DNA of 64,000 nt from Eutreptiella sp. 'Long Island Sound 2002' (taxonomy: Eukaryota; Euglenozoa; Euglenophyceae; Eutreptiales; Eutreptiaceae): NCBI GenBank assembly GCA_964036045.1, contig OZ038390.1, positions 42,532,718 to 42,596,717 of the forward strand. Direction: 5' to 3'. The notes beneath the pieces were generated by a model that ran no database searches, had not been told where the DNA came from, and saw only the letters and a program-made list of their open reading frames with translations. The first letter of the stretch is position 1, and every line of letters begins with the position of its first letter. Below, in pieces: positions 1 to 64,000 of this stretch. The position numbers and the translations under genes were made by a program.

Positions 1-544
1 CGCCCCCTCCCCACCCCGCCCCTCCCGCCACCACCACACCAGGAAGGGGCAGGACAAGGGCAAGGGAAGGGCAAGGGGCACCAAGGAGCACTCAGGCAAG
101 AGGGCACGGAAGGGCCCCAAGTGAGGGCAGGCACTCGCGGGGACAGGACGCCGGAAGCGACACCACATGGGGGCAGGAAACCACCCAAGAACCAGGAAGG
201 GGCGGGAGCGGGGACCAAGACACGGAGGAAAAGGGCACCACGGCAGGCACCACGACCCACACCCAGGAAGGGCACACCACGATGGGGGGACCAGCGCCGC
301 CCCAGCCCCACCAAACACCCCAACACACACCACCGAAGCAAACATCGGACGCCATGCGGATCACGCCAGCGCACGCCCACCGGCCACCGGAAACCACACG
401 GAGAATGGAGGGCACACCTACACGGGGAGAACGGGCCACACCCACAGAGGAAGCCGCAGGGAACGCCGCCGCACGGCGCACCACCACGCCCTCACCGCCA
501 GGCGACGACCCCGGCCACCTCACAGGCACCGGAAGAGGACGAAG
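1..544. other. T-poor GC-rich flank, left part
   Basis: This stretch is strongly depleted in T on the plus strand, with several 60-base lines holding no or one T. It is rich in C, A and G, with short purine runs. Stop codons on the plus strand all start with T, and minus-strand stops also need a plus-strand T, so the long open frames here (for example 121-621) are expected by chance and are not called as genes. It was continuous with 16222-17690 before element A inserted. No function is recognised. Confidence 0.7.
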
Positions 545-548
545 GCAC
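545..548. repeat. Target-site duplication of element A, left
   Basis: GCAC directly abuts the left LTR at 549. The same four bases follow the right LTR at 16218-16221. A 4-bp duplication is within the range made by Ty3-type integrases and fixes the outer ends of element A. Confidence 0.7.
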
Positions 549-2914
549 TAAAGAAGGTCCCTACCAGGACCGGCCCCCGCTGTGCCCCTTCCGCCTGTCA
601 CCCCTGCTGACTTGCTCCTGATCAACGATTCCATTTCTCAAAATCCTCAAAGTCCAGGGTCCAACATCCAAAAATATAGAAAATAAAATCCTCCTTCAAC
701 CCTGAATAGCAACCAGATCCAACAAGTACAGCAATAACCCAATTCACAATCCAAATCAGGCTGCGGGCTTCCGTTCGGCACACCGGTATTCCCACGTAGG
801 CAGGCATGTACAAGAATTGCACCAAGGAAGAAAGCCCTGAAATTGGCATATGAACACAAATAAAGCAAAATTGGGTAAAGATGTAAACATACACATTCAC
901 AGCCATAAACCCCTCATTCCCTGGACTCAAGACCTTCCCTTGACTCACCAACATATTGCCCGGAACCAGGTCAAATGAGATGGCTGAATGCCATGTGTCA
1001 CAAGTCACTACATGAACCCCAAAAATGTGTTCACTCCCAAGCCTCTAAATCCTAGCCCAATAGGGGAGGTGACGTGTCATGGCCTAGAGTGGCACTCAGG
1101 ACCATGCCCTACCCTGACATAACCTTGGTTGGACTTGGAGTCGAATGGGCATGGAGATATGCCCCATGAGTTTGAACTCATAACATGCCAAAAAACTGCC
1201 AATTCACACCATATTGGCCATATATCAAATATATGCTCAAAATTGAAGTTACCACTTATCCGAAGGCTCAAAGTATGCATGGAGTCGAAGTCTAGTATTC
1301 ATGGAGGATAGAGACCAAAGGCCAATGCCCATGTACATCCCCACTTTACCCTCGAAACCCCTTCGGATATGGGCGCCACGCACTGCCCAAGTCAGCCCAT
1401 GATCTTGAGACCAATTCTTGTGATCCTTCGTGCGCCAAGCCAAATGGAGTACGCGATCCGGCATATGGTGGTGTTCAACTCCAAAGCATATGCCAACATA
1501 TGAACAACATACCATGGTTCGACTCTCCATAGGCTTCTTGCTGATTGCTGATCAGGTAAGTACACAAAACACAAAAATGAGCAAAAATTGAGGTCAAAAA
1601 CATGAAAATATGACCAAACACAAAGTTGTCATGATAGTATATCTCTATGCTCACCCATGATATCCGCTCATGGTTCAATACACAAATGATTGGGACCATT
1701 TGCGAACAATTCCCCCACTTGGATCCCCAATCAGGCGCATGGAGATACCTTCGCCACTCATATCTACATGCCCCATGAAAATGGGAGTGCACTCATGGAT
1801 CTCTTTGTCAAACATACCATGAGCAATACATACGCGGTAGACTTGGTCTAGCGCTTTGAATTCCACAATTGAGACATGGGCAAAACCCTTGTCACGTATG
1901 GCTCCCCATCTCTTCGGCCACACGAAGATATATAACATGGGCGTAAGCATATCAAGACATATACCATGCATATAAAACATACCCTCAAAAGTGGCTCCCA
2001 CCATGATATGCCATGTCCCTCCATGGACATAACTTCACGTTAAAAATGCGTAGGAACCCAAGGAAAGTATCTATGCAACCCCAACACTCATGCGGTACAC
2101 TTGAAATTCGCATTAAAATATTCGGTTGCACGGTCCAAGAGTTACATATCACTTTATACCCTCTTGACCATTATCCCTTGCTACACTGGGCATGTGTACA
2201 CACCAAAGGCGTTTGATGCTTCCTAAATTAAGTTGAGACCAAGGCGCTTGCAAGGCAACCTTCCTTATTCTCTTTCCTCACACTCGCTCGTAGATATGGC
2301 CCTTCAAAGTGGTCCCACGATTCACCTTTGTTTCCCTTATATCTCCAAGTCAAATGGGTGGCAAGTATAAGGGAAACCTGATTCGGGCATAGGGAAAAGC
2401 GTATGACCACTCGAAGAAGACCAAATCAAGTGCGGCGATGTCGAAGTCGAAAATCCGATTTCGACATCGCGAAAAATTCAGAATAAAATTTCGACTGCAT
2501 ATTTAGAAAATTGCGGAAGCAACGAACCCTTTACTGACGAAATCTGACCCTTCATCGGGGTTTCCGCCAAAATATCTGGAAATAACAGTTAACCAATCGG
2601 TTAACGCAAAATCGCGAGCCAACTGACGGTCGCCGATACATTGACCATCAGAACGAAAGGCTGAAAAATTACGGAAACATTATGATAATAAAACCCTGTT
2701 GATTCCTGATATTCTGATATATAAATCTCCGCTGGCGGCGCCTCGGTACTGAATGTGGCCGCTCATAGCCGGAATGGCCAAACCTATCACACTATCACAT
2801 CGGGTTAGGTCAGGTGGATGGGAGAGTATGATATCAGCCAATGGCGGCTTGCCGGCACATAGATACACACCCCAAGTGACCCCAAGATGGCCACGGGGGT
2901 CCGAACCGGCTTCA
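549..2914 (-). repeat. 3' LTR of element A
   Basis: Matches 13852-16217 over its full 2366 bp at a constant offset of 13,303 bases. On the minus strand it begins TGAAGCCGG and ends CTTCTTTA, so its termini are TG...TA instead of TG...CA. The first base beyond each repeat differs between the copies, which fixes the edges. It contains an 11-bp perfect hairpin at 2435-2470. Small open frames inside are not supported as genes. Confidence 0.93.
2435..2470. other. Perfect hairpin inside LTR of element A
   Basis: GCGATGTCGAA pairs with TTCGACATCGC over 11 bp around a 14-nt loop. The other LTR has the same structure at 15738-15773 with one base changed in the stem. It lies about 450 bp in from the LTR start on the minus strand. 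Its role is unknown; an RNA structure or a protein-binding dyad are possible. Confidence 0.55.
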
Positions 2915-2925
2915 CCCCCCTTCTC
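2915..2925 (-). other. Polypurine tract of element A
   Basis: On the minus strand GAGAAGGGGGG ends exactly at the start of the 3' LTR (TGAAGCC). This is where plus-strand DNA synthesis is primed in LTR elements. The small nested element has nearly the same tract at 7041-7049. Confidence 0.85.
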
Positions 2926-3315
2926 AGAGCGTTGTTTCCGCTCGGAACTCATTGAAGACAGGACGGGAGGACCCCAATGGGCTCCAACCCCCCCCCCCAT
3001 GTCCCAAGGACACATGGAGGCCCCACACACGTTGTAGGCGTCCCCCATGCCCCAAGGGAGGGGTGAGGACACTGATAATCAGTGCCCTACGCCATATCCG
3101 GTCTCCTCTTGATCTACAACATGGACCAAGGGGATCAAATGTAGAAAAACGTCGTCGGTCGACCTAAATAAGTATACCACAAAGAAATATATATGTGGAG
3201 ATCGAGTGAAGGGGGTAGATGGCCAATCAAGGCCCAAAAATCCCCGGATGAACGCCCTCAGCCGTCTCTCCAAGCACAGAAACAAATAAAATGCCAAGGG
3301 GGATCCACTACGGTG
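2926..3315 (-). other. 3' untranslated region of element A
   Basis: Lies between the end of the integrase frame and the polypurine tract. It is of mixed composition and has no ORF with recognisable features. Nothing else is seen in it. Confidence 0.6.
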
Positions 3316-5350
3316 CTACAGCAGCCACCAAATGGACCAACACGTCCTTGACATCCGAAGAAATGTTCTTTTTCTTTGGCAGTCCATCCAGACCGTGGTA
3401 TACCTCGGCACAAAGCTGCTCGGAGGCTCCCACGAATCCCTGGATGCGGCGAATCCCTTCCAACGGACTTTATAAAGCCTACCCCCAGGCGTCCCCGGGT
3501 CCGGCTTGTCCGCCAGGATCTTCTCGGCGGTGAAGTCGTCGTCCTCACCCTCGTCGTCCGAGTCCACATCGCCGGCCGTGAACTCGAAGGTGACGGGACG
3601 TCCGCTGGGGTCTGGTGCTCGGGGACGAAGCTGGGTATGGTCGCGGTCCAGGATCTTGTTATCCCCCACAAGAACCGCATACACATCCTGCCCGACCTTC
3701 CGCACGATTACCCCCGGCACATACCAGGACGCCTGCCGATGCCTGGACAGGACATCCTTGTGGTGCCGCTCCACCCACACGTTGTCTTGGAGAGCATACT
3801 TCTGGACCTTTCCCTGCTTGAAGTACTTGGCCCTCTTGTCATGCTCGTCCTGAAGTGCCTTGCACACCTTGGCCGCCGTGTCGTCCGCCTCAGCCATCAT
3901 AGCGTTCGCATCCCGGGCCACTTTGCCATGGTTCAACCACGGGAGAGTGCGTGACACTCGATCCCGTAGGAACAGGATGCGATGGGGCGACAGTCCAGTG
4001 GGTCCCGGACGGTCGTGATACGCTTGGAGTACTCTCCACAGCGAATTATACCAATTCCGGCCCGGTTCGTCGATGTGCAACTGGCGGAACTTCTTGAACA
4101 TCTGCCGCCCGGCCACCTCAGCTCGGCCATTCGACGGGCTGTAGTACGCCACGGTCTTGGCGTGTCGAATACCCATGTGCTTGCACATCGTCTTGAACCA
4201 CGTCCCTACAAACTGACTGCCCCGATCGCTGCAGATGACAGCTGGGACATCGAAAATCGTCAGCCAATGCCTGATCATGGCATTAGCGACGGTCTTGGCC
4301 TGCAGCCCCAGTCCATGCTTGTCCTTCTTGTCCTTCTTCTTGGACTTCTTGCCCGGGACTGCCACGATATACCCGCTGTGCCTGTCCACCGCCAGGATGA
4401 CACAGTCGTAGATCTCTCCATCCACGGTGACCTCAGGCATGGCGAATACATCCATGGCCACGGACCGCATAGGGGCCTCCGGTATAGCCGTATACACCGG
4501 GTTGCCCGCTGTGGAGTGGTTGGGGCTCTTCGTGGCCCGACACAGGGCACAGTCGCTGCAGTACCTATCCAGGATGGCGTAGTACCCCGGAGGGAACTTG
4601 AAGCGCCACTCCAGGTCCTGCTGCATCTTGTCTCGGCCAGGGTGCATGAGCTAGGCGTTGTGCCAATGGTCAATGAGCTCCTCCACTCGGTTCTCGGGCA
4701 CCAGCAGCTTGTCCTTGAGGAACAACTTGTCGCCATCCTCGGTCAAGCCCTCAGGCCACTCGTCATCCGACGGGGCGCTCACGGCATTCCAGTACTTGCT
4801 CCAGTGCTCGGATGCCGCGTAGTCATCCGACCAATCCTCTGTGAGCACCGACCTGACTAGCTCTACAGGGGCCACCATCCATTGCTCGAGGGTTTCCTCT
4901 CGAATAGCTTGGACGCGGGCACCCCGGAACTGGGCCAGGTCCGTACGATTTGCCATCACCACAAAGCACTTGACCCCCTCTTGCTCCATGGCCTTCTCCA
5001 TCTCGATGATGCGCTTGGCCTCCTCGGTCTCCTCGGCGTCGCCATGGCTGGATATGTCCATCCACGCCTTGCCCGCGGGGTAGGCCCAGCGACTGAGGCA
5101 ATCTGCCACAGTGTTGTCCTTCCCCGGGACGTACACGACGCTGAGGTCGAACTTGGCGAACGTCTCGTGCCATCGGGCCCTCCTAGCCGCTGGTCCTGAG
5201 GGGGTGTCGACATGCTCCTTGTGCCAGCTCTGTAGGGACTGGTGGTCCGTGCAAACCACCACCGGCTGCAGTCCGATGTGGCCAGACCACTTCCTGAGCG
5301 CACATACAATGGCGTATGTCTCCTTCTCCCTCGCGGTCCATGTTCGGCGT
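3316..5350 (-). pseudogene. RNase H C-terminal part, integrase and chromodomain (pol of A)
   Basis: This is the second half of element A's pol, cut off from RT by the nested element. The first frame (5376-4651; residues near its start come from the nested LTR) carries the rest of RNase H (AREKETYAIV, TDHQSLQSW, GKDNTVADCLSRW). After a single in-frame TAG at 4653-4651 the same frame continues to 3316 with integrase. In that second part the zinc site is HPGRDKM plus C30 and C33 or C36, and the catalytic triad D66, D141 and E177 has the classic 35-residue D-E spacing. A chromodomain (YKVRWKGF...SWEPPSSF) follows near residues 385-425 and would direct integration to chromatin. The TAG sits where Gln (CAG) is plausible. 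The C-terminal tail after the chromodomain may be frameshifted. Confidence 0.88.
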
Positions 5351-5354
5351 TGGC
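5351..5354. repeat. Target-site duplication of nested element, left
   Basis: TGGC here and again at 7810-7813. Removing 5355-7813 rejoins the host codons for FWSRILAEG to QRRTWTARE in frame, which proves both the boundaries and the duplication. Confidence 0.9.
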
Positions 5355-6114
5355 TGAAGCCGGTCCGTATGGACACTCCTCCCGGCTGTCGTTTGGTAGT
5401 TTTTTCCTGTCATAGAATGCAGATAAAGGTGCATCGCCTTCGCAGGCGACAGAGCGCAACAAGTCGCGCTGCGCATTGTGACAGCTCAGCACAGTTTATA
5501 AAGAGGCTTTATTTTTAGGAATTTTGGGTTTCCATTTTTTTAATTATAAAGTTCTCCAGCTTTGTATATTGCTGTGCTCGCAGGTGCTATCATGTGAGCT
5601 CCTGTGGAGGACCCTGCAAGGGTCGTAAGATTATTCGTGGCCGGCAAGGCCTTCGAAGATCCAGAGGACTGCCAAGAATGTGGGAACACGAGAATCAATG
5701 CTGGAGTTGCAGTATTTATCGTGTTCGGCGACGTGCAGGGCTTCGTTGATTGCAGGGGCGAGTTTGGTAGTTCGGAGGTAAATTTTATTATTATTTTTTA
5801 CTGTGGAGCAAATCTTTGGAGACGGAGATGAAAGCAACAGGCAGGATCACAGGGAGTGACAGCGGCAGGGTTGGTACTGATACAAGACGAATTCAACCCA
5901 GGAGGTGTGACAACGGCAAAGCGATCGAGCTCAACCCAGGAGGTGTGATAACGTCATGAAAGGCAGTCAAACCGGCCGAGTCAACCCAGGATCGGCCAAG
6001 AACACATCACCCTAACCAAAAGGGATCCACCGAAGACCAACCCCAGCAGTCAAAAGGGATCCGCCGAAGGTCAATCAGCCAACCACAAGGGCCAGAGGGT
6101 CCGGCCCTGCTACA
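5355..6114 (+). repeat. 5' LTR of nested element
   Basis: Starts TGAAGCC and ends GCTACA (TG...CA). It contains three copies of TCAACCCAGG (5893, 5931, 5981) and two of AAAAGGGATCC (6018, 6052), a cluster of short direct repeats near its 3' end. It also holds a GAATTTTGGG/T-rich stretch near 5520. It is identical in length to 7050-7809. Confidence 0.93.
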
Positions 6115-6226
6115 GAATAATCTTATTTGGCTCTGCCCACCTTGCAGGGTGTTCAGCAGGAGCCTATGAGTGAAGCCGGAGCGTCAGCGTTGAAGGAGTA
6201 GGTCGCCGAGCGACGAGCGGAGAGAT

Positions 6227-6796
6227 TTGATGAGCGATCAGGACTCCCCGCGCTCCGACGATGAAGATCGAACACCGGTGTCACCGACAACTCACGATGA
6301 GTCCCAGGGATCGTGGACATCGTCATATCGGGCGTGGATGGAGTCGGAAGAAGCTGCAGAGTATTTTGAAGCCGAAAAGCGTTCCATACCCGCGTCCCAG
6401 GTATCGTGCAGTTCGTCGTACCGCGAGTGGATGAATTCAGCCGAGGGTTCAGAGTTTTTCCTGGAGGACTCTCCATTGGGACTCGAAGAACCGACGCCGG
6501 AGAATTCCACGACCACGAACTCCGAGGACAGCGACACGTCAAATGGATCCCGAGAAGCCAAGATCCACGCAGATCGACGTGCCGTGTCCAGCTACCCTCA
6601 TCATGCCGGAGGGATCAACACCAGAACGCAGGCTCCCGCAAGTGAGCCAATATCGGCAGCGTGGCGGGGTCACACGTCCTATACTGACGATGAGGAAGAC
6701 AGCGACGACGAGTTTCCCTTCGCAATGGAAGTGCTGCAGGGCATGAACCGATTGTCGTTTCGACAGCGATCTTGGAAGCCGACATTTCTGCCATGA
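6227..6796 (+). CDS. Acidic 189-aa protein of the nested element, unknown function
   Basis: This is the only substantial ORF between the two LTRs and it is on the strand of the element. It is rich in Asp, Glu and Ser (start MMSDQDSPRSDDED; DDEEDSDDEF near the C-terminus). It has an internal repeat: SSYRAWMESEEAAEYF at residues 32-47 and SSYREWMNSAEGSEFF at 63-78, 31 residues apart. No zinc knuckle, protease or RT motif is present. It could be a gag-like or adaptor protein, or a captured host fragment; I do not recognise the family. Translation may start at either of the first two Met codons. Confidence 0.55.
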   Translation: MMSDQDSPRSDDEDRTPVSPTTHDESQGSWTSSYRAWMESEEAAEYFEAEKRSIPASQVSCSSSYREWMNSAEGSEFFLEDSPLGLEEPTPENSTTTNSEDSDTSNGSREAKIHADRRAVSSYPHHAGGINTRTQAPASEPISAAWRGHTSYTDDEEDSDDEFPFAMEVLQGMNRLSFRQRSWKPTFLP

Positions 6797-7040
6797 GTCG
6801 GCTATGTATGTTTTTGGTTTAATTTTATATTAAAATTGGGCCACCTTGTGCAAGAGCAACCTTTCTGTCACTGTACATCCACCGCTCTGACTGTTTCGGT
6901 GTCGGGTCCGTTGTATGGACCACGCCAGCTTGTTTGTTGCTTGTTTGCGTCGTCGATCGGTGGCTTATATCTTTTTTGTGTTTATTTGTTGCTTGTCAGT
7001 CAGAGGACGTTGGGTCGGATGAACCGTGAGTTCATTCCTG

Positions 7041-7049
7041 GAAGGGGGG
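7041..7049 (+). other. Polypurine tract of nested element
   Basis: GAAGGGGGG immediately precedes the right LTR start TGAAGCC on the plus strand. It matches the tract of element A. Confidence 0.85.
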
Positions 7050-7809
7050 TGAAGCCGGTCGGTATGGACACTCCTCCCGGCTGTCGTCTGGTAGTTTTTT
7101 CCTGTCATAGAATGCAGATAAAGGTGCGTCGCCTTCGCAGGCGACAGAGCGCAACAAGTCGCGCTGCGCATTGTGACAGCTCAGCACAGTTTATAAAGAG
7201 GCTTTATTTTTAGGAATTTTGGGTTTCCATTTTTTTAATTATAAAGTTCTCCAGCTTTGTATATTGCTGTGCTCGCAGGTGCTATCATGTGAGCTCCTGT
7301 GGAGGACCCTGCAAGGGTCGTAAGATTATTCGTGGCCGGCAAGGCCTTCGAAGATCCAGAGGACTGCCAAGAACGTGGGAACACGAGAATCAATGCTGGA
7401 GTTGCAGTATTTATCGTGTTTGGCGACGTGCAGGGCTTCGTTGATTGCAGGGGCGAGTTTGGTAGTTCGGAGGTAAATTTTATTATTATTTTTTACTGTG
7501 GAGCAAATCTTTGGAGACGGAGATGAAAGCAACAGGCATGATCACAGGGAGTGACAGCGGCAGGCTTGGTACTGATACAAGACGAATTCAACCCAGGAGG
7601 TGTGACAACGGCAAAGCGATCGAGCTCAACCCAGGAGGTGTGATAACGTCATGAAAGGCAGTCAAACCGGCCGAGTCAACCCAGGATCGGCCAAGAACAC
7701 ATCACCGTAACCAAAAGGGATCCACCGAAGACCAACCCCAGCAGTCAAAAGGGATCCGCCGAAGGTCAATCAGCGAACGACAAGGGCCAGAGGGTCCGGC
7801 CCTGCTACA
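7050..7809 (+). repeat. 3' LTR of nested element
   Basis: Copy of 5355-6114 at a constant offset of 1695 bases, with no indels. It is followed by the TGGC duplication at 7810-7813. Confidence 0.93.
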
Positions 7810-7813
7810 TGGC

Positions 7814-10121
7814 CCTCGGCCAGGATCCTGCTCCAAAACGCCACGGGAACATGAGTCCCGTCGTCCCGGACCTGCTCGAGGACTGCCCCCACGGCATAGT
7901 CCGAGGCGTCTGTCCGTAGCACGAATCCCTTGTCCGGGTCCACCAGGAACAGCCCCAACTGCCCCAGGAGTCGCTCCTTCAGGCGATTGAACGCATCTTC
8001 AGCCTCAGGGGTCCAGGCAAGCTTCTTCTTGCTCCCCTTCCGGCCATCGAACTTCCCCACCTGCAGCATCTTGTGCAGCGGCCCCGAGAGTTCTGCATAC
8101 ATTCGGACATAGCCTGAATAGTAATTGCAGAACCCCATGAAGGACCGGAGTTCGCTGATGGTCTGGGGCTTCTCCCAGTGGTGCAGGGACGCCAGCTTCC
8201 CAGGCATGGGACGGCGTTGCCCGTGACCAACCACGTGACCCGCGAACTCCACTTCCTTCACGAAGAGTGAGGCTTTGGTGGGCTTGCACACCATGTTGTG
8301 CTTGTCCAACTCGCTGAGCACTCGGCGCAGATCCTTCTCATGCGCGTCGATGAGCTCGTCCTCAGTCATGTTCTCCGTGCCGGACCCGATGATGATGTCA
8401 TCCACGAAGGGATCGGCACAGTCCCGGACAGGACCGAGTAGGTCCTCCATCATGCGCTGGAAAGCGGCGTTGCCATTCTTGGCGCCCATAGGCACCACTT
8501 TCCACTGCATGGGCCCCAGCGGCGTCGACATCGCTGTGCAGGGCCTGGAGTCCGGGTGTAGCGGCATCTGGTGATAGCCATGTTTCAGGTCTAACACCGT
8601 GAATATCCGCTTTTTCTGTTGCTTCTGGAGGATGGAGTCGATCAGGGGAAGCGAGTACGAGTCGTGCTCGGTCTGCTCGTTCAAACCCCTGTAATCAACC
8701 ACCAACCTCCACTCGCCCTTCTCCTTCTTGGGCACGATGAAGGCTGGGCTGGCCCACTCACTGTCGGAGGGTTCGATCCATCCCCGCTCAATGAACTCGG
8801 CCAACAGCTTCTTCATGGCCTCGGCCCGATCGCCCTGAAGTTGGTACTCCCGATGACGATAGATCTTCGGGTTCGGCTTCAGCTTGATCTTCGCTGTACC
8901 AAACCTCCCACGATCTGGAGGGTTCTTGTTGGCGACACCACTGAATAGCCGCGGATAGGCATTGATCAGCCTCTCCTTCAACTCGGCGACCTTCGGGTTC
9001 TCCTGGGCCTCTTCAGCCGCTTGCTTCGGTATGGATACAACCGACCGCACTGCGGTATAGGCCTCTTCTGGGTCCGATTCCGACTTCTCCTCGTGTGATA
9101 TGCCGTCTTCATCGTCGTGGGGAGCTCTTCCCACCGATAATCTTCGGAAATTTGCGGCCTCGGGCTGGTGACTGTCGCTATCGGCACCCATTCTTGGAAA
9201 ATCCCATGTTGGTGGGTCCGACCCAACCGGACCATCGTATTGGTCCGCGATGTGATCCATGACCCTCGCCACGAACTCGTCCTTCTCGTACTTGCCGGTG
9301 ACCAACATCTTGTCATCCCACCAATGCGGAGATGTGACCATGGCCCGCCTCTTCTTGGCTGCCACACGGTCGTGCATCCCCATCCGCCTGTAGTTGACGA
9401 CGTCGTCGATCTCGGCGTGGGACAGGACGTCAATGCCATCAATAGGCTGATCCGTCCCCTCCTTGGGCTCAAACATGACCTTCATGGGCACCGCCTCCAC
9501 CCTACGGATGAATGCTTCATCACCCGTGGGCTGGGCTTGCGCCCCATCCACCAGGAAAGCCTTGGTACCCCACGCTTGACCCGGGGAGGGCATTGATACA
9601 CCCTTGGCGTCGATGAACAACTCCTCCTCTGGCCCGAATGACATCTCGTTCAGGGTGATGGAGTCCAGCGTCGACTTGAGACCCTCCAGCGGACATGGGG
9701 TGGATCCTATGCCGGTTATGACCAGGATCCCCTTCGCCCTATCAGCGATGATCTTCTCCACCGTACGTCTGGTATTGTCCAGGGAGCCATGCCAATACAT
9801 GGGTCCCCACTCCTTCAAACCCCAATGCCTGTGCCAGGCTGAGTCTCCTCGATGCCAATGCCTCCTACACTTCCGCAAAAGTGGGGCATCCCGGGAAGCG
9901 AAGACATCCGTCTCGGGCGCTTCGGCTCCCAGCGTCTGGATCATCCTGTCGTACACCAGCAGCGCCATTCCATACTCTGTGAGCTGAACTCCGCGGTCTC
10001 CTCTGGACTTGGCACCCACAGCTTGCACCGCTTGGACGATCCGATCCTCTTCCTCAGCATTCCATTGGGATGATCCGCATGCATAATCCGTGGACAGCCA
10101 TGTGAGGCATTCATCATCCTC
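7814..10121 (-). pseudogene. Reverse transcriptase and start of RNase H (pol of A)
   Basis: An open frame runs on the minus strand from just after an in-frame TGA at 10124-10122 to the nested element. Numbering from 10028, residues 41-130 (DVFASRD...IIADRAKGILVITG) look like a decayed copy of the methyltransferase-like domain of element C, with the NPPF motif missing. RT follows at about 385-600 with RLVVDYRGLN, TVLDLKHGYHQMPL and the catalytic FVDD at 541-544. RNase H begins with RTDASDYAVGAVLEQV and stops at the insertion. The domain order PR-RT-RH-IN is that of Ty3. The protein would synthesise and process element cDNA in the virus-like particle. Confidence 0.9.
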
Positions 10122-10617
10122 TCAGACCAGCGTTGCGCGATGGGGAAGGGCTCCAATGGCGTTTGCCACCATGAAGTCATACCCTATAATCATATCCCAA
10201 TCGGTGATGTCGGCCACATAGAAATTCCCGGATAGAGTGCTTCTCTTCGCCTGATCAGGCCCTCAAGCGCTCATGCTCCCAGAATTCCATACTGATAGTG
10301 GCCTCATGGGTGCCACCAGCCATAATCTCTCCGTTGGCGACCTTCAGGCGGACCGGTCTCCGGCTGGGCTGCAAGAGTTCCTCCTTGAACAACCCTCTCC
10401 GGACCAGGCTCACCTGGGCACCCGTATCCACTAACACATCCACCACCTTCTCCTCTCGTCCGCACCGTACTCGCACTTTCAAGTGCAACTGCCGCTCGTC
10501 GCCATGAGGTGTATGGACGACTCTCACGGCATGCAACTCTAGCACGTCCGGGTGCATCAGGACTTCAAGGGTATGGTCACGGATGGTGTAGATCTTGGGT
10601 TGGTCCTGCCCGTCCAC
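10122..10617 (-). pseudogene. Aspartic protease region of element A
   Basis: The frame 10617-10255 contains VDVLVDTGAQVSLVR, the DTGA catalytic motif of a retroviral-type aspartic protease that cleaves Gag-Pol. It ends at a TGA. In another frame the second half reads on as a typical fold-closing segment (WDMIIGYDFM, ending at TGA 10124-10122). So at least one indel near 10250 and one nonsense codon break the gene. Upstream, the frame from gag is continuous through a TAG (10833-10831) and one further TGA, with a coding-like linker rich in Lys and Pro between them. Confidence 0.8.
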
Positions 10618-10830
10618 GGGGCTCTCCGTGGTCGCTCCTTCCTTCTTGCCATGTCCCGTACCCAGATGTACTTCCCTTGGCAGGGCGCTTCAGGGGTTGG
10701 GAGTGGCAAAACTCAGTGGTTTTGGCTCTCCTGGAGCCTTCTTCGGCACCCGATGTGCCTTCGCTTTCTCTGGGATTCCATTGATTTTCGGAGGAGAGAC
10801 CTCCGAGGTCCCACTCCCGTGGGGGCTCCT

Positions 10831-12813
10831 CTAGACTTGGCTTCCCGCAGCCCCTTCCGGCTGCGATCCGCCAGGACTTTGTCCACCACGTTGCTGGGCT
10901 TTGAGTTCCTCCAACGTCCTCAACATGTCCTCAGCAACCTCCTCGATCGACTTCACTCGTCGGTCTTGGCCAGGTCCACCACCATAGCCTCTTCCTCCGC
11001 CTTTTCCTTGGCCTTTGCCTTGGCCTTTTCCCCCGTCTCCGCCCTTCGCCTTCCAATCGGAAATCCGCTGCTCCTTGGGCTTCTTCTCGGGGTGGGCGGC
11101 GAAGTAGGCTTTCTTGTCCGCCTCATACACCTTGCACTGACGGTGGTCGTGTGCATGGTTGTTTCCCTTGCCATAACAGACCCAGCACCCGTCGTGCTGA
11201 GACCTGTACTCCCGGAACGAGAGCGATGGGTTCCCGATCCTCCTTGGCGCTCTGCTCTTATTGGGTCCCACCTGGCTCCATCTGGACCGATCCTGCCCAT
11301 GGTTCCTCACATTGTGCGCCACAAACGCGAAGAAGTGGGCCTCCTCATGATCCTCCCGGGACCCGGTCCAGTGGTCTTGGCCACTTCCACTACCATCCTC
11401 CGCGGAGTTGGCCGTGTCCTCCTGGATCTCCCGATGATGGCGGTCTTCTCGGTGGCCTCGTTGTCCATGACCATGTCGATCCTGCACGTGGGCCTCGTTC
11501 TTCGCATTGAGCTTCAACTCCACCGTGATGTACTTCACGATCTCGTCAGTACTCATGCGGGCGAAGATGACTTGCATCCTCAGCGGCTCCCCGCGCCTCC
11601 ACTCCACGTTGTTGAGGCGCAGCAACCTTTGCCCCATGGGGTCTCCAAACACCTCCACGTAAACGGCGTTCTTCAGTCCCAACATCCGGTTGGGTTCGCC
11701 CAGGTTCCTCCTGAAGAACTCCATGATACCCGCATGGGTATCGTCCGCCGCCATGATCCTCACCGCCACCCGCTTCTTGGCGCGCTTCTTCTCCTCGTCC
11801 TCCACTCTCCTCTTCCAGTTGCCGGGGAGGACGTCCTTCAGGAGGTGGCGGATCTCGCTGGCCTCGTTCCAGTCCTCCACCAGCTTGAGGCATCTGCGGT
11901 ACTTCCGCAGATACCGGTTCCACTCCCGGACCCGCAACTCACCGCGGTCCAGCGGCAGTGGGATGGACCACAGGTCCTCCAGCTTCTGGTTCGGAGCGTC
12001 CACCCGCTCCTCATCCTCCAACCACTGGAGGCAGGCCTGCTCCGTCCTGATCAGTCCTTCCCGGATCTGATCCCGCAGCTCCTCCTTCAGGTCCTGCGCC
12101 AGGCGGTGTGGGAATGTCCGGCATACCCACTTATCCCGCGGCGCTCCCCGCATCTCGCCGACGACCTCCTCGGCAAAGTCCTCCCAATCCAGGATGAAAT
12201 CATCCAGGTTGGAGGGGTTGCCATCGTAGTAGGGGATTTTGATTCCCCTGAGGTCGTCAATCCTGATGGCGTCTCCGACGTCCCCAGCCACCACTCCACC
12301 GAGACGGATGCCACCTGTGGCCGGGGGGTGTGAGTACACTCCCCGTACATCCCTCTCCTCCATGGAGTGCGGTCCAGTGGGGCCTGAACCCATGGGGTTT
12401 GGAATGCGGGAAGGACTTGCTCCGTCGGCCGTCCATATCCCCGTATTGGGGTCCTTCGCCCACAGGTTTCCGCCTGGATGACCTCGACCATGTCCGTCGG
12501 CGCTTCCCATGGTTCGCCCCTGCATGGTCTGGTTCTCGATCTTCTCTTCCGCATAAACTACCATATTCGTCGTGATCGGTGCATCCTGGGCGGCATGGGA
12601 CATCTGTACCGTCAGGCTCCTCGGGTCCGTGGTTACGTGCCCTTCCCGCATGGACCCAGCCGGTGCCGTGTGTTCCCCGAGCATTGTGGATTCGCTGAAC
12701 ATGGGAACAAACGGCAGCGCACCCGGGTCAACACGCGGAGGCGCGTATGGTGCCTCTGCAGGGCCGCCCATGGGTTTCTCCATGGCGCTCCTGAGGGTCT
12801 TAACCCGCTCCAC
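10831..12813 (-). CDS. Gag-like protein of element A
   Basis: A 660-aa open frame 5' of the protease. The middle part is helical and charged (capsid-like: DDFILDWEDFAEEVVGEM ... VLPGNWKRRV) and is followed by His/Asp/Arg-rich linkers. Near the C-terminus is a variant zinc knuckle, CWVCYGKGNNHAHDHRQC, with C-X2-C and a distal His/Cys but not the standard C-X2-C-X4-H-X4-C spacing, then a Gly/Lys-rich stretch (GGDGGKGQGKG) typical of nucleocapsid. It would package element RNA. The frame ends in TAG, with the same frame continuing into the protease region. The N-terminal part of gag lies in another frame upstream (12800-13189). Confidence 0.8.
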   Translation of the reverse strand: MERVKTLRSAMEKPMGGPAEAPYAPPRVDPGALPFVPMFSESTMLGEHTAPAGSMREGHVTTDPRSLTVQMSHAAQDAPITTNMVVYAEEKIENQTMQGRTMGSADGHGRGHPGGNLWAKDPNTGIWTADGASPSRIPNPMGSGPTGPHSMEERDVRGVYSHPPATGGIRLGGVVAGDVGDAIRIDDLRGIKIPYYDGNPSNLDDFILDWEDFAEEVVGEMRGAPRDKWVCRTFPHRLAQDLKEELRDQIREGLIRTEQACLQWLEDEERVDAPNQKLEDLWSIPLPLDRGELRVREWNRYLRKYRRCLKLVEDWNEASEIRHLLKDVLPGNWKRRVEDEEKKRAKKRVAVRIMAADDTHAGIMEFFRRNLGEPNRMLGLKNAVYVEVFGDPMGQRLLRLNNVEWRRGEPLRMQVIFARMSTDEIVKYITVELKLNAKNEAHVQDRHGHGQRGHREDRHHREIQEDTANSAEDGSGSGQDHWTGSREDHEEAHFFAFVAHNVRNHGQDRSRWSQVGPNKSRAPRRIGNPSLSFREYRSQHDGCWVCYGKGNNHAHDHRQCKVYEADKKAYFAAHPEKKPKEQRISDWKAKGGDGGKGQGKGQGKGGGRGYGGGPGQDRRVKSIEEVAEDMLRTLEELKAQQRGGQSPGGSQPEGAAGSQV

Positions 12814-13189
12814 CAGCTCTACCGCGGCCGGCTTTGCCAGGAGTCGGACCCGAGGCGAGGGGCTGTAGCTCCTCTAGCCTTTTCAGGCGTCCCGACATGT
12901 CCTCCACCAGGTGGAGGAGGCTGTCCACCACTCGCTGCTGCTTCTCCAGGGCCAGCTCCAGATTCTCCCGGTACCGGTCCCGTTCCGCTCGCAGCTCCTC
13001 CATGTCTTTCTCCGCGGCCGACTGGTCTTCCAGGATCCCTGCGACGTCCGTCTCTAGGCCGTCCTTCGCGTTGTCCAGGCTGTCGAGGCGGTGCACGATG
13101 GCGTCCATCCCCATCTTCGGGTACTTGCCCATGAGGAAGGACACGTGCTCGCAGTGGCACGCCGGGTGCCACCGCCTGATCCAGCGCAT
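12800..13189 (-). pseudogene. Coiled-coil N-terminal segment of element A gag
   Basis: The frame includes a His/Cys cluster (HPACHCEHVSFL) and then a long charged helix (EDQSAAEKDMEELRAERDRY..., DSLLHLVEDMSGRLKRLEEL), a clear coiled coil. The 12813-10831 frame continues the sense after a one-base shift near 12830 (PAAVELVERVKTLRSAMEKP), so I read this as the same protein separated by an indel. Confidence 0.6.
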
Positions 13190-13235
13190 CCCGCGGTTCC
13201 CGGCGCCTCAGACTCATCGCCGATGGGCGTATCGC

Positions 13236-13937
13236 CTATGGGTCCGTCTCTGGTCCCGTGTGCCGGGGCACAGGTGCCGTCCGGGCCCTGGCTGGCCTCT
13301 CCAAGCCCTTGGCATCGTGCTTCAGGGCGGGCTCGGGGGCCGTATGCGCCCTGGCGATCGGCGCGGACATCTCCGACTCCAAAGGTGGCTCGTAGGCTGT
13401 CCGATAGCCCTCGGAGTGCCCCTCGGATTCCCACAGCCTGACCGGGCTGGGGTCCGTGTCCATAGCCCCGGCGTCCCTTGCCGCGGACTTGGGTGACCCG
13501 CGCTTCCGGTAGCGCCGGGCCCGTCCTCCACTGCTGCCTGAATGGCAGGCCTCATCAGAGTCCTCCGCGGCGGAGCGGAGGTTGCATGCCTTTCGGCAGC
13601 GACGCTCACACATGGAGACCAGGTCCTCCATGTCACGTCCTCCTCTTCCCGAACGTCGTACTTCTCTTCGGGCTTCAACTTCCGGAGTTCGCCATGCTCT
13701 TGAACGTCTCGGTTCTTCTATGGCTCCAATCTCCGGCGTGGTCTCCACCGAGTCCACAATACGCACCCGGGGCGTACTTGGGCAGGGCTCATAAGGGCCC
13801 AAGTCCCCGGGTCGGCGGTAGGTAGGGGCAGCAGGTAAGCCTCTGCTACCATAAAGAAGGTCCCTACCAGGACCGGCCCCCGCTGTGCCCCTTCCGCCTG
13901 TCACCCCTGCTGACTTGCTCCTGATCAACGATTGCAT
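13236..13937 (-). CDS. Leader ORF of element A beginning inside the LTR
   Basis: A 233-aa frame whose ATG lies 86 bp inside the 5' LTR. It reads through the LTR end and the primer binding site (translated as YGSRGL) into the internal region. It is rich in Arg, Pro and Ser, with no recognised domain. Element C has the same arrangement. A transcript started in the LTR would contain it, so it may be an N-terminal gag extension, now out of frame with the coiled-coil segment downstream. Confidence 0.45.
   Translation of the reverse strand: MQSLIRSKSAGVTGGRGTAGAGPGRDLLYGSRGLPAAPTYRRPGDLGPYEPCPSTPRVRIVDSVETTPEIGAIEEPRRSRAWRTPEVEARREVRRSGRGGRDMEDLVSMCERRCRKACNLRSAAEDSDEACHSGSSGGRARRYRKRGSPKSAARDAGAMDTDPSPVRLWESEGHSEGYRTAYEPPLESEMSAPIARAHTAPEPALKHDAKGLERPARARTAPVPRHTGPETDP
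13839..13851 (-). other. Primer binding site of element A
   Basis: TGGTAGCAGAGGC on the minus strand, directly after the LTR end. Its first twelve bases are complementary to a tRNA 3' end CCTCTGCTACCA, which fits initiator tRNA-Met of many eukaryotes. Element C has the same 13 bases at 36237-36249. Confidence 0.88.
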
Positions 13938-16217
13938 TTCTCAAAATCCTCAAAGTCCAGGGTCCAAAATCCAAAAATATAGAAAATAAAACCCTCCTTC
14001 AACCCTGAATAACAACCAGATCCAACAAGTACAGCAATAACCCAATTCACAATCCAAATCAGGCTGCGGGCTTCCGTTCAGCACACCGGTTTTCCCACGG
14101 TGGCAGGCATGTACAAGAATTGCACCAAGGAAGAAAGCCCTGAAATTGGCATATGAACACAAATAAAGCAAAATTGGGTAAAGATGTAAACATACACATT
14201 CACAGCCATAAACCCCTCATTCCCTGGACTCAAGACCTTCCCTTGACTCACCAACATATTGCCCGGAACCAGGTCAGATGAGATGGCTGAATGCCATGTG
14301 TCACAAGTCACTACATAAACCCCAAAAATGTGTTCACTCCCAAGCCTCTAAATCCTAGCCCAATAGGGGAGGTGGCGTGTCATGGCCTAGAGTGGCACTC
14401 AGGACCATGCCCTACCCTGACATAACCTTGGTTGGACTTGGAGTCGAATGGGCATGGAGATATGCCCCATGAGTTTGAACTCATAACATGCCAAAAAACT
14501 GCCAATTCACACCATATTGGCCATATATCAAATATATGCTCAAAATTGAAGTTACCACTTATCCGAAGGCTCAAAGTATGCATGGAGTCGAAGTGTAGTA
14601 TTCTTGGAGGATAGAGACCAAAGGCCAATGCCCATGTACATCCCCACCTTACCCTCGAAACCCCTTCGGATATGGGCGCCACGCACTGCCCAAGTCAGCC
14701 CATGATCTTGAGACCAATTCTTGTGATCCTTCGTGCGCCAAGCCAAATGGAGTACGCGATCCGGCATATGGTGGTGTTCACCTCCAAAGCATATGCCAAC
14801 ATATGAACAACATACCATGGTTCGACTCTCCATAGGCTTCTTGCTGATTGCTGATCAGCTAAGTACACAAAACACAAAAATGAGCAAAAATTGAGGTCAA
14901 AAACATGAAAATATGACCAAACACAAAGTTGTCATGATAGTATATCTCTATGCTCATCCATGATATCCGCTCATGGTTCAATACACAAATGATTGGGACC
15001 GTTTGCAAACAATTCCCCCACTTGGATCCCCAATCGGGCGCATGGAGATACCTTCGCCACTCATATCTACATGCCCCATGAAAATGGGAGTGCACTCATG
15101 GATCTCTTTGTCAAACATACCATGAGCAATAAATACGCGGTAGACTTGGTCTAGCGCTTTGAATTCCACAATTGAGACATGGGCAAAACCCTTGTCACGT
15201 ATGGCTCCCCATCTCTTCGGCCACACGAAGATATATAACATGGGCGTGAGCATATCAAGACATATACCATGCATATAAAACATACCCTCAAAAGTGGCTC
15301 CCACCATGATATGCCATGTCCCTCCATGGACATAACTTCACGTTAAAAATGCGTAGGAACCCAAGGAAAGTATCTATGCAACCCCAACACTCATGCGGTA
15401 CACTTGAAATTCGCATTAAAATATTCGGTTGCACGGTCCAAGAGTTACATATCACTTTATACCCTCTTGACCATTATCCCTTGCTACACCGGGCATGTGT
15501 ACACACCAAAGGCGTTTGATGCTTCCTAAATTAAGTTGAGACCAAGGCGCTTGCAAGGCAACCTTCCTTATTCTCTTTCCTCACACTCGCTCGTAGATAT
15601 GGCCCTTCAAAGTGGTCCCACGATTCACCTTTGTTTCCCTTATATCTCCAAGTCAAATGGGTGGCAAGTATAAGGGAAACCTGATTCGGGCATAGGGAAA
15701 AGCGTATGACCACTCGAAGAAGACCAAATCAAGTGCGGCGATGTCGAAGTCGAAAATCCGATTTCGACGTCGCGAAAAATTCAGAATAAAATTTCGAGTG
15801 CATATTTAGAAAATTGCGGAAGCCACGAACCCTTTACTGATGAAATCTGACCCTTCATCGGGGTTTCCGCCAAAATATCTGGAAATAACAGTTAACCAAT
15901 CGGTTAACGCAAAATCGCGAGCCAACTGACGGTCGCCGATACATTGACCATCAGAACGAAAGGCTGAAAAATTACGGAAACATTATGATAATAAAACCCT
16001 GTTGATTCCTGATATTCTGATATATAAATCTCCGCTGGCGGCGCCTCGGTACTGAATGTGGCCGCTCATAGCCGGAATGGCCAAACCTATCACACTATCA
16101 CATCGGGTTAGGTCAGGTGGATGGGAGAGTATGATATCAGCCAATGGCGGCTTGCCGGCACATAGATACACACCCCAAGTGACCCCAAGATGGCCACGGG
16201 GGTCCGAACTGGCTTCA
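13852..16217 (-). repeat. 5' LTR of element A
   Basis: Same 2366 bp as 549-2914. On the minus strand this copy would hold the promoter for the element. It is followed on the outside by GCAC at 16218-16221. Confidence 0.93.
16019..16030 (-). promoter_or_regulatory. Candidate TATA element in 5' LTR of A
   Basis: The minus strand reads GATTTATATATC about 190 bp in from the LTR start. The position is suitable for LTR transcription that would include the leader ORF at 13937. The other LTR has the same sequence at 2716-2727. Inference from position and motif only. Confidence 0.35.
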
Positions 16218-16221
16218 GCAC

Positions 16222-17690
16222 GGCCGCGGCACCCACGACGAGGGACCGAAACCCCCAGAGGACACGGGACCAAGGCACAGGCCCCCAGGGAGGGCAACCC
16301 CACGGACCGTCGCGCGAACGACCTACCCGACCCACCAGCCCGAGCGGCACGCCCAAGCCCCCACAGCACGGACCCAGCAAGCCACCCACACCTAACCGCA
16401 CCCCCCAGCCACCAGCCAGCCACACTCCGGCCCGCACTCCGCACCACGACACAGGCCAGGCTGACCTCCACTGACCCACCGCGGCACCACGCGAGACCAC
16501 GGCACACCGCACCACAGCGCGCCACAGTGCAACGCGCCACAGTACGACGCGACGCGACGCGGCACAGAGCGGCACAGCACAACACAACTGACCCTAACCT
16601 GAGGGACTAACCGAAGCCAGCCACCGCACACCCTGGAGGGCGCCGCGCCAGCACGCCACACACCAGCACCACAAGCCACACACGGGGCCACAGCGCGCCT
16701 GGCGACAACGGTGGCGGACCACCCAGAAGATTACAGCCGGCACCGCAGAGGGGAAAGGACACGAACCACCCCAGCCCCCTAACCCAAAACCAACAGCAGC
16801 CAACTGGCGCAGCCGCCCAGCCGGCAGAGCCAAGACCTAACCCGGCAAGAAGGGGCGCCGAGCCCACCGTGTACATAGCCCACCCGACCCATGGGGCTGG
16901 AACGCGGCCACACAGAGCGCAACTGAAGACAGCAGACCGGAAGACAACACTGAATGCAGGCCAGTGCGTGCGCCAGCCCAGGGAACGCAGAGGGAGGAAC
17001 AGGCAAGCCCCCCCCCCCCCCAAAAAAAAAGAAGGAAAGGGAGGGGGGAGGGGGAAAAGGCACGAAAACAGCCCACATCCGCCAAACCGCCCGCCAACAC
17101 CAACACAGGCGGCCAAATCCCCCCCCAGAAGGCACCGAAGACAGGACCCCCACAGAGGCACAGGGGGACCACCCACCCAAAACCGGCAACACCAAGCCAG
17201 TAACAGCGGCCCACGGGGAAAAGAACACCGAAAAAAAAAAAAAACAAAAAAAAGAGAGCCACCAGCCCAGCCCGAAAGAAAGGGGATGGAGGGACAGGGA
17301 CCACAAAGCCCGGGACAGAAAAAAAAAAAAGAAAAAACCAAAGCGCAAAAAACACACCCCGACAACCCAGCCAAGAAGGGCTGGGCACAACCGAGACCCG
17401 GGCCCAGCACACACGCCCACACCGCACGCCGGAACCGGAAACAGCGGGGGGCAAGCGGGACGCCCACGAAACCACACACGTCCCAAAAGCAGGCCGAAAC
17501 CGAAGCCCAACCACGAACACCACAAACAGCCGACACTAGGGGGACAACACCACAAACCGTGCCCAAACACACCCACCGAAGACCCCAGCCAGGACTGGCG
17601 GGGTTAACAAAACCTACACCCAACCGCCAACCGGACCCAAACACAAACGCCACACAACAGTAGGAAACCCAGTGCCCACAGCCCGGGCAC
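16222..17690. other. T-depleted C/A/G-rich block
   Basis: T is almost absent on the plus strand. I count 5 T in the 420 bases 17041-17460, with A, C and G all common and with long poly-C (17008-17021) and poly-A runs. This is the continuation of 1-544. The large open frames in all plus and minus frames (for example 16607-17725 and 16869-17663) follow from the lack of T and are not called. No protein or RNA family is recognised. Confidence 0.75.
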
Positions 17691-18133
17691 TGAGGCAGCC
17701 CGCGCCATGCAGGTGACCTGGCCAAACGAGATCCGGAGACCGGGGGTAAGGCTGCATCCTAAGGCCTGCGCTGCTTTGGGACTCGAGATGGAGCGTGCGA
17801 CACCCAAGCGCCTCGGAACCCTAGTACCAAGAACGTGCATGCATGCCTTGGGAACGGGATACACCAGGAAGTCCGGTGAACCCCTAGGGTTCCGCCCAAA
17901 GGAGGGGACGTGCGCAAGCACGGGGGCACACCCTCCCGGCGAGACAAGCATGTCACGCTGGCGGCGATCAGCCCTCCCGGCGTTGCCCGGGGCCGCTTTG
18001 TTGGGGGCCAACAGTCAGGTCTAGCGGGAAGTAAGCCGCCTCCCCTCTTCACGCGCGGAGCCTCTTCCTGTTCGTCACAGGGGCGACGCCAGGGGGAACC
18101 ATGGGGCGCCTCTCCACGACCGAGTGCACCTAC
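17691..18133. other. GC-rich spacer beside element B
   Basis: Composition returns to balanced T. It contains no ORF with recognisable features, no LTR-like match to the other side of element B and no clear repeat. It looks like flanking DNA into which element B was inserted or recombined. Confidence 0.5.
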
Positions 18134-19507
18134 CTACCTCCTCAACTCCCAAGACCATGTGTCGTCATCCCATTCACAACGATACAGGAATGTGCAGCGC
18201 TTTTTAGATCCCACTCGACGTCTAGCCACATTCTTGACAAGTCGAGGAGATTCTCCAGTTTTGACAGGGGGCATCGGAAACTCCCACACCGGCTGTCCCT
18301 CTCGATGGACGTAGGGTTTTATGCTGTCTCGATTGAAAACTCGCAACCCATCGAAGGGGGCAGGGATGTCCAGTTTGACATTCTTGCCCTTGTTCAGTAC
18401 CTCGAGTATTTTGTAAGGGCCGCACCAGACAACATCGAGTTTCCCTTTATGTCGATATTCCGGCACCAACACCCACCATCGTTCACCGATTTCAGGCACT
18501 CGAACGTGTCGGTCCATTTGCAGGACCACATGCATCTGGCGTCGACGTTCCTCGGCAAGCATTGCACGCACAGAATCGAAGGTACGTTCCGCTCGTTGCA
18601 TGTAATCATTCACGGTCGATGGTTCATGTGCATGAGAAGTCATTCGGGGAAAATGCAATGGAAAATGGGGTGTTCGTCCTTCATCTATCTCGAACGGGGA
18701 TAGTCGAAGACTATTGGATGTCAGGTTGTTGAACTGGATTTCGGCGAACAGGAGGTCGACATCCCACTCGTTGTTGCCGAAGATGCCGTGTGCACGCAGG
18801 CGCTGGAGGATGGACTGATTGCTGCGCTCCGCCAGGCCATTGCCTCGAGGGCGGTTGGCCACTGTTTGATGCATCTCAATCTTGAAGCGCTGAGCCAACT
18901 CCTTCCACGCCTGAGACTTGAACAGCTTGTCTCGGTCAGAAACAATTTGTCGAGGGCATCCTTTCAATCGAATAACCTCACGTAGGAACACATAGATAAG
19001 GTCGTCGGCTGTCATATCCTTGCGACAAGGGATGAACATTCCACGCTTGGAGAATCGGTCGACTACAGTCATGATGGCGTCATGGCCCCTTGTGGTCGGC
19101 GGCAATCCCGAAACCCAATCGATGGACACACTGTGCCATTTGGTGTCGGGCACCGGCAATGGTCTTGGCACTCTGGCGGTGTCGACTCGTCTTGATTTCG
19201 CCGCTTGACAGACATCGCAACTTAGTATGTATCGCTCGACATAGTGTCGAAGGTGTGAACATACGTAGTCGCGCTTAATCAGGGCCATGGTTCGAAGGAC
19301 TCCTGAGTGGCCATAGAACTCCGACTCGTGATACATAGCCACAATCGACGTAACCAGCGTTCGGGGAACAAGCACACGTTTGCCCATCGTCGAGAAATGG
19401 AAGAATTTGCCATCATCGAAGGACAACTTGGCATCTCGAAGCTGGTGTCGTGCCGCAGGGCTTCGAACCGCGACTTCGTAGATGTGCTGCGTCCGTGGGT
19501 CCTCTCT
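18134..19507 (-). pseudogene. Integrase of element B
   Basis: Integrase inserts the cDNA into chromatin. In the frame numbered from 19426, the zinc domain has H33, H40, C70 and C73. The catalytic core has D103 (SVSIDWVSG), D164 (VSDRDKLFKS) and E200 (GLAERSNQS), with 35 residues between the last two. The C-terminus ends in a short, truncated chromodomain-like stretch (YRCEWDDDTWSWELRR) and TAG. This frame is the same as that of RT-RNase H, separated only by TAA at 19510-19508, with coding-like sequence in between. The tail probably marks where the element is broken. Confidence 0.88.
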
Positions 19508-22104
19508 TTAGGCTGCCGCCCACACAGCTGTCGAAGTCAAGTCTTTGCACTGATAATGTCGATGTACTCGGCGGTGTGTACCCTTGAGACTCGAAGGGTA
19601 CGGCGTGTTCGACCCAACCTTCGGCAAGGGGACTGATTGCAACGTGCCGCCGCGGTGACGTCGACAGCGAATCAGTTCCGCCATGGTTGGAGCGTATCGA
19701 AGTTCATTGCCAAAGGTGACTCGAAGAGGACGATCAATGCTTACATCGGGGAGGTCGTTGGTGTCGGTAGACGTGTCTGGCTCATTGCCAGCCTCATCGA
19801 GATGCATGTCTGGTTGGTGTGAATTCTCAGCCATGATCTCGTCCGATGGTGCTGGATCCAGTCTCAGGTCCTCCGGCTCAGCAGTTGTCGTGCTCGACGG
19901 TAGCGGCTCCAGGTCCTCCGGCTCAACGGCGGGTTCGGTGTCGAATTGGAGGGCTGGTTCCGCAAGCTCATCTGCGTCAAGTTCCTTCCCCACGGAGCGT
20001 CCGCTTCGTAGTGAGACGTACAGGTGGTCGTACGGCTGGGGACACACCTCGTCATGAGAGAATGAGTCTTCGAGTACATGTAGGAACTCATCGACAGGTT
20101 CTCCTTCCGGTGAAGCCCAATCTTCGACCAGGGGAATTGCGAAAGCCCGTGTACGTGTGGCATTTTCGATATCCATCAACTGCCGCGAAGTTAGACGGGA
20201 GCAGGCGTCCGCCGCAGGGTTCTCGAGGCCCGGCACGTACCACAACGTCAGGTTGTATTCCTCGAGGAATTGGGACCATCGTGCTTGCCGTGGTGTCAGC
20301 GGTCGAGGACAGGTCTTGAGATATCGAAGACTTTCGTGGTCAGTGTGCACGTGCACCTGCTGCGGTCCTCGAAGTAGGTGAAACCATTGTTTCAAGGCTA
20401 ATACGATGGCCAATAACTCCTGTTCTTGAATCGGGTATCGAGTTTCGGCAGGCTGCATTTTCCGCAACATGAAGGCAATAGGTCGAAGATGTCCCTTGTA
20501 CTTCCCATGCGCACATCGTTGCGCCAGCGTAGCACCCACGCAGTCTTTCGAGGCGTCTGTGTACAGGTGATACGGCTGTCGGGGGTCGATAGCACTGAGA
20601 TGTGTCGCACTGATCATCGCCTGCTTCAGCTTGTCGAAGGAAGCCTGGTGGACGGCTGTCCATTCCCACTCGAAGTCTGCCTTAAACATTGCAGTCAGAG
20701 GGGCTGCAACAGCTTGGAACCCTTCGACAAACTGCTGGTAAAATCCACACAATCCAATGAACTGTCGAACTTCATGGACCGTAGTTGGTGGGGGCCAACC
20801 TCGAATGACCTTCATCTTTTCGGGGTCCATGTGTACTCCATCTTGGTCGATGACGTATCGACAGAAGGGTACTCGACTTTGAAAGAATGTGGATTTATCG
20901 ATGCAGGGAAAGAGATGGTGCTTACGGAGTAGTTCATGTACCAGGTCGAGGTGTCGTTGGTGTTCGTCCGCATCCTTCAAGAAGACGAGGATGTCGTCAA
21001 TGTACACCCATACAAAGATCCCCAAGTGGTCTCGAAGGACATCGTTCAAGACGCGTTGGAACGTCGATGGCGCATTACAGAGGCCAAAGGGCATAACAAC
21101 CCAGTCGTAGGCGCCAAATTGTGTGTTGAAGGCGGTTTTCTCGATATCTTCGTCTTGAATTCGGATCTGGTGGAACCCACTAACAAGGTCAATCTTTGAG
21201 AATACGGTGGAACCTCCCAGTGTACTCAAGATGGATTGGATCGATGGCAAGGGATATCGATCTCGTACAGTTCGTGTGTTCAACGCTCGGTAGTCGACGC
21301 ACATACGCCATTTACCATTCGCTTTCTTCACCAGTAGGCAACCCGCTCCGTATGGACTCGAGGATGGTCTGATGGGACCAGATCGATGCAACTTGTCCAA
21401 TTGTCGTCGAAGTTCATCTAGTTGGCTCGGATCCATTTTGTAAGGGTGTACCCACGGTGGATTGTCTTCCGAATAGAGGCGTATTCGATGATCTCTTCCA
21501 CGTCGATGCGGAGGTAGGTCTCCATATTCCGCTTTCTCCCGGTCGTAGAGGTCCGCCCGCTTGTGTAATCGATTCGGCAGTTTGCGTCGAACAGGGTCAA
21601 GCCCGTCATCATTGCCATCACTGGCTTGCATCTTATACATTTCATCGACCGGCACTGCTGGTCGAGGCATGCAACACAGAAATACTTGATCTCCCGTGAG
21701 ATCAGATCGACGAATCTCTCTTTTGAGTTTCGGCAACGAACTGTACTCAATCTCCATATCGCTGCACTCCTCATCGGTGATACCATCTTCCGTTTCGGAC
21801 TCATCGTACATGTCAGTACCGCGCTGAACGTGTGTCGACGAGTGTAGGTCAGGGTGTTCGTTGGCATGTGGGGCAGGATTCCCAACCGGACTCGCTTTCG
21901 AGGAACTGGATGAAAGTATCGAAAGAAGGTCCAGCTTCGAAGCCGCTTGAAACTGCAGCTGGGTGGAATGTCTTGATTCGCCAAAAGACAACCGGTACGA
22001 AATCGAACCATGTTGGATGTCGGCGTATCGCTCCTTCCAGTTGACAGTTGGATTGTAGCTTCGAAGCCATGGTAGTCCAAGCACTACATCCGGCAAAATC
22101 TCCA
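19508..22104 (-). CDS. Reverse transcriptase and RNase H of element B
   Basis: An 865-aa frame beginning in the last part of the protease fold (LEILPDVVLGLPWLRS). Then come an acidic linker, RT (MCVDYRALNTRTVRDRYPLP, SKIDLVSGFHQIRI, catalytic YIDD at residues 368-371) and RNase H (YTDASKDCVGATLAQR, VHTDHESLRYL, ENPAADACSR). A long Asp/Glu/Pro-rich linker precedes the TAA and integrase. Unlike elements A and C there is no methyltransferase-like insert before RT. It would copy element RNA to DNA and remove the RNA strand. Confidence 0.92.
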
Positions 22105-22109
22105 AGACT

Positions 22110-22180
22110 GTAAAATTGTCCTAAACGGCCAAATGTTTTTTATGTTAACCCGTGGAGCAATTCAGTTGCGTGGTTAACAA
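22110..22180. mobile_element. 71-bp TG...CA insertion with 5-bp duplication
   Basis: The segment begins TGTAAAATTGTCC and ends GTGGTTAACA. It is flanked on both sides by AAGAC (22105-22109 and 22181-22185). It interrupts the protease/RT junction: deleting 76 bp (insert plus one AAGAC) rejoins HHFKV to LEILPDVV and restores the reading frame exactly. TG...CA ends and a 5-bp duplication are the marks of a solo LTR, but 71 bp would be very small. An inverted pair, GTTAACC...GGTTAAC, lies inside. A small MITE is the alternative. Confidence 0.65.
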
Positions 22181-22185
22181 AGACC

Positions 22186-22560
22186 TTGAAGTGATGACGA
22201 AATACAAGCTCTCCAACTCGAACATAAGCTCGCGTGTAGTACCGTACTTCGACTTGGACACCTCCGGCTGTCAAGACATGTCCAGGGTTTCTCAGTTTAT
22301 AGAGGGGAAGTCGTGCCCTCTTTGCTGTTTGCATCGACATAAAGTCACTGGTCGCTCCACAGTCGACCAACAGTTCCACGCTGGAGTCAAAGGAGTCTTC
22401 ACGACATGCGCAAATGCGCCCTCGAACCGTGAACAGAGACGCATGCTCAGGTTCGGTTCCTTCGACAGTGACACTTCCAAGCGTCCAATTCTTTTCGGGT
22501 TTATTGGTGCTGGTGGTGGTGTTCAGCTCTTCTCGAGGATGTCCGCCACCAGGTCTTCAC
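22186..22560 (-). pseudogene. Protease of element B
   Basis: The frame contains VELLVDCGATSDFMS; D-C-G-A stands where D-T/S-G is usual for the catalytic aspartate motif. It is followed by VLTAGGVQVEV and a strand-rich segment typical of the retropepsin fold. Upstream the sense runs through two other frames (CEDLVADILEKS, then GSVTVEGTEPEHASLF) from the end of gag, so at least two indels separate it from gag. Downstream it is cut by the 71-bp insertion. Confidence 0.75.
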
Positions 22561-22569
22561 AATTGTTTT

Positions 22570-24183
22570 CTAGGCCGTTGTAGGCCTTTCTCTGCTCTTG
22601 GAGCGGGATCGTAACCGTCCCTTGGTGTCTCGACTTTGATCTCGTTTCGGTGTGCTCGACCGTGATTCCCGACGTTCTCGTCCTCGGGATGGCGGTCGAC
22701 CTTTTTGACAGTCACGGGCCAAGTGTCCTTGTTCGCCACAATTGTAGCAACGTCTGCTTTCTCGACCATCTTGGCGTCCGCCATGTTGACGTCCGAACCG
22801 TTCACCAATGTAGGCATGTAACTCTTCTCGAAGCTTGGCAATTGCATCGAGATTCATCGGCTCTGCCACGGTCGAAGCCGTGGGCGCCGCAGCTGGGGTT
22901 GGCATCGGGGTGACGTGTGGCGTTGGCATAGGGTTGGATGGAAACGTGGAAGTCGAAGTAGGTGGGACCATCATAGGCAGGGGTCTTGACACTGCAGGAC
23001 CCAGGGTGTGATCTGATGTCGTTCTCGATGCGTTCTGTACCTCTTCCAGTTGATACCCAGCCGCAATGTAGGCTTCCGCGATGGTCTCTACCAAGGTATC
23101 GAATCCAAATGGATTATTAGAACGCCATCTCGAACGGACTTCAACGATGTACTGCCGACGCACAGCGTCATTCGACAAACCTTCAACAAATCGAGAGCTG
23201 ACGAGGAAACCCATCTGGAGTTCACTCGTGTTGACCTTCGACTTGATAGAGCATGTACGAAATTCTCGAACGTAATCTGCATGTCGGGGAAACTCGCTCT
23301 CTTTCAAGCTCAACATTCTCGACAAATACACTGGCTCATGGGATATGCAGTCGGAACGCTGGCCTAACACACGCATGAGCTCGAACCAGTCATCTTGTAC
23401 AACTTTCGTCAGGCTATGATAGTACTCAGCGGCATCACCATCGAGGAGGAATGACATCGTTGCTGCCTGGTCGACAGGTGAGGTGATGTCCGACAAGGTG
23501 AAGGCTCGTAGTAAATCTTCTTTCCATGTTCGAAATTCTCCACATCCAGTTTTAACCGTGAACCTCTTGACCAGTTTGTTCAGGCGCTCGACGCGGCGTC
23601 CTAAAATCTCCTGCGAAGGAGCATGTTGAACTACAAACTGGGGTAGTGGTTCGAAGGTACGCCGCTGTGGGAGTGGTTGTTGTGGAGGGTGAGGTTGGTT
23701 CGAATTCGAAGAAGACGGTGGTTGCGGAAACTGTTGTTGGTGTGGTTGCGGAAACTGGATGTTGTTCGGAGGTGGTGGACTCGAAGTTCGTACAAATTCG
23801 TTGAGAAGAGCGTAACATTGCGACAATTCATGTTCTACGTGTCGAAGTTCATTTGCAGCAGCTTGCGTTGCATTTTCCGTCGAGGACTGCAAGGTATCGA
23901 TGCGCTGGCCAGTTGCTGCTGTAGCACTTGCTGCTGTTGCCTGCAATACATCGATGCGTTGTTCCAATTCAATAACTTTGGCTTGAGTATCTGCAAGCTT
24001 CTGCGAACAGCTGTGAAGATCACGAGAGAGACATGGAAACCACTCGCTTTCTCGACTAGCGATGCGCTCTGCGATGAACTTCTCTAACGAGGTCGAAAAT
24101 TCGTGATGCAAGCGTGAATCACTTCGAAACAAACTGTCTCTGATGAAATGCAGCATAGCTGCGTCGTCGAAGGGCCGCTCCAT
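22570..24183 (-). CDS. Gag of element B with zinc knuckle
   Basis: A 537-aa frame starting MERPFDDAAMLHF. The N-terminal half is helical with heptad-like stretches (ELEQRIDVLQA, NELRHVEHELSQCYALL), followed by a Pro/Gln-rich stretch. A capsid-like gag domain follows (FRTWKEDLLRAF ... FLLDGDAAEYYHSL ... ADYVREFRTCS). Near the end is a canonical CCHC knuckle, CYNCGEQGHLARDC, and an Arg/Ser-rich basic tail. It would form the particle and bind element RNA. It ends in TAG. Confidence 0.9.
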   Translation of the reverse strand: MERPFDDAAMLHFIRDSLFRSDSRLHHEFSTSLEKFIAERIASRESEWFPCLSRDLHSCSQKLADTQAKVIELEQRIDVLQATAASATAATGQRIDTLQSSTENATQAAANELRHVEHELSQCYALLNEFVRTSSPPPPNNIQFPQPHQQQFPQPPSSSNSNQPHPPQQPLPQRRTFEPLPQFVVQHAPSQEILGRRVERLNKLVKRFTVKTGCGEFRTWKEDLLRAFTLSDITSPVDQAATMSFLLDGDAAEYYHSLTKVVQDDWFELMRVLGQRSDCISHEPVYLSRMLSLKESEFPRHADYVREFRTCSIKSKVNTSELQMGFLVSSRFVEGLSNDAVRRQYIVEVRSRWRSNNPFGFDTLVETIAEAYIAAGYQLEEVQNASRTTSDHTLGPAVSRPLPMMVPPTSTSTFPSNPMPTPHVTPMPTPAAAPTASTVAEPMNLDAIAKLREELHAYIGERFGRQHGGRQDGRESRRCYNCGEQGHLARDCQKGRPPSRGRERRESRSSTPKRDQSRDTKGRLRSRSKSRERPTTA

Positions 24184-24375
24184 TGTAGATCGAAGTCCAA
24201 ATCAAGTTGACGGCGTTGCGGCGTCGAAGATTGATCTCGAAGATTGATCCTCCCCGCCACGTAGCTGGCTACCACTTGTTGTGGTTTGTTTCTTGGGAAC
24301 TCGATTGCACTCCTGTGCCTCTTTGTTTCTCAAAATCCGAAATCCAAAATCCCAATCGACAAACCTCGCAGGATC

Positions 24376-24391
24376 TTTAGACGGGGCACCA
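24376..24391 (-). other. Weak primer binding site candidate of element B
   Basis: On the minus strand TGGTGCCCCGTCTAAA follows an AT-rich stretch (GTGTTATTAT) upstream of gag. It starts TGG as a primer site should. I cannot name the tRNA, and no LTR edge confirms it. Confidence 0.25.
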
Positions 24392-24566
24392 ATAATAACA
24401 CAATCTCGAAGACATAAACCCTGTTCAAAGATCGAAGTATCTTACAGCGCTCATTCACAGTTGGCATTCGATGCTTCTTTATTATTCACAGACTGTCAGC
24501 GCGATTGCGACTGCGACTTGTGATTTGCGCGCTGCTGCGCTGCTGCTGTTGGAAGCCATAACACAG

Positions 24567-25320
24567 GCGCCCTCATGCCGCGCCCACAGCGTGCCAAGCC
24601 AGCTCGCAAGAGCGCGCGCTGTGGGGTTGGTGACGGGTCCCCACGCCCGCGGCCCCCGCACCCACAGCCAGTGGGTAGTGAGCCCCGGTCGCACGCCCCA
24701 CAGGACGGGCGGTTGGGGGTGGGAGAGCGCCCGACCCTGGACGCCCCACACCCAGGCAAGAGGCGCCCCCCCCCGGGCGCCCTCATGCCGCCCCCACGGC
24801 GCGCAAAGCCAGCTCGCAAGAGCGCGCGCTGTGGCGTTGGTGACGGGTCCCCACACCCGCATCCCCCGCACCCACAGCCAGTGGGTAGTGGGCCCCGGCC
24901 GCACGCCCCAAAGGACGGGCGGTCGGGTGTGGGAGAGCGCCCGAACCCGGACGCCCCAGAGCCAGGCAAGAGGCGCCCCCCCCCGGGCGCCCTCGTGCCG
25001 CCCCCACGGCGCGCAAAGCCAGCTCCCAAGAGCGCGCGCTGTGGGTTTCGTGACGGGTCCCCACACCCGCACCCCCGCACCCACAGCCAGTGGGTGGTGG
25101 GCCCCGGCGGCACGCCCCAGAGGACGGGCAGTCGGGGGTGGGAGAGCGCCCGACCCCGGACGCCCCACACCCAGGCAAGAGGCGCCCCCCCCGGGCGCCC
25201 TCGTGCCGCCCCCCAAGCGCGCAAAGCCAGCTCGCAAGAGCGCGCGCTGTGGGGTTGGTGACGGGTCCACACGCCCGCACCCCCCGCACCCACAGCCCCG
25301 GCCGCACGCCCCAAGGGCCC
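24567..25320. repeat. GC-rich tandem repeat, about 210-bp unit
   Basis: Units begin GCGCCCTCATGCCG or GCGCCCTCGTGCCG at 24567, 24777, 24987 and 25195 (spacing 210, 210, 208). The last unit is partial. Each holds CAAGAGCGCGCGCTGTGG, GACGGGTCCCCAC and CACCCAGGCAAGAGG-like blocks. Long open frames across it (493 aa plus, 438 aa minus) reflect the composition and repetition. It could be a minisatellite or an LTR-internal repeat. Confidence 0.85.
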
Positions 25321-25900
25321 GGCCAAAGGGGGGCAGACAACCACAAGCCAGGCAAGGGAGGAACGGGACCGGGCCGCCCCCCCCACCAAGCAAGCCAGAC
25401 AGCGCACGGGACCGAGGCAGGACATGCGGAGGAGCACGGACCGCGTGGAACGGCCCTACCAGCGCCCAGCACCGGAACCGCGCGAGGTGCGCGCGCCACA
25501 CCGACCCAGGGAGGGGGGTGGGTCGTGAACGCCGCGAGAGCGCGAGCGCACGCACACGCAAAGGACACGCGGGGAGGACCAGAAGGGCAACCGGACCGAG
25601 CCCGCGGAATGCACAGACCGCATGGAATGGCGTACCAGCGAGCGAGGATAGGGGACGGCCGGACGGGACGGCCCGCCACACACAGCGCGGGAAACGCGGG
25701 GCGAGAAGGGGGAAACAGGGAAGACACAAAACCCGAGCGCCGCGCACACACGACCAGGGCACTGCGACCGCCAAGGCAGTAGTGGCGCACCGCGCCACGC
25801 ACCAGCCCCACGGCTACGCAGCTTCCGCGCCAGCCCACGGGGGTCCCACTGGCGACAAGCCAGTAGCACGGGCCCGGCAGCACCGGCACCCCGGGCAACC
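25321..25900. other. T-poor block next to the tandem repeat
   Basis: Again very few T on the plus strand (none in 25321-25380 or 25681-25740), with C, A and G rich. It has the same character and orientation as 1-544 and 16222-17690. No gene is called. Confidence 0.65.
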
Positions 25901-26010
25901 ACGCACTAGGGGGGCGACGCAGTGGGTAAGCGCCTGCAGCTACGGCTGCTAAGCGATGCACTGACCGGGGAGTGGCGAAATGGGGAAGCCGAGGAGGGAC
26001 AGGGCTCAGA
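25901..26010 (+). other. Possible short interspersed repeat, left half
   Basis: Contains GACGCAGTGGGTAAGCGC, which resembles a pol III A box, and a GCAGC-TACG-GCTGC hairpin. Without element C it would join 36787-36943, which ends in three copies of TCAAACC. A tRNA-derived SINE split by element C is possible, but no B box is seen in the proper place, so this is weak. Confidence 0.25.
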
Positions 26011-26015
26011 GCCCC
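26011..26015. repeat. Target-site duplication of element C, left
   Basis: GCCCC before the left LTR, repeated at 36782-36786 after the right LTR. A 5-bp duplication is usual for Ty3 integrases. Confidence 0.9.
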
Positions 26016-26547
26016 TGAAAGTGCTGCCCTGGGTCGTTGTGGGTGCCGGAGGGCTCGGGGCCGGCAAGACCAGTGGGGCAGGCACGCGAGGAGTCTCCCT
26101 GGATGTTGTTATTGGGGGTAGAACCAGAGACACGGACACCAACAGAGGCGAGAGCAGCGACAACAGAAGCAAGGTCCATGCTGATTGTGGTCCGGCAGAA
26201 AATCCCAGTCTATGAAGAAAATTGAGGGGAATTATTCTAAATACATCTGAGTGTCCAAAACTGTCTGAAAAGATTTAAATAATCCATTTATGTAAAAAGG
26301 TTTGGCCGATCTGGCCCGCGAGCGCGCGTCAGCGGCAAATGGCGATTCCAGCTAAAATAGCGGAACGCGGCGGATTTACGGGAAATGGACCGCGGAATCA
26401 AATCCGGCATATCAGAAATATATAGGAAATATCCTGTGACTGAGCTGCGAGGCGGCGATTCCGCCGAAGCAAAGAAAATGACCAAAATGTAGCCAATCTG
26501 GGCAGAATGTCTGAAAATCTGAGCAGATGGGGCTAGCCGCACTTACA
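26016..26547 (-). repeat. 3' LTR of element C
   Basis: 532 bp, minus strand TGTAAG...CTTTCA. It matches 36250-36781 at a constant offset of 10,234 bases. A TATA-like AATATATAGG (plus strand) lies at 26418-26427. Confidence 0.95.
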
Positions 26548-26562
26548 CTCCCCCTCCAAAAA
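26548..26562 (-). other. Polypurine tract of element C
   Basis: On the minus strand TTTTTGGAGGGGGAG ends at the LTR start TGTAAG. It is a U-rich box followed by purines, as is typical. Confidence 0.85.
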
Positions 26563-28193
26563 CACACTGGGGTGTGTCGCTACGTCAACGAAGAATGTAG
26601 TGCGGGTAAGTCCCAGAAAAAAATAGAAATGTAGCCTCGATGGGGCGAAATCTGCTTGATCTGACCTGATTTGGGCTGAATTGGCACTGAATCAGGCTGG
26701 ATGAACCTGAAATGAGACAGAATGAGAAGTGACGAACAGTCCTCCGTGCAGTAAAACATTAGGTCAAGGGCTAAAAAGCATGTAAACGTATCAAGAATCG
26801 ATACCAAACCATGCATTGGTTGAGAATGAGGTAGATTATTGATGGATTGAGTGGGGGGATCAAGAATTGGAGTGACATCTCAGCGCTCTGGCACAGTTTC
26901 GCTGTCGCGGGCACGCTACGGTGTCCTCGCCGAACTCTACATCGTGTTAATCCCGCTTTTCTCGTTCTGAAAAGTACAGCATGTGGCTCAGAATTGGCGC
27001 ATCTGGTGGATGATCACAAGATTCAGCAAAATTGAGAGTCAATTTGAGCAGAGATTAAGGGGATGAGACAATCACAGTGAGGGAAAACAAATACAATTGT
27101 AGTCTACAGACCCTAAGTGAACCACCGAAGGTAAAGATGTCTTTCTGTTCACTTAGATCTAAACAGATCCTTGAGGAATCAGCGGAGATGACAAGGAAAT
27201 CAACCTAAATGGTCCTGACATGAGGAAATTCCCTAAGATGAAGGTGAAATGAAGCGGAATGTGTACAACTGAAACTACCAACACCTTCGTTTAGACTAAA
27301 GTTAATATATATTGTCGTTTATTCAGCTCAATTGTGCTTTCCGGCACGTTGGTTCGCGAGCATCAAACAGATTCTATCAAAATGTGGATCATGTGATGAT
27401 GCATCATGATGGGACATGCTGGCCCTGGATCCTTGGCATGTAACGCGCCGAAGGTTCACTGAAGGCGCTTTACTGACAGTATATAACTGAGAGACACCGA
27501 ATTTACAGTGGCGGCGGTGTCAATCGACTTGGACAAGGCCAATCTTTCGATGGAGTCCCACAAGACACCTGGGTTCACCATTCTCGACAGTTTCTGGTCG
27601 GATTGAGCTCACATTGGCGTGTGCCAAAAATACAACGAAGCTTACGGACTTCAGAGGTTGCTGTTAGAAGTCCCTAGAGCTCCTAGATGAAGATTGTCTG
27701 AACAATTGACGTCTGGGTTTCGTACAACAGTGGCAGAATGATGGACAAACCTGAGAAATTCAAGGTAAATTTGAGGATCCTGGATCTGAATCTGGACTTT
27801 GGCGTTAGCATCACAGCAAATGAAGGTGAGATCTGAGTTCCTGGCGTCGCATCTGGTGCAGCCAGTACTACAGGGGATACCTGTAGGGGTGAATGTCGCT
27901 GGCCAGCGTTTTGATTATGTACATTTGCTTCCATCTGCACGAGTAGCCAAATTCCAAAGATGCACAGACCAACAGAGACAAGATTACCCCGAATCTGCCT
28001 GAATTAAGCCTGAGTTTGGTTTTTTCTGAACACGGCAGCACACTCCGTCAGCGTATCTACGCCTTGTCTGCCGAACGGAGACCAAAGAAAAGTTGATTGA
28101 CGTCAAATTATCAAACATTCGCAGTTCTCCACATCATGACATAAACAGAAAGAATGAACAGTGGATTGAGCAGAATGTGGTAGGATGGCTTCC
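26563..28193 (-). other. 3' noncoding region of element C
   Basis: A 1.6-kb AT-balanced stretch between the integrase stop and the polypurine tract. No ORF longer than about 90 codons and no recognised domain or repeat is seen. A long 3' region is unusual but not rare in chromoviruses. Confidence 0.6.
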
Positions 28194-30638
28194 TCAATTC
28201 GGCCAAGCACGAATACATGTGACCACCAACCTGTCTGGCCTGGCCCTCGTACGGCTTGGGCGCTGCAAATCAGCGGCCGAACTTGAAGCTTGGTCCTCAT
28301 TTGGCTCCTGGGCTGGCCTGACCGCAGGAGGGGGGATCGACGGATCAGCCCTGGAATGTGGCTGCTGAGGGCCGTAAAAGGCTGGATCTCGATTCACCAC
28401 AGGTCGTTTTCCGTCGCTCTCCACTTGTCTGTCTGGTTTCGACAAACAATCTGTCAGGAGTACACCAATTTCGGGGTGCTTCTTCAGGAAGTCGATGAAC
28501 CCCTTGGTGTATCCATGGACAAAAGATTGGGCTGGTTCCCAGTTGTTGTGACTGGAATCAAAGCCCCTCCACTCACACAGAAATTCCCATTCGCCCTTGG
28601 CGTCACGTCTTGCTTCAACAATCCTCTTGAGTTCGTACTTTCCCCCTTCGATGACCCGATGGGACAAGTGTTTTGCAGTCCAAAAAAGGGGTTTAACCCG
28701 ATCCTTGGGGGAGGGGATCTCTCTCTTGAGGCGATCGCCCGAAACGTCAATTTCCCTGCTGACATCCACACGAATCCTCCACCTGTTCTCACCAAGACGC
28801 GCTGTAACAGCGAATGGCCCCTCCCACAAGGGAAGAAGCTTGTCATCTCCGTCCAGGGTGGTTTCGGATTTTCGAAGCCAAACTCGATCATCGACTTCAA
28901 AATTGTGGGGGTTCTTTCGACCTTGATTTTGAACCCAAAGCCAGTCAGCCTGATGCTTCTCGATTAATTTCGACACAGTTTTATCTGCTCGTTGGACTTC
29001 GTCCAAAAACAGCGAAGCATCTTTACAGGGGCGAGGATTATTCAACGGCATGTTCCACCCACACTTCTTTCGTCCAAAGACAATTTCATTTGGAGAAAGG
29101 CCATGATACAAAGGCTTGTTGTGGTAACGGCGAAGCAATGCGAAGAGAACTTCCATCCAATGGAAATCCTTTTCACTCGCGAGCTCCTTACGAAGCATAT
29201 TAATAATTGAGCGGCCGGCTCTTTCACCAGGCAGCGCTCGATGCGAGTGGATTTCACATCGGAGGTGGTGGATTCCAAGGCGAGCACACAATTCTCTCCA
29301 CCATTCGGAGGTGTACTCTTTACCTGAATCCGTGACCACCTCGGATGGGACGTCCCAGCCTCCCATCCAGGTCTGCGCGCACCATTTGGCGGCAGCCTTG
29401 CCAGTCATCGACTCAATGTTGCAAGGCAACACTTGAATGTAGCCGGAATGACGGCACTGAATAAGGAGCACACCATTGACTTTTTTGTTAGTCCAATGGC
29501 ACTCTTCGTCATCGAGCTCACCGAGATAGAAAAAATCACTCGTGACTCTGTTGAAGAGGCGCTCCGGAATAGGATGAGGCCTCAGATGGCCGTGCTTCTT
29601 CGCGCTGGGAGGCGTCGAGACAGCACATTGGGCGCATCCGGCGGCTACTTTCATGCAGTGAGTATATAGCCGTGAGCCAAACAACCTATGTTTAATCATC
29701 GACCACAGTCGACGGCCATGTGCGTGGGGGGACTCCCATTTATGCCACCAGTTTAACACTCGGGGGGCTAGGGCGTCTGGCACACACAATTTACCCTCCA
29801 TCCACAGCTTCCCCCCATCCAACGAGTACTCAGCAAAAATCCCATCCTTGTGAGCATCTTTGGATTGGAGATTTCCAAAGACCTCTTTAAACATGGGATC
29901 CTGCAGGTAATCGGACGTCCAGTCACGGATTATCAGGGAATCTTTAGGCAGGGGTGGAGTTTTGGCCGGATCTCGACGCTTAATGCCCTGGATCAACCGA
30001 AATCGACTTACTTGTCGGGTATAATCAAATCGTTTCACACTCCCTGAGGAGGGATCGGTGACTTTTTCCACGACTTTCAGTGTTTTGGTGCAGATCTCGT
30101 GAGCATGCGCCGGATCTGTGATGGCCGTGATGTCGTGACACGGCAATGCGTGCTGTTTAACAGCGCACTGCATGCATGCACGTCGAATGAGTTTCTTTTC
30201 CTCCTGATTCCATTCGATGATTACATGGCGGTCCTGCTCCGTACCATGGATGTTGGTACTTTGCAGCCCCTCTGAGGCGGGGTAAGCCCATCGGCTCAGA
30301 GCATCCGCTACCGTGTTGTGTTTTCCAGGCAAATACGACACATGGAGGTCAAACAGACTGAGAAATTCGTGCCATCTGGCCCGTCGACCAGCTGGGCTCG
30401 CGACAGTATCAATGTGTTCGGTGGCCCAATACTCCAGAGATCGATGATCCGTCAGGACCTCGACTCGATTGGTGCCAACCCACGATTGGTACTTTTTTAG
30501 AGCGCAAATTATGGCATACGTTTCTTGCTCACGCGGCGACCATTGCATTTGGCGTGGGGCTAGCTTCCGAGACCAAAATGCAAGAGGGTAATGATCGCCG
30601 GTGGCTTCATCAACCTGTTCAAGGACAGCTCCGATCGC
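28194..30638 (-). CDS. RNase H, integrase and chromodomain of element C
   Basis: The frame continues from RT after TAA at 30641-30639. Numbering from 30548, RNase H occupies about 1-100 (REQETYAIICALKKY, TDHRSLEYW, GKHNTVADALSRW). The integrase zinc domain is around 269-308 (His residues near 269-277, C305, C308). The triad is D338 (TSDFFYLG), D407 (VTDSGKEY) and E442 (GERAGRS), with 35 residues between the last two. A chromodomain lies at about 638-690 (EFLCEWRGFDSSHNNWEPAQSF). A Pro/Gln/Arg-rich tail follows. It processes the cDNA and directs integration to marked chromatin. No indel is seen over the whole frame. Confidence 0.93.
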   Translation of the reverse strand, partial: AIGAVLEQVDEATGDHYPLAFWSRKLAPRQMQWSPREQETYAIICALKKYQSWVGTNRVEVLTDHRSLEYWATEHIDTVASPAGRRARWHEFLSLFDLHVSYLPGKHNTVADALSRWAYPASEGLQSTNIHGTEQDRHVIIEWNQEEKKLIRRACMQCAVKQHALPCHDITAITDPAHAHEICTKTLKVVEKVTDPSSGSVKRFDYTRQVSRFRLIQGIKRRDPAKTPPLPKDSLIIRDWTSDYLQDPMFKEVFGNLQSKDAHKDGIFAEYSLDGGKLWMEGKLCVPDALAPRVLNWWHKWESPHAHGRRLWSMIKHRLFGSRLYTHCMKVAAGCAQCAVSTPPSAKKHGHLRPHPIPERLFNRVTSDFFYLGELDDEECHWTNKKVNGVLLIQCRHSGYIQVLPCNIESMTGKAAAKWCAQTWMGGWDVPSEVVTDSGKEYTSEWWRELCARLGIHHLRCEIHSHRALPGERAGRSIINMLRKELASEKDFHWMEVLFALLRRYHNKPLYHGLSPNEIVFGRKKCGWNMPLNNPRPCKDASLFLDEVQRADKTVSKLIEKHQADWLWVQNQGRKNPHNFEVDDRVWLRKSETTLDGDDKLLPLWEGPFAVTARLGENRWRIRVDVSREIDVSGDRLKREIPSPKDRVKPLFWTAKHLSHRVIEGGKYELKRIVEARRDAKGEWEFLCEWRGFDSSHNNWEPAQSFVHGYTKGFIDFLKKHPEIGVLLTDCLSKPDRQVESDGKRPVVNRDPAFYGPQQPHSRADPSIPPPAVRPAQEPNEDQASSSAADLQRPSRTRARPDRLVVTCIRAWPN

Positions 30639-33377
30639 TTACCTAGAAGCGTCGGTTCTAATGTAGAAGGGTCGGTCAAATTGGGGCACATGCAACGTGG
30701 CGACTTCGCAGAGGGCTGCCTTCAAGTGATGGAAGGCCTCCTCGCACTCGTCAGTCCACTTGACACGAACCTTTGAACCTGCCTTGCCCGCATCTCTCCC
30801 TACCTTCAATAATTCAGTGAGGGGGGCAGCAAATTTGGCATAATTCGGCACAAAAGTGTGGTAAAAATTGCAACAACCCAGGAATCCTCTCAACTCCGTG
30901 ATCGTCTCAGGGCGCTTCCACTTCTGAATAGCGACGAGCTTCCCTGGACTGGGTCGTCGGGTGCCATTCTCTAGGAGAGAACCACAAAATTCGACTGATT
31001 TTAAAAATAATTTTCCCTTCTTTGGCCCACAAACCAGCTGATTGGCGTCAAGAATGTCCAAAACTTGGTTCAGCTGCTTCTCATGTAGGGCCACCAGCTC
31101 GGCTTCGGTCAGTCCCTCCCCCTCCGTCGCGATGATTATGTCATCTATGTACACACTCACGAAGGCACGAAGCTCAGGATGGGTTGTGAACAGCACATCC
31201 TCCATCATTCTTTGAAAAAATGAGGGGGCGTTCTTCAGGCCCATGGGCATGACGGTCCATTGGACTGGGCCACATGGCGTGCACATACAGGTGAGAGGTC
31301 GGCTGTCCTTCCTCAACGGCATTTGGTGAAAGCCGCGACGGAGATCCAGCACAGAAAACAAACGACCTCTTGCCCTCTTAGCGATTTCCTCCTCAATGAG
31401 GGGCAGGGGGTGTGAATCCGCCTTGGTTTCGGCGTTGAGATTGCGAAAATCAACAACCATTCGCCAACCATCAATGGTGTTCTGGTCTGCAGGCGGTGGC
31501 TTCGGGACTGTGAAGGGTGAACAGCACCATTCGCTGGTCATACAACCCTCAAGCCAACCAAATTCCCTGAGATTCCTCTCGATGATTTTTCTGAGGATCT
31601 CATGTTTGTGTCCATGATTTTCATAAGGGCGCTGTTTTTTTGCCTTGTACCCTTCACGAAGCTCGATGAAGGCTTCACCGAACTGTCCACGGACAGGGGG
31701 ATCTTTGATCAACTTCCCTGAAAGGGTTGTGTCCTTCCGTTCCTCAAAAATCTTTTCTCTTGACTTGGAACACAATTCAGTGTCCACCTGATCGCCAGGA
31801 ATTACTGTCGAAAAAACTTTGGCGACTTCTTCGGCTTTGGCAGGAAGAATCTTCCTACGGATGTCCCTAAACAGGTCCGTATCAACTGCCTCTTGAAGAT
31901 AGGTGGGTCTTGTGTCGAAATCCCAGAGATTCTCTTCGTGATCCAGCTCCTCGAAAGGATCCATGAAAGCTTCCACAGGGGGTTTTTCATAAAAAACTCT
32001 GAATTTGCGGCGCGATTGGAGATTTTTCCTCGCCCGTGCACTGAAGATTCTTTTCGATGTCGACCGTATTGGGGAAGAGGGAGACGAGGCGGATCCATTG
32101 GACGTTGAATCACCTTGGGTATCTGACGGACAAAAATCAGAAAAAATAGATTCATCATCAGTACCACGCTCAACCTCAGATTCAGACCCAACACAGGAAT
32201 CTGTACTAGAATCAGCAGAATTAGAGTCAGAAAGCTTTCCATCCACCAGGAATGCAAGCGAACTCCAGGACCGCTGTGGCAGGGGACCTGTGTCGTCCCT
32301 GGCATACAGCTTAATCTTCCTGGGAAGTTCGATGTAATCTACACAAATGTCTTGTAATTCCTGAAACCAAGGCTTGTCGTCCCACAAGGGCACAACTAAA
32401 ATTGCCTGGGTTTTATCTTGCTTGATTTTGTGGATGACCTGCTGGATTAAGTGAAACGGAGGATTAATCCACACTTTCTTGTCCCATTTATGGGTCCAAG
32501 CGTCGCTAAAGTGCTTGTCAAAGCGCTTGTTCATACGGTTAGCAAAGGCATCATACTGTGGCCAAAAGGAATGGTGTTCATGAAAGTATTCACAAATTGC
32601 ATCGCGCCATTTGTCGACAACTCTGTAGGATGTAGAGTGCCAGCGCGAAGGGCGTCGTGGCTGGGAGTCCCTACGAAGGCATTCTAACTCTTGGGAGTAA
32701 TCGGCACTCCCATTCACCTCTGCAATGGTGACATCTTCACCAAATTTTGGTGTCACCTTTTGCTTCAAAAATTCTTCTGCACTTTTAAACCCTGCGTGCA
32801 AAAAACGAAATTCAGGACGCTCCAAGGGACCTGACTCCAGCAAAAAAAAACGACGATGACCTACGGGCGCTACCCTGTTCTTGCGAAGCCAAGGATGGCC
32901 CAAATAAAGGTCATACTTTATGTCAGCACGATAGAAGTAGTCATCCTTAAGGACAACTTCTTCCACATTTTGCTCTTCCCAAAGGTCTTGAGCGACCAAA
33001 TGAGTTGATATATAACAACCGCGTTGCCCACCTGCGAGAGAATGTCCAGAAACTCCCTCGAGGGTAACAGGATGAGGCGATTCAAACACGCAGTCGTCGG
33101 GTAAGAATGAATTGGATTGGAGATTTACCTCTGATCCATTGTCACACAAACAAGTGGCGAGGTGGAAATTTCCCTTGCAATCAGAGACCCACAGCTTTGT
33201 GACAAACTGACGGGCCCTGTGCTTGGACTGTACACCAACCTCGTCCACTACAACAGAAGGATCCGCTGCCGGATCCAGGGGAGAGGAGACAAGCGACCCT
33301 ACATCAAGTAATGGTCGATCAGGAATTCGGGGATCATGCCTGAAATCGCCTGGGGAGGGGCGATTTTCGTGGCTCCC
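30639..33377 (-). CDS. Protease, methyltransferase-like domain and RT of element C
   Basis: The open frame begins right after TAG at 33380-33378. Numbering from 33248: the protease-like part has CDNGSEVNLQ at 35-44, with D-N-G-S in place of the usual D-T-G-A/S, and DLYLGHPWLRKN closing the fold. Residues about 205-340 form a domain with YDAFANRMN, the motif INPPFHLI (NPPF at 262-265) and QAILVVPLWDDKPWF. This resembles the Dam-like N6-adenine methyltransferase domain known from DIRS retrotransposons. RT follows with RMVVDFRNLN, SVLDLRRGFHQMPL and YIDD at 700-703. RNase H starts with YIRTDASR, where TAA (30641-30639) stands for an expected Tyr- or Gln-like codon before AIGAVLEQ. Confidence 0.9.
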   Translation of the reverse strand, partial: GSHENRPSPGDFRHDPRIPDRPLLDVGSLVSSPLDPAADPSVVVDEVGVQSKHRARQFVTKLWVSDCKGNFHLATCLCDNGSEVNLQSNSFLPDDCVFESPHPVTLEGVSGHSLAGGQRGCYISTHLVAQDLWEEQNVEEVVLKDDYFYRADIKYDLYLGHPWLRKNRVAPVGHRRFFLLESGPLERPEFRFLHAGFKSAEEFLKQKVTPKFGEDVTIAEVNGSADYSQELECLRRDSQPRRPSRWHSTSYRVVDKWRDAICEYFHEHHSFWPQYDAFANRMNKRFDKHFSDAWTHKWDKKVWINPPFHLIQQVIHKIKQDKTQAILVVPLWDDKPWFQELQDICVDYIELPRKIKLYARDDTGPLPQRSWSSLAFLVDGKLSDSNSADSSTDSCVGSESEVERGTDDESIFSDFCPSDTQGDSTSNGSASSPSSPIRSTSKRIFSARARKNLQSRRKFRVFYEKPPVEAFMDPFEELDHEENLWDFDTRPTYLQEAVDTDLFRDIRRKILPAKAEEVAKVFSTVIPGDQVDTELCSKSREKIFEERKDTTLSGKLIKDPPVRGQFGEAFIELREGYKAKKQRPYENHGHKHEILRKIIERNLREFGWLEGCMTSEWCCSPFTVPKPPPADQNTIDGWRMVVDFRNLNAETKADSHPLPLIEEEIAKRARGRLFSVLDLRRGFHQMPLRKDSRPLTCMCTPCGPVQWTVMPMGLKNAPSFFQRMMEDVLFTTHPELRAFVSVYIDDIIIATEGEGLTEAELVALHEKQLNQVLDILDANQLVCGPKKGKLFLKSVEFCGSLLENGTRRPSPGKLVAIQKWKRPETITELRGFLGCCNFYHTFVPNYAKFAAPLTELLKVGRDAGKAGSKVRVKWTDECEEAFHHLKAALCEVATLHVPQFDRPFYIRTDASR

Positions 33378-34979
33378 CTAGGCGTTCTGACCTCCAGCTG
33401 CTGCGTTAACGTTGTGAACACAGCCTGATTCGTCGATCCATTCATCCTGGAACGGATCATCCGCTGGATTCAGGGCATTTTCGACATAATCTCGATCCGC
33501 ATCGGACACCTGATCTGCACCTGAGACCTGATCCACACGATGGTTTCCCTTTCCACGTCCACGGCCACGGCCGCCGGATGATGGGCCACCACCGTCGCCA
33601 CGCCCTCTGCCCTTACCAGAGAAGGGGGTTCCTGAAGGATTTCCCTTACCCTTACCCTGTGATCCTGGAGCATTTCCTTTGTTTGTACCGGATTGAGGGG
33701 TTTGGCCTGGATTTCGATTTCCGCCTCCGGCGTTGCCATTAGGACTTGTCTGACCGTTTGGCTGCCCACCGGAACCGGATGGAGTCCGATTTCCTTTGCC
33801 TTGGGACCCGCCAGGGCCTCCGGTATTTTTGTTCCCACCGGAGGGAGTCGGATTACCCTTTCCCCCCTTTGCACCATGCACCTGTCTGTCATTCCTGTCT
33901 GAATTCTGCGAATTACTGACATTTTCACCAATCACCTTGTGATCGTAAGCAGACCATCGGTGATTAGCAGTAGAATGCGTCTTAGCTCGGTTCGTAGAAC
34001 CTAAAAGAAGACAGATGCTACAATGATCCTGAACATTCCGGGTGTCATTCACCTTTTTGTTGCCCTTTTGGGCCCCATTTTGGGTGTTTTGCTGGGTATT
34101 CTTGTTTCCCCCGAGACCCTCATGGAAATTTTGATTGGCGGCGTCAGCGAGCCGCTCAACCTCTTCCCACAGTTCCTGCGGGGTGAACGAAAACACCCAG
34201 TTCCTGGCCTTCAGGCGATTGCCATGGAAGCTTACTCCCCTATTGAGGACTTGGACAAACAAGTCCCGATCCTCGTGTTCATTAAACTTGATTTTCCACG
34301 TGTTTTCAGTGAATTTCACCTTGGTAAACGACGTGGGGGAGCACTTTTGAAGTGCCTCCCTGACTGTAAACCGGTTGGCCGAGGCGTCAAAGCCATCGAC
34401 TTCCGCCCACCAGGTCTTGACCTTTTCTTCGGACTGTCGATTCCGAAGGGTGGCGGCGGTTTCTGAGGGGATCTTGTCAAAAATCAGATTTTTCAGCTCG
34501 GCACTGGAAAATTTTTCGCCTGAATGTTCAGATTCTTCTACGAGATTCCAGAAGCGCTGTCTCTTGTCTTGCACTTCGTGCAAGATTAATCGCGAGAACG
34601 AAGGAAAATTCTTCAACATCTGGTGATAATGGTCCTCTGGCAGTCGGGATCCACGTACCTCCAACTGTTCCCACACCTCATCAAAGGTAAGGGGGGAACT
34701 TGAATCTTCACGATCACTCCAGGTTCTGAGCCAAGTGTTGGCCGGCGCTCCCTCAAGGCAGTCCAGGAGCGCCATCAGGAACTGATCATCCTGGAGTTTT
34801 TGAGTCTTAACCCACAGTTTAAATTCCCGTTGGAACTGAGGCCAACGTCTGGGGTTCCCATTATACTTCGGTTGCTTGGCAACCTGACGAAGTCGCAATG
34901 AAGTGGGATTTAGAAGTGAATCCAGCCCAACACCGGCCGTAATGGCAGACACCTTGGCGGCATCATTAGCCACACCAGC
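33378..34979 (-). CDS. Gag of element C
   Basis: 531 aa from a GTG at 34973, in the same frame as the leader ORF and separated from it only by TGA. A capsid-type domain occupies about 30-290 (YNGNPRRWPQFQREFKLWV ... CLEGAPANTWLRTW). The cysteine-containing DHCSICLLLGS...HSTANHRW is a possible CCHH-type knuckle. A long Gly/Asn/Ser/Lys-rich and RGRG-rich low-complexity tail would bind RNA. The end VNAAAGGQNA runs into TAG, after which the frame stays open into pol. Stop-codon read-through, as known for some gammaretroviruses, would make Gag-Pol. Confidence 0.85.
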   Translation of the reverse strand, partial: AGVANDAAKVSAITAGVGLDSLLNPTSLRLRQVAKQPKYNGNPRRWPQFQREFKLWVKTQKLQDDQFLMALLDCLEGAPANTWLRTWSDREDSSSPLTFDEVWEQLEVRGSRLPEDHYHQMLKNFPSFSRLILHEVQDKRQRFWNLVEESEHSGEKFSSAELKNLIFDKIPSETAATLRNRQSEEKVKTWWAEVDGFDASANRFTVREALQKCSPTSFTKVKFTENTWKIKFNEHEDRDLFVQVLNRGVSFHGNRLKARNWVFSFTPQELWEEVERLADAANQNFHEGLGGNKNTQQNTQNGAQKGNKKVNDTRNVQDHCSICLLLGSTNRAKTHSTANHRWSAYDHKVIGENVSNSQNSDRNDRQVHGAKGGKGNPTPSGGNKNTGGPGGSQGKGNRTPSGSGGQPNGQTSPNGNAGGGNRNPGQTPQSGTNKGNAPGSQGKGKGNPSGTPFSGKGRGRGDGGGPSSGGRGRGRGKGNHRVDQVSGADQVSDADRDYVENALNPADDPFQDEWIDESGCVHNVNAAAGGQNA

Positions 34980-36413
34980 TCAGGCGAGGGTCTGGGCGAG
35001 CAACATCTGGGCAATTGCATTGGAATCAACAGCAGGAAGGGTAGTACGAGAGGCAGTTCGTTTGGCATTCTGAACCTCAGTCCTAGCCTTCGCCGATCTA
35101 CTCTGAGATCGAGAGATTGTAACCCTTTCCTTTAGCTTAGTCCTGCTGATCCTTGCGTCGGTGGTCTTAGAGTCCACCGAAGGAGCAATCGAAAAAATTT
35201 CTGTCGCCTCCTCCGACGGTTCTGTTGTTTGTTCCACCGATGATGCGCCCTCAGACCTCATGTGGGTCTTGAAAAGATCTTTAATTCCCAGCGTCTGAAT
35301 GATGAGTTGCATTTGATCTTTGAGCAATTGGAGCTCAGTATCTCGCTGTAATCTGCAAGAGCAGTCGGCAGGACAGTACATACCGTGTCCTGAAGGGCCT
35401 GAGCAGGCTGTCGGACCGCTAATCTCAGTGGTTCGCAGCCAGGAGTCCACTTGGGGAGCTCCTTCAGTCCTAATTTCCAGGCTTGCCTGCCTAGCTGCCT
35501 CTAAAATTCCTTCCTCAACCGCGGCGGCTAGATCGTCGCGGATGGAAACAGAGGGATGAGGGGCGGAGGGCCCGGCAACAGGTGCCTTGGTCTTCTCCTT
35601 CGGGAAGGGACTTGCCTCCCAGATCTGCAAAAAAATGGCAAAAGATTCATCTTCTTGAGAACACCACCACATCCTGGTATTAATTTCTTCTTGAAGAAGG
35701 AAAAAATATTCAAATAAAAAATCAGAGGCGATTCTTTCTTGACCTATCAGCTTAGACGTGGCTAATAGACAAAGGGCCTCAAGCGCCTCAAGGTTACGGG
35801 TCACTTCGGAAGACAAATGGTTGTCCCATTGTGCCCATGAGGTTGGTCGATTATAGGTAGGTACCTCACCTGGACCACCCATCTCAATGTCGTCAATGTC
35901 GGCGTCGATGGTCTCAAAATGTGGACATTGGTAGGGAGTATTAGTACCTGCCAGGTCCGTAAGCTCCACCGGAGCGTTGCCATTAGCGTAGGCTGGGAGA
36001 TTCCAGCTGCTTGATGGCCAATTTCGACTGGGATCTTGATTGTAATCTGGGCCTCCACAGCTGCTGATTTGTGCCCTTCTTGGGCAATTTGGGCTTGCGC
36101 AAGGCATTCCTCTCAAGGCCTCGTTCGCACAGCACCACGGCAGCGTAATCGTTACGTCTCCGGAGGTGGCGGAGTCTACGGGGCCGTACTGGGGAGCTAG
36201 CTGTGGTTGGGACACCAAAGGAACAACATTCAGGTAGCCTCTGCTACCATGAAAGTGCTGCCCTGGGTCGTTGTGGGTGCCGGAGGGCTCGGGGCCGGCA
36301 AGACCAGTGGGGCAGGCACGCGAGGAGTCTCCCTGGATGTTGTTATTGGGGGTAGAACCAGAGACACGGACACCAACAGAGGCGAGAGCAGCGACAACAG
36401 AAGCAAGGTCCAT
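34980..36413 (-). CDS. 477-aa leader ORF of element C starting in the LTR
   Basis: The ATG is 164 bp inside the 5' LTR. The frame crosses the LTR end and the primer binding site (translated HGSRGY) and runs 1434 bp to TGA, then continues in frame as gag. The sequence is of low similarity to anything I know: Pro/Ser/Gly-rich at first, with a Cys cluster (CPADCSC) and a helical stretch (RDTELQLLKDQMQLIIQTLG) near residue 345-375, and a Lys/Arg-rich end. It is likely an N-terminal gag extension or a separate accessory protein. Element A has a similar LTR-starting ORF. Confidence 0.65.
   Translation of the reverse strand: MDLASVVAALASVGVRVSGSTPNNNIQGDSSRACPTGLAGPEPSGTHNDPGQHFHGSRGYLNVVPLVSQPQLAPQYGPVDSATSGDVTITLPWCCANEALRGMPCASPNCPRRAQISSCGGPDYNQDPSRNWPSSSWNLPAYANGNAPVELTDLAGTNTPYQCPHFETIDADIDDIEMGGPGEVPTYNRPTSWAQWDNHLSSEVTRNLEALEALCLLATSKLIGQERIASDFLFEYFFLLQEEINTRMWWCSQEDESFAIFLQIWEASPFPKEKTKAPVAGPSAPHPSVSIRDDLAAAVEEGILEAARQASLEIRTEGAPQVDSWLRTTEISGPTACSGPSGHGMYCPADCSCRLQRDTELQLLKDQMQLIIQTLGIKDLFKTHMRSEGASSVEQTTEPSEEATEIFSIAPSVDSKTTDARISRTKLKERVTISRSQSRSAKARTEVQNAKRTASRTTLPAVDSNAIAQMLLAQTLA
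36237..36249 (-). other. Primer binding site of element C
   Basis: TGGTAGCAGAGGC directly after the LTR end TTTCA, identical to that of element A. It is complementary to a tRNA ending CCTCTGCTACCA. Confidence 0.9.
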
Positions 36414-36781
36414 GCTGATTGTGGTCCGGCAGAAAATCCCAGTCTATGAAGAAAAGTGAGGGGAATTATTCTAAATACATCTGAGTGTCCAAAACTGTCT
36501 GAAAAGATTTAAATAATCCATTTATGTAAAAAGGTTTGGCCGATCTGGCCCGCGAGCGCGCGTCAGCGGCAAATGGCGATTCCAGCTAAAATAGCGGAAC
36601 GCGGCGGATTTACGGGAAATGGACCGCGGAATCAAATCCGGCATATCAGAAATATATAGGAAATATCCTGTGACTGAGCTGCGAGGCGGCGATTCCGCCG
36701 AAGCAAAGAAAATGACCAAAATGTAGCCAATCTGGGCAGAATGTCTGAAAATCTGAGCAGATGGGGCTAGCCGCACTTACA
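36250..36781 (-). repeat. 5' LTR of element C
   Basis: 532 bp, with one base different from the other copy. On the minus strand it holds the promoter and the start codon of the leader ORF. Confidence 0.95.
36652..36661 (-). promoter_or_regulatory. Candidate TATA element in 5' LTR of C
   Basis: The minus strand reads CCTATATATT about 120 bp in from the LTR start and 240 bp upstream of the leader ATG. Both position and motif suit an LTR promoter; inference only. Confidence 0.4.
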
Positions 36782-36786
36782 GCCCC

Positions 36787-36943
36787 GTGAACCCGGGGGA
36801 CTCCGCCAGCAGGCAGGAGGTGTGTCACGAAGGGCCCCCCACTAGGACCCGGTGGGGAGGATATCACCTGGCCCAACCAGGTGGCCCCCCGGCGCCAAAA
36901 GGCGTCTAGTACCCGCAAAATCAAACCTCAAACCTCAAACCTC
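36787..36943 (+). other. Possible short interspersed repeat, right half, with (TCAAACC)3 tail
   Basis: Before element C inserted, this joined 25901-26015. It ends in three tandem TCAAACC units (36921-36941), like the simple-repeat tail of a SINE. It also holds short palindromic GC blocks (CACCTGGCCCAACCAGGTG). The family is not recognised. Confidence 0.3.
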
Positions 36944-37011
36944 ATGGTGTTTCGCGCTCGCCGCTTGCATCAACCGTTTCCTGCCTGCATGTAGCGCTCG
37001 CTCCCTCTGGT

Positions 37012-37862
37012 GTGTGCATCATGTCGTGCAGAGCCGTCAGCACAGAACGAATGCCATCAAGTGAGCTAGAGCTGATCAATGACAACCAATGGCGACGGCT
37101 ATTCTCAAAGATCGTGCAAAGACCAGGTGAATATGGAATCGGTGGCAACGTAAATGACGGTAGATCTCTCTGTGTGCAATGGGCTTTGGATGAGACTCCC
37201 TTGCAGTACTGCCGTAAGGAAAAGAGGATGCACGTGGCCGGCCAGTCCAAGCAAGTTTGCTTAAGGACGAGTGACAAGAGGCAGTTGACAGCAACACCCT
37301 GTGTCAGCCGAAGTGGTGAGGTTGCTTGCATGCAGATCATTACCAGAGAGCAAACAGCACAGTCACACGCTGGCATTCCACCAGGTTGCCTACTGCATGA
37401 TGCAGTGTACCAAGACGACAGCAAAAAAAAGGTCCAAACTTGAGCTACTCTCGAGCGTCTCTCGAGGAAGTTGGCTGACCAGGCAGGCCGCATCCGTGAA
37501 CAGCATCACCCACCAGAAGACTCGCCAGTGATGATCTTCATGGACAGGGTTGCCTCCCACAGCTAAGAGGCCCTCACTCCCATCAAAGGGCATATGCATC
37601 ATATCAATCACATCAATGCGAGGACCACCCTTCGCAGTACATTTAATTTGTAAAACAGAGACACTCACACATCTCAAATCCGCCAGGCCAGGTGATCAAT
37701 CCTTCAATGAGATGGTGCAAAGGTGCATGGTGCAAAGAAACAAGAACAGCGGAGCAGATAGTGACGTCCTGGGAAATGGTACTGCGAGAGGTCCCCGTTG
37801 CCGACTGAGTGGATGCCATGCCCAAACCGCTCTGTGTGATTCTGCTTTGACCCCCTGAACAG
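37012..37862 (+). pseudogene. DDE transposase (pogo/DDE_1-like) fragment
   Basis: The open part 37012-37443 (143 aa) contains WALDETPLQY (D60), an SKQ-V-DKRQLTATPCVS stretch and SGEVACMQIITREQTAQSHAG. This is the pattern around the first catalytic Asp of DDE-superfamily transposases of the pogo/Tc1 kind. Further on, in changing frames and with stops, SPVMIFMDRVASHS matches the region of the second Asp. The N-terminal DNA-binding domain is missing and the rest is broken, so it is a dead copy. No terminal repeats were found for it. Confidence 0.6.
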
Positions 37863-38162
37863 GATGCTCCTGCCATTCCCTTAAATCAATATTTCATTGA
37901 ACTAGCCGATGAAGCAAGTGATCATGAACCACAACCAGGGGCCCCTGCTGCACCTGAAGCCCCTGTAGCACCTGAAGCACCGCAGAGGGCACCCCTGGCC
38001 AGTTTGCCGTCAAGGAGCGAGAGGCGTGCAAGACAAGCAGCTGATCGTGAGGTGAGGGCTGCCCATCGCTATGCCCTACTGCAAGATTCCGATGACTGTG
38101 ACAGAAGTGATCCCTTCGCAGAGCTTTCTGCTTACGTCGACGTTGGCTACTCCGAGTCATAA
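37863..38162 (+). pseudogene. C-terminal coding remnant after the transposase fragment
   Basis: An open stretch of 99 codons to TAA, with no start codon, preceded by CTGAACAG that could be a splice acceptor. It is Pro/Ala-rich (EAPVAPEAPQRAP), then basic (RSERRARQADREVRAAHRYALL), then acidic and ends VDVGYSES. It fits the acidic, low-complexity C-terminus that follows a DDE domain and probably belongs to the same decayed gene as 37012-37862. Confidence 0.4.
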
Positions 38163-38654
38163 GACAGCTGTTTTGATAATTAATATTTCGTATTTTTTTT
38201 TTGGCCATGTGGTCTTCACCATTTGAGCTGTTTTTGTCAGACTGTGGCACTTTAGCCATCAACCAACTGTTGCACCGCCGCAAACAGCCCAGCGGACCTG
38301 AAGGTCGTGCCAGGTGGCACGGGGCTGGGACACTCAGTGCACTCAGTGTAGTGTTCTGACGGTCTGCAACCAATGTGAAGGGTGGGGACAAGGGAAGGAC
38401 TCAGGGTGCATTGCATGGCCTGAGCCCGGGCAAGACGTCAGTTTTTTCTTGCATGCCGACTACGATTCTCTGTTTCAAAAAAGAAAGGAGTACTGCAGTT
38501 AGTCTCTGTGCAAGTGTGCAAGAGTTCAGAGGCAAAGGTACCATTGTTTTTAGACTGCAGAGGCAAATGAAAAGAAACAATTGAAAAAAATGTTTCGCCT
38601 TTTACCAAAAAAAAACTAAGGGGTCTTGCATTGCAATGCCAAACGTAGTGCAGT
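38163..38654. other. No recognised feature
   Basis: About 490 bp with A- and T-rich runs (TTTTTTTTT near 38190, AAAAAAAAC near 38611). No gene or repeat was found. Confidence 0.5.
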
Positions 38655-38757
38655 TCAAACCATTTTGGCAAGTGACAAAGAAGAAGAGTACAAAACATTT
38701 TGGCAAGCAAGAAGAGTTCAAAACATTGTGGCAAGGAAGAAAGAAACATTGCAAATA
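38655..38757 (+). repeat. Short imperfect tandem repeat
   Basis: Three imperfect units of about 28-35 bp containing CAAA(A/C)CATT(T/G)TGGCAAG and (GAAGA)-rich blocks. It lies just outside the left end of element D. Confidence 0.6.
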
Positions 38758-38774
38758 GTTGTGAGAAGTAGAGA

Positions 38775-38791
38775 TGTAACTACGAAGCCAA
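38775..38791 (+). repeat. Left terminal inverted repeat of element D
   Basis: TGTAACTACGAAGCCAA, the exact reverse complement of 44262-44278. Confidence 0.9.
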
Positions 38792-39014
38792 GAGACATTC
38801 GCCAACTTGCTTCGGAATGCAGCCAAATCATGGCGGGTGTCTATTATGTTGTTACACTGGCTACCCAGGGATTTCTTCCTCCTTTTTGGTGTAAATGGAA
38901 ACTTTTTACCCTGAAAAACCCCGGGTTTCATGCCCCTCTCGTGCTGAAAACACTCCTACACGGTAAAAAACTCCCAAAGTTGGCTTCCCGGGGCTGGGCT
39001 CACGCAAATTCACA

Positions 39015-39138
39015 AGTTCGCGCGCCAACTCGCAAGTTGGCGCGCCAAGTCCGGACTTGGCGCGCGCCAAGTGTCAAGTTGGCGCGCGCCAAGTGTCAAG
39101 TTGGTGCGCGCCGAGTCCGGACTTGGCGCGCGCCAAGT
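39015..39138. repeat. Left palindrome array of element D
   Basis: Six palindromes of 16 or 18 bp, of the form A(G/C)TTGGCGCG(CG)CCAA(G/C)T, at 39015, 39035, 39055, 39077, 39099 and 39121. All are separated by exactly 4 bases (CGCA, CCGG, GTCA, GTCA, CCGG). Centre-to-centre distance is 20-22 bp, about two helical turns. The array lies beyond the end of gene B, towards the terminus. It is likely a transposase or accessory-protein binding region. Confidence 0.92.
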
Positions 39139-39373
39139 GTCCCCCCAACGATCTAACCATCGACTTGCACACTATTGTTGTCACTGGAGATTTCGTCCCT
39201 CACCTGCCCTTGCACACTTGGCACGAAGAAAGCATTGTTCCATCTTTTTTTGAGGAATGTGCAAAAGAATGTGTAAAACAATGTGCAAGAGATGTGCTTC
39301 CCGATGTAGCATACATTGTGGAGCCGTAGCTCAAAACTGGGGGCCATGGAGGCATATCAATCATACATAGAGG

Positions 39374-41198
39374 TCAGATGCCTTGTGACCCCTGTTCAGC
39401 CTGGATGAAGACCCCCTTATTCTCTACGTACCCCCTTTGCTTCGTCCACGACGACTCCCAAACAGAAAATTCTTTATTATACAACCCCCAGTCCAGATTA
39501 TCTGAGCGGATCACTTCCCCCCACCCCTTCCGCGTGCGATCCCCCTTGCCCCCCTTCACCCGCACTCTGGCCCCCCGCAGTCTGGACACCCGGCCGCCTT
39601 TACTTCCACCTCGAAAGCTGCGCTTGGAAATTTCACATTTCAGGGCTTTGTGCCGCCCCTCTCCTTTGAAGGCGGCAAAAATGGCAACGTGCCCCCACCT
39701 GCGGGCCCATCTCAACAGGTGGTCAATCCACAGATGGGCCCACAGGGTGACGTTCATTTCACAGGCCTTATGGGCCTCCCCCATTTTTTTCAATTCTGTT
39801 CACAGAATTTTCATGTCGGGCAACTGCAACGGTCCGGATTTCCAGACGACATCGCTTTTTGCCAACAGGGATTTTCCCCATTGCCGGAAGGCGTCCGTGC
39901 AGGACACCTGGACCCCCCCCATGTCAACGACACGCTGCAGGAGGCCCTCCCCCTCCAGATGGTCACACATAATGTCCCATCCCTCACTCTTCACCAACTC
40001 TGCAGCCGCCGTCTGCTCGATTTTCAGGGGCACCTTCTTCTTTTCCTTCCTCTCCTCTTCCAACGCCACACCGGTGGCGGTCCGTGCCTGGATCCGAATG
40101 GGATCCAAGAACCATTGCACCCACCTCACGGCCTTTCCCCTCTTCCACTGATGCACCGTGTGGAGGCTGTTCACGAGGGCTGAAAGCCCATTGTGCACTT
40201 GCCGGTGCACGCCATGCAGCCCATAATCGGGGGGCCGCTGGGGGGGGCGCACGATCGGGCATATCATCCCTGCCCAGAGCCACTCCTCGACAATCACCCC
40301 CATCCCGCAACAAAATTCGTGCAGAATGGTTGCCGGATTCTCCCCACACAGCCAACAAACAGTGGCTGCGGGGTTTTTGGCTGTGAACGAGGAGCAACCC
40401 CCCAAAATGACCTGCGCCTTGGTGCTTGCTATAAAGAAAGAAATCCCCTTACGCAGGTAGCCCCCTTTATCGGGGATTTGCTGCTGCGCCACCTCGGTGA
40501 GGTCCGCATTCAGGTCATAGACCTCGGCCAATTGGGTAATGATGGCCTTCTTCTCGGATCCGCGCAGCAAGATCCAAGAGCCCAAGGGCATATGACTCCC
40601 CAGGTCTGCAACGGCAAAATGCACAAAGGACGCTTGCCAGGGCTTTGTCCCGTCGAAGGAGATGCCCACCCACACGTTGTCCGTCAGGAACTTGGGGCCG
40701 TCACGGTGCCACATCACCTGTGCCAGAAAACAGGCCGTGTGTAACGGGTCACCGTGAACGGTCGCCAGGAAACGCTTTGGTGCAGGGTGAAAATACATGC
40801 AGTTACTGCCACAGATTGCATGCGGCCCCAAAAATGTCATTGTCCTCGTCCGTCTGAAAATGGACCTCCGTGACACGGGGGGCGGACAATGCCTTTCGCA
40901 CCTGCATCAGGGTTCCCCATGGGCACTTCCATTGGCTGTGGGCCCGGCTGTACTGCAGTTTGCGGAAGCTGTCGCCATTTTTGCGGCTCTCCCACAGAAT
41001 GGCCGTGGCCAGCAGCTCCAAATCAGGGGTGGGGGGTTTGCCCTCCCCGCAAACGAGGTGGATGCGGCGGCGGCCGGGTTTGACGTGTACTTGCCAATGT
41101 GGCCCAAAAATCTCCCCCACGACTTCGCGAAGGCGCGCCAGCCGCGCGCGCCTGTCGCGGTAGTTTGAGGGCGCCAGCTGCTCAAAGGCCCGCTGCAT
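39374..41198 (-). pseudogene. Probable DDE transposase, gene B of element D
   Basis: ATG at 41198-41196 (MQRAFEQLAPSNYRDRR), about 110 bp downstream of the middle array. The sense runs 41198 to about 40838, shifts one base at TTTTTGGGGCC, then continues to 39374 with a single in-frame TGA at 39802-39800; about 605 aa in total. Motifs: VWVGISFDGTKP (first Asp candidate), CWLCGENPATILHEFCC (Cys/His cluster), PPDYGLHGVHRQVHNGL (second Asp candidate, like the D-x-x-H segment of CACTA/KDZ transposases) and FAAFKGEGRHKALK (Glu candidate). The tail is Lys/Arg/Gly-rich. The family assignment is by motif pattern only. The two breaks may be mutations, base-call errors in homopolymers, or recoding. Confidence 0.6.
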
Positions 41199-41305
41199 GG
41201 TGCACAAACAAAGACCTGCGGCACGTGAGGATGTGGCAGGCGGGTCGGATCATACAACGGAAGGTTGGTGCACGTTGGCACACAGCTGGCACACAGTTGG
41301 CACGC

Positions 41306-41429
41306 AGTTGGCGCGCGCCAATTCGCGAGTTGGCGCGCCAACTTCTTATTTGGCGCGCGCCAACTTCCCTGTTGGCGCGCGCCAAATCAGGAGTTGGCGC
41401 GCCAACTTACCACTTGGCGCGCGCCAAAA
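41306..41429. repeat. Middle palindrome array of element D
   Basis: Six palindromes at 41306, 41328, 41348, 41370, 41392 and 41412, again with 4-base spacers (CGCG, TCTT, TCCC, CAGG, TACC). Just before it are three TTGGCACACAG-like half sites (41274-41305). It sits between the end of gene A and the start of gene B, so it could serve as the gene B promoter or operator. Confidence 0.92.
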
Positions 41430-41450
41430 CCATGCCAAGCCGGTGCCTGC

Positions 41451-43827
41451 TCATTTCCTCGACCGCTTGCTGCCCTGACCTTGACTCCCCTCGCCCTCTT
41501 CCGCCCGCCTGCGCTTGGGGTCAAGCAGGTGCGCAACCGGGTGCTTGTCCAGCAGGCCCTTGAGCTCCGTGAGGGTGGCCTCTTTGACCCCCATGTTGAT
41601 GGCCACATGGTGTTGGGCGCTGAGTGCAGAGTGCAACTCAACCGCCGCGGCTTGCAGGTACAGCATATGCTGCACATGGTCGGGGTCGGCACAACCCTCT
41701 GCCCCCCCCCCCCCACCCCAACTGCACGCACCTGCGCCGTGGCGGTCAGCTGCTGCTGCAACTCCACCCTCTGCTTTTCCCACCCCTTCTCCCTCCGCTC
41801 CCACAAGGCGCACTCGCCGGTGAGCGCCTCCTGCGCCGTCTTGCGGGCGGCCTCCGCCGCCTTCAGCTGCTCGCGCAGCAGCTTGTTCTCCGGTGGGGGT
41901 CAGAAACAGCCCCGCAGACAACCCCTCTTGCAAGAGGAGGACGTCCCCCATGTAGGGCACCGGGGCTTCCAACGGCTGCTCAGCCTGCGACACGAAGCAG
42001 ATTGGCTGGCAGATCGCGTCGGGAGTGAGGACATCCTCCTCTGCCGCACTCTGTGGGGAGGGGGGGCGGCATCCGCATCAGCCGGCGCGGCCGGCCTCTC
42101 CTCCGCATCCGCCGGCGCCTTCGGCATGTCCTCCTCTTGGGGATCAGGCACGGGGTCGGCCTCCTCTGACGCACTCTGTTTGGGGGGGGGCGTCATCCGC
42201 ATCAGCCGGCGCCTCGGCATCTCCTCCGCATTTGCCGGCGCGTCCGGCATGTCCTCCTCTTGGGGGGCAGGCACGGGGTCGGGGACTGCCTCGGCCTCCT
42301 CAGACCCCTCGTCGAGGGGGCTGAAGTTCAAACTGGCCTTTGTGCCCAGAGGAGACCCGACTGCAGCCCCCTCGGCCAGAAGCTCGGAGGGCATCAGCGG
42401 AACACTGTTCATCAGCTCTGTTACACTCTCCGGCTCCACGGCCAGAATGCGCGAGCGGTAGCCGACGGGTGCAAACGGGATGAACAGTGCCCGGCCAGGC
42501 CCGCCCGCACCGCGACGGATCACCGTCCCGCGGAGGAGCGTCGCGCTGCGAAGCGGTTGGATAACAATATCTCACCGATTCGCAGCGTGATAGCCCCCCT
42601 GTGTGCCCGGGCACACCTGGAGGGACTTGGACGGGCTGGAGGTGGTGAGGGGGATGAACACGACCATGCACTGCAGTGACTGTTCCACTGACATTGCAAA
42701 ATCGCGGTGGGGGATCTGGAAGCCCTTCCACGGTTCTGCCTCCCACCGCTCGATGATCTTGGGGCACAAGGCCTCAAGTCCCTCCAGCGGTGGGAGGGAG
42801 AACCCCAGCAGGGCCAGAACTGCCTGCCCGAGGTCGTCCGGGAGCCAGTGGGGGACGCTGGAGACCGTCGTCTGATAGCGCCCCCCACCTTCCCCGGGGG
42901 CCTAGAGGTCCACCTCCTCGAGCATCGACGGGTTGAGTTCCACCGTGGCGAGCTCCGCCAGTCTGGCCCACAGATCCTTGGGGATGATGCGGTCATACTG
43001 GCGGTAGCCCGCCGCGGCAAAACCCTCCTCCGTGACGATGGGGTGGTTGGGGATGTCGTGGGTGGCGACAGGGTAGGAGTTGTGGAAGGAGGGGTGGGGG
43101 CAACCTATGCCAAGCATGGTGAAGGGGGCATTGGTGCTGTAGAGGGTGGGGTGGGTGATGTCCGGGATGTGGGTGCGCAGGCGACGGTTGGTGGAGAACT
43201 CCGTGGGAGCTACTGCATCCCACGCCTGCACCTTCACCGTCTGGTACCGCACGACGGCGTCAGTGGCCGTGCGGTGCGTCCAGCCACTTTTTTTGACTGG
43301 ATCCACCCAGAGCCACTGCTCCTCGGGGATGAGACCCTTAGGCGGCTTCTCCTGCAGCTCGAGAACGTTGACGAACTCTTTTGACGCTGCAGCAATGCAC
43401 AGCTTCAGGGTCTTGTTGAGGCCCTCAAGGGTGACTTGAGAAAGCTTCAACTCGACCGCGAGCGTCGTGGGGTACCGCCCCATCACGGCACAGCAGAACG
43501 TGCTAAGAACCACCCCTGGTCAGGGCGAAGTTGATGCGGGTGGCGTGAATTCGCCAAACCAAGTAGGGATTGCCCGGCTGGTCCCACATGCCGAAGAGGG
43601 CGGCCTCCAAGGGTTCGCGGAGGGGGGGGAGCTGGGGGAAGGATTCGGCGTCCGGGGGGGGTGAGGGTGTAGGGGATGAGAAAATAGCCCGCGGGGAAGT
43701 GCTCGGAGCCGACGTTGGCGATGTGGGCGTCGAGCACCGCCTGCACCTTGGGGTTGGCGGGGGCAGATGTGGGGTCAGTGACTGTCACCTTCTTCCCCTT
43801 GCCCTTCTTGGGTTGCTTTGCAGGCAT
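41451..43827 (-). pseudogene. Gene A of element D, coiled-coil/NLS protein
   Basis: ATG at 43827-43825 (MPAKQPKKGKGKKV), 90 bp downstream of the right array. The first frame shifts at C-rich runs near 43655 and at 43515. From 43513 one frame (VLSTFCCAVMGRYPTTLAVELKL...) runs to 41900, interrupted by TAG at 42904-42902 and TGA at 42574-42572. It includes PWKGFQIPHRDFAMSVEQSL and RALFIPFAPVGYRS, then an acidic region with two DPVPxPQEEDMPxAPAxAEE-type repeats. A coiled coil follows (ENKLLREQLKAAEAARKTAQ ... WEKQRVELQQQL). The C-terminus is KRRRAEEGEGSQGQGSKRSRK in effect, a bipartite NLS, ending at 41451. About 790 aa. Family unknown; a DNA-binding partner of the transposase, like TnpA of En/Spm, is my inference. 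Confidence 0.5.
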
Positions 43828-43916
43828 AATAAAATGATGAGATGCCTAGAAGGCAAAGGGAATGCATGAAGGGTGTACATGAAACACGGGGTGCAAACAA
43901 ACAGGAAAAATGGGGC

Positions 43917-44050
43917 AGTTGGCGCGCGCCAAAACCGGACTTGGCGCGCCCAACTCAAGAGTTGGCACGCCAAATTGGCGCGCCAACTCTTGAGTTGGCG
44001 CGCCAACTTTGCAGTTGGCGCGCGCCAAGTGCCAAGTTGGCGCGCCAACT
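43917..44050. repeat. Right palindrome array of element D
   Basis: Palindromes at 43917, 43939 (one extra C), 43960 (partly overlapping the next), 43973, 43993, 44013 and 44035. Spacers are CCGG, CAAG, none, CTTG, TTGC and GCCA. After TTGA a half site follows at 44055-44061. It lies directly upstream of gene A and 211 bp inside the right terminal repeat. Confidence 0.92.
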
Positions 44051-44261
44051 TTGACTTGGCCTCCAAAAAGTTGGCTTTGACCCAAAAAACCCACATATTG
44101 CATCATAACAACAAAGCAACGCAACCAAAAGCTGTAAAATATCAATAGTTCCTCACGTTTCATGCAAAAGGCATAGCAACAACACAGTGCAAAAGTAAAT
44201 GCAAGTTGAATGCTCTCGACATGGAGTTGACCAGGAGTTGGCGAATGTACAGTATCTGGGG

Positions 44262-44278
44262 TTGGCTTCGTAGTTACA
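44262..44278 (-). repeat. Right terminal inverted repeat of element D
   Basis: Reverse complement of the left 17 bp, perfect. The outside bases are GAGTATTTTC, against AGTAGAGA outside the left end. Confidence 0.9.
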
Positions 44279-45132
44279 GAGTATTTTCTAAAAAAAAAGA
44301 GAAAAGTGTTGAAAAGCTTCGGTAACCATTCGGGAAATTCTTTTTTTTCGTCAAAACTGAGCTAAGAGCCTTTTGATGCCCTATCAAAAAAGAGGCCTGG
44401 TATGAAATTTTGAGTGTCAAAACTGGCAGTTTGAGAGCTACCAGGTCTGAAAATTTGGTGCTTAAACGGGCGAAAATGGCAAAGTGCGTAAATTTAAAGC
44501 GTATGAAATTGTTTCCCCCTCTGTAGTGAACCTTGCCTTTTGTACCCACCAAGCTGTACTGAAGCACATTAAAAAGCCTTCAAGAGGTTTCATAAACAAG
44601 TTCATGTTAAATCAAGAAATACATCAAAATTGAATGAAATAAAAACCAAAACCCGAAACTACATTTTTTGTTCTTGGTGAGCATCACAACACCACCACAA
44701 ATGGCGACATTGAAATGTGATTTAATTGGAGAAGAGAAAGAATGTGCTATCGAGGTGGCTCTACAACTTTCCAGAAGATCAACGGTATTGTGGCCGGCAC
44801 AGCTTGTGGCTTGTGGTTAGACTAAGCGAAAAGGATGAAAACCATTATGCCTTATATAACAATTTTTCTAGTTACAATAGTATGTGCCTCTGGCCCCTTG
44901 CACACATTGCCACCAAAAGAAAACAACCGTCCTTGGTTTTTCTTTGCAGTCCGCTCTACAATACTTTTGGCAATTGTTGAGTTGTTGTTTGGGAAAATTC
45001 GCATTGATTGTTTGCAAAGATTGGTTGTGGTGTGCCATGTTGTTCACATTCAAGTCATGCTTTTAGTAACTTGTCTTGATACTCAACTTTTGTGGGCAGA
45101 GCACATGGCAAATCAGAGCTGAATAAAAAACT

Positions 45133-45219
45133 CTATGCAAAAATAACCCTTAGTCCCGTAAGCACAAAACGGCGGCCTATGCAAAAATAACCCTTAGTCC
45201 CGTAGCACAAAACGGCAGC
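45133..45219 (+). repeat. Two-copy tandem repeat
   Basis: Units 45133-45176 (44 bp) and 45177-45219 (43 bp), each starting CTATGCAAAAATAACCC. They differ by one deleted base and one substitution, so this is a recent duplication. Confidence 0.85.
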
Positions 45220-45631
45220 CTGTTCAAATCTTGATATCCAACCGGCTGCAAAAACTTTTGGGGGTCTAGAAAAAAAGAAAGAGGTCATTGGAAAAATGGG
45301 GGAGGGGCGCTGAGACAATGCTGAGGGGAGGCTAAGGGGGTCCCAAAGGATATGAATGTAGAGAAAAGGGGGATTAGGCATCTCCAAACAGTTGTGTATG
45401 CGGCCCATGTAGCCTGACTCACGCACCACCCCTGTCCAAATAGATAAGGAGCCATCCGCTTGGGTATTTCCGGCAATGGGTACCGGAAACCTCAACTAAG
45501 AGTGTCCTAGGGCAGTCATGGGGTGAGGTTCAGAACATGGGGTTTGCGATGCACAAATGTACAGTACCTCATTATTCGTTCGCAAAAAATGCCGTTGTAC
45601 CTATGGGATCTTCAATAAGCAATGTACACCG

Positions 45632-45865
45632 CTGAAACGAGCGCTGGGTCTGACAGCATTGTGGCCCGGCGACAAGCTTCACCCTACACCAACCACTACT
45701 CCGTGCCGGGGCTGAGCTTCGAGGGCGGTATTTTCAATGAGCAACAAACAACATTTGTGTAGCGCCTCATCTTGTACAATCTGGCGCTCAAAGCCGGTTT
45801 GAAGGAAAGGCAAATCTTTGGTGAAACGGACGTTGGGTTTGACAGTATCGCGGCCCGGCGACAAG
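45632..45865 (+). repeat. Diverged direct repeat pair
   Basis: 45632-45676 and 45822-45865 share TGAAACG(A/G), (C/T)TGGGT(C/T)TGACAG and GGCCCGGCGACAAG. The interval also repeats a TTCAAT(A/G)AGCAA motif. It is part of an unknown interspersed repeat. Confidence 0.6.
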
Positions 45866-48289
45866 TGGGGGGACAGTCAGTGTGGCTGCATCACGCCTCC
45901 TTTCTCGGGGGTCCCCATAGTGGGGATAGATCAGAGTGATTCCAACTGAGCATACTATGCACTGCTCTTGAAATCCACAATGTGATCTGAGCATTTTGAG
46001 TGTACACACATAGGGGCAACGACGGAAAAAATTCTTTGGTGCCACTAGTTTCCCCAAATATCTCAAGTTGGATAAAGGCAAGTTCAAAAACTTTGGGGAG
46101 TGTGGAGGGGGTGCGTCAAGATTTGAACCACCCACCCTGCTTGCCCACAGCACTTTCAGAGATATGCCTTGGTCAGGAAATATTTTATTTGACATTGTGT
46201 CGGGTTTTAGACAAAAATACTGCTGGGCCCACTGCACTATGACTGAGTGGAGGCATGAATTGCACAGAAGGCCACAAAATACTGAAATGGGCGGATACTT
46301 GCTGACACGGACACATAGACACACAGACGATTGCAATGATAAATCCCAAACCAGCCCCAGCACAGACAGGCACTGGGCGTGCAATGAATCTTGTCAGGCC
46401 AATCAGACAGTTCAATGAGACGGAATGAGCATGTGACCATCGGCAACTAGGCGGCTTTCTGTGGGAGAAAAGGCAAACAGCAGCATGGTTGACATCTCGA
46501 CAAGGCGAAGCCTGAGATGTACAGGGTAGATCTGCACTGCCAGAATGGCAATACAGAATGATTGTTCTGGCTCCAGATCCACAGCTTCCAAGCCCCCATC
46601 TGCACCAACCCAAACCGTGCACAGGGTACCGCCCCAGACACACACACACTACACACACATAAATAAAAAGAATCCACATGCTGGTCCACACAAAGTATGG
46701 CACACAGCATGTAGTGCGCCCTGTTGCTGTTGGGATCAGCATCTGTTGAATGTGAAGCAACAGCGCCGTCGTGCCAAAAAAGACACACCTACATCAGGAT
46801 CCAGCCCATTCATGGGCATGGATTTGCTATTGCTACACAAACGTCACGCAGCTGTGTCTCCGCCTTCTGTATCCCGGCTTCCGTCCATTCCGCTCTTGGC
46901 AATCCAGGGTGCGTTGTAGGGGGCAGTGGGGGCTTGGAGGGGGCGGGCTGACACGCCATGCCCAATAGTCGATGGCACTTTGACTGCGAGCCTGCAACTG
47001 GGGTTGCTAGGCAGATGAGACCTCTTTGGTGGAAGAGGTGCCGTCAGCTGTGTTGATTTTCCCTGTGCCCTCTTCTTTCTTCTTCTTGTTCTTCGGCACT
47101 TTGCTTTGGGGTGGATTCTTTCCACTTTCAGCAGGGACTTTGGCTGAAACAATGCAGTATGTGGGGCACCAGGCAAATATTCCCTGTACGAGGACACCTG
47201 TAACAACACCAGACCCCCTCCGCCTCATGACCTCGTGATCTCCTCCCCAATCCTGGGTTTGCATTTCCACGTGCAATTTGTCCATCTGCACATTGTTAAC
47301 ATCCTTTCCTCAAAGTAACGTTCAGGGAGTCCAGGTATCAGCAAGGAAGCGAACATTGTGGAATATTTGAGCAACAACACTCCTGCATCCCATACCTGTG
47401 TTCATGTCCCTACACTCTGTGACAAATCATCTCAGCACAAGGATTATGAACACTATGACTGGTTGGCAATCTTTGGTTGCATTCATACAGCATACGGGGC
47501 AGCCCTAATTGCTGGCCATGGGTGTTGCATGCGTCGCTCTGCTGTGATGTTTTCCCAATGCAGCATTCCCAGGCCAAGGTGGGAGTCGCCAGCCAGTGGA
47601 TCGGTGGTGCTTGTGTCTAAAGGTACGATCCCCGGGGTCAGGGGGCTGGGGGGACTCTAGTGTTGCAAAAGGAGGACCCATGAGGCGAACCAACGAGGTT
47701 TGCTACACGTTCTCATGCCCCTTTGCTGTCCCGTCCTTGTCATTGAGCAACCTTCATTTTGTATACCTGAAGCTTTGGCCACATCATAGTCCTGCAAGGC
47801 ACTGCCAGGGACAGGTCTACAACTGCCACCCTTACGTCAACTGTTGCAACTGCCAGGCATTCACTTTGTGGAATCAAAGACACAGACATAGGGCAACAAC
47901 CATCACAAAAGAAACCGGAGGCGCCACCCAGATAGCGCGGAGGTACAGAGCAAAAAACCATGAAAAAGGGCACAGTGATGGACACAGTAGCGCAGCCTCC
48001 CAAAGGGCACTGATTTGTGCAGGCAGTTTCACAGTAACAACAAGACCATTGGTTCTGACAGGACTCCACCCATTCAGTACAAATGAGATCGATTGTGAAA
48101 TGACAAACAGGAGCAGGTAGAAATGAAGGGGATCTTGGTGCAACATCTATGCCCCCCTCGGCTTTTTATCAAGAAAACCCTGTGCCTTACCAAAAACCTC
48201 CCTGGGTCACCGAAACATCCCCCAATGTAACCTTTTTTTAACCAACCCCTCTGCCCCATGTTCCTCAAAATTCGCCAACCCAATTACCA

Positions 48290-48303
48290 CCCCCCCCCCC
48301 CCC
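48290..48303 (+). repeat. Poly-C tract (14)
   Basis: One of a dozen G or C homopolymers of at least 10 between 48 and 63 kb. It lies in a C/A-rich stretch (48160-48440) that loosely resembles 51480-51600. Confidence 0.8.
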
Positions 48304-51300
48304 ACACCGAAGACCCCCATTCCCTCCAAACCCCCACCAAAAAAAACCCAATTCTCACTAAATACCCCCACCCCCCAACCTCGAAATGCTTGGACAGCCC
48401 TCCCATTGGCACATTCAAGTACCCTCCCATCCTCGCTAAATTGGACAACAAAGGCAAGGCACGGAAACCTGTAAAAAACAATGTTGCAGTGTTGCTGTAA
48501 GTCAAGAGTGCAAACAGACAAGCTGCATTTCAAGCCTCTGCATTGTGCCTCATGGTCTCACCATTTTGTGTGCCAAGCACAGCTTTGGGTCCTTGGCACC
48601 CATGCGCAACCCCACATGTGGCTAGACAGCTAAGGAAGGTAGGGCACTTCAGCCAACCATGCTGCTGGCAAGATTGGCAGGCAAGGTTTGTAATCTGCAA
48701 GAGATATTCCACCCAATATTGGATGGAGGCTGGGCAACAACATGCTCCTGTGCTGTCCAAGGAAATGGCCTATGCTGGGCTAGTGGCCCGTTTGTAGAAG
48801 CAAATTGCCGTCCGGATGCTGGCACACTTGTACAGGCAAATCCCATGGGGCTGGGGCCTAGCCGCCTCACCGGATTGGCGGCAAATATGCCAGGCTCCTT
48901 GAGCCGTTGGACGCGGGTCTGTTTATATAGGCAAATTCTAGCCCAAATGCCGGCCCGATTGTCCAGGCAAATCCTAATGCAGGAGGCCCATTTGGAAAAC
49001 ACATCGTGTGAGGGGTTATCACAAAACAAGTCACGGTGAAACAAATCTTTCGCACCTGAATTTGTATCACACAACACAACAACACATGAACGCGGCCCAC
49101 TATTAGAGAAGTAATGTCACGAGATGTCACAAGGGTACCATCTGCGCGAATCAAAGACCGAGGCAGGTTTGTAGGGGAACGAGAATATTGAAAAATGGAG
49201 TTGTTTGAGTACACCAAGTTTGGAACAAACTGTCAATACTTGCAACCAGCGTCCGATACGAAACGTGGTTGTGTGGAACAGATGATGCATGCCACCGGAA
49301 CGATGGTCCTATTGGTTCACATCATGTATTGTGAAGAAACTTCCAACCTTTTTTTGGTGGAACATACTTGAGACTGCAAATAACCCATGGCAAACAGGGG
49401 AAATCGGCAGCAATGACAATTTTAAATGATCCCAAATTTGAGGTCTTTATCCGGATCCGGCGAAAATGGGCTAACTTTCTAGTGAAGGACGAGGTATGGT
49501 TGGATCTGACGTACCCTAGGTCATTGTACACATTGACCACCCCAAGCTTGTGCATGATGCTAGGCCACATGCAGCAGCCAATCTGTGCACTAGAGGCCTC
49601 TAGCTGAGTGACTTTGAGGCCACTCACAAAGCCTAGAATGGGTTGTCACGGGCCGCCAAGGAGCGGCCCGCGGTCTACCCACCCCCTCATGAATTGAAAG
49701 TAGGCTCCAAAATTCAGACCTTTCCCGCCGGAGCAGCCGAGCATGATCCCAAGGCAAACCATTGGAAGGCCACTAGGGAGCCCTTTGCGGCTTAACCCAC
49801 AGCATGGAGGGCCACTGCGGCTCAGAAGCTTGGACCGGGCCTCCAAACGCAGAGCGGCTTTGTTGTATCTCCGGTAAGCATCGCCTTGCACTTGTACATC
49901 TGCCCATGAGGAGCACGTGATATGCCTGATATGCCTGCAGGACCATGTCCTGAGAGTGGCTTCCAGATTATCACGCCACGGCATTGCTCCAGGGGGCCTG
50001 CAAAATGCCCAAAACCAAGCATTCAAGAGGCTGTGTCACCTTGCGTCGCTGCTGGAGACCACAACAGAGGGCCATCACGGGCCATCACTGCGTGCCACCT
50101 TCCCGCGGGTATTTCAGCGGCATCACTGCTGACTGGAGGGTGATGCCTACATTCTTGGAAATTTTTTGTATGTTTTGTGCATTTTGGGGGGTTTTGGTAC
50201 ATTTCAGAAATTTTTGGTTCTTTTTTGGACCGTTTCCGTACAGTGTGGGGTTTTTTTTTACAACACCTGGCCCGAAATTTCTGCCTTTCTCGCGAAGCAC
50301 GGTGCGCACCTCCCAGGACAGCAGGCCATTGGAGCACAGGAGACCTTGCTCAGCGGCCAGCCTCTGGCTTAGTGAAAAACTTCACTAGCAGGCTGGGAAT
50401 CTGTCATCAGAGGGCTCCCCCAGGGAGCGGCCCACGGGCCGCCCACCCCCTTATGTATTGACAAACGGGCTGGCATCAACAGCAGCAGCAGCTTTCCAGT
50501 CTGAGTCTAGTTCGGTGCATCTTGTACTCGGATGTACTAGGATGCCCGACAAGCCTGTGGGGCCCAGCGCCTGATCACCTCTGCCACCGACTTGGACAAG
50601 AACTGTCAAACTAGGCTACAGGGAGGCACAAAATTGTGTACAGGGATTATGTGTAATAGGTCTGAGTGCTAGGAATGCGCGCTGCAAAATTGCTGGACCA
50701 ACGACGTGCGCACAATCCAAATGCGTTGGCAGAAAGACATATGTTTTTCAAAAGCTGTGGCTGTAGCATAATTGTAGCTGTTGTATTATTATTATTAAAA
50801 CAATGCATGTTTGTGTTGCACAGAATTACATTTTTATTACGTGATGATTCCGACGTCTTTCTGTGCAACGCGGATTTGAGGTCTGGCCAGTACAGGGAAA
50901 GTAGATGCTCAACTTGTATTACAACGAGTACGGTCGGGATTATTACATTATGTCGCCAGGGAAAACTTTGTGGGGGAAAATTTTGCCTCCCTTAGAATTC
51001 CCAAAGCTCCCAAGCCTCACACACACCCTCACATGCAAGCCTACGCTCCGTTCAGAGGCAGAAAGATCTGCACATGAACTGGCCGCTGAAAGCAGTATTA
51101 GTTCACAAGATTTGGAAGAGTCTGCTGTGCCAAACACTTGCCCAAAAACTATGGACCGACAGAATGCAGTGCCGTTGGCATCTTCACTACACTGCCAATA
51201 CCGATAAAATTCACCAGAGGAAATTTTGCCACCTTCATTGAAGACGAAAATTTCCCACAAAATTATCCCTGCCTGAAAATTTCCCTCCCCCTGTAGTGTG

Positions 51301-52138
51301 TCCTGCTTTCCATGCGGGTTGGATCTTGATGGCGAATGCTGGGTGCCTTTCCACAGCTGCAGGGAGCGGGCTTCATCCTTGCTGTCTTGGGTGACGGCCT
51401 TCTAGAGCCTGTTGAGCTTGCTGCAGCACTGTGCAGCACCCAGTGGGAGGAGGCAAGATGGCATGATTGGACAATCTAATAGCTTTCTACCCAAAATCCC
51501 CTGTTTTGTGTACCACAAAGAAACCCAAAATGTACCAAAAAACCCTCCAACTCTTACGGAAAAAAATCCAGTTCTTACTCACCCCCGCCCCCAAATGTCC
51601 TGAAACACCCTGACTGGCCACCTTGGCTGTCTGCACCAGCAATGTCTGCTGTGTGCTTGTACTGTGGACAGATGCCCAGCTGGCCCTAGCCTGAGGTACA
51701 AGGCATAGCATATGCAATAGCAGACATACTGTCGTACTTCAACAACCATTCATTGGAGATGCATTTGAAGCTGATAGGTCCAAATCCAAGTTCACGTGCC
51801 TCCTCCAAAGCACGGAATACAAGCCCCTCCCTGTGCAGAGACATGCCGCGGTGCTCCAGATGCAAAGAGGGTCACATGCAATACTGCCCGTACTCACAAG
51901 TACTATTGAGAAGTCCATGTCCAAGGACATGCATTTGTGTGTACCACTGACTATTGCACACAACGTCATCTACGTCATCTACTGCATCTACCGCGTTGCA
52001 TGTATAACCTATGCAGCGCGCTCGGTGTCCCCACTGCCTCACTCATGCAACCGGCACATTGACGGGCGACACCAACTTACTACATGTGTGGTTCGGCTTT
52101 TGCGCCAAGAAAACCATCTGACTAACACCCACACCATC
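48304..52138. other. No gene recognised
   Basis: Mixed intergenic DNA. A direct repeat GGAGCGGCCC(G/A)CGG...CCACCCCCT lies at about 49660-49697 and 50424-50461. T-rich GGTTTTGG-type low-complexity sequence covers about 50155-50260. No ORF has recognisable features. Confidence 0.5.
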
Positions 52139-53080
52139 CATTTTTGACCCATGTTTGGTCCCAAAAAGGCCCCTTTTCAACGCATTTTGGGATTTTCCAT
52201 GGGTCAAAACGCGTCACCACGGGCTCAAAATGGGCCAAAAAACATTTGTTTGAGCATCCCGAGTGGTCCAGGATGACTTTTGGAAGAATGTATTTTTGAC
52301 CCATTTTTGACCCATGTTCGGTCCCAAAGCGGCCCATTTTCAAGGCATTTTGGCCTTTTCCATGGGCCAAAACGCGTCACCACGTGCTCAAAATGTGCTA
52401 AAAAACACTTGTTGGAGCATCCTGAGTGGTCCCAGATCAATCTTGGAAAAATGCATTTTTGACGCATTTTTGGTCCAAAAACGCCCCGTTTTCAAGGGAT
52501 TTTGGGATTTTCCATGGGCCAAAATGCGTCACCACGGGCTCAAAATGGGCTAAAAACACTTGTTTGAGCATGCGAAGTGGTCCAGGATCACTTTTGGAAA
52601 AATGCATTTTTGACCCATTTTTGACCCATGTTTCGCCCCAAAACGGCCCATTTGCAACGAATTTTGGGATTTTCCATGGGCCACAATGCGTCACCACGGG
52701 CTCAAAATGGGCTAAAAACATTTGTTCGAGCATGCGAAGTGGTCCAGGATCAATTTTGGAAGAATGCGTTTTTGACCCATGTTTGGTCCAAAAATGGCCC
52801 ATTTTCAAGGCATTTTGGGGTTTTCCATGGCCCAAAAACGCGTCACCATGGTCTCAAAATGGGCTGAAAACACTTGTTCGAGCATGCCAAATGGTCTAGC
52901 ATCACTTTTCTAGAAACACCCGTTTGACCCATTTTTGACCCATTTTTGGTCCCAAAGCAGCCCATTTTCAAGGCATTTTGGGATTTTCCATGGGCCAAAA
53001 CGCGTCACCACGGGCTCAAAACGGGCTAAAAACACTTGTTTGAGCATCCCAAGTGGTCTTGGAACAACTTTGGAAAAAAT
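52139..53080 (+). repeat. Tandem array with alternating unit length
   Basis: The conserved core starts at 52201, 52364, 52516, 52678, 52829 and 52992, giving spacings 163, 152, 162, 151 and 163. The roughly 11-bp difference comes from one or two TTTTTGACCCA blocks per unit, so the true period is a two-unit repeat of about 314 bp. Confidence 0.85.
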
Positions 53081-53657
53081 GATTTCTTTTCGCCCCGGGA
53101 ACCTGGTTGACCCAACGTTGGCCCCCACCGTGCGCGGTCTGTGCTGCCCTCTAGCTCCACCAAGTGACTACTAGTACGGGGGTATAGACCTTTTAGTGGG
53201 CAATGCCGAGGGTTGGAAACCACAAAAAGTGTGGGGTTGCGGGTGGAATAGGTGCCCTCAAATGTCTAATTTCAGCCACGTAGCCCAAGATACGGCCCGT
53301 TCTTGGTTTTGGGGCAATTTGACACAAACAACGCACATTTAGGCCATTTTTGGGCCGTTCCTCGGACACATCGTGGAGCTAGAGGGCAACAATGGGCTCT
53401 TTGTCACCGGGCAATTGAGGTGCGCGTGGAGTGTAGCAACTGCTTCCCTTCGAGTGGGTTTGGAGGCCGTTTGGGGCGAAAAAAGGGCTGTTTTGGGGCA
53501 CAAGATGCGCAGTTTTGGGAGTGTACCTGACGACTTGGCCCCCCCCGCCGTGGGGCTCCACGGGTGAGTTTTTGGCTCAGAACTTGGATTTGGCAAGGGC
53601 ACCACAGAGTAGAGCCCGGAGCGATGAGGCGAAGCAATAGCCAAAACGGAAAGCAGA

Positions 53658-53722
53658 AGTGCTTGCTTGCTTGCTTGTTGCTTGCTTGCTTGTTGCTTGC
53701 TTGCTTGCTGCTTGTTTGCTAG
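53658..53722 (+). repeat. CTTG/TTGC microsatellite
   Basis: GCTTGCTTGCTTGTTGC repeated. The inverted copy (AACAAGCAACAAGCAAGC) lies at 62791-62828 in the second element copy, so it belongs to the element. Confidence 0.8.
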
Positions 53723-53859
53723 ATTTAAGGGGAGAGGGGTGTAATAATATATGGCCACCTCACTGCTCCATGCCGAGTGCCACGCGTGTCTTGGTAGTAG
53801 CCTTTGCAATGGGTGTAGATGAGCTACAGCTCCACGGAGTGGCATTGGAGAGTGTCTCG

Positions 53860-54235
53860 CCCCCAAAGACTGGTTTTGGTTTGAAACGCACAGCCCTGCC
53901 TTGCCCTGCAACCACAAACTGACTATTTGACTTCACTTTTGCTGACGCCCCCTGTGGGGTACGAGAAGGCAGCACACTGCCAAGGCCTGTGCCGACTGGT
54001 TCAAGGGGTGGCTGTTGGTCTGCAGCGCCTCAGAGACATACGTACATGAACATCAACAACAGAAGGGAGTACATTGTGCCCCCCCCCCCCTCCCTCCTTT
54101 GCCCCTCAAAACCTTAGTTTCCCCAGTAAACTTTGGTTTTGTTCTGAGACGCCAAGCCTTGCACTGCCCTGTCCTACAACCACAAAGAGACTCTCAAACT
54201 TCACTTTTGCTGGTGCCTCCGTGTGGGACCCCCCC
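53860..54235 (+). repeat. Diverged direct repeat, two units
   Basis: 53870-53965 and 54118-54235 share TTGGTTTTG..., GCCCTG(C/T)C..., ACAACCACAAA and (G)ACTTCACTTTTGCTG(A/G)(C/T)GCC. They form part of a family that also occurs near 58283-58412. Confidence 0.6.
54020..54140 (+). repeat. Repeat shared with 58283-58412
   Basis: Both copies hold AGACATAC(G/A)TACATGAAC(A/G)TCAA, AGAAGGGAGTACA(T/C)TGTG, a poly-C run and TTGCCCCTCAAAA. Same orientation, diverged; family unknown. Confidence 0.7.
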
Positions 54236-57200
54236 CCCTGGGGCTGCATACAACACATACTGTTCATGCGACATACATTATGTATAGGGCATGCGACAAC
54301 ACATTGGCCAGGTGCAGACATCACCCAACCAAGCCCTGCCCGACTTGTCCCTATCCCCCACAGCTCCCAAGGGCGGCAGTCGCACTGTCTCATCAAACAC
54401 CTGCTCTCCAGCAATGGCCTCCAGGACTACCTGCCAGGGCCCTCTTCCATCACAAGCATGGTTAAGGGGGTGAGCAGGGTTAATGTGGGATTGGATGAAC
54501 TTGAGGCTCGGCGCCAGCCTGTGCAGCACTTGCAGCTGCTGCCAGTGCAGCGTGCTCGCCCTGCCCCACATCACCTCTGACAAAGCCCCCATATTGTCCA
54601 AATAAATGCTAGCCACCATAAACCCCCCGGTACGAGTCGTCATTAGCTAAGAGTGAACGCCACCCACAGCAAGGTATGTCTTGGATGGGGAAGGACATTC
54701 GCCTAGAGTCCCCACGCATTGCACTGCGCCCCTCGGCAGTCTTGGCAATGGTCCTAGCTTTGTGCCCCTCCGGCGCCTGTTGGGCAAGATCCATTGGCTT
54801 GGTCGCCCGGGGAACATGGGTGGATGCTTTACGGCAGGGCCGCGGGCATGGCTTGTGCATGGCCCCCCGTGGGCTTGAATGATCCGCCCCCAAGATCATA
54901 CGTGGCCTGCTTGAGGCTATAGCACTGGTGAGCAGGGGATGGGAGCCCATGTAGCACCGGTTGGACCTGTCCCTGCATTTTTCTCACCGGTTGGACTTGT
55001 CCCCTGCATTTTTCTGGCAGCTTAGTGGTCCGCACCCCCCCCCCCCCCCGGTCATGCGCAAGGGCCGCCAAGGCCTCCAAGGATGGTAACTTAAATGGCC
55101 TAGCTTTACGTCTGCAGGCCGCAATACAACACTGCATGGCCACTATGAGCGCACATTTGTGCTGTGACTTGTATTTGATGACCATGGGGTGCCCTTCTGT
55201 GAGCTCAACCAGGCCTTTGTGGCATAGGGTAACCAACATAGCCCTGAGCTGAGGGCACATCGACTGTGGCGTGGGGGGGGGGGGGGGGGCACACTAACTT
55301 GCTTGTTGGAACTCAAGGTCAGCCTACTCCCCCGAACATCCTCAAGCACTTCGACATTACCCGCCGGGCCAAGGCCCCGTGCCGCTTGTTCCTCCGACAC
55401 ATCCCAGGCCCCGCCAAGTTGCCGGCTTGAACGGAGGGGCTGTGGTAGGCAATTCAGGTACCTTCCGGCCAAATATGCTTTGGGAGGGGATGGATGCATG
55501 GGGCTTTTTTTTTTGGGGGGGGGGGTTCCCCAATTGTTGCGTGATCTACGTTTCATGAGAATCCTCGTAGCAGCCCTCTGCCAATTTTGGGCATTTTGAA
55601 CATCCGCAGGAGGAGCGCGGAGAAGAAGATCTCATGTTGTTGGGCATGCTGTTGGGCAAAATGAACCTCTTGTGGGTTGTTGGCCTATTGGTGCCATGGA
55701 GTGAGTGATTGCTTAGCAACGTGAAGAAAATATGCAGGCCATGGTCTCGAAAAAGATATGGAGCTTGCTGCCGGGTGTGTGGGGGGGGGGGGGGGGCGTT
55801 GTCATGGGTCGGACTGGCGTGCAGGGCCTCGTGTACCCAGTGCTCTGCCGGCCCAGTGGCCCCGCGCCAGCCGCCGAGCTCCAGCACCTCTACAACGGGA
55901 TACTGCTGCGGTAAGTTGGGTGCGGTTGCGCGGCTTGGGCGGCGGCCAGGGCGCTGTTCAGGGGGGCCCATAGCCAAGTGGTGCGTTCGGGGTTTGGGGT
56001 CCGGTGTGGGCGTCAGTGAGCATTGCGCAGGGGCCGCGCTGGTGTAGGCAGGGCAGCTGGTTGTATTTGGGTTTCCAGCACATGTGGCTGTTCTGTAGGG
56101 CGATAACTGTTGTGTAGCCCGTTTGCGGCCCACCAACCACTGCTCCGTCTGGCGTCAGGCTTACAATGTATTGCTAAGGGGTACCGTCTGCATTGAGGCC
56201 AATAGACTGCCCATCACGCTGAAAGATCCCCAACCCACCACTACATATTTTGGCTGCACGAAGGTTCCCCCTTCGGCTTCTCTCCTCTCATTTCTATGGT
56301 AGCTTCTCCGCGGGTGAGATGCTCGAGGGCCACGGCAAAAAAAACAAGGGTATGCAATATCAAGACGCTGCAGCTGGCAGCTTTTTGATTTTCCTGCCCC
56401 AAATGCTTGTGTGTGAGTCATGCAAGCAAATGCGCGTTCAAAACATGCTTCATGTACGGAAGTGTTTGAGTGTGTACCCCCAAATCCCGAGCACATTGTA
56501 CATCTATTGCAAGCAGTCTTTAGTTCAGAGTGTTGCACCACATGGCAGTATCCAATGGCAAGCCACTGGCGATTCAGCCTAAGGCAATTCAATTTGCCTA
56601 CCCTGGACGTGGGGCCCTGACTTTGGAATGTGGAATTTTGGACAGCTAGACCCCTTTCCCCTTGTTACCAGCCCGCGGCAACATGTTTTGATAGTGACAA
56701 GGTGACAAGGGTTTCCCCATCCCGAGGTTGGACATCCACTACTATGTTGTGCAGGACTGCCTCCAACATTCCCAAGTCCGGGTTGCTTTTTGGCCTGGTC
56801 CTGTCCGGCGTGTCCAAGCACCACTTTAGCGCTTCGGCCCACCACACCTAGATGAGGGCCACTACTGCCACCACTGCCACCTGCAGCTTGTCGGGCATCC
56901 ACTCCGCTACCCGCTGTAGGTGATTGCTCCACGCAACGCTGCACATGGCGCACCGGGCCCCTCCCCCCGGGTTGTAGTCTCACTGCGGCTCCCGGGGATT
57001 GGGTTCCTCTGCCGGCTGTAGCAGACTCTAACCCCCGGGGGGGGGGGGGGGTTGCAGGGGCCCAGTGCGCTCGGGCCGATTGCCCCCTTCGGCGTCGAGC
57101 CCGCGCCGGCCCGCGCCAAGGTGGTAGCACACAAGAATGGGGCAGTGCATTGTCGGCCGAGGAGCCCAGTATAATGCTGTCACGCTCGTTGGGCTGGTGC

Positions 57201-58282
57201 ACCACGGCCGCCTCCAATGGGTCATCATGGCCAGGGCCAACATGGGGTATCGGCGCTGCAAACAGCGGCACATCCATGCCGAACGTGCCCATGGGCCACA
57301 ACTCATACACGTGGATTGGGCGGAAGCATACGCCCCGCCCTCCCATTAGGCTAGGGCGCATCGTCGGGGAGGGCGAAGTGCCCTGCTAGCGAAGGGTGGC
57401 ATAGGATCACGCCTCGAGCTCAGACGTCCGTCGCTTCTGTATTGCGATTGTGCGCATGGCCACCGCGAGGGCAACCATAGCCGCCGCCCCCATGCGGCGC
57501 AAGCCATGTTATGCGTACCCCTTGTAGGGTGTGCAGTCAAGCATGCAGCGCAGGGTGTACTGTAGCGATCCAGGGCCCAAAAGCGACACATGCGGGGGCT
57601 TGAGCTTAACCCGTTTGCTCTGCAGCAGCACCTTTCTCCATTCTTCCCCGCCCCCCCCAATCGGAGCGCCACCCAGTCGTTCGCGCACTTGTTGTCATAA
57701 ATGGCCGCCTTGAATCTATGCTCCAGGGCGGAGCCCCGTATGTTGGTCCTCTCTCCAACGCGCAAGCAGTGAACGGTGGATCGTACCATGAGGCTGATTG
57801 CCACCAGCCCCCGCAAGGTAGCCCCCAAGGTAACCAAGGTGGCAATCCAAAGCCCCCTTTACAGGTCAACCTTGCAGCCTGTCGTGTGCTCATACATTGC
57901 GACCAGAAGCAGGGACTCATGCTCTGGCATACCCGGGGCTGCCTACTTCGCCAGTTGTGAGAGACCGTCGTCAGACAGCCCCTCGGCCTTGCAGGCACTC
58001 ATGAAATCCACAGTGGCCCGGGCCTTGTCCTTGGGGCTCAGAAAGGCGAGCACTCTAGCCGCCGCCCCTTGCTTCCACTGGGCCCATGCTCTGGCCGCCG
58101 CCCGTTGCTTGCACCGGGCCCATGCCACGTACCCCGCATCGCCGCCACTTGATCCATATCCAATGGGATCTTCAAAGGCACATAGTGCATGCTTCGGCGG
58201 AGACTCCTCACACATGGCTGATCCCGATGGTCAGGATTGCTTGAGAAGCAGAACGGGCAACTATAGACCGCTGTTGGTTTGC
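54236..58282. other. No gene recognised; several G or C homopolymers
   Basis: Poly-C or poly-G tracts lie at 55035-55049 (15), 55273-55289 (17), 55515-55525 (11, next to T10), 55781-55796 (16) and 57037-57051 (15). The ORFs here are short and lack domain features. Confidence 0.5.
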
Positions 58283-58412
58283 AGCCCCCTCAAAGACATA
58301 CATACATGAACGTCAAGTCTGCATGGGGAGAAGGGAGTACACTGTGCCCCCCCCCCGCCCCCCTCCCTTGCCCCTCAAAATCTCAGTTTCTCTAGTAAAT
58401 TTCGGGTTTGGT
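58283..58412 (+). repeat. Second copy of the 54020-54140 repeat
   Basis: See the entry at 54020. The poly-C run is at 58347-58356. Confidence 0.7.
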
Positions 58413-59075
58413 GATATGGCGGTCTTGGTGGGGATGCGGCAGCTCGACGTGTCGCAAGATGATGCATTGCTAGGTGAGTGCATGACAGTGCTCGTGCTCT
58501 TGCAACAGATGGAGACATGCACGGCAAAGCAGGTCCGATTTGCTTTGGACCCCCTACATCTGATGCCCGTAGTAGAAGCTCAAGCTAGGAGAGACATCGT
58601 GGTCTTGGTGGTGGGCGGATGTCTGCAGCCCGCGGTAGTGGGTGTCGTTGCGGCGATGCTGTAGGACTACGATTGGCGGGCACTATCCGAGGGCCCCTCG
58701 CCGAGGATGACATTTTGGTGGACCCGGCACCCGAACTGTCTCGGGGGTGCCATGTGCCGCTCAGGGCCATTCACGCGGAGTGGTTGGAGTTCTTTGCTCC
58801 ACGACATGCGTGACGTATGCTTGGTGGGCATGGACCAACCATCACACCCCACACTTGAGCTGCACATGCTTCTGTGGTGGGCGGTCTTGAGCTTTGGTTC
58901 GTCGATCCTCAGCCTTTGGAGAGTCTCAATGAGCGTGCGGCTGTTCGTTCGTGGTGGGAGGTGAGTGGTGGTGGCATCCGAGGGGGTAGCTTATGGGTGA
59001 CAAATACGGCACTTGGGACACCGTTGGACAACCACAGCATGGAGAAGGGAGCACGCATGGTACACATGAGGGAGA

Positions 59076-59097
59076 TGTGTGTGTGTGTGTGTGTGTG
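59076..59097 (+). repeat. GT microsatellite
   Basis: About eleven GT units in a row. Confidence 0.9.
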
Positions 59098-62000
59098 AAC
59101 TAGGGTGTGCTCTGCTGCTCTTACGGCTTGAGTGGATGCACGATGATGGCCAACATGATGTGACATGTCACGTGAGCATGATACTGCGCAAAATCGCAGC
59201 TGTCGGTGTAGCACAGGCAGCATTGCATGCAGTGTTGTGCGCTGCCTTGGGTTGCCACATACTACAGTGCACTGCCACGGGACCGGTATCCCCCTAGCAC
59301 TGGGGTCTATAGCGGTAGTATGGCTAGGGTGGGCATGCGCTATATGTACGGTGGGATACCCCGCCGACGATATTGCGCTGATATATGATGGACATCTTGC
59401 CCATCCTATCCACATGCTCAAAGCCCTGAGACGGTGTGGAGCCCGCCAAGGGCGGGTGGTGATCCCTCTCCCAAGGGACGTGCAAGGACCATGGAAGCTT
59501 TAAGGGAAGCGATAGTTGGTTGCGGGAGGAGTACCAAGGTGTCCCCTTGACCCCGGGAACAAACCAGCGGAAGTATCGGGGCGTCCCTTGGCCCCAAAAT
59601 CAACCCAAGGAGGTACATCCCCCTGGCTCTAGGGGTATCGGGGTATCTCATGGCCCCACAAGCAACCCGCACACCGGGGTGTCCCTCTGACCGTTGGGGA
59701 GAGCCATTGGGAACCCGACGCCCCCCCCCCCTGCTCCTGTTTTGTGGAGGCACACATCCACAAAACACAACCAAGTGCGGGAAACAGGAAGTGCCATTAG
59801 CTAACCTACTCCGCCCTTTACACCCCCACACCCCGCCCACCCACCCACCCACCCGCCTCTTTGCTACCAACATAGCAGACACCCATGGGCAGCTACAAAG
59901 CAAAACTACCTGGCAACGGGTAGACAGTGTAAACCCCCCCCCCCCCGACCTATAGCCCTCCCGGGGGTTATAGTATTCTTGATGAATGCCCGAGCCGATG
60001 GGGGGTGTTATAGGTGGTGGTGGGGGGTTATAAGTCAGCCGTTTGTCCAATTTTGCGGTAGGCGCTTCGCGCCATCTGTTGTTTGTTCTGTGTTTTCAGT
60101 TTCTGCTCATTTTCCCCCCATGGATACCAGCCTCCAGCAAAAAAGAAAAGGGTACGGCCCTCTTTGATGCAGATGTGGAAGAAGTAGCTGGCAGCAAAGT
60201 ATCCTGAAGTTGTGGCCCCCACGCCTTGCTGCTCCGTCCCTTGCTATAGGTCCACAGATGACTGAAAACAACGGAGGGGGGGTTATAGGGGGGGGGGGGG
60301 GTTATAGGTGGGGGGGGGCATTATAGGTGGTGGGGGGGGTTCAACTCAAGTGCTGGTCTTGACCCCCAACCCACACCCCATGTAACCCGAGTAACACCAG
60401 GTGTTGTGAAACATTCCCTGACCAAGACCAGCTGGGAGTATGAAATTGGGCATAACGCCTCTTGTGAGTATCCTTTGGGAAGACCCGAACCTCCAGGTTG
60501 TGAACCAGAGGGGGAATCATGTTGTTAGGATTGAAGGAATGACCAAGGGGCGAGTAGAGCAGACCTCGGAGCATTGGGATTCAACTGACTCTTTCCATCC
60601 GCAAGGCTCAACAGCTCCTCCAAAGAGTGTGCAAGGACCAACTCCTCGGCTACAACCGGCACCCAGCACAGTTCCAAAGTCTCTTCCACCAACGCTCTCG
60701 CCTCGCAGGAGTTGTAGAACTGCCGAGAAGTCGTGTTGTATACGTTGAAGAAGCAAATGGTATGCTGTTGTAGACGATACCTATGATCAAAAAGGACGAC
60801 ACTGAACTGCTGTTGCAAGGAACATGGGCTGTCTGCCGGACAAATACAACAACTCAATCCGGCGAAATGTGGGAGAGCCAAAATGCTCAAGCTTCTGAGT
60901 TCGGGTGTGCGCATAAAGGACAGTTTGAATTCGCTACAGCCCTCAGGTATCGACCCATCGACTCATTATGTTGGCTGCCTGTTGGCACACACCTGTTGGC
61001 TTGCAGGCCAGGCCCCAAGAGCTCTCCTTGCAATGCAATGTTTTGCAGGCCTGCAGCCCGGAGCTTTTGTTCAATACAGAGCGCCCTTGCAGTGCTGCAA
61101 ATAAGGTGACACAACGAAAGATAGCGCAGGCAGCAGCTGAACTGCCCCCTCATGCAAATGACCAGCACGCCGAATGCACACCAAACTGTGTTTCTGGTCC
61201 AAACAGGTGCTGCAAAACCCACACCGAGGACAGATAAAACAGGCCGACCACACCAGACTGAGGTGCGCCCTGTGTGCAGATGCTGCAAACATTCCAGAAC
61301 CCAAGCCAGTTGTCAATTTCACCACACAAAAATGCTAAGAATAAAAGCCCCCTCATATCAAAATCTCAGAAACGGCCCCGCCTACTTCTGAGACAGTGGT
61401 GCATTTCACTTACGGCATTATCCTCCTGAACAACATGGAAGCGAGGCAAACCCTTCTATGAAACACCAATCCCCCTTTCCATTTCCTGTGGGCCCGGTTG
61501 TCAGGTTATCAGAAAGGATGGCTTGCAACCGGTGTACGATGGGGTAAGCTGATACCTATTTGCTGGGTTGATAATCCTTGCCCTGACCTGATTCACCCAA
61601 GATGACTTTGTCAACATCCCAATGGACAAGCAAAACGAAGCAACGCAAATTGCACCTTGAATGAACATTATCATTGTCTGCCAACACATGATTGCGAGAG
61701 CAAACTCCAAACTGACCATCCACAAGATAACAAGTGAAAGAACTACCATCGACCTTTTCTGTAATGAAAAGCTTGATCCCTGTAGAAGCGGAAAAAGCCC
61801 AGTGTGGTTCTTGGTCAAGGTGAGTCAGCGGGTGCGCAGCTGCGCATGCAATGCAGTGTATGTGTGACCCAGGATCCGTGTGAATGTGAGTGTGTATGAC
61901 CTGAAGCTACACATTGCAACAACTTGCAGCCAGTCAACCACACAACCACACATCCGGTTTGGTTGGAGTGCGTAGTTGTTGCGGTGTATTTTATGCACAC

Positions 62001-62769
62001 AAGAGGTTGGAAAAGGTTAATAAAAGGCCTGAGAGAGGCCTGAGAGAGTAGTGCAAGGACACCAAATTGCATGGCAAAATTTGCAAGCAATAATAGGGAG
62101 CTTTTGCAAACATGTGTGTTTCTGCCTGATCTGGGGATGAAATGCATGCAATAGCGGGTGCCTATATTGAAGCGGGGTCCAGTCACACCACCCCTTGAAC
62201 CAAACCATCTCCACACAAGTTGATTGCTCCACGGATTACATTTACAGTGAAACTAGCAGGCTGTGGCTGCGGCAATTTTTTTGTTCCTTTATCAGAAGTC
62301 AATTCCTTATCGATTCCTGCAGTAATTTCCAAAATCTTCGTTTAAACGGCGCGGTAATCGTCTTTTTCTGCCAAACGTCACTGCTGCCGCTGCGATCTCC
62401 AGCGTGATCGGTGGAACCTTCAGGTCGATTTGTCATGGCCCAAAAAGCCCCAGTGTTCCCCGAAATATGTCCTTGGGGTCATAGCGCATCCACTGCCGTG
62501 AAAAGTGCCATCCCTCGGGGGGGGGGGGGGGGATGGATCCCGTGCCCCCTCCGGAAGTTGCTGTTGTTGGAATCGGGTTGGAACGAGGGCAACATGAGTG
62601 GCAAACCGTGGGTGAAATGGAAAACCCTTGATGCCTACTTTACGAATATACTTAGGTTTAAGGGATTCGGGAATGATGTCACAGAAAAACGGCGAGAACT
62701 GAAAAATCTCCCACTTTGCGTCGGAATGACCCCCCCCCCCCCCGCGGGTCAAACGCCCATATATCACTA
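59098..62769. other. No gene recognised; G-run and CCCA repeats
   Basis: A CCCA microsatellite lies near 59838-59856, poly-C at 59721-59731 and 59934-59946, and GGGTTATAGG-type repeats with poly-G at 60280-60345. Poly-G 62517-62532 and poly-C 62730-62743 follow. Minus ORF 60525-60914 (129 aa) has no feature I recognise. Confidence 0.5.
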
Positions 62770-63969
62770 CACCCCTCTCCCCTTAAATTTAGCTAACAAG
62801 CAACAAACAGGCAACAAGCAACAAGCAAGCACGTCACCGTTCTGTTTTGGCCATTGCCCCTTCCCATCGCCTCGGGCTTGACTCTACTTTAGCCATCCCA
62901 GAGCCTAGGTGGTGCCCTTGCCAAATCCAAGTTTTGAGCCAAAAACTCACCGGTGGCCGCCCGGGGCGGTGGCGCCAAGTCGGGAGGTGCCCTCCCAAAT
63001 CTGCGCAGTTTTGGGCCAAAAACAGCCATTTTTCGCCCAAAATAGCCCCCAAAACCCGGGCAAAACGCCCAAACGAAGGGAAACGGTGGCTACACTGCAT
63101 GTGAGGCTTGACTTCACCATGTCAAAGAGCCCTCTAGTGCCCTTCAACTCCACGATATGTCCGAGAAACGGCCCAAAAAGGCGCCAAAAAGCCCCAAAAT
63201 CTGCACAATGTGCACCAACACCCCGAAACCAAGCACGGGCCGTATCTTGGGCTACGTGGCTCAAAATCCGATTCCGAGGGCACCTAGTCCACCCGCTTGT
63301 GGTTTCCAAGCATCAGAATCGCCCAACGAGCCACCTAGACCCCCGTACCAGTGGTCACTTGGTGGAGCCGGAGGGCAGCCCGGCTTGCGCACAGTTGGGG
63401 CCAACGGTGGGTCCACTAGGGTCCCCGGGGCGAAAAAAATCAGTTTTTCCAAAGTTGTTCCTAGACCACTTGGGATGCTCAAACAAGTGTTTTTAGCCCA
63501 TTTTGAGCGCGTGGTGATGCGTTTTGGGCCATGAAAATCCCCAAAATGCCTAAAAGTGGGCCGTTTCAAGACCAAAAATGGGTCAAAAATGGGTCAAAAA
63601 CGCGCTTTTCCAAAAGTGATCCTGGACGATTTGGGATGCTCAAACAAGTGTTTTTAGCCCGTTTTGAGCGCGTGGTGACGCGTTTTGGCCCATGGAAAAT
63701 CCCAAAATGCCTTGAAAATGGGTTGTTTTTGGACCAAAAATGGATCAAAAACGCGTTTTTCCAAAAGTGATCCCGGACCATTTGGGATGCTCAAACAAGT
63801 GTTTTTAGCCCATTTTCAGCCCGTGGTGACGCATTTTGGCCCATGGAAAATCCCAAAATCCCGAAAATCCCGAGTTTAGCGCCTTCCACCACATGTATGC
63901 ACCACTTTGTGCCCTTCGCACGTACCTTAGAGCCGTGTGGTGGAGCCACCTAGAGTTGGGAGAGGGGTG
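62770..63969 (-). mobile_element. Complete inverted-repeat element (MITE-like), copy 2
   Basis: Exactly 1200 bp between 12-bp terminal inverted repeats, CACCCCTCTCCC (62770-62781) and its complement (63958-63969). Each is bordered by TA (62768-62769 and 63970-63971). A TA duplication fits Tc1/mariner/pogo-type transposition. Inside are an AACAAGCAA-type microsatellite, an intermediate part matching copy 1, and three tandem units (cores at 63511, 63672, 63823; spacing 161 and 151). It is noncoding, so any transposase is supplied in trans. Confidence 0.75.
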
Positions 63970-63980
63970 TAGATTGGAGG

Positions 63981-63996
63981 ATATATATATATATAT
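63981..63996 (+). repeat. AT microsatellite
   Basis: TATATATATATATATA just outside the right end of copy 2, inside a larger palindrome GGAGGATATAT...ATATCCTC at the window end. Confidence 0.9.
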
Positions 63997-64000
63997 CCTC

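Follow-up and report, generated by a model that had tools for sequence, protein, structure and literature searches.

An internally deleted DNA transposon and its relatives with three genes and family-specific palindrome arrays

The element at positions 38775-44278 of the window (the whole 64-kb stretch of DNA analysed) is a damaged, internally deleted derivative of a cut-and-paste DNA transposon. A plan of three genes with palindrome arrays is common to its family, here family 1, and to two further families encoded in the same genome, and the motifs of the arrays differ between the families. The ends and the size of the target site duplication (TSD) are those already described for PlavakaA.

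Ends, copies and target site duplications

Perfect 17-bp terminal inverted repeats (TIRs) delimit the window element; inside them lie an inverted 13-bp motif and three arrays of palindromes (Table 1). A reading made from the sequence only had described the TIRs, the inner motif and the near-symmetric outer arrays, and all of them were confirmed. The TIR sequence and its reverse complement occur once each in the 64-kb window. The pair of 13-bp motifs was read from the sequence, and the 11-bp core of the motif was located computationally. Two viral contigs (L001 and L002) each contain one match to the 17-bp TIR, and these matches were judged to be due to chance. IMG/VR yielded no confirmed relatives of the element (records from the window's own genome are possibly excluded there), and Rfam at the gathering threshold gave no matches in the window.

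The source genome comprises 2.28 Gb in 2205 contigs. The left end, used as a 526-bp query, gave 40 scored places (the best 40 of 1302 first-look candidates), which cover 497-526 bp at 91-100% identity and include the window's own; the right end (449-bp query) gave 40 scored places at 89-100% identity, the best 40 of 1224 first-look candidates. Twenty left-end copies were fetched, of which six have a right end that can be paired with the left, and these together with the window copy make up the sample of seven in which target sites were compared. A 2-bp TSD is present in all seven (GA, CA, AG, TG, CA, TT and GG), whereas the 20-bp flanks vary from one family-1 copy to another. The probability that seven of seven flanking dinucleotides match by chance is about 4e-9, at 1 in 16 per copy. 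Twelve of the fetched copies had no right end within the stretch, L025 and L026 among them having also been fetched without the left flank. Two more were left out of the count, namely L016, where the right end belongs to a neighbour, and L019, which has an inverted left end and unmatched flanks; for L013, the perfect right end was used and a right-end match with four mismatches was dropped.

The element is thus a repeated DNA transposon. In this respect the sequence-only reading, which had proposed a DNA transposon with subterminal arrays, stands: the search with the two ends found second copies, the ends recur genome-wide, and alignment of the borders of the paired copies gave a target duplication of 2 bp.

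Three genes and four arrays in three families

A structurally complete copy, L030 (stretch 501-7670, 7170 bp), has three co-directional minus-strand genes and four arrays. Alignment to L030 shows that the window copy has lost array 3 together with most of gene B and the 3' end of gene C; the deletion fuses what is left of gene C to the remnant of gene B. The element had been read from the window as one with two genes, which does not hold, since the complete copy has three and the window copy has lost most of the middle one. The three arrays of that reading are correct for the window copy and fall one short of the complete element; the array that it placed between two genes is present, and is actually the array before gene A.

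Table 1. Features of the element in the window (positions are those of the whole stretch)
Feature	Position	Strand	Description
Left TSD copy, 2 bp (GA)	38773..38774		Flanking dinucleotides matched
Left TIR, 17 bp, TGTAAC...	38775..38791	+	TGTAACTACGAAGCCAA
Inner inverted 13-bp motif, left	38795..38807	+	ACATTCGCCAACT; holds palindrome half-site CGCCAA
Array 1, left subterminal	39017..39136		6 palindromes TTGGCGCG(CG)CCAA, up to 2 mismatches, 8-bp gaps
Gene A remains, predicted DDE transposase	39374..41207	-	Separate ORFs 40803-41207, 39800-40876, 39374-39793
Array 2, upstream of gene A	41308..41427		6 palindromes
Gene B 3' remnant	41451..41892	-	Coiled-coil-like by eye, basic C-terminus
Internal deletion junction	41892..41893		About 1.7 kb of L030 (element about 3113-4825) absent
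Gene C 5' part, with frame breaks	41893..43827	-	Putative 2OG-Fe(II) dioxygenase-like protein
Array 4 of complete element (third in window copy), right subterminal and upstream of gene C	43919..44048		7 palindromes, up to 2 mismatches
Inner inverted 13-bp motif, right	44236..44248	-	AGTTGGCGAATGT, mirror of ACATTCGCCAACT
Right TIR, 17 bp	44262..44278	-	Exact reverse complement of TGTAACTACGAAGCCAA
Right TSD copy, 2 bp (GA)	44279..44280		Flanking dinucleotides matched

In L030, gene A runs from element position ~2360 to 548 and includes an intron of ~79 bp with GT..AG borders, a splice that is supported by relatives in which gene A is a single uninterrupted frame of ~580-610 aa. Gene B consists of open stretches in several frames between 4057 and 2682, is coiled-coil-like by eye and has a basic tail; between these stretches, which reach up to 4057, and array 3 there are ~220 bp. 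Gene C has its first Met at 6737 and an open stretch of 760 aa to 4473, the last part of which is seemingly out of frame relative to L027. The four arrays of L030 occupy element positions 243-360, 2470-2655, 4279-4462 and 6808-6940, with 6, 9, 9 and 7 palindromes, respectively (up to two mismatches), and arrays lie 110 bp upstream of the first Met of gene A (2360) and 71 bp upstream of that of gene C.

The palindromes of family 1 are TTGGCGCGCCAA or TTGGCGCGCGCCAA, with a length of 12 or 14 bp. The window element has 19 of them when up to two mismatches are allowed, the first lying 242 bp and the last 230 bp from the ends. All 15 perfect palindromes in the 64-kb window are inside the element; arrays without terminal ends were looked for inside the window, and no perfect palindrome was found there outside the element. 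In the window stretch plus 20 fetched ones, 218 pairs of neighbouring perfect palindromes lie no more than 40 bp apart, and 185 of these pairs are separated by exactly 8 bp, for 12- and 14-bp palindromes alike. Among the 33 exceptions, 27 have gaps of 28-31 bp, as if about one unit were missing, and six are odd. The window element also contains 17 GGCGCGC sites, and 12 of their 13 close gaps match the expected steps; 500 first-order Markov shuffles of the element average 0.8 sites and never have more than one such gap.

Searches with the gene A protein gave close copies together with more distant, longer proteins. Family 2 (P0105) has at least 99 matches (best 82 of 6849 candidates scored) and family 3 (P0109) at least 74 (best 74 of 6166 candidates scored). 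The ends of both families are of the TGTAAC type. A family-2 copy on C20 starts with TGTAACTACGAAGT (L036) and has the complement at its end (L048), and a family-3 copy on C18 starts with TGTAACTGCTAAG (L033) and has the complement at its end (L039); the TSDs, from one paired copy per family, are TA in family 2 and AT in family 3. Each of these two-ended copies is a composite of separately fetched stretches that leave a gap within gene A, and for family 2 the left array and the coding comparison come from another copy (L032), which is interrupted upstream in gene C by other sequence. In five further family-3 copies, no right end was found at the expected place.

As in L030, the four array positions of families 2 and 3 are the upstream side of the genes and the far end. 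The palindrome cores are CGTACG in family 3, and TTGCG(T/C) and TTTTGCG..CGCAAAA in family 2. The arrays mostly advance by steps of 22 bp or multiples thereof, with some steps of 11-12 or 33 bp. In family 3, gaps of up to 70 bp fall at multiples of 22 in 14 of 19 cases in L031 and 20 of 26 in L039, compared with none in each of 500 shuffles; in family 2, seven of nine gaps in L048 are at the expected steps, again with none in shuffles. Several copies of both families have stop-free ORFs for the predicted transposase.

Element proteins and related systems

Judged from its motifs, which form the D-D-C(2)C-H(4)H-E signature known from the CACTA/Transib/RAG1 (CMCT) group, gene A is a DDE transposase. 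In an alignment of 11 proteins (A3), several of which come from one family so that the rows are not independent, the first D is conserved in 9/9 rows that have a residue there, the second D, both C residues and the first H in 11/11, H(4)H in 10/10 and the E in 9/10. These eight signature residues follow the order D, D, C(2)C, H, H(4)H, E that Kojima 2025 (PMC12730594) sets out for the CMCT group. The two D residues are 77 apart, the second D and the C are 22 apart, and the spacing from H to E is 20. A distant predicted transposase (stretches L027 and L031) aligns to A3 over 461 columns at 22% identity with the motifs in register (hhalign E 4.9e-13), whereas an unrelated control profile, A5, aligns to A3 with an E of 0.4. 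From the motifs we infer an RNase H fold for gene A. No Pfam model gave a convincing match to gene A, the 11 A3 proteins included; PF02992 is presumably Pfam's CACTA model. By sequence, no credible relative of gene A, B or C was found in the PDB, and NCBIfam gave nothing credible for five element proteins.

Gene C is homologous across the families (C1-C3, 33% over 290-295 columns, E 1e-29 to 7e-31; family 1 against family 2, E 2e-9). Gene B of family 1 shares 32% identity with that of family 2 (E 8e-10), and the family-3 protein has a weak tie to family 1 through the coiled-coil region (best E 5e-5, low-complexity filter off), the remaining comparisons of family 3 with families 1 and 2 giving E values of 1e-4 to 0.3. 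By eye, gene B is coiled-coil-like in all three families, and that of family 2 includes an AT-hook-like stretch (Pfam AT_hook E 9, not significant).

Gene C may encode a putative 2OG-Fe(II) dioxygenase. Families 1 and 2 have in common G(F/Y)Q.PH.DF ... SLQ..PGT ... IH.G.GGPG(R/K), in which HxD..H..R can be made out by eye, with K in place of R in one of two family-2 copies. In family 3, the H of the first HxD site is kept and the D is missing, and the best, still weak, matches are to the 53BP1 Tudor domain (Pfam E 0.028; PDB E 0.2). Neither gene B nor gene C matched a Pfam model convincingly, and dioxygenase matches to gene C were absent in Pfam and the PDB. Family 3 has a second ORF adjoining gene B, in frame across one stop in both copies examined, which looks TET/JBP-like by eye (HKHQD ... 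ALHMPAPWRGERYALVFF); the Pfam model Tet_JBP matched neither this ORF nor any other element protein scanned. A genome search with Tet_JBP gave one match, on contig C2034, among nine candidates scored, and control genomes gave none. Fungal transposons that bear TET/JBP genes, which Iyer is said to have described in 2014, are similar in that a DNA transposon possibly carries a dioxygenase-like gene, and differ in that gene C resembles a general 2OG dioxygenase rather than TET/JBP. Across nine aligned family-1 copies, CpG decay is at most about 3-fold above other C/G transitions (12/292 versus 16/1171 in the window copy), and L012, L018 and L020 have no excess; as a sign of methylation in family-1 copies this is weak.

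According to the available sections of Kojima 2025 (PMC12730594), transposases of the CMCT group (CACTA-Mirage-Chapaev-Transib and allies) are of the D-D-E type with C(2)C and H(3-4)H between the second D and the E, and the elements have 2- to 5-bp TSDs and, in most cases, 5'-CA..TG-3' ends. The D-D-C(2)C-H(4)H-E signature is present here as a motif, the 2-bp TSD is within the range, and CA..TG ends are absent. The same sections (PMC12730594) give TGT..ACA ends and 2-bp TSDs for PlavakaA, within the CMCT group, 5'-CAC.. ends and 3-bp TSDs for En/Spm, and 7- or 8-bp TSDs for KDZ (Kyakuja-Dileera-Zisupton); the 2-bp TSD does not fit KDZ. In its ends, its TSDs and the C(2)C and H(3-4)H that separate the second D from the E, the element is like PlavakaA, as far as these sections describe it; its set of three genes, its four palindrome arrays with helical spacing and the lack of a Pfam Plavaka match set it apart. 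The sequence-only reading knew of no described family with the layout that it saw. TGT..ACA ends with 2-bp TSDs are already described, namely for PlavakaA; the three-gene, four-array layout finds no mention in the available sections of PMC12730594. Literature searches limited to open-licence papers yielded no description of this plan, and none of the papers listed for subterminal, palindromic or 22-bp transposon repeats pointed to a similar layout in its title or the opening of its abstract. EnSpm elements with several accessory genes occur in red algae, as the available part of PMC12477816 has it.

With CACTA/En-Spm, where the arrays are bound by a protein of the element, the element shares subterminal arrays at both ends, an extra protein beside the transposase and the predicted DDE residues with C(2)C/H(4)H. 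It differs in its ends, which are TGTAAC and not CACTA, in a TSD of 2 bp and not 3 bp, and in sites that are palindromic and also stand before internal genes. It likewise has separate genes, whereas TnpA and TnpD of En/Spm are splice forms of one gene. The view of the element as related to CACTA and yet distinct, as had been suggested from the sequence, agrees with the CACTA-group signature of gene A. Transib has 5-bp TSDs, and the element departs from Transib/RAG1 in its 2-bp TSD, its accessory genes and the lack of a sequence-search match. In the available part of PMC4914335, the residues of mouse RAG1 are D600, D708, C727/C730, H937/H942 and E962; the predicted D, D, C(2)C, H(4)H and E of gene A correspond to these, with the same H-to-E spacing of 20, a D-D spacing of 77 versus 108 and a D-C spacing of 22 versus 19.

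Proposed mechanism and competing readings

Taken as a whole, the evidence is probably best explained by a damaged CACTA-group cut-and-paste transposon whose arrays are bound by a dimeric protein of the element, for end pairing as well as gene control. Gene A would be a DDE recombinase of the CACTA/Plavaka/Transib/RAG1 group that cleaves at TGT..ACA, with a stagger of 2 bp on insertion. The palindromic form of the sites argues for a dimeric binder. With a constant gap of 8 bp, or a step of 22 bp, successive sites are about two helical turns apart and would lie on the same face of the DNA, an arrangement that favours cooperative binding. Gene B is perhaps the most likely candidate for this palindrome binder. 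Because arrays are located upstream of genes and in both subterminal regions, the same binder could serve transcription and the ends: binding at the two subterminal arrays would join the ends for gene A, and binding at the arrays before the genes would tie the expression of all three to the amount of array-binding protein. TnpA acts on the En/Spm promoter likewise. In the weakest step, gene C, as a probable 2OG-Fe(II) dioxygenase, would modify DNA or protein and thereby keep the CpG-rich arrays accessible. A more far-reaching version, which we think rather unlikely, is that the elements form a separate CMCT lineage in which the family-specific arrays are at once a transpososome scaffold and the shared operator of a three-gene circuit, with gene C (and the TET-like frame of family 3) as a dioxygenase whose action on the CpG-rich arrays resists silencing.

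Doubtful, though with a real chance of being correct, is the simpler view that the element is a Plavaka transposon (PlavakaA), perhaps outside fungi, with ordinary accessory genes. The TGT..ACA ends with 2-bp TSDs given for PlavakaA in the available sections of PMC12730594 favour it, as do the C(2)C and H(4)H signature and, in the part of PMC11244446 at hand, a Plavaka transposase beside gene clusters outside fungi, in Amoebidium. Against this view, the Pfam Plavaka model PF18759 matches none of the 11 A3 proteins at E values up to 10 and no place in the source genome, the latter being a weak argument since control genomes gave no match either, and the palindrome arrays and the three-gene set are absent from the available sections of the Kojima 2025 account (PMC12730594). 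The arrays might also be sites for host factors, or nucleosome-excluding, insulator-like DNA, borrowed for promoters, with end pairing left to the transposase via the TIRs alone. Such an origin would agree with the position of the arrays upstream of genes, seen in the copies examined from all three families, and palindrome binding by an element protein is something that we infer; it is nevertheless unlikely, as each family in this one genome has its own palindrome (TTGGCGCG(CG)CCAA, the CGTACG core or TTTTGCG..CGCAAAA), which fits coevolution with a family-specific protein and not one host factor, and the 13-bp motif adjoining the TIR repeats a half-site. Finally, the broken window copy and the homopolymer runs in its genes could point to chance or an assembly artefact in a GC-rich repeat region without any mobile element, an extremely improbable reading given that copies at different flanks have the same borders with 2-bp TSDs and that the transposase ORFs of several family-2 and family-3 copies are stop-free.

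In sum, the three families in one genome form a natural series of protein-site coevolution, in which the plan is kept (about two helical turns per site) and the palindrome sequence has changed. They provide a direct test case for how end pairing and gene control are brought together in subterminal arrays of the CACTA type. Should gene C prove to be a DNA-modifying dioxygenase, it would be an independent example of a transposon-borne anti-silencing enzyme.

A TET/JBP-looking ORF in family 3 and a Tet_JBP match in the genome

In both copies of family 3, a sister transposon family, that were read (in the fetched genome stretches L039 and L031), one stop codon separates gene B, coiled-coil-like by eye, from an in-frame TET/JBP-looking ORF, which was not matched by Pfam Tet_JBP. 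Across the source genome, Tet_JBP exceeded its cut-off at a single place among nine scored candidates, G000:C2034:19243-19665, a match that may belong to the host's own genes or stem from contamination.

Features in the window and in fetched genome stretches (L numbers)
Feature	Location	Strand	Remark
Distant CMCT-type transposase	L031:8095-9846	-	584-aa open frame
Distant CMCT-type transposase	L027:7649-8899	-	
TET/JBP-looking ORF, family 3	L039:362-991	-	in frame with gene B across single stop codon
TET/JBP-looking ORF, family 3	L031:6027-6656	-	in frame with gene B across single stop codon
Short family 1 derivative	L028:8072-9046		975 bp between ends; coordinates converted from reversed orientation
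Gypsy-type LTR retrotransposon	window 28197-33377	-	domain matches
Gypsy-like retrotransposon region	window 3319-12873	-	translation judged by eye
Gypsy-like retrotransposon region	window 18137-24201	-	translation judged by eye

Short derivative and Gypsy elements

The short derivative of family 1, the family of the window transposon, has lost the genes, retains the terminal arrays and carries its own 2-bp duplication, TT. The Gypsy-type element with domain matches is matched by reverse transcriptase, RNase H and chromo; an integrase match falls below its cut-off, as does a stretch with weak similarity to Dam methyltransferase (E 0.0011).

A second, distant transposase

The second transposase, of the CACTA-Mirage-Chapaev-Transib (CMCT) type, carries the motifs DAT..GDGK..CWLC..H(4)H..EYRH and is flanked in L031 by a different palindrome set, GTTATCGCGCGATAAC; together these apparently constitute a further palindrome-array transposon adjoining the first one.
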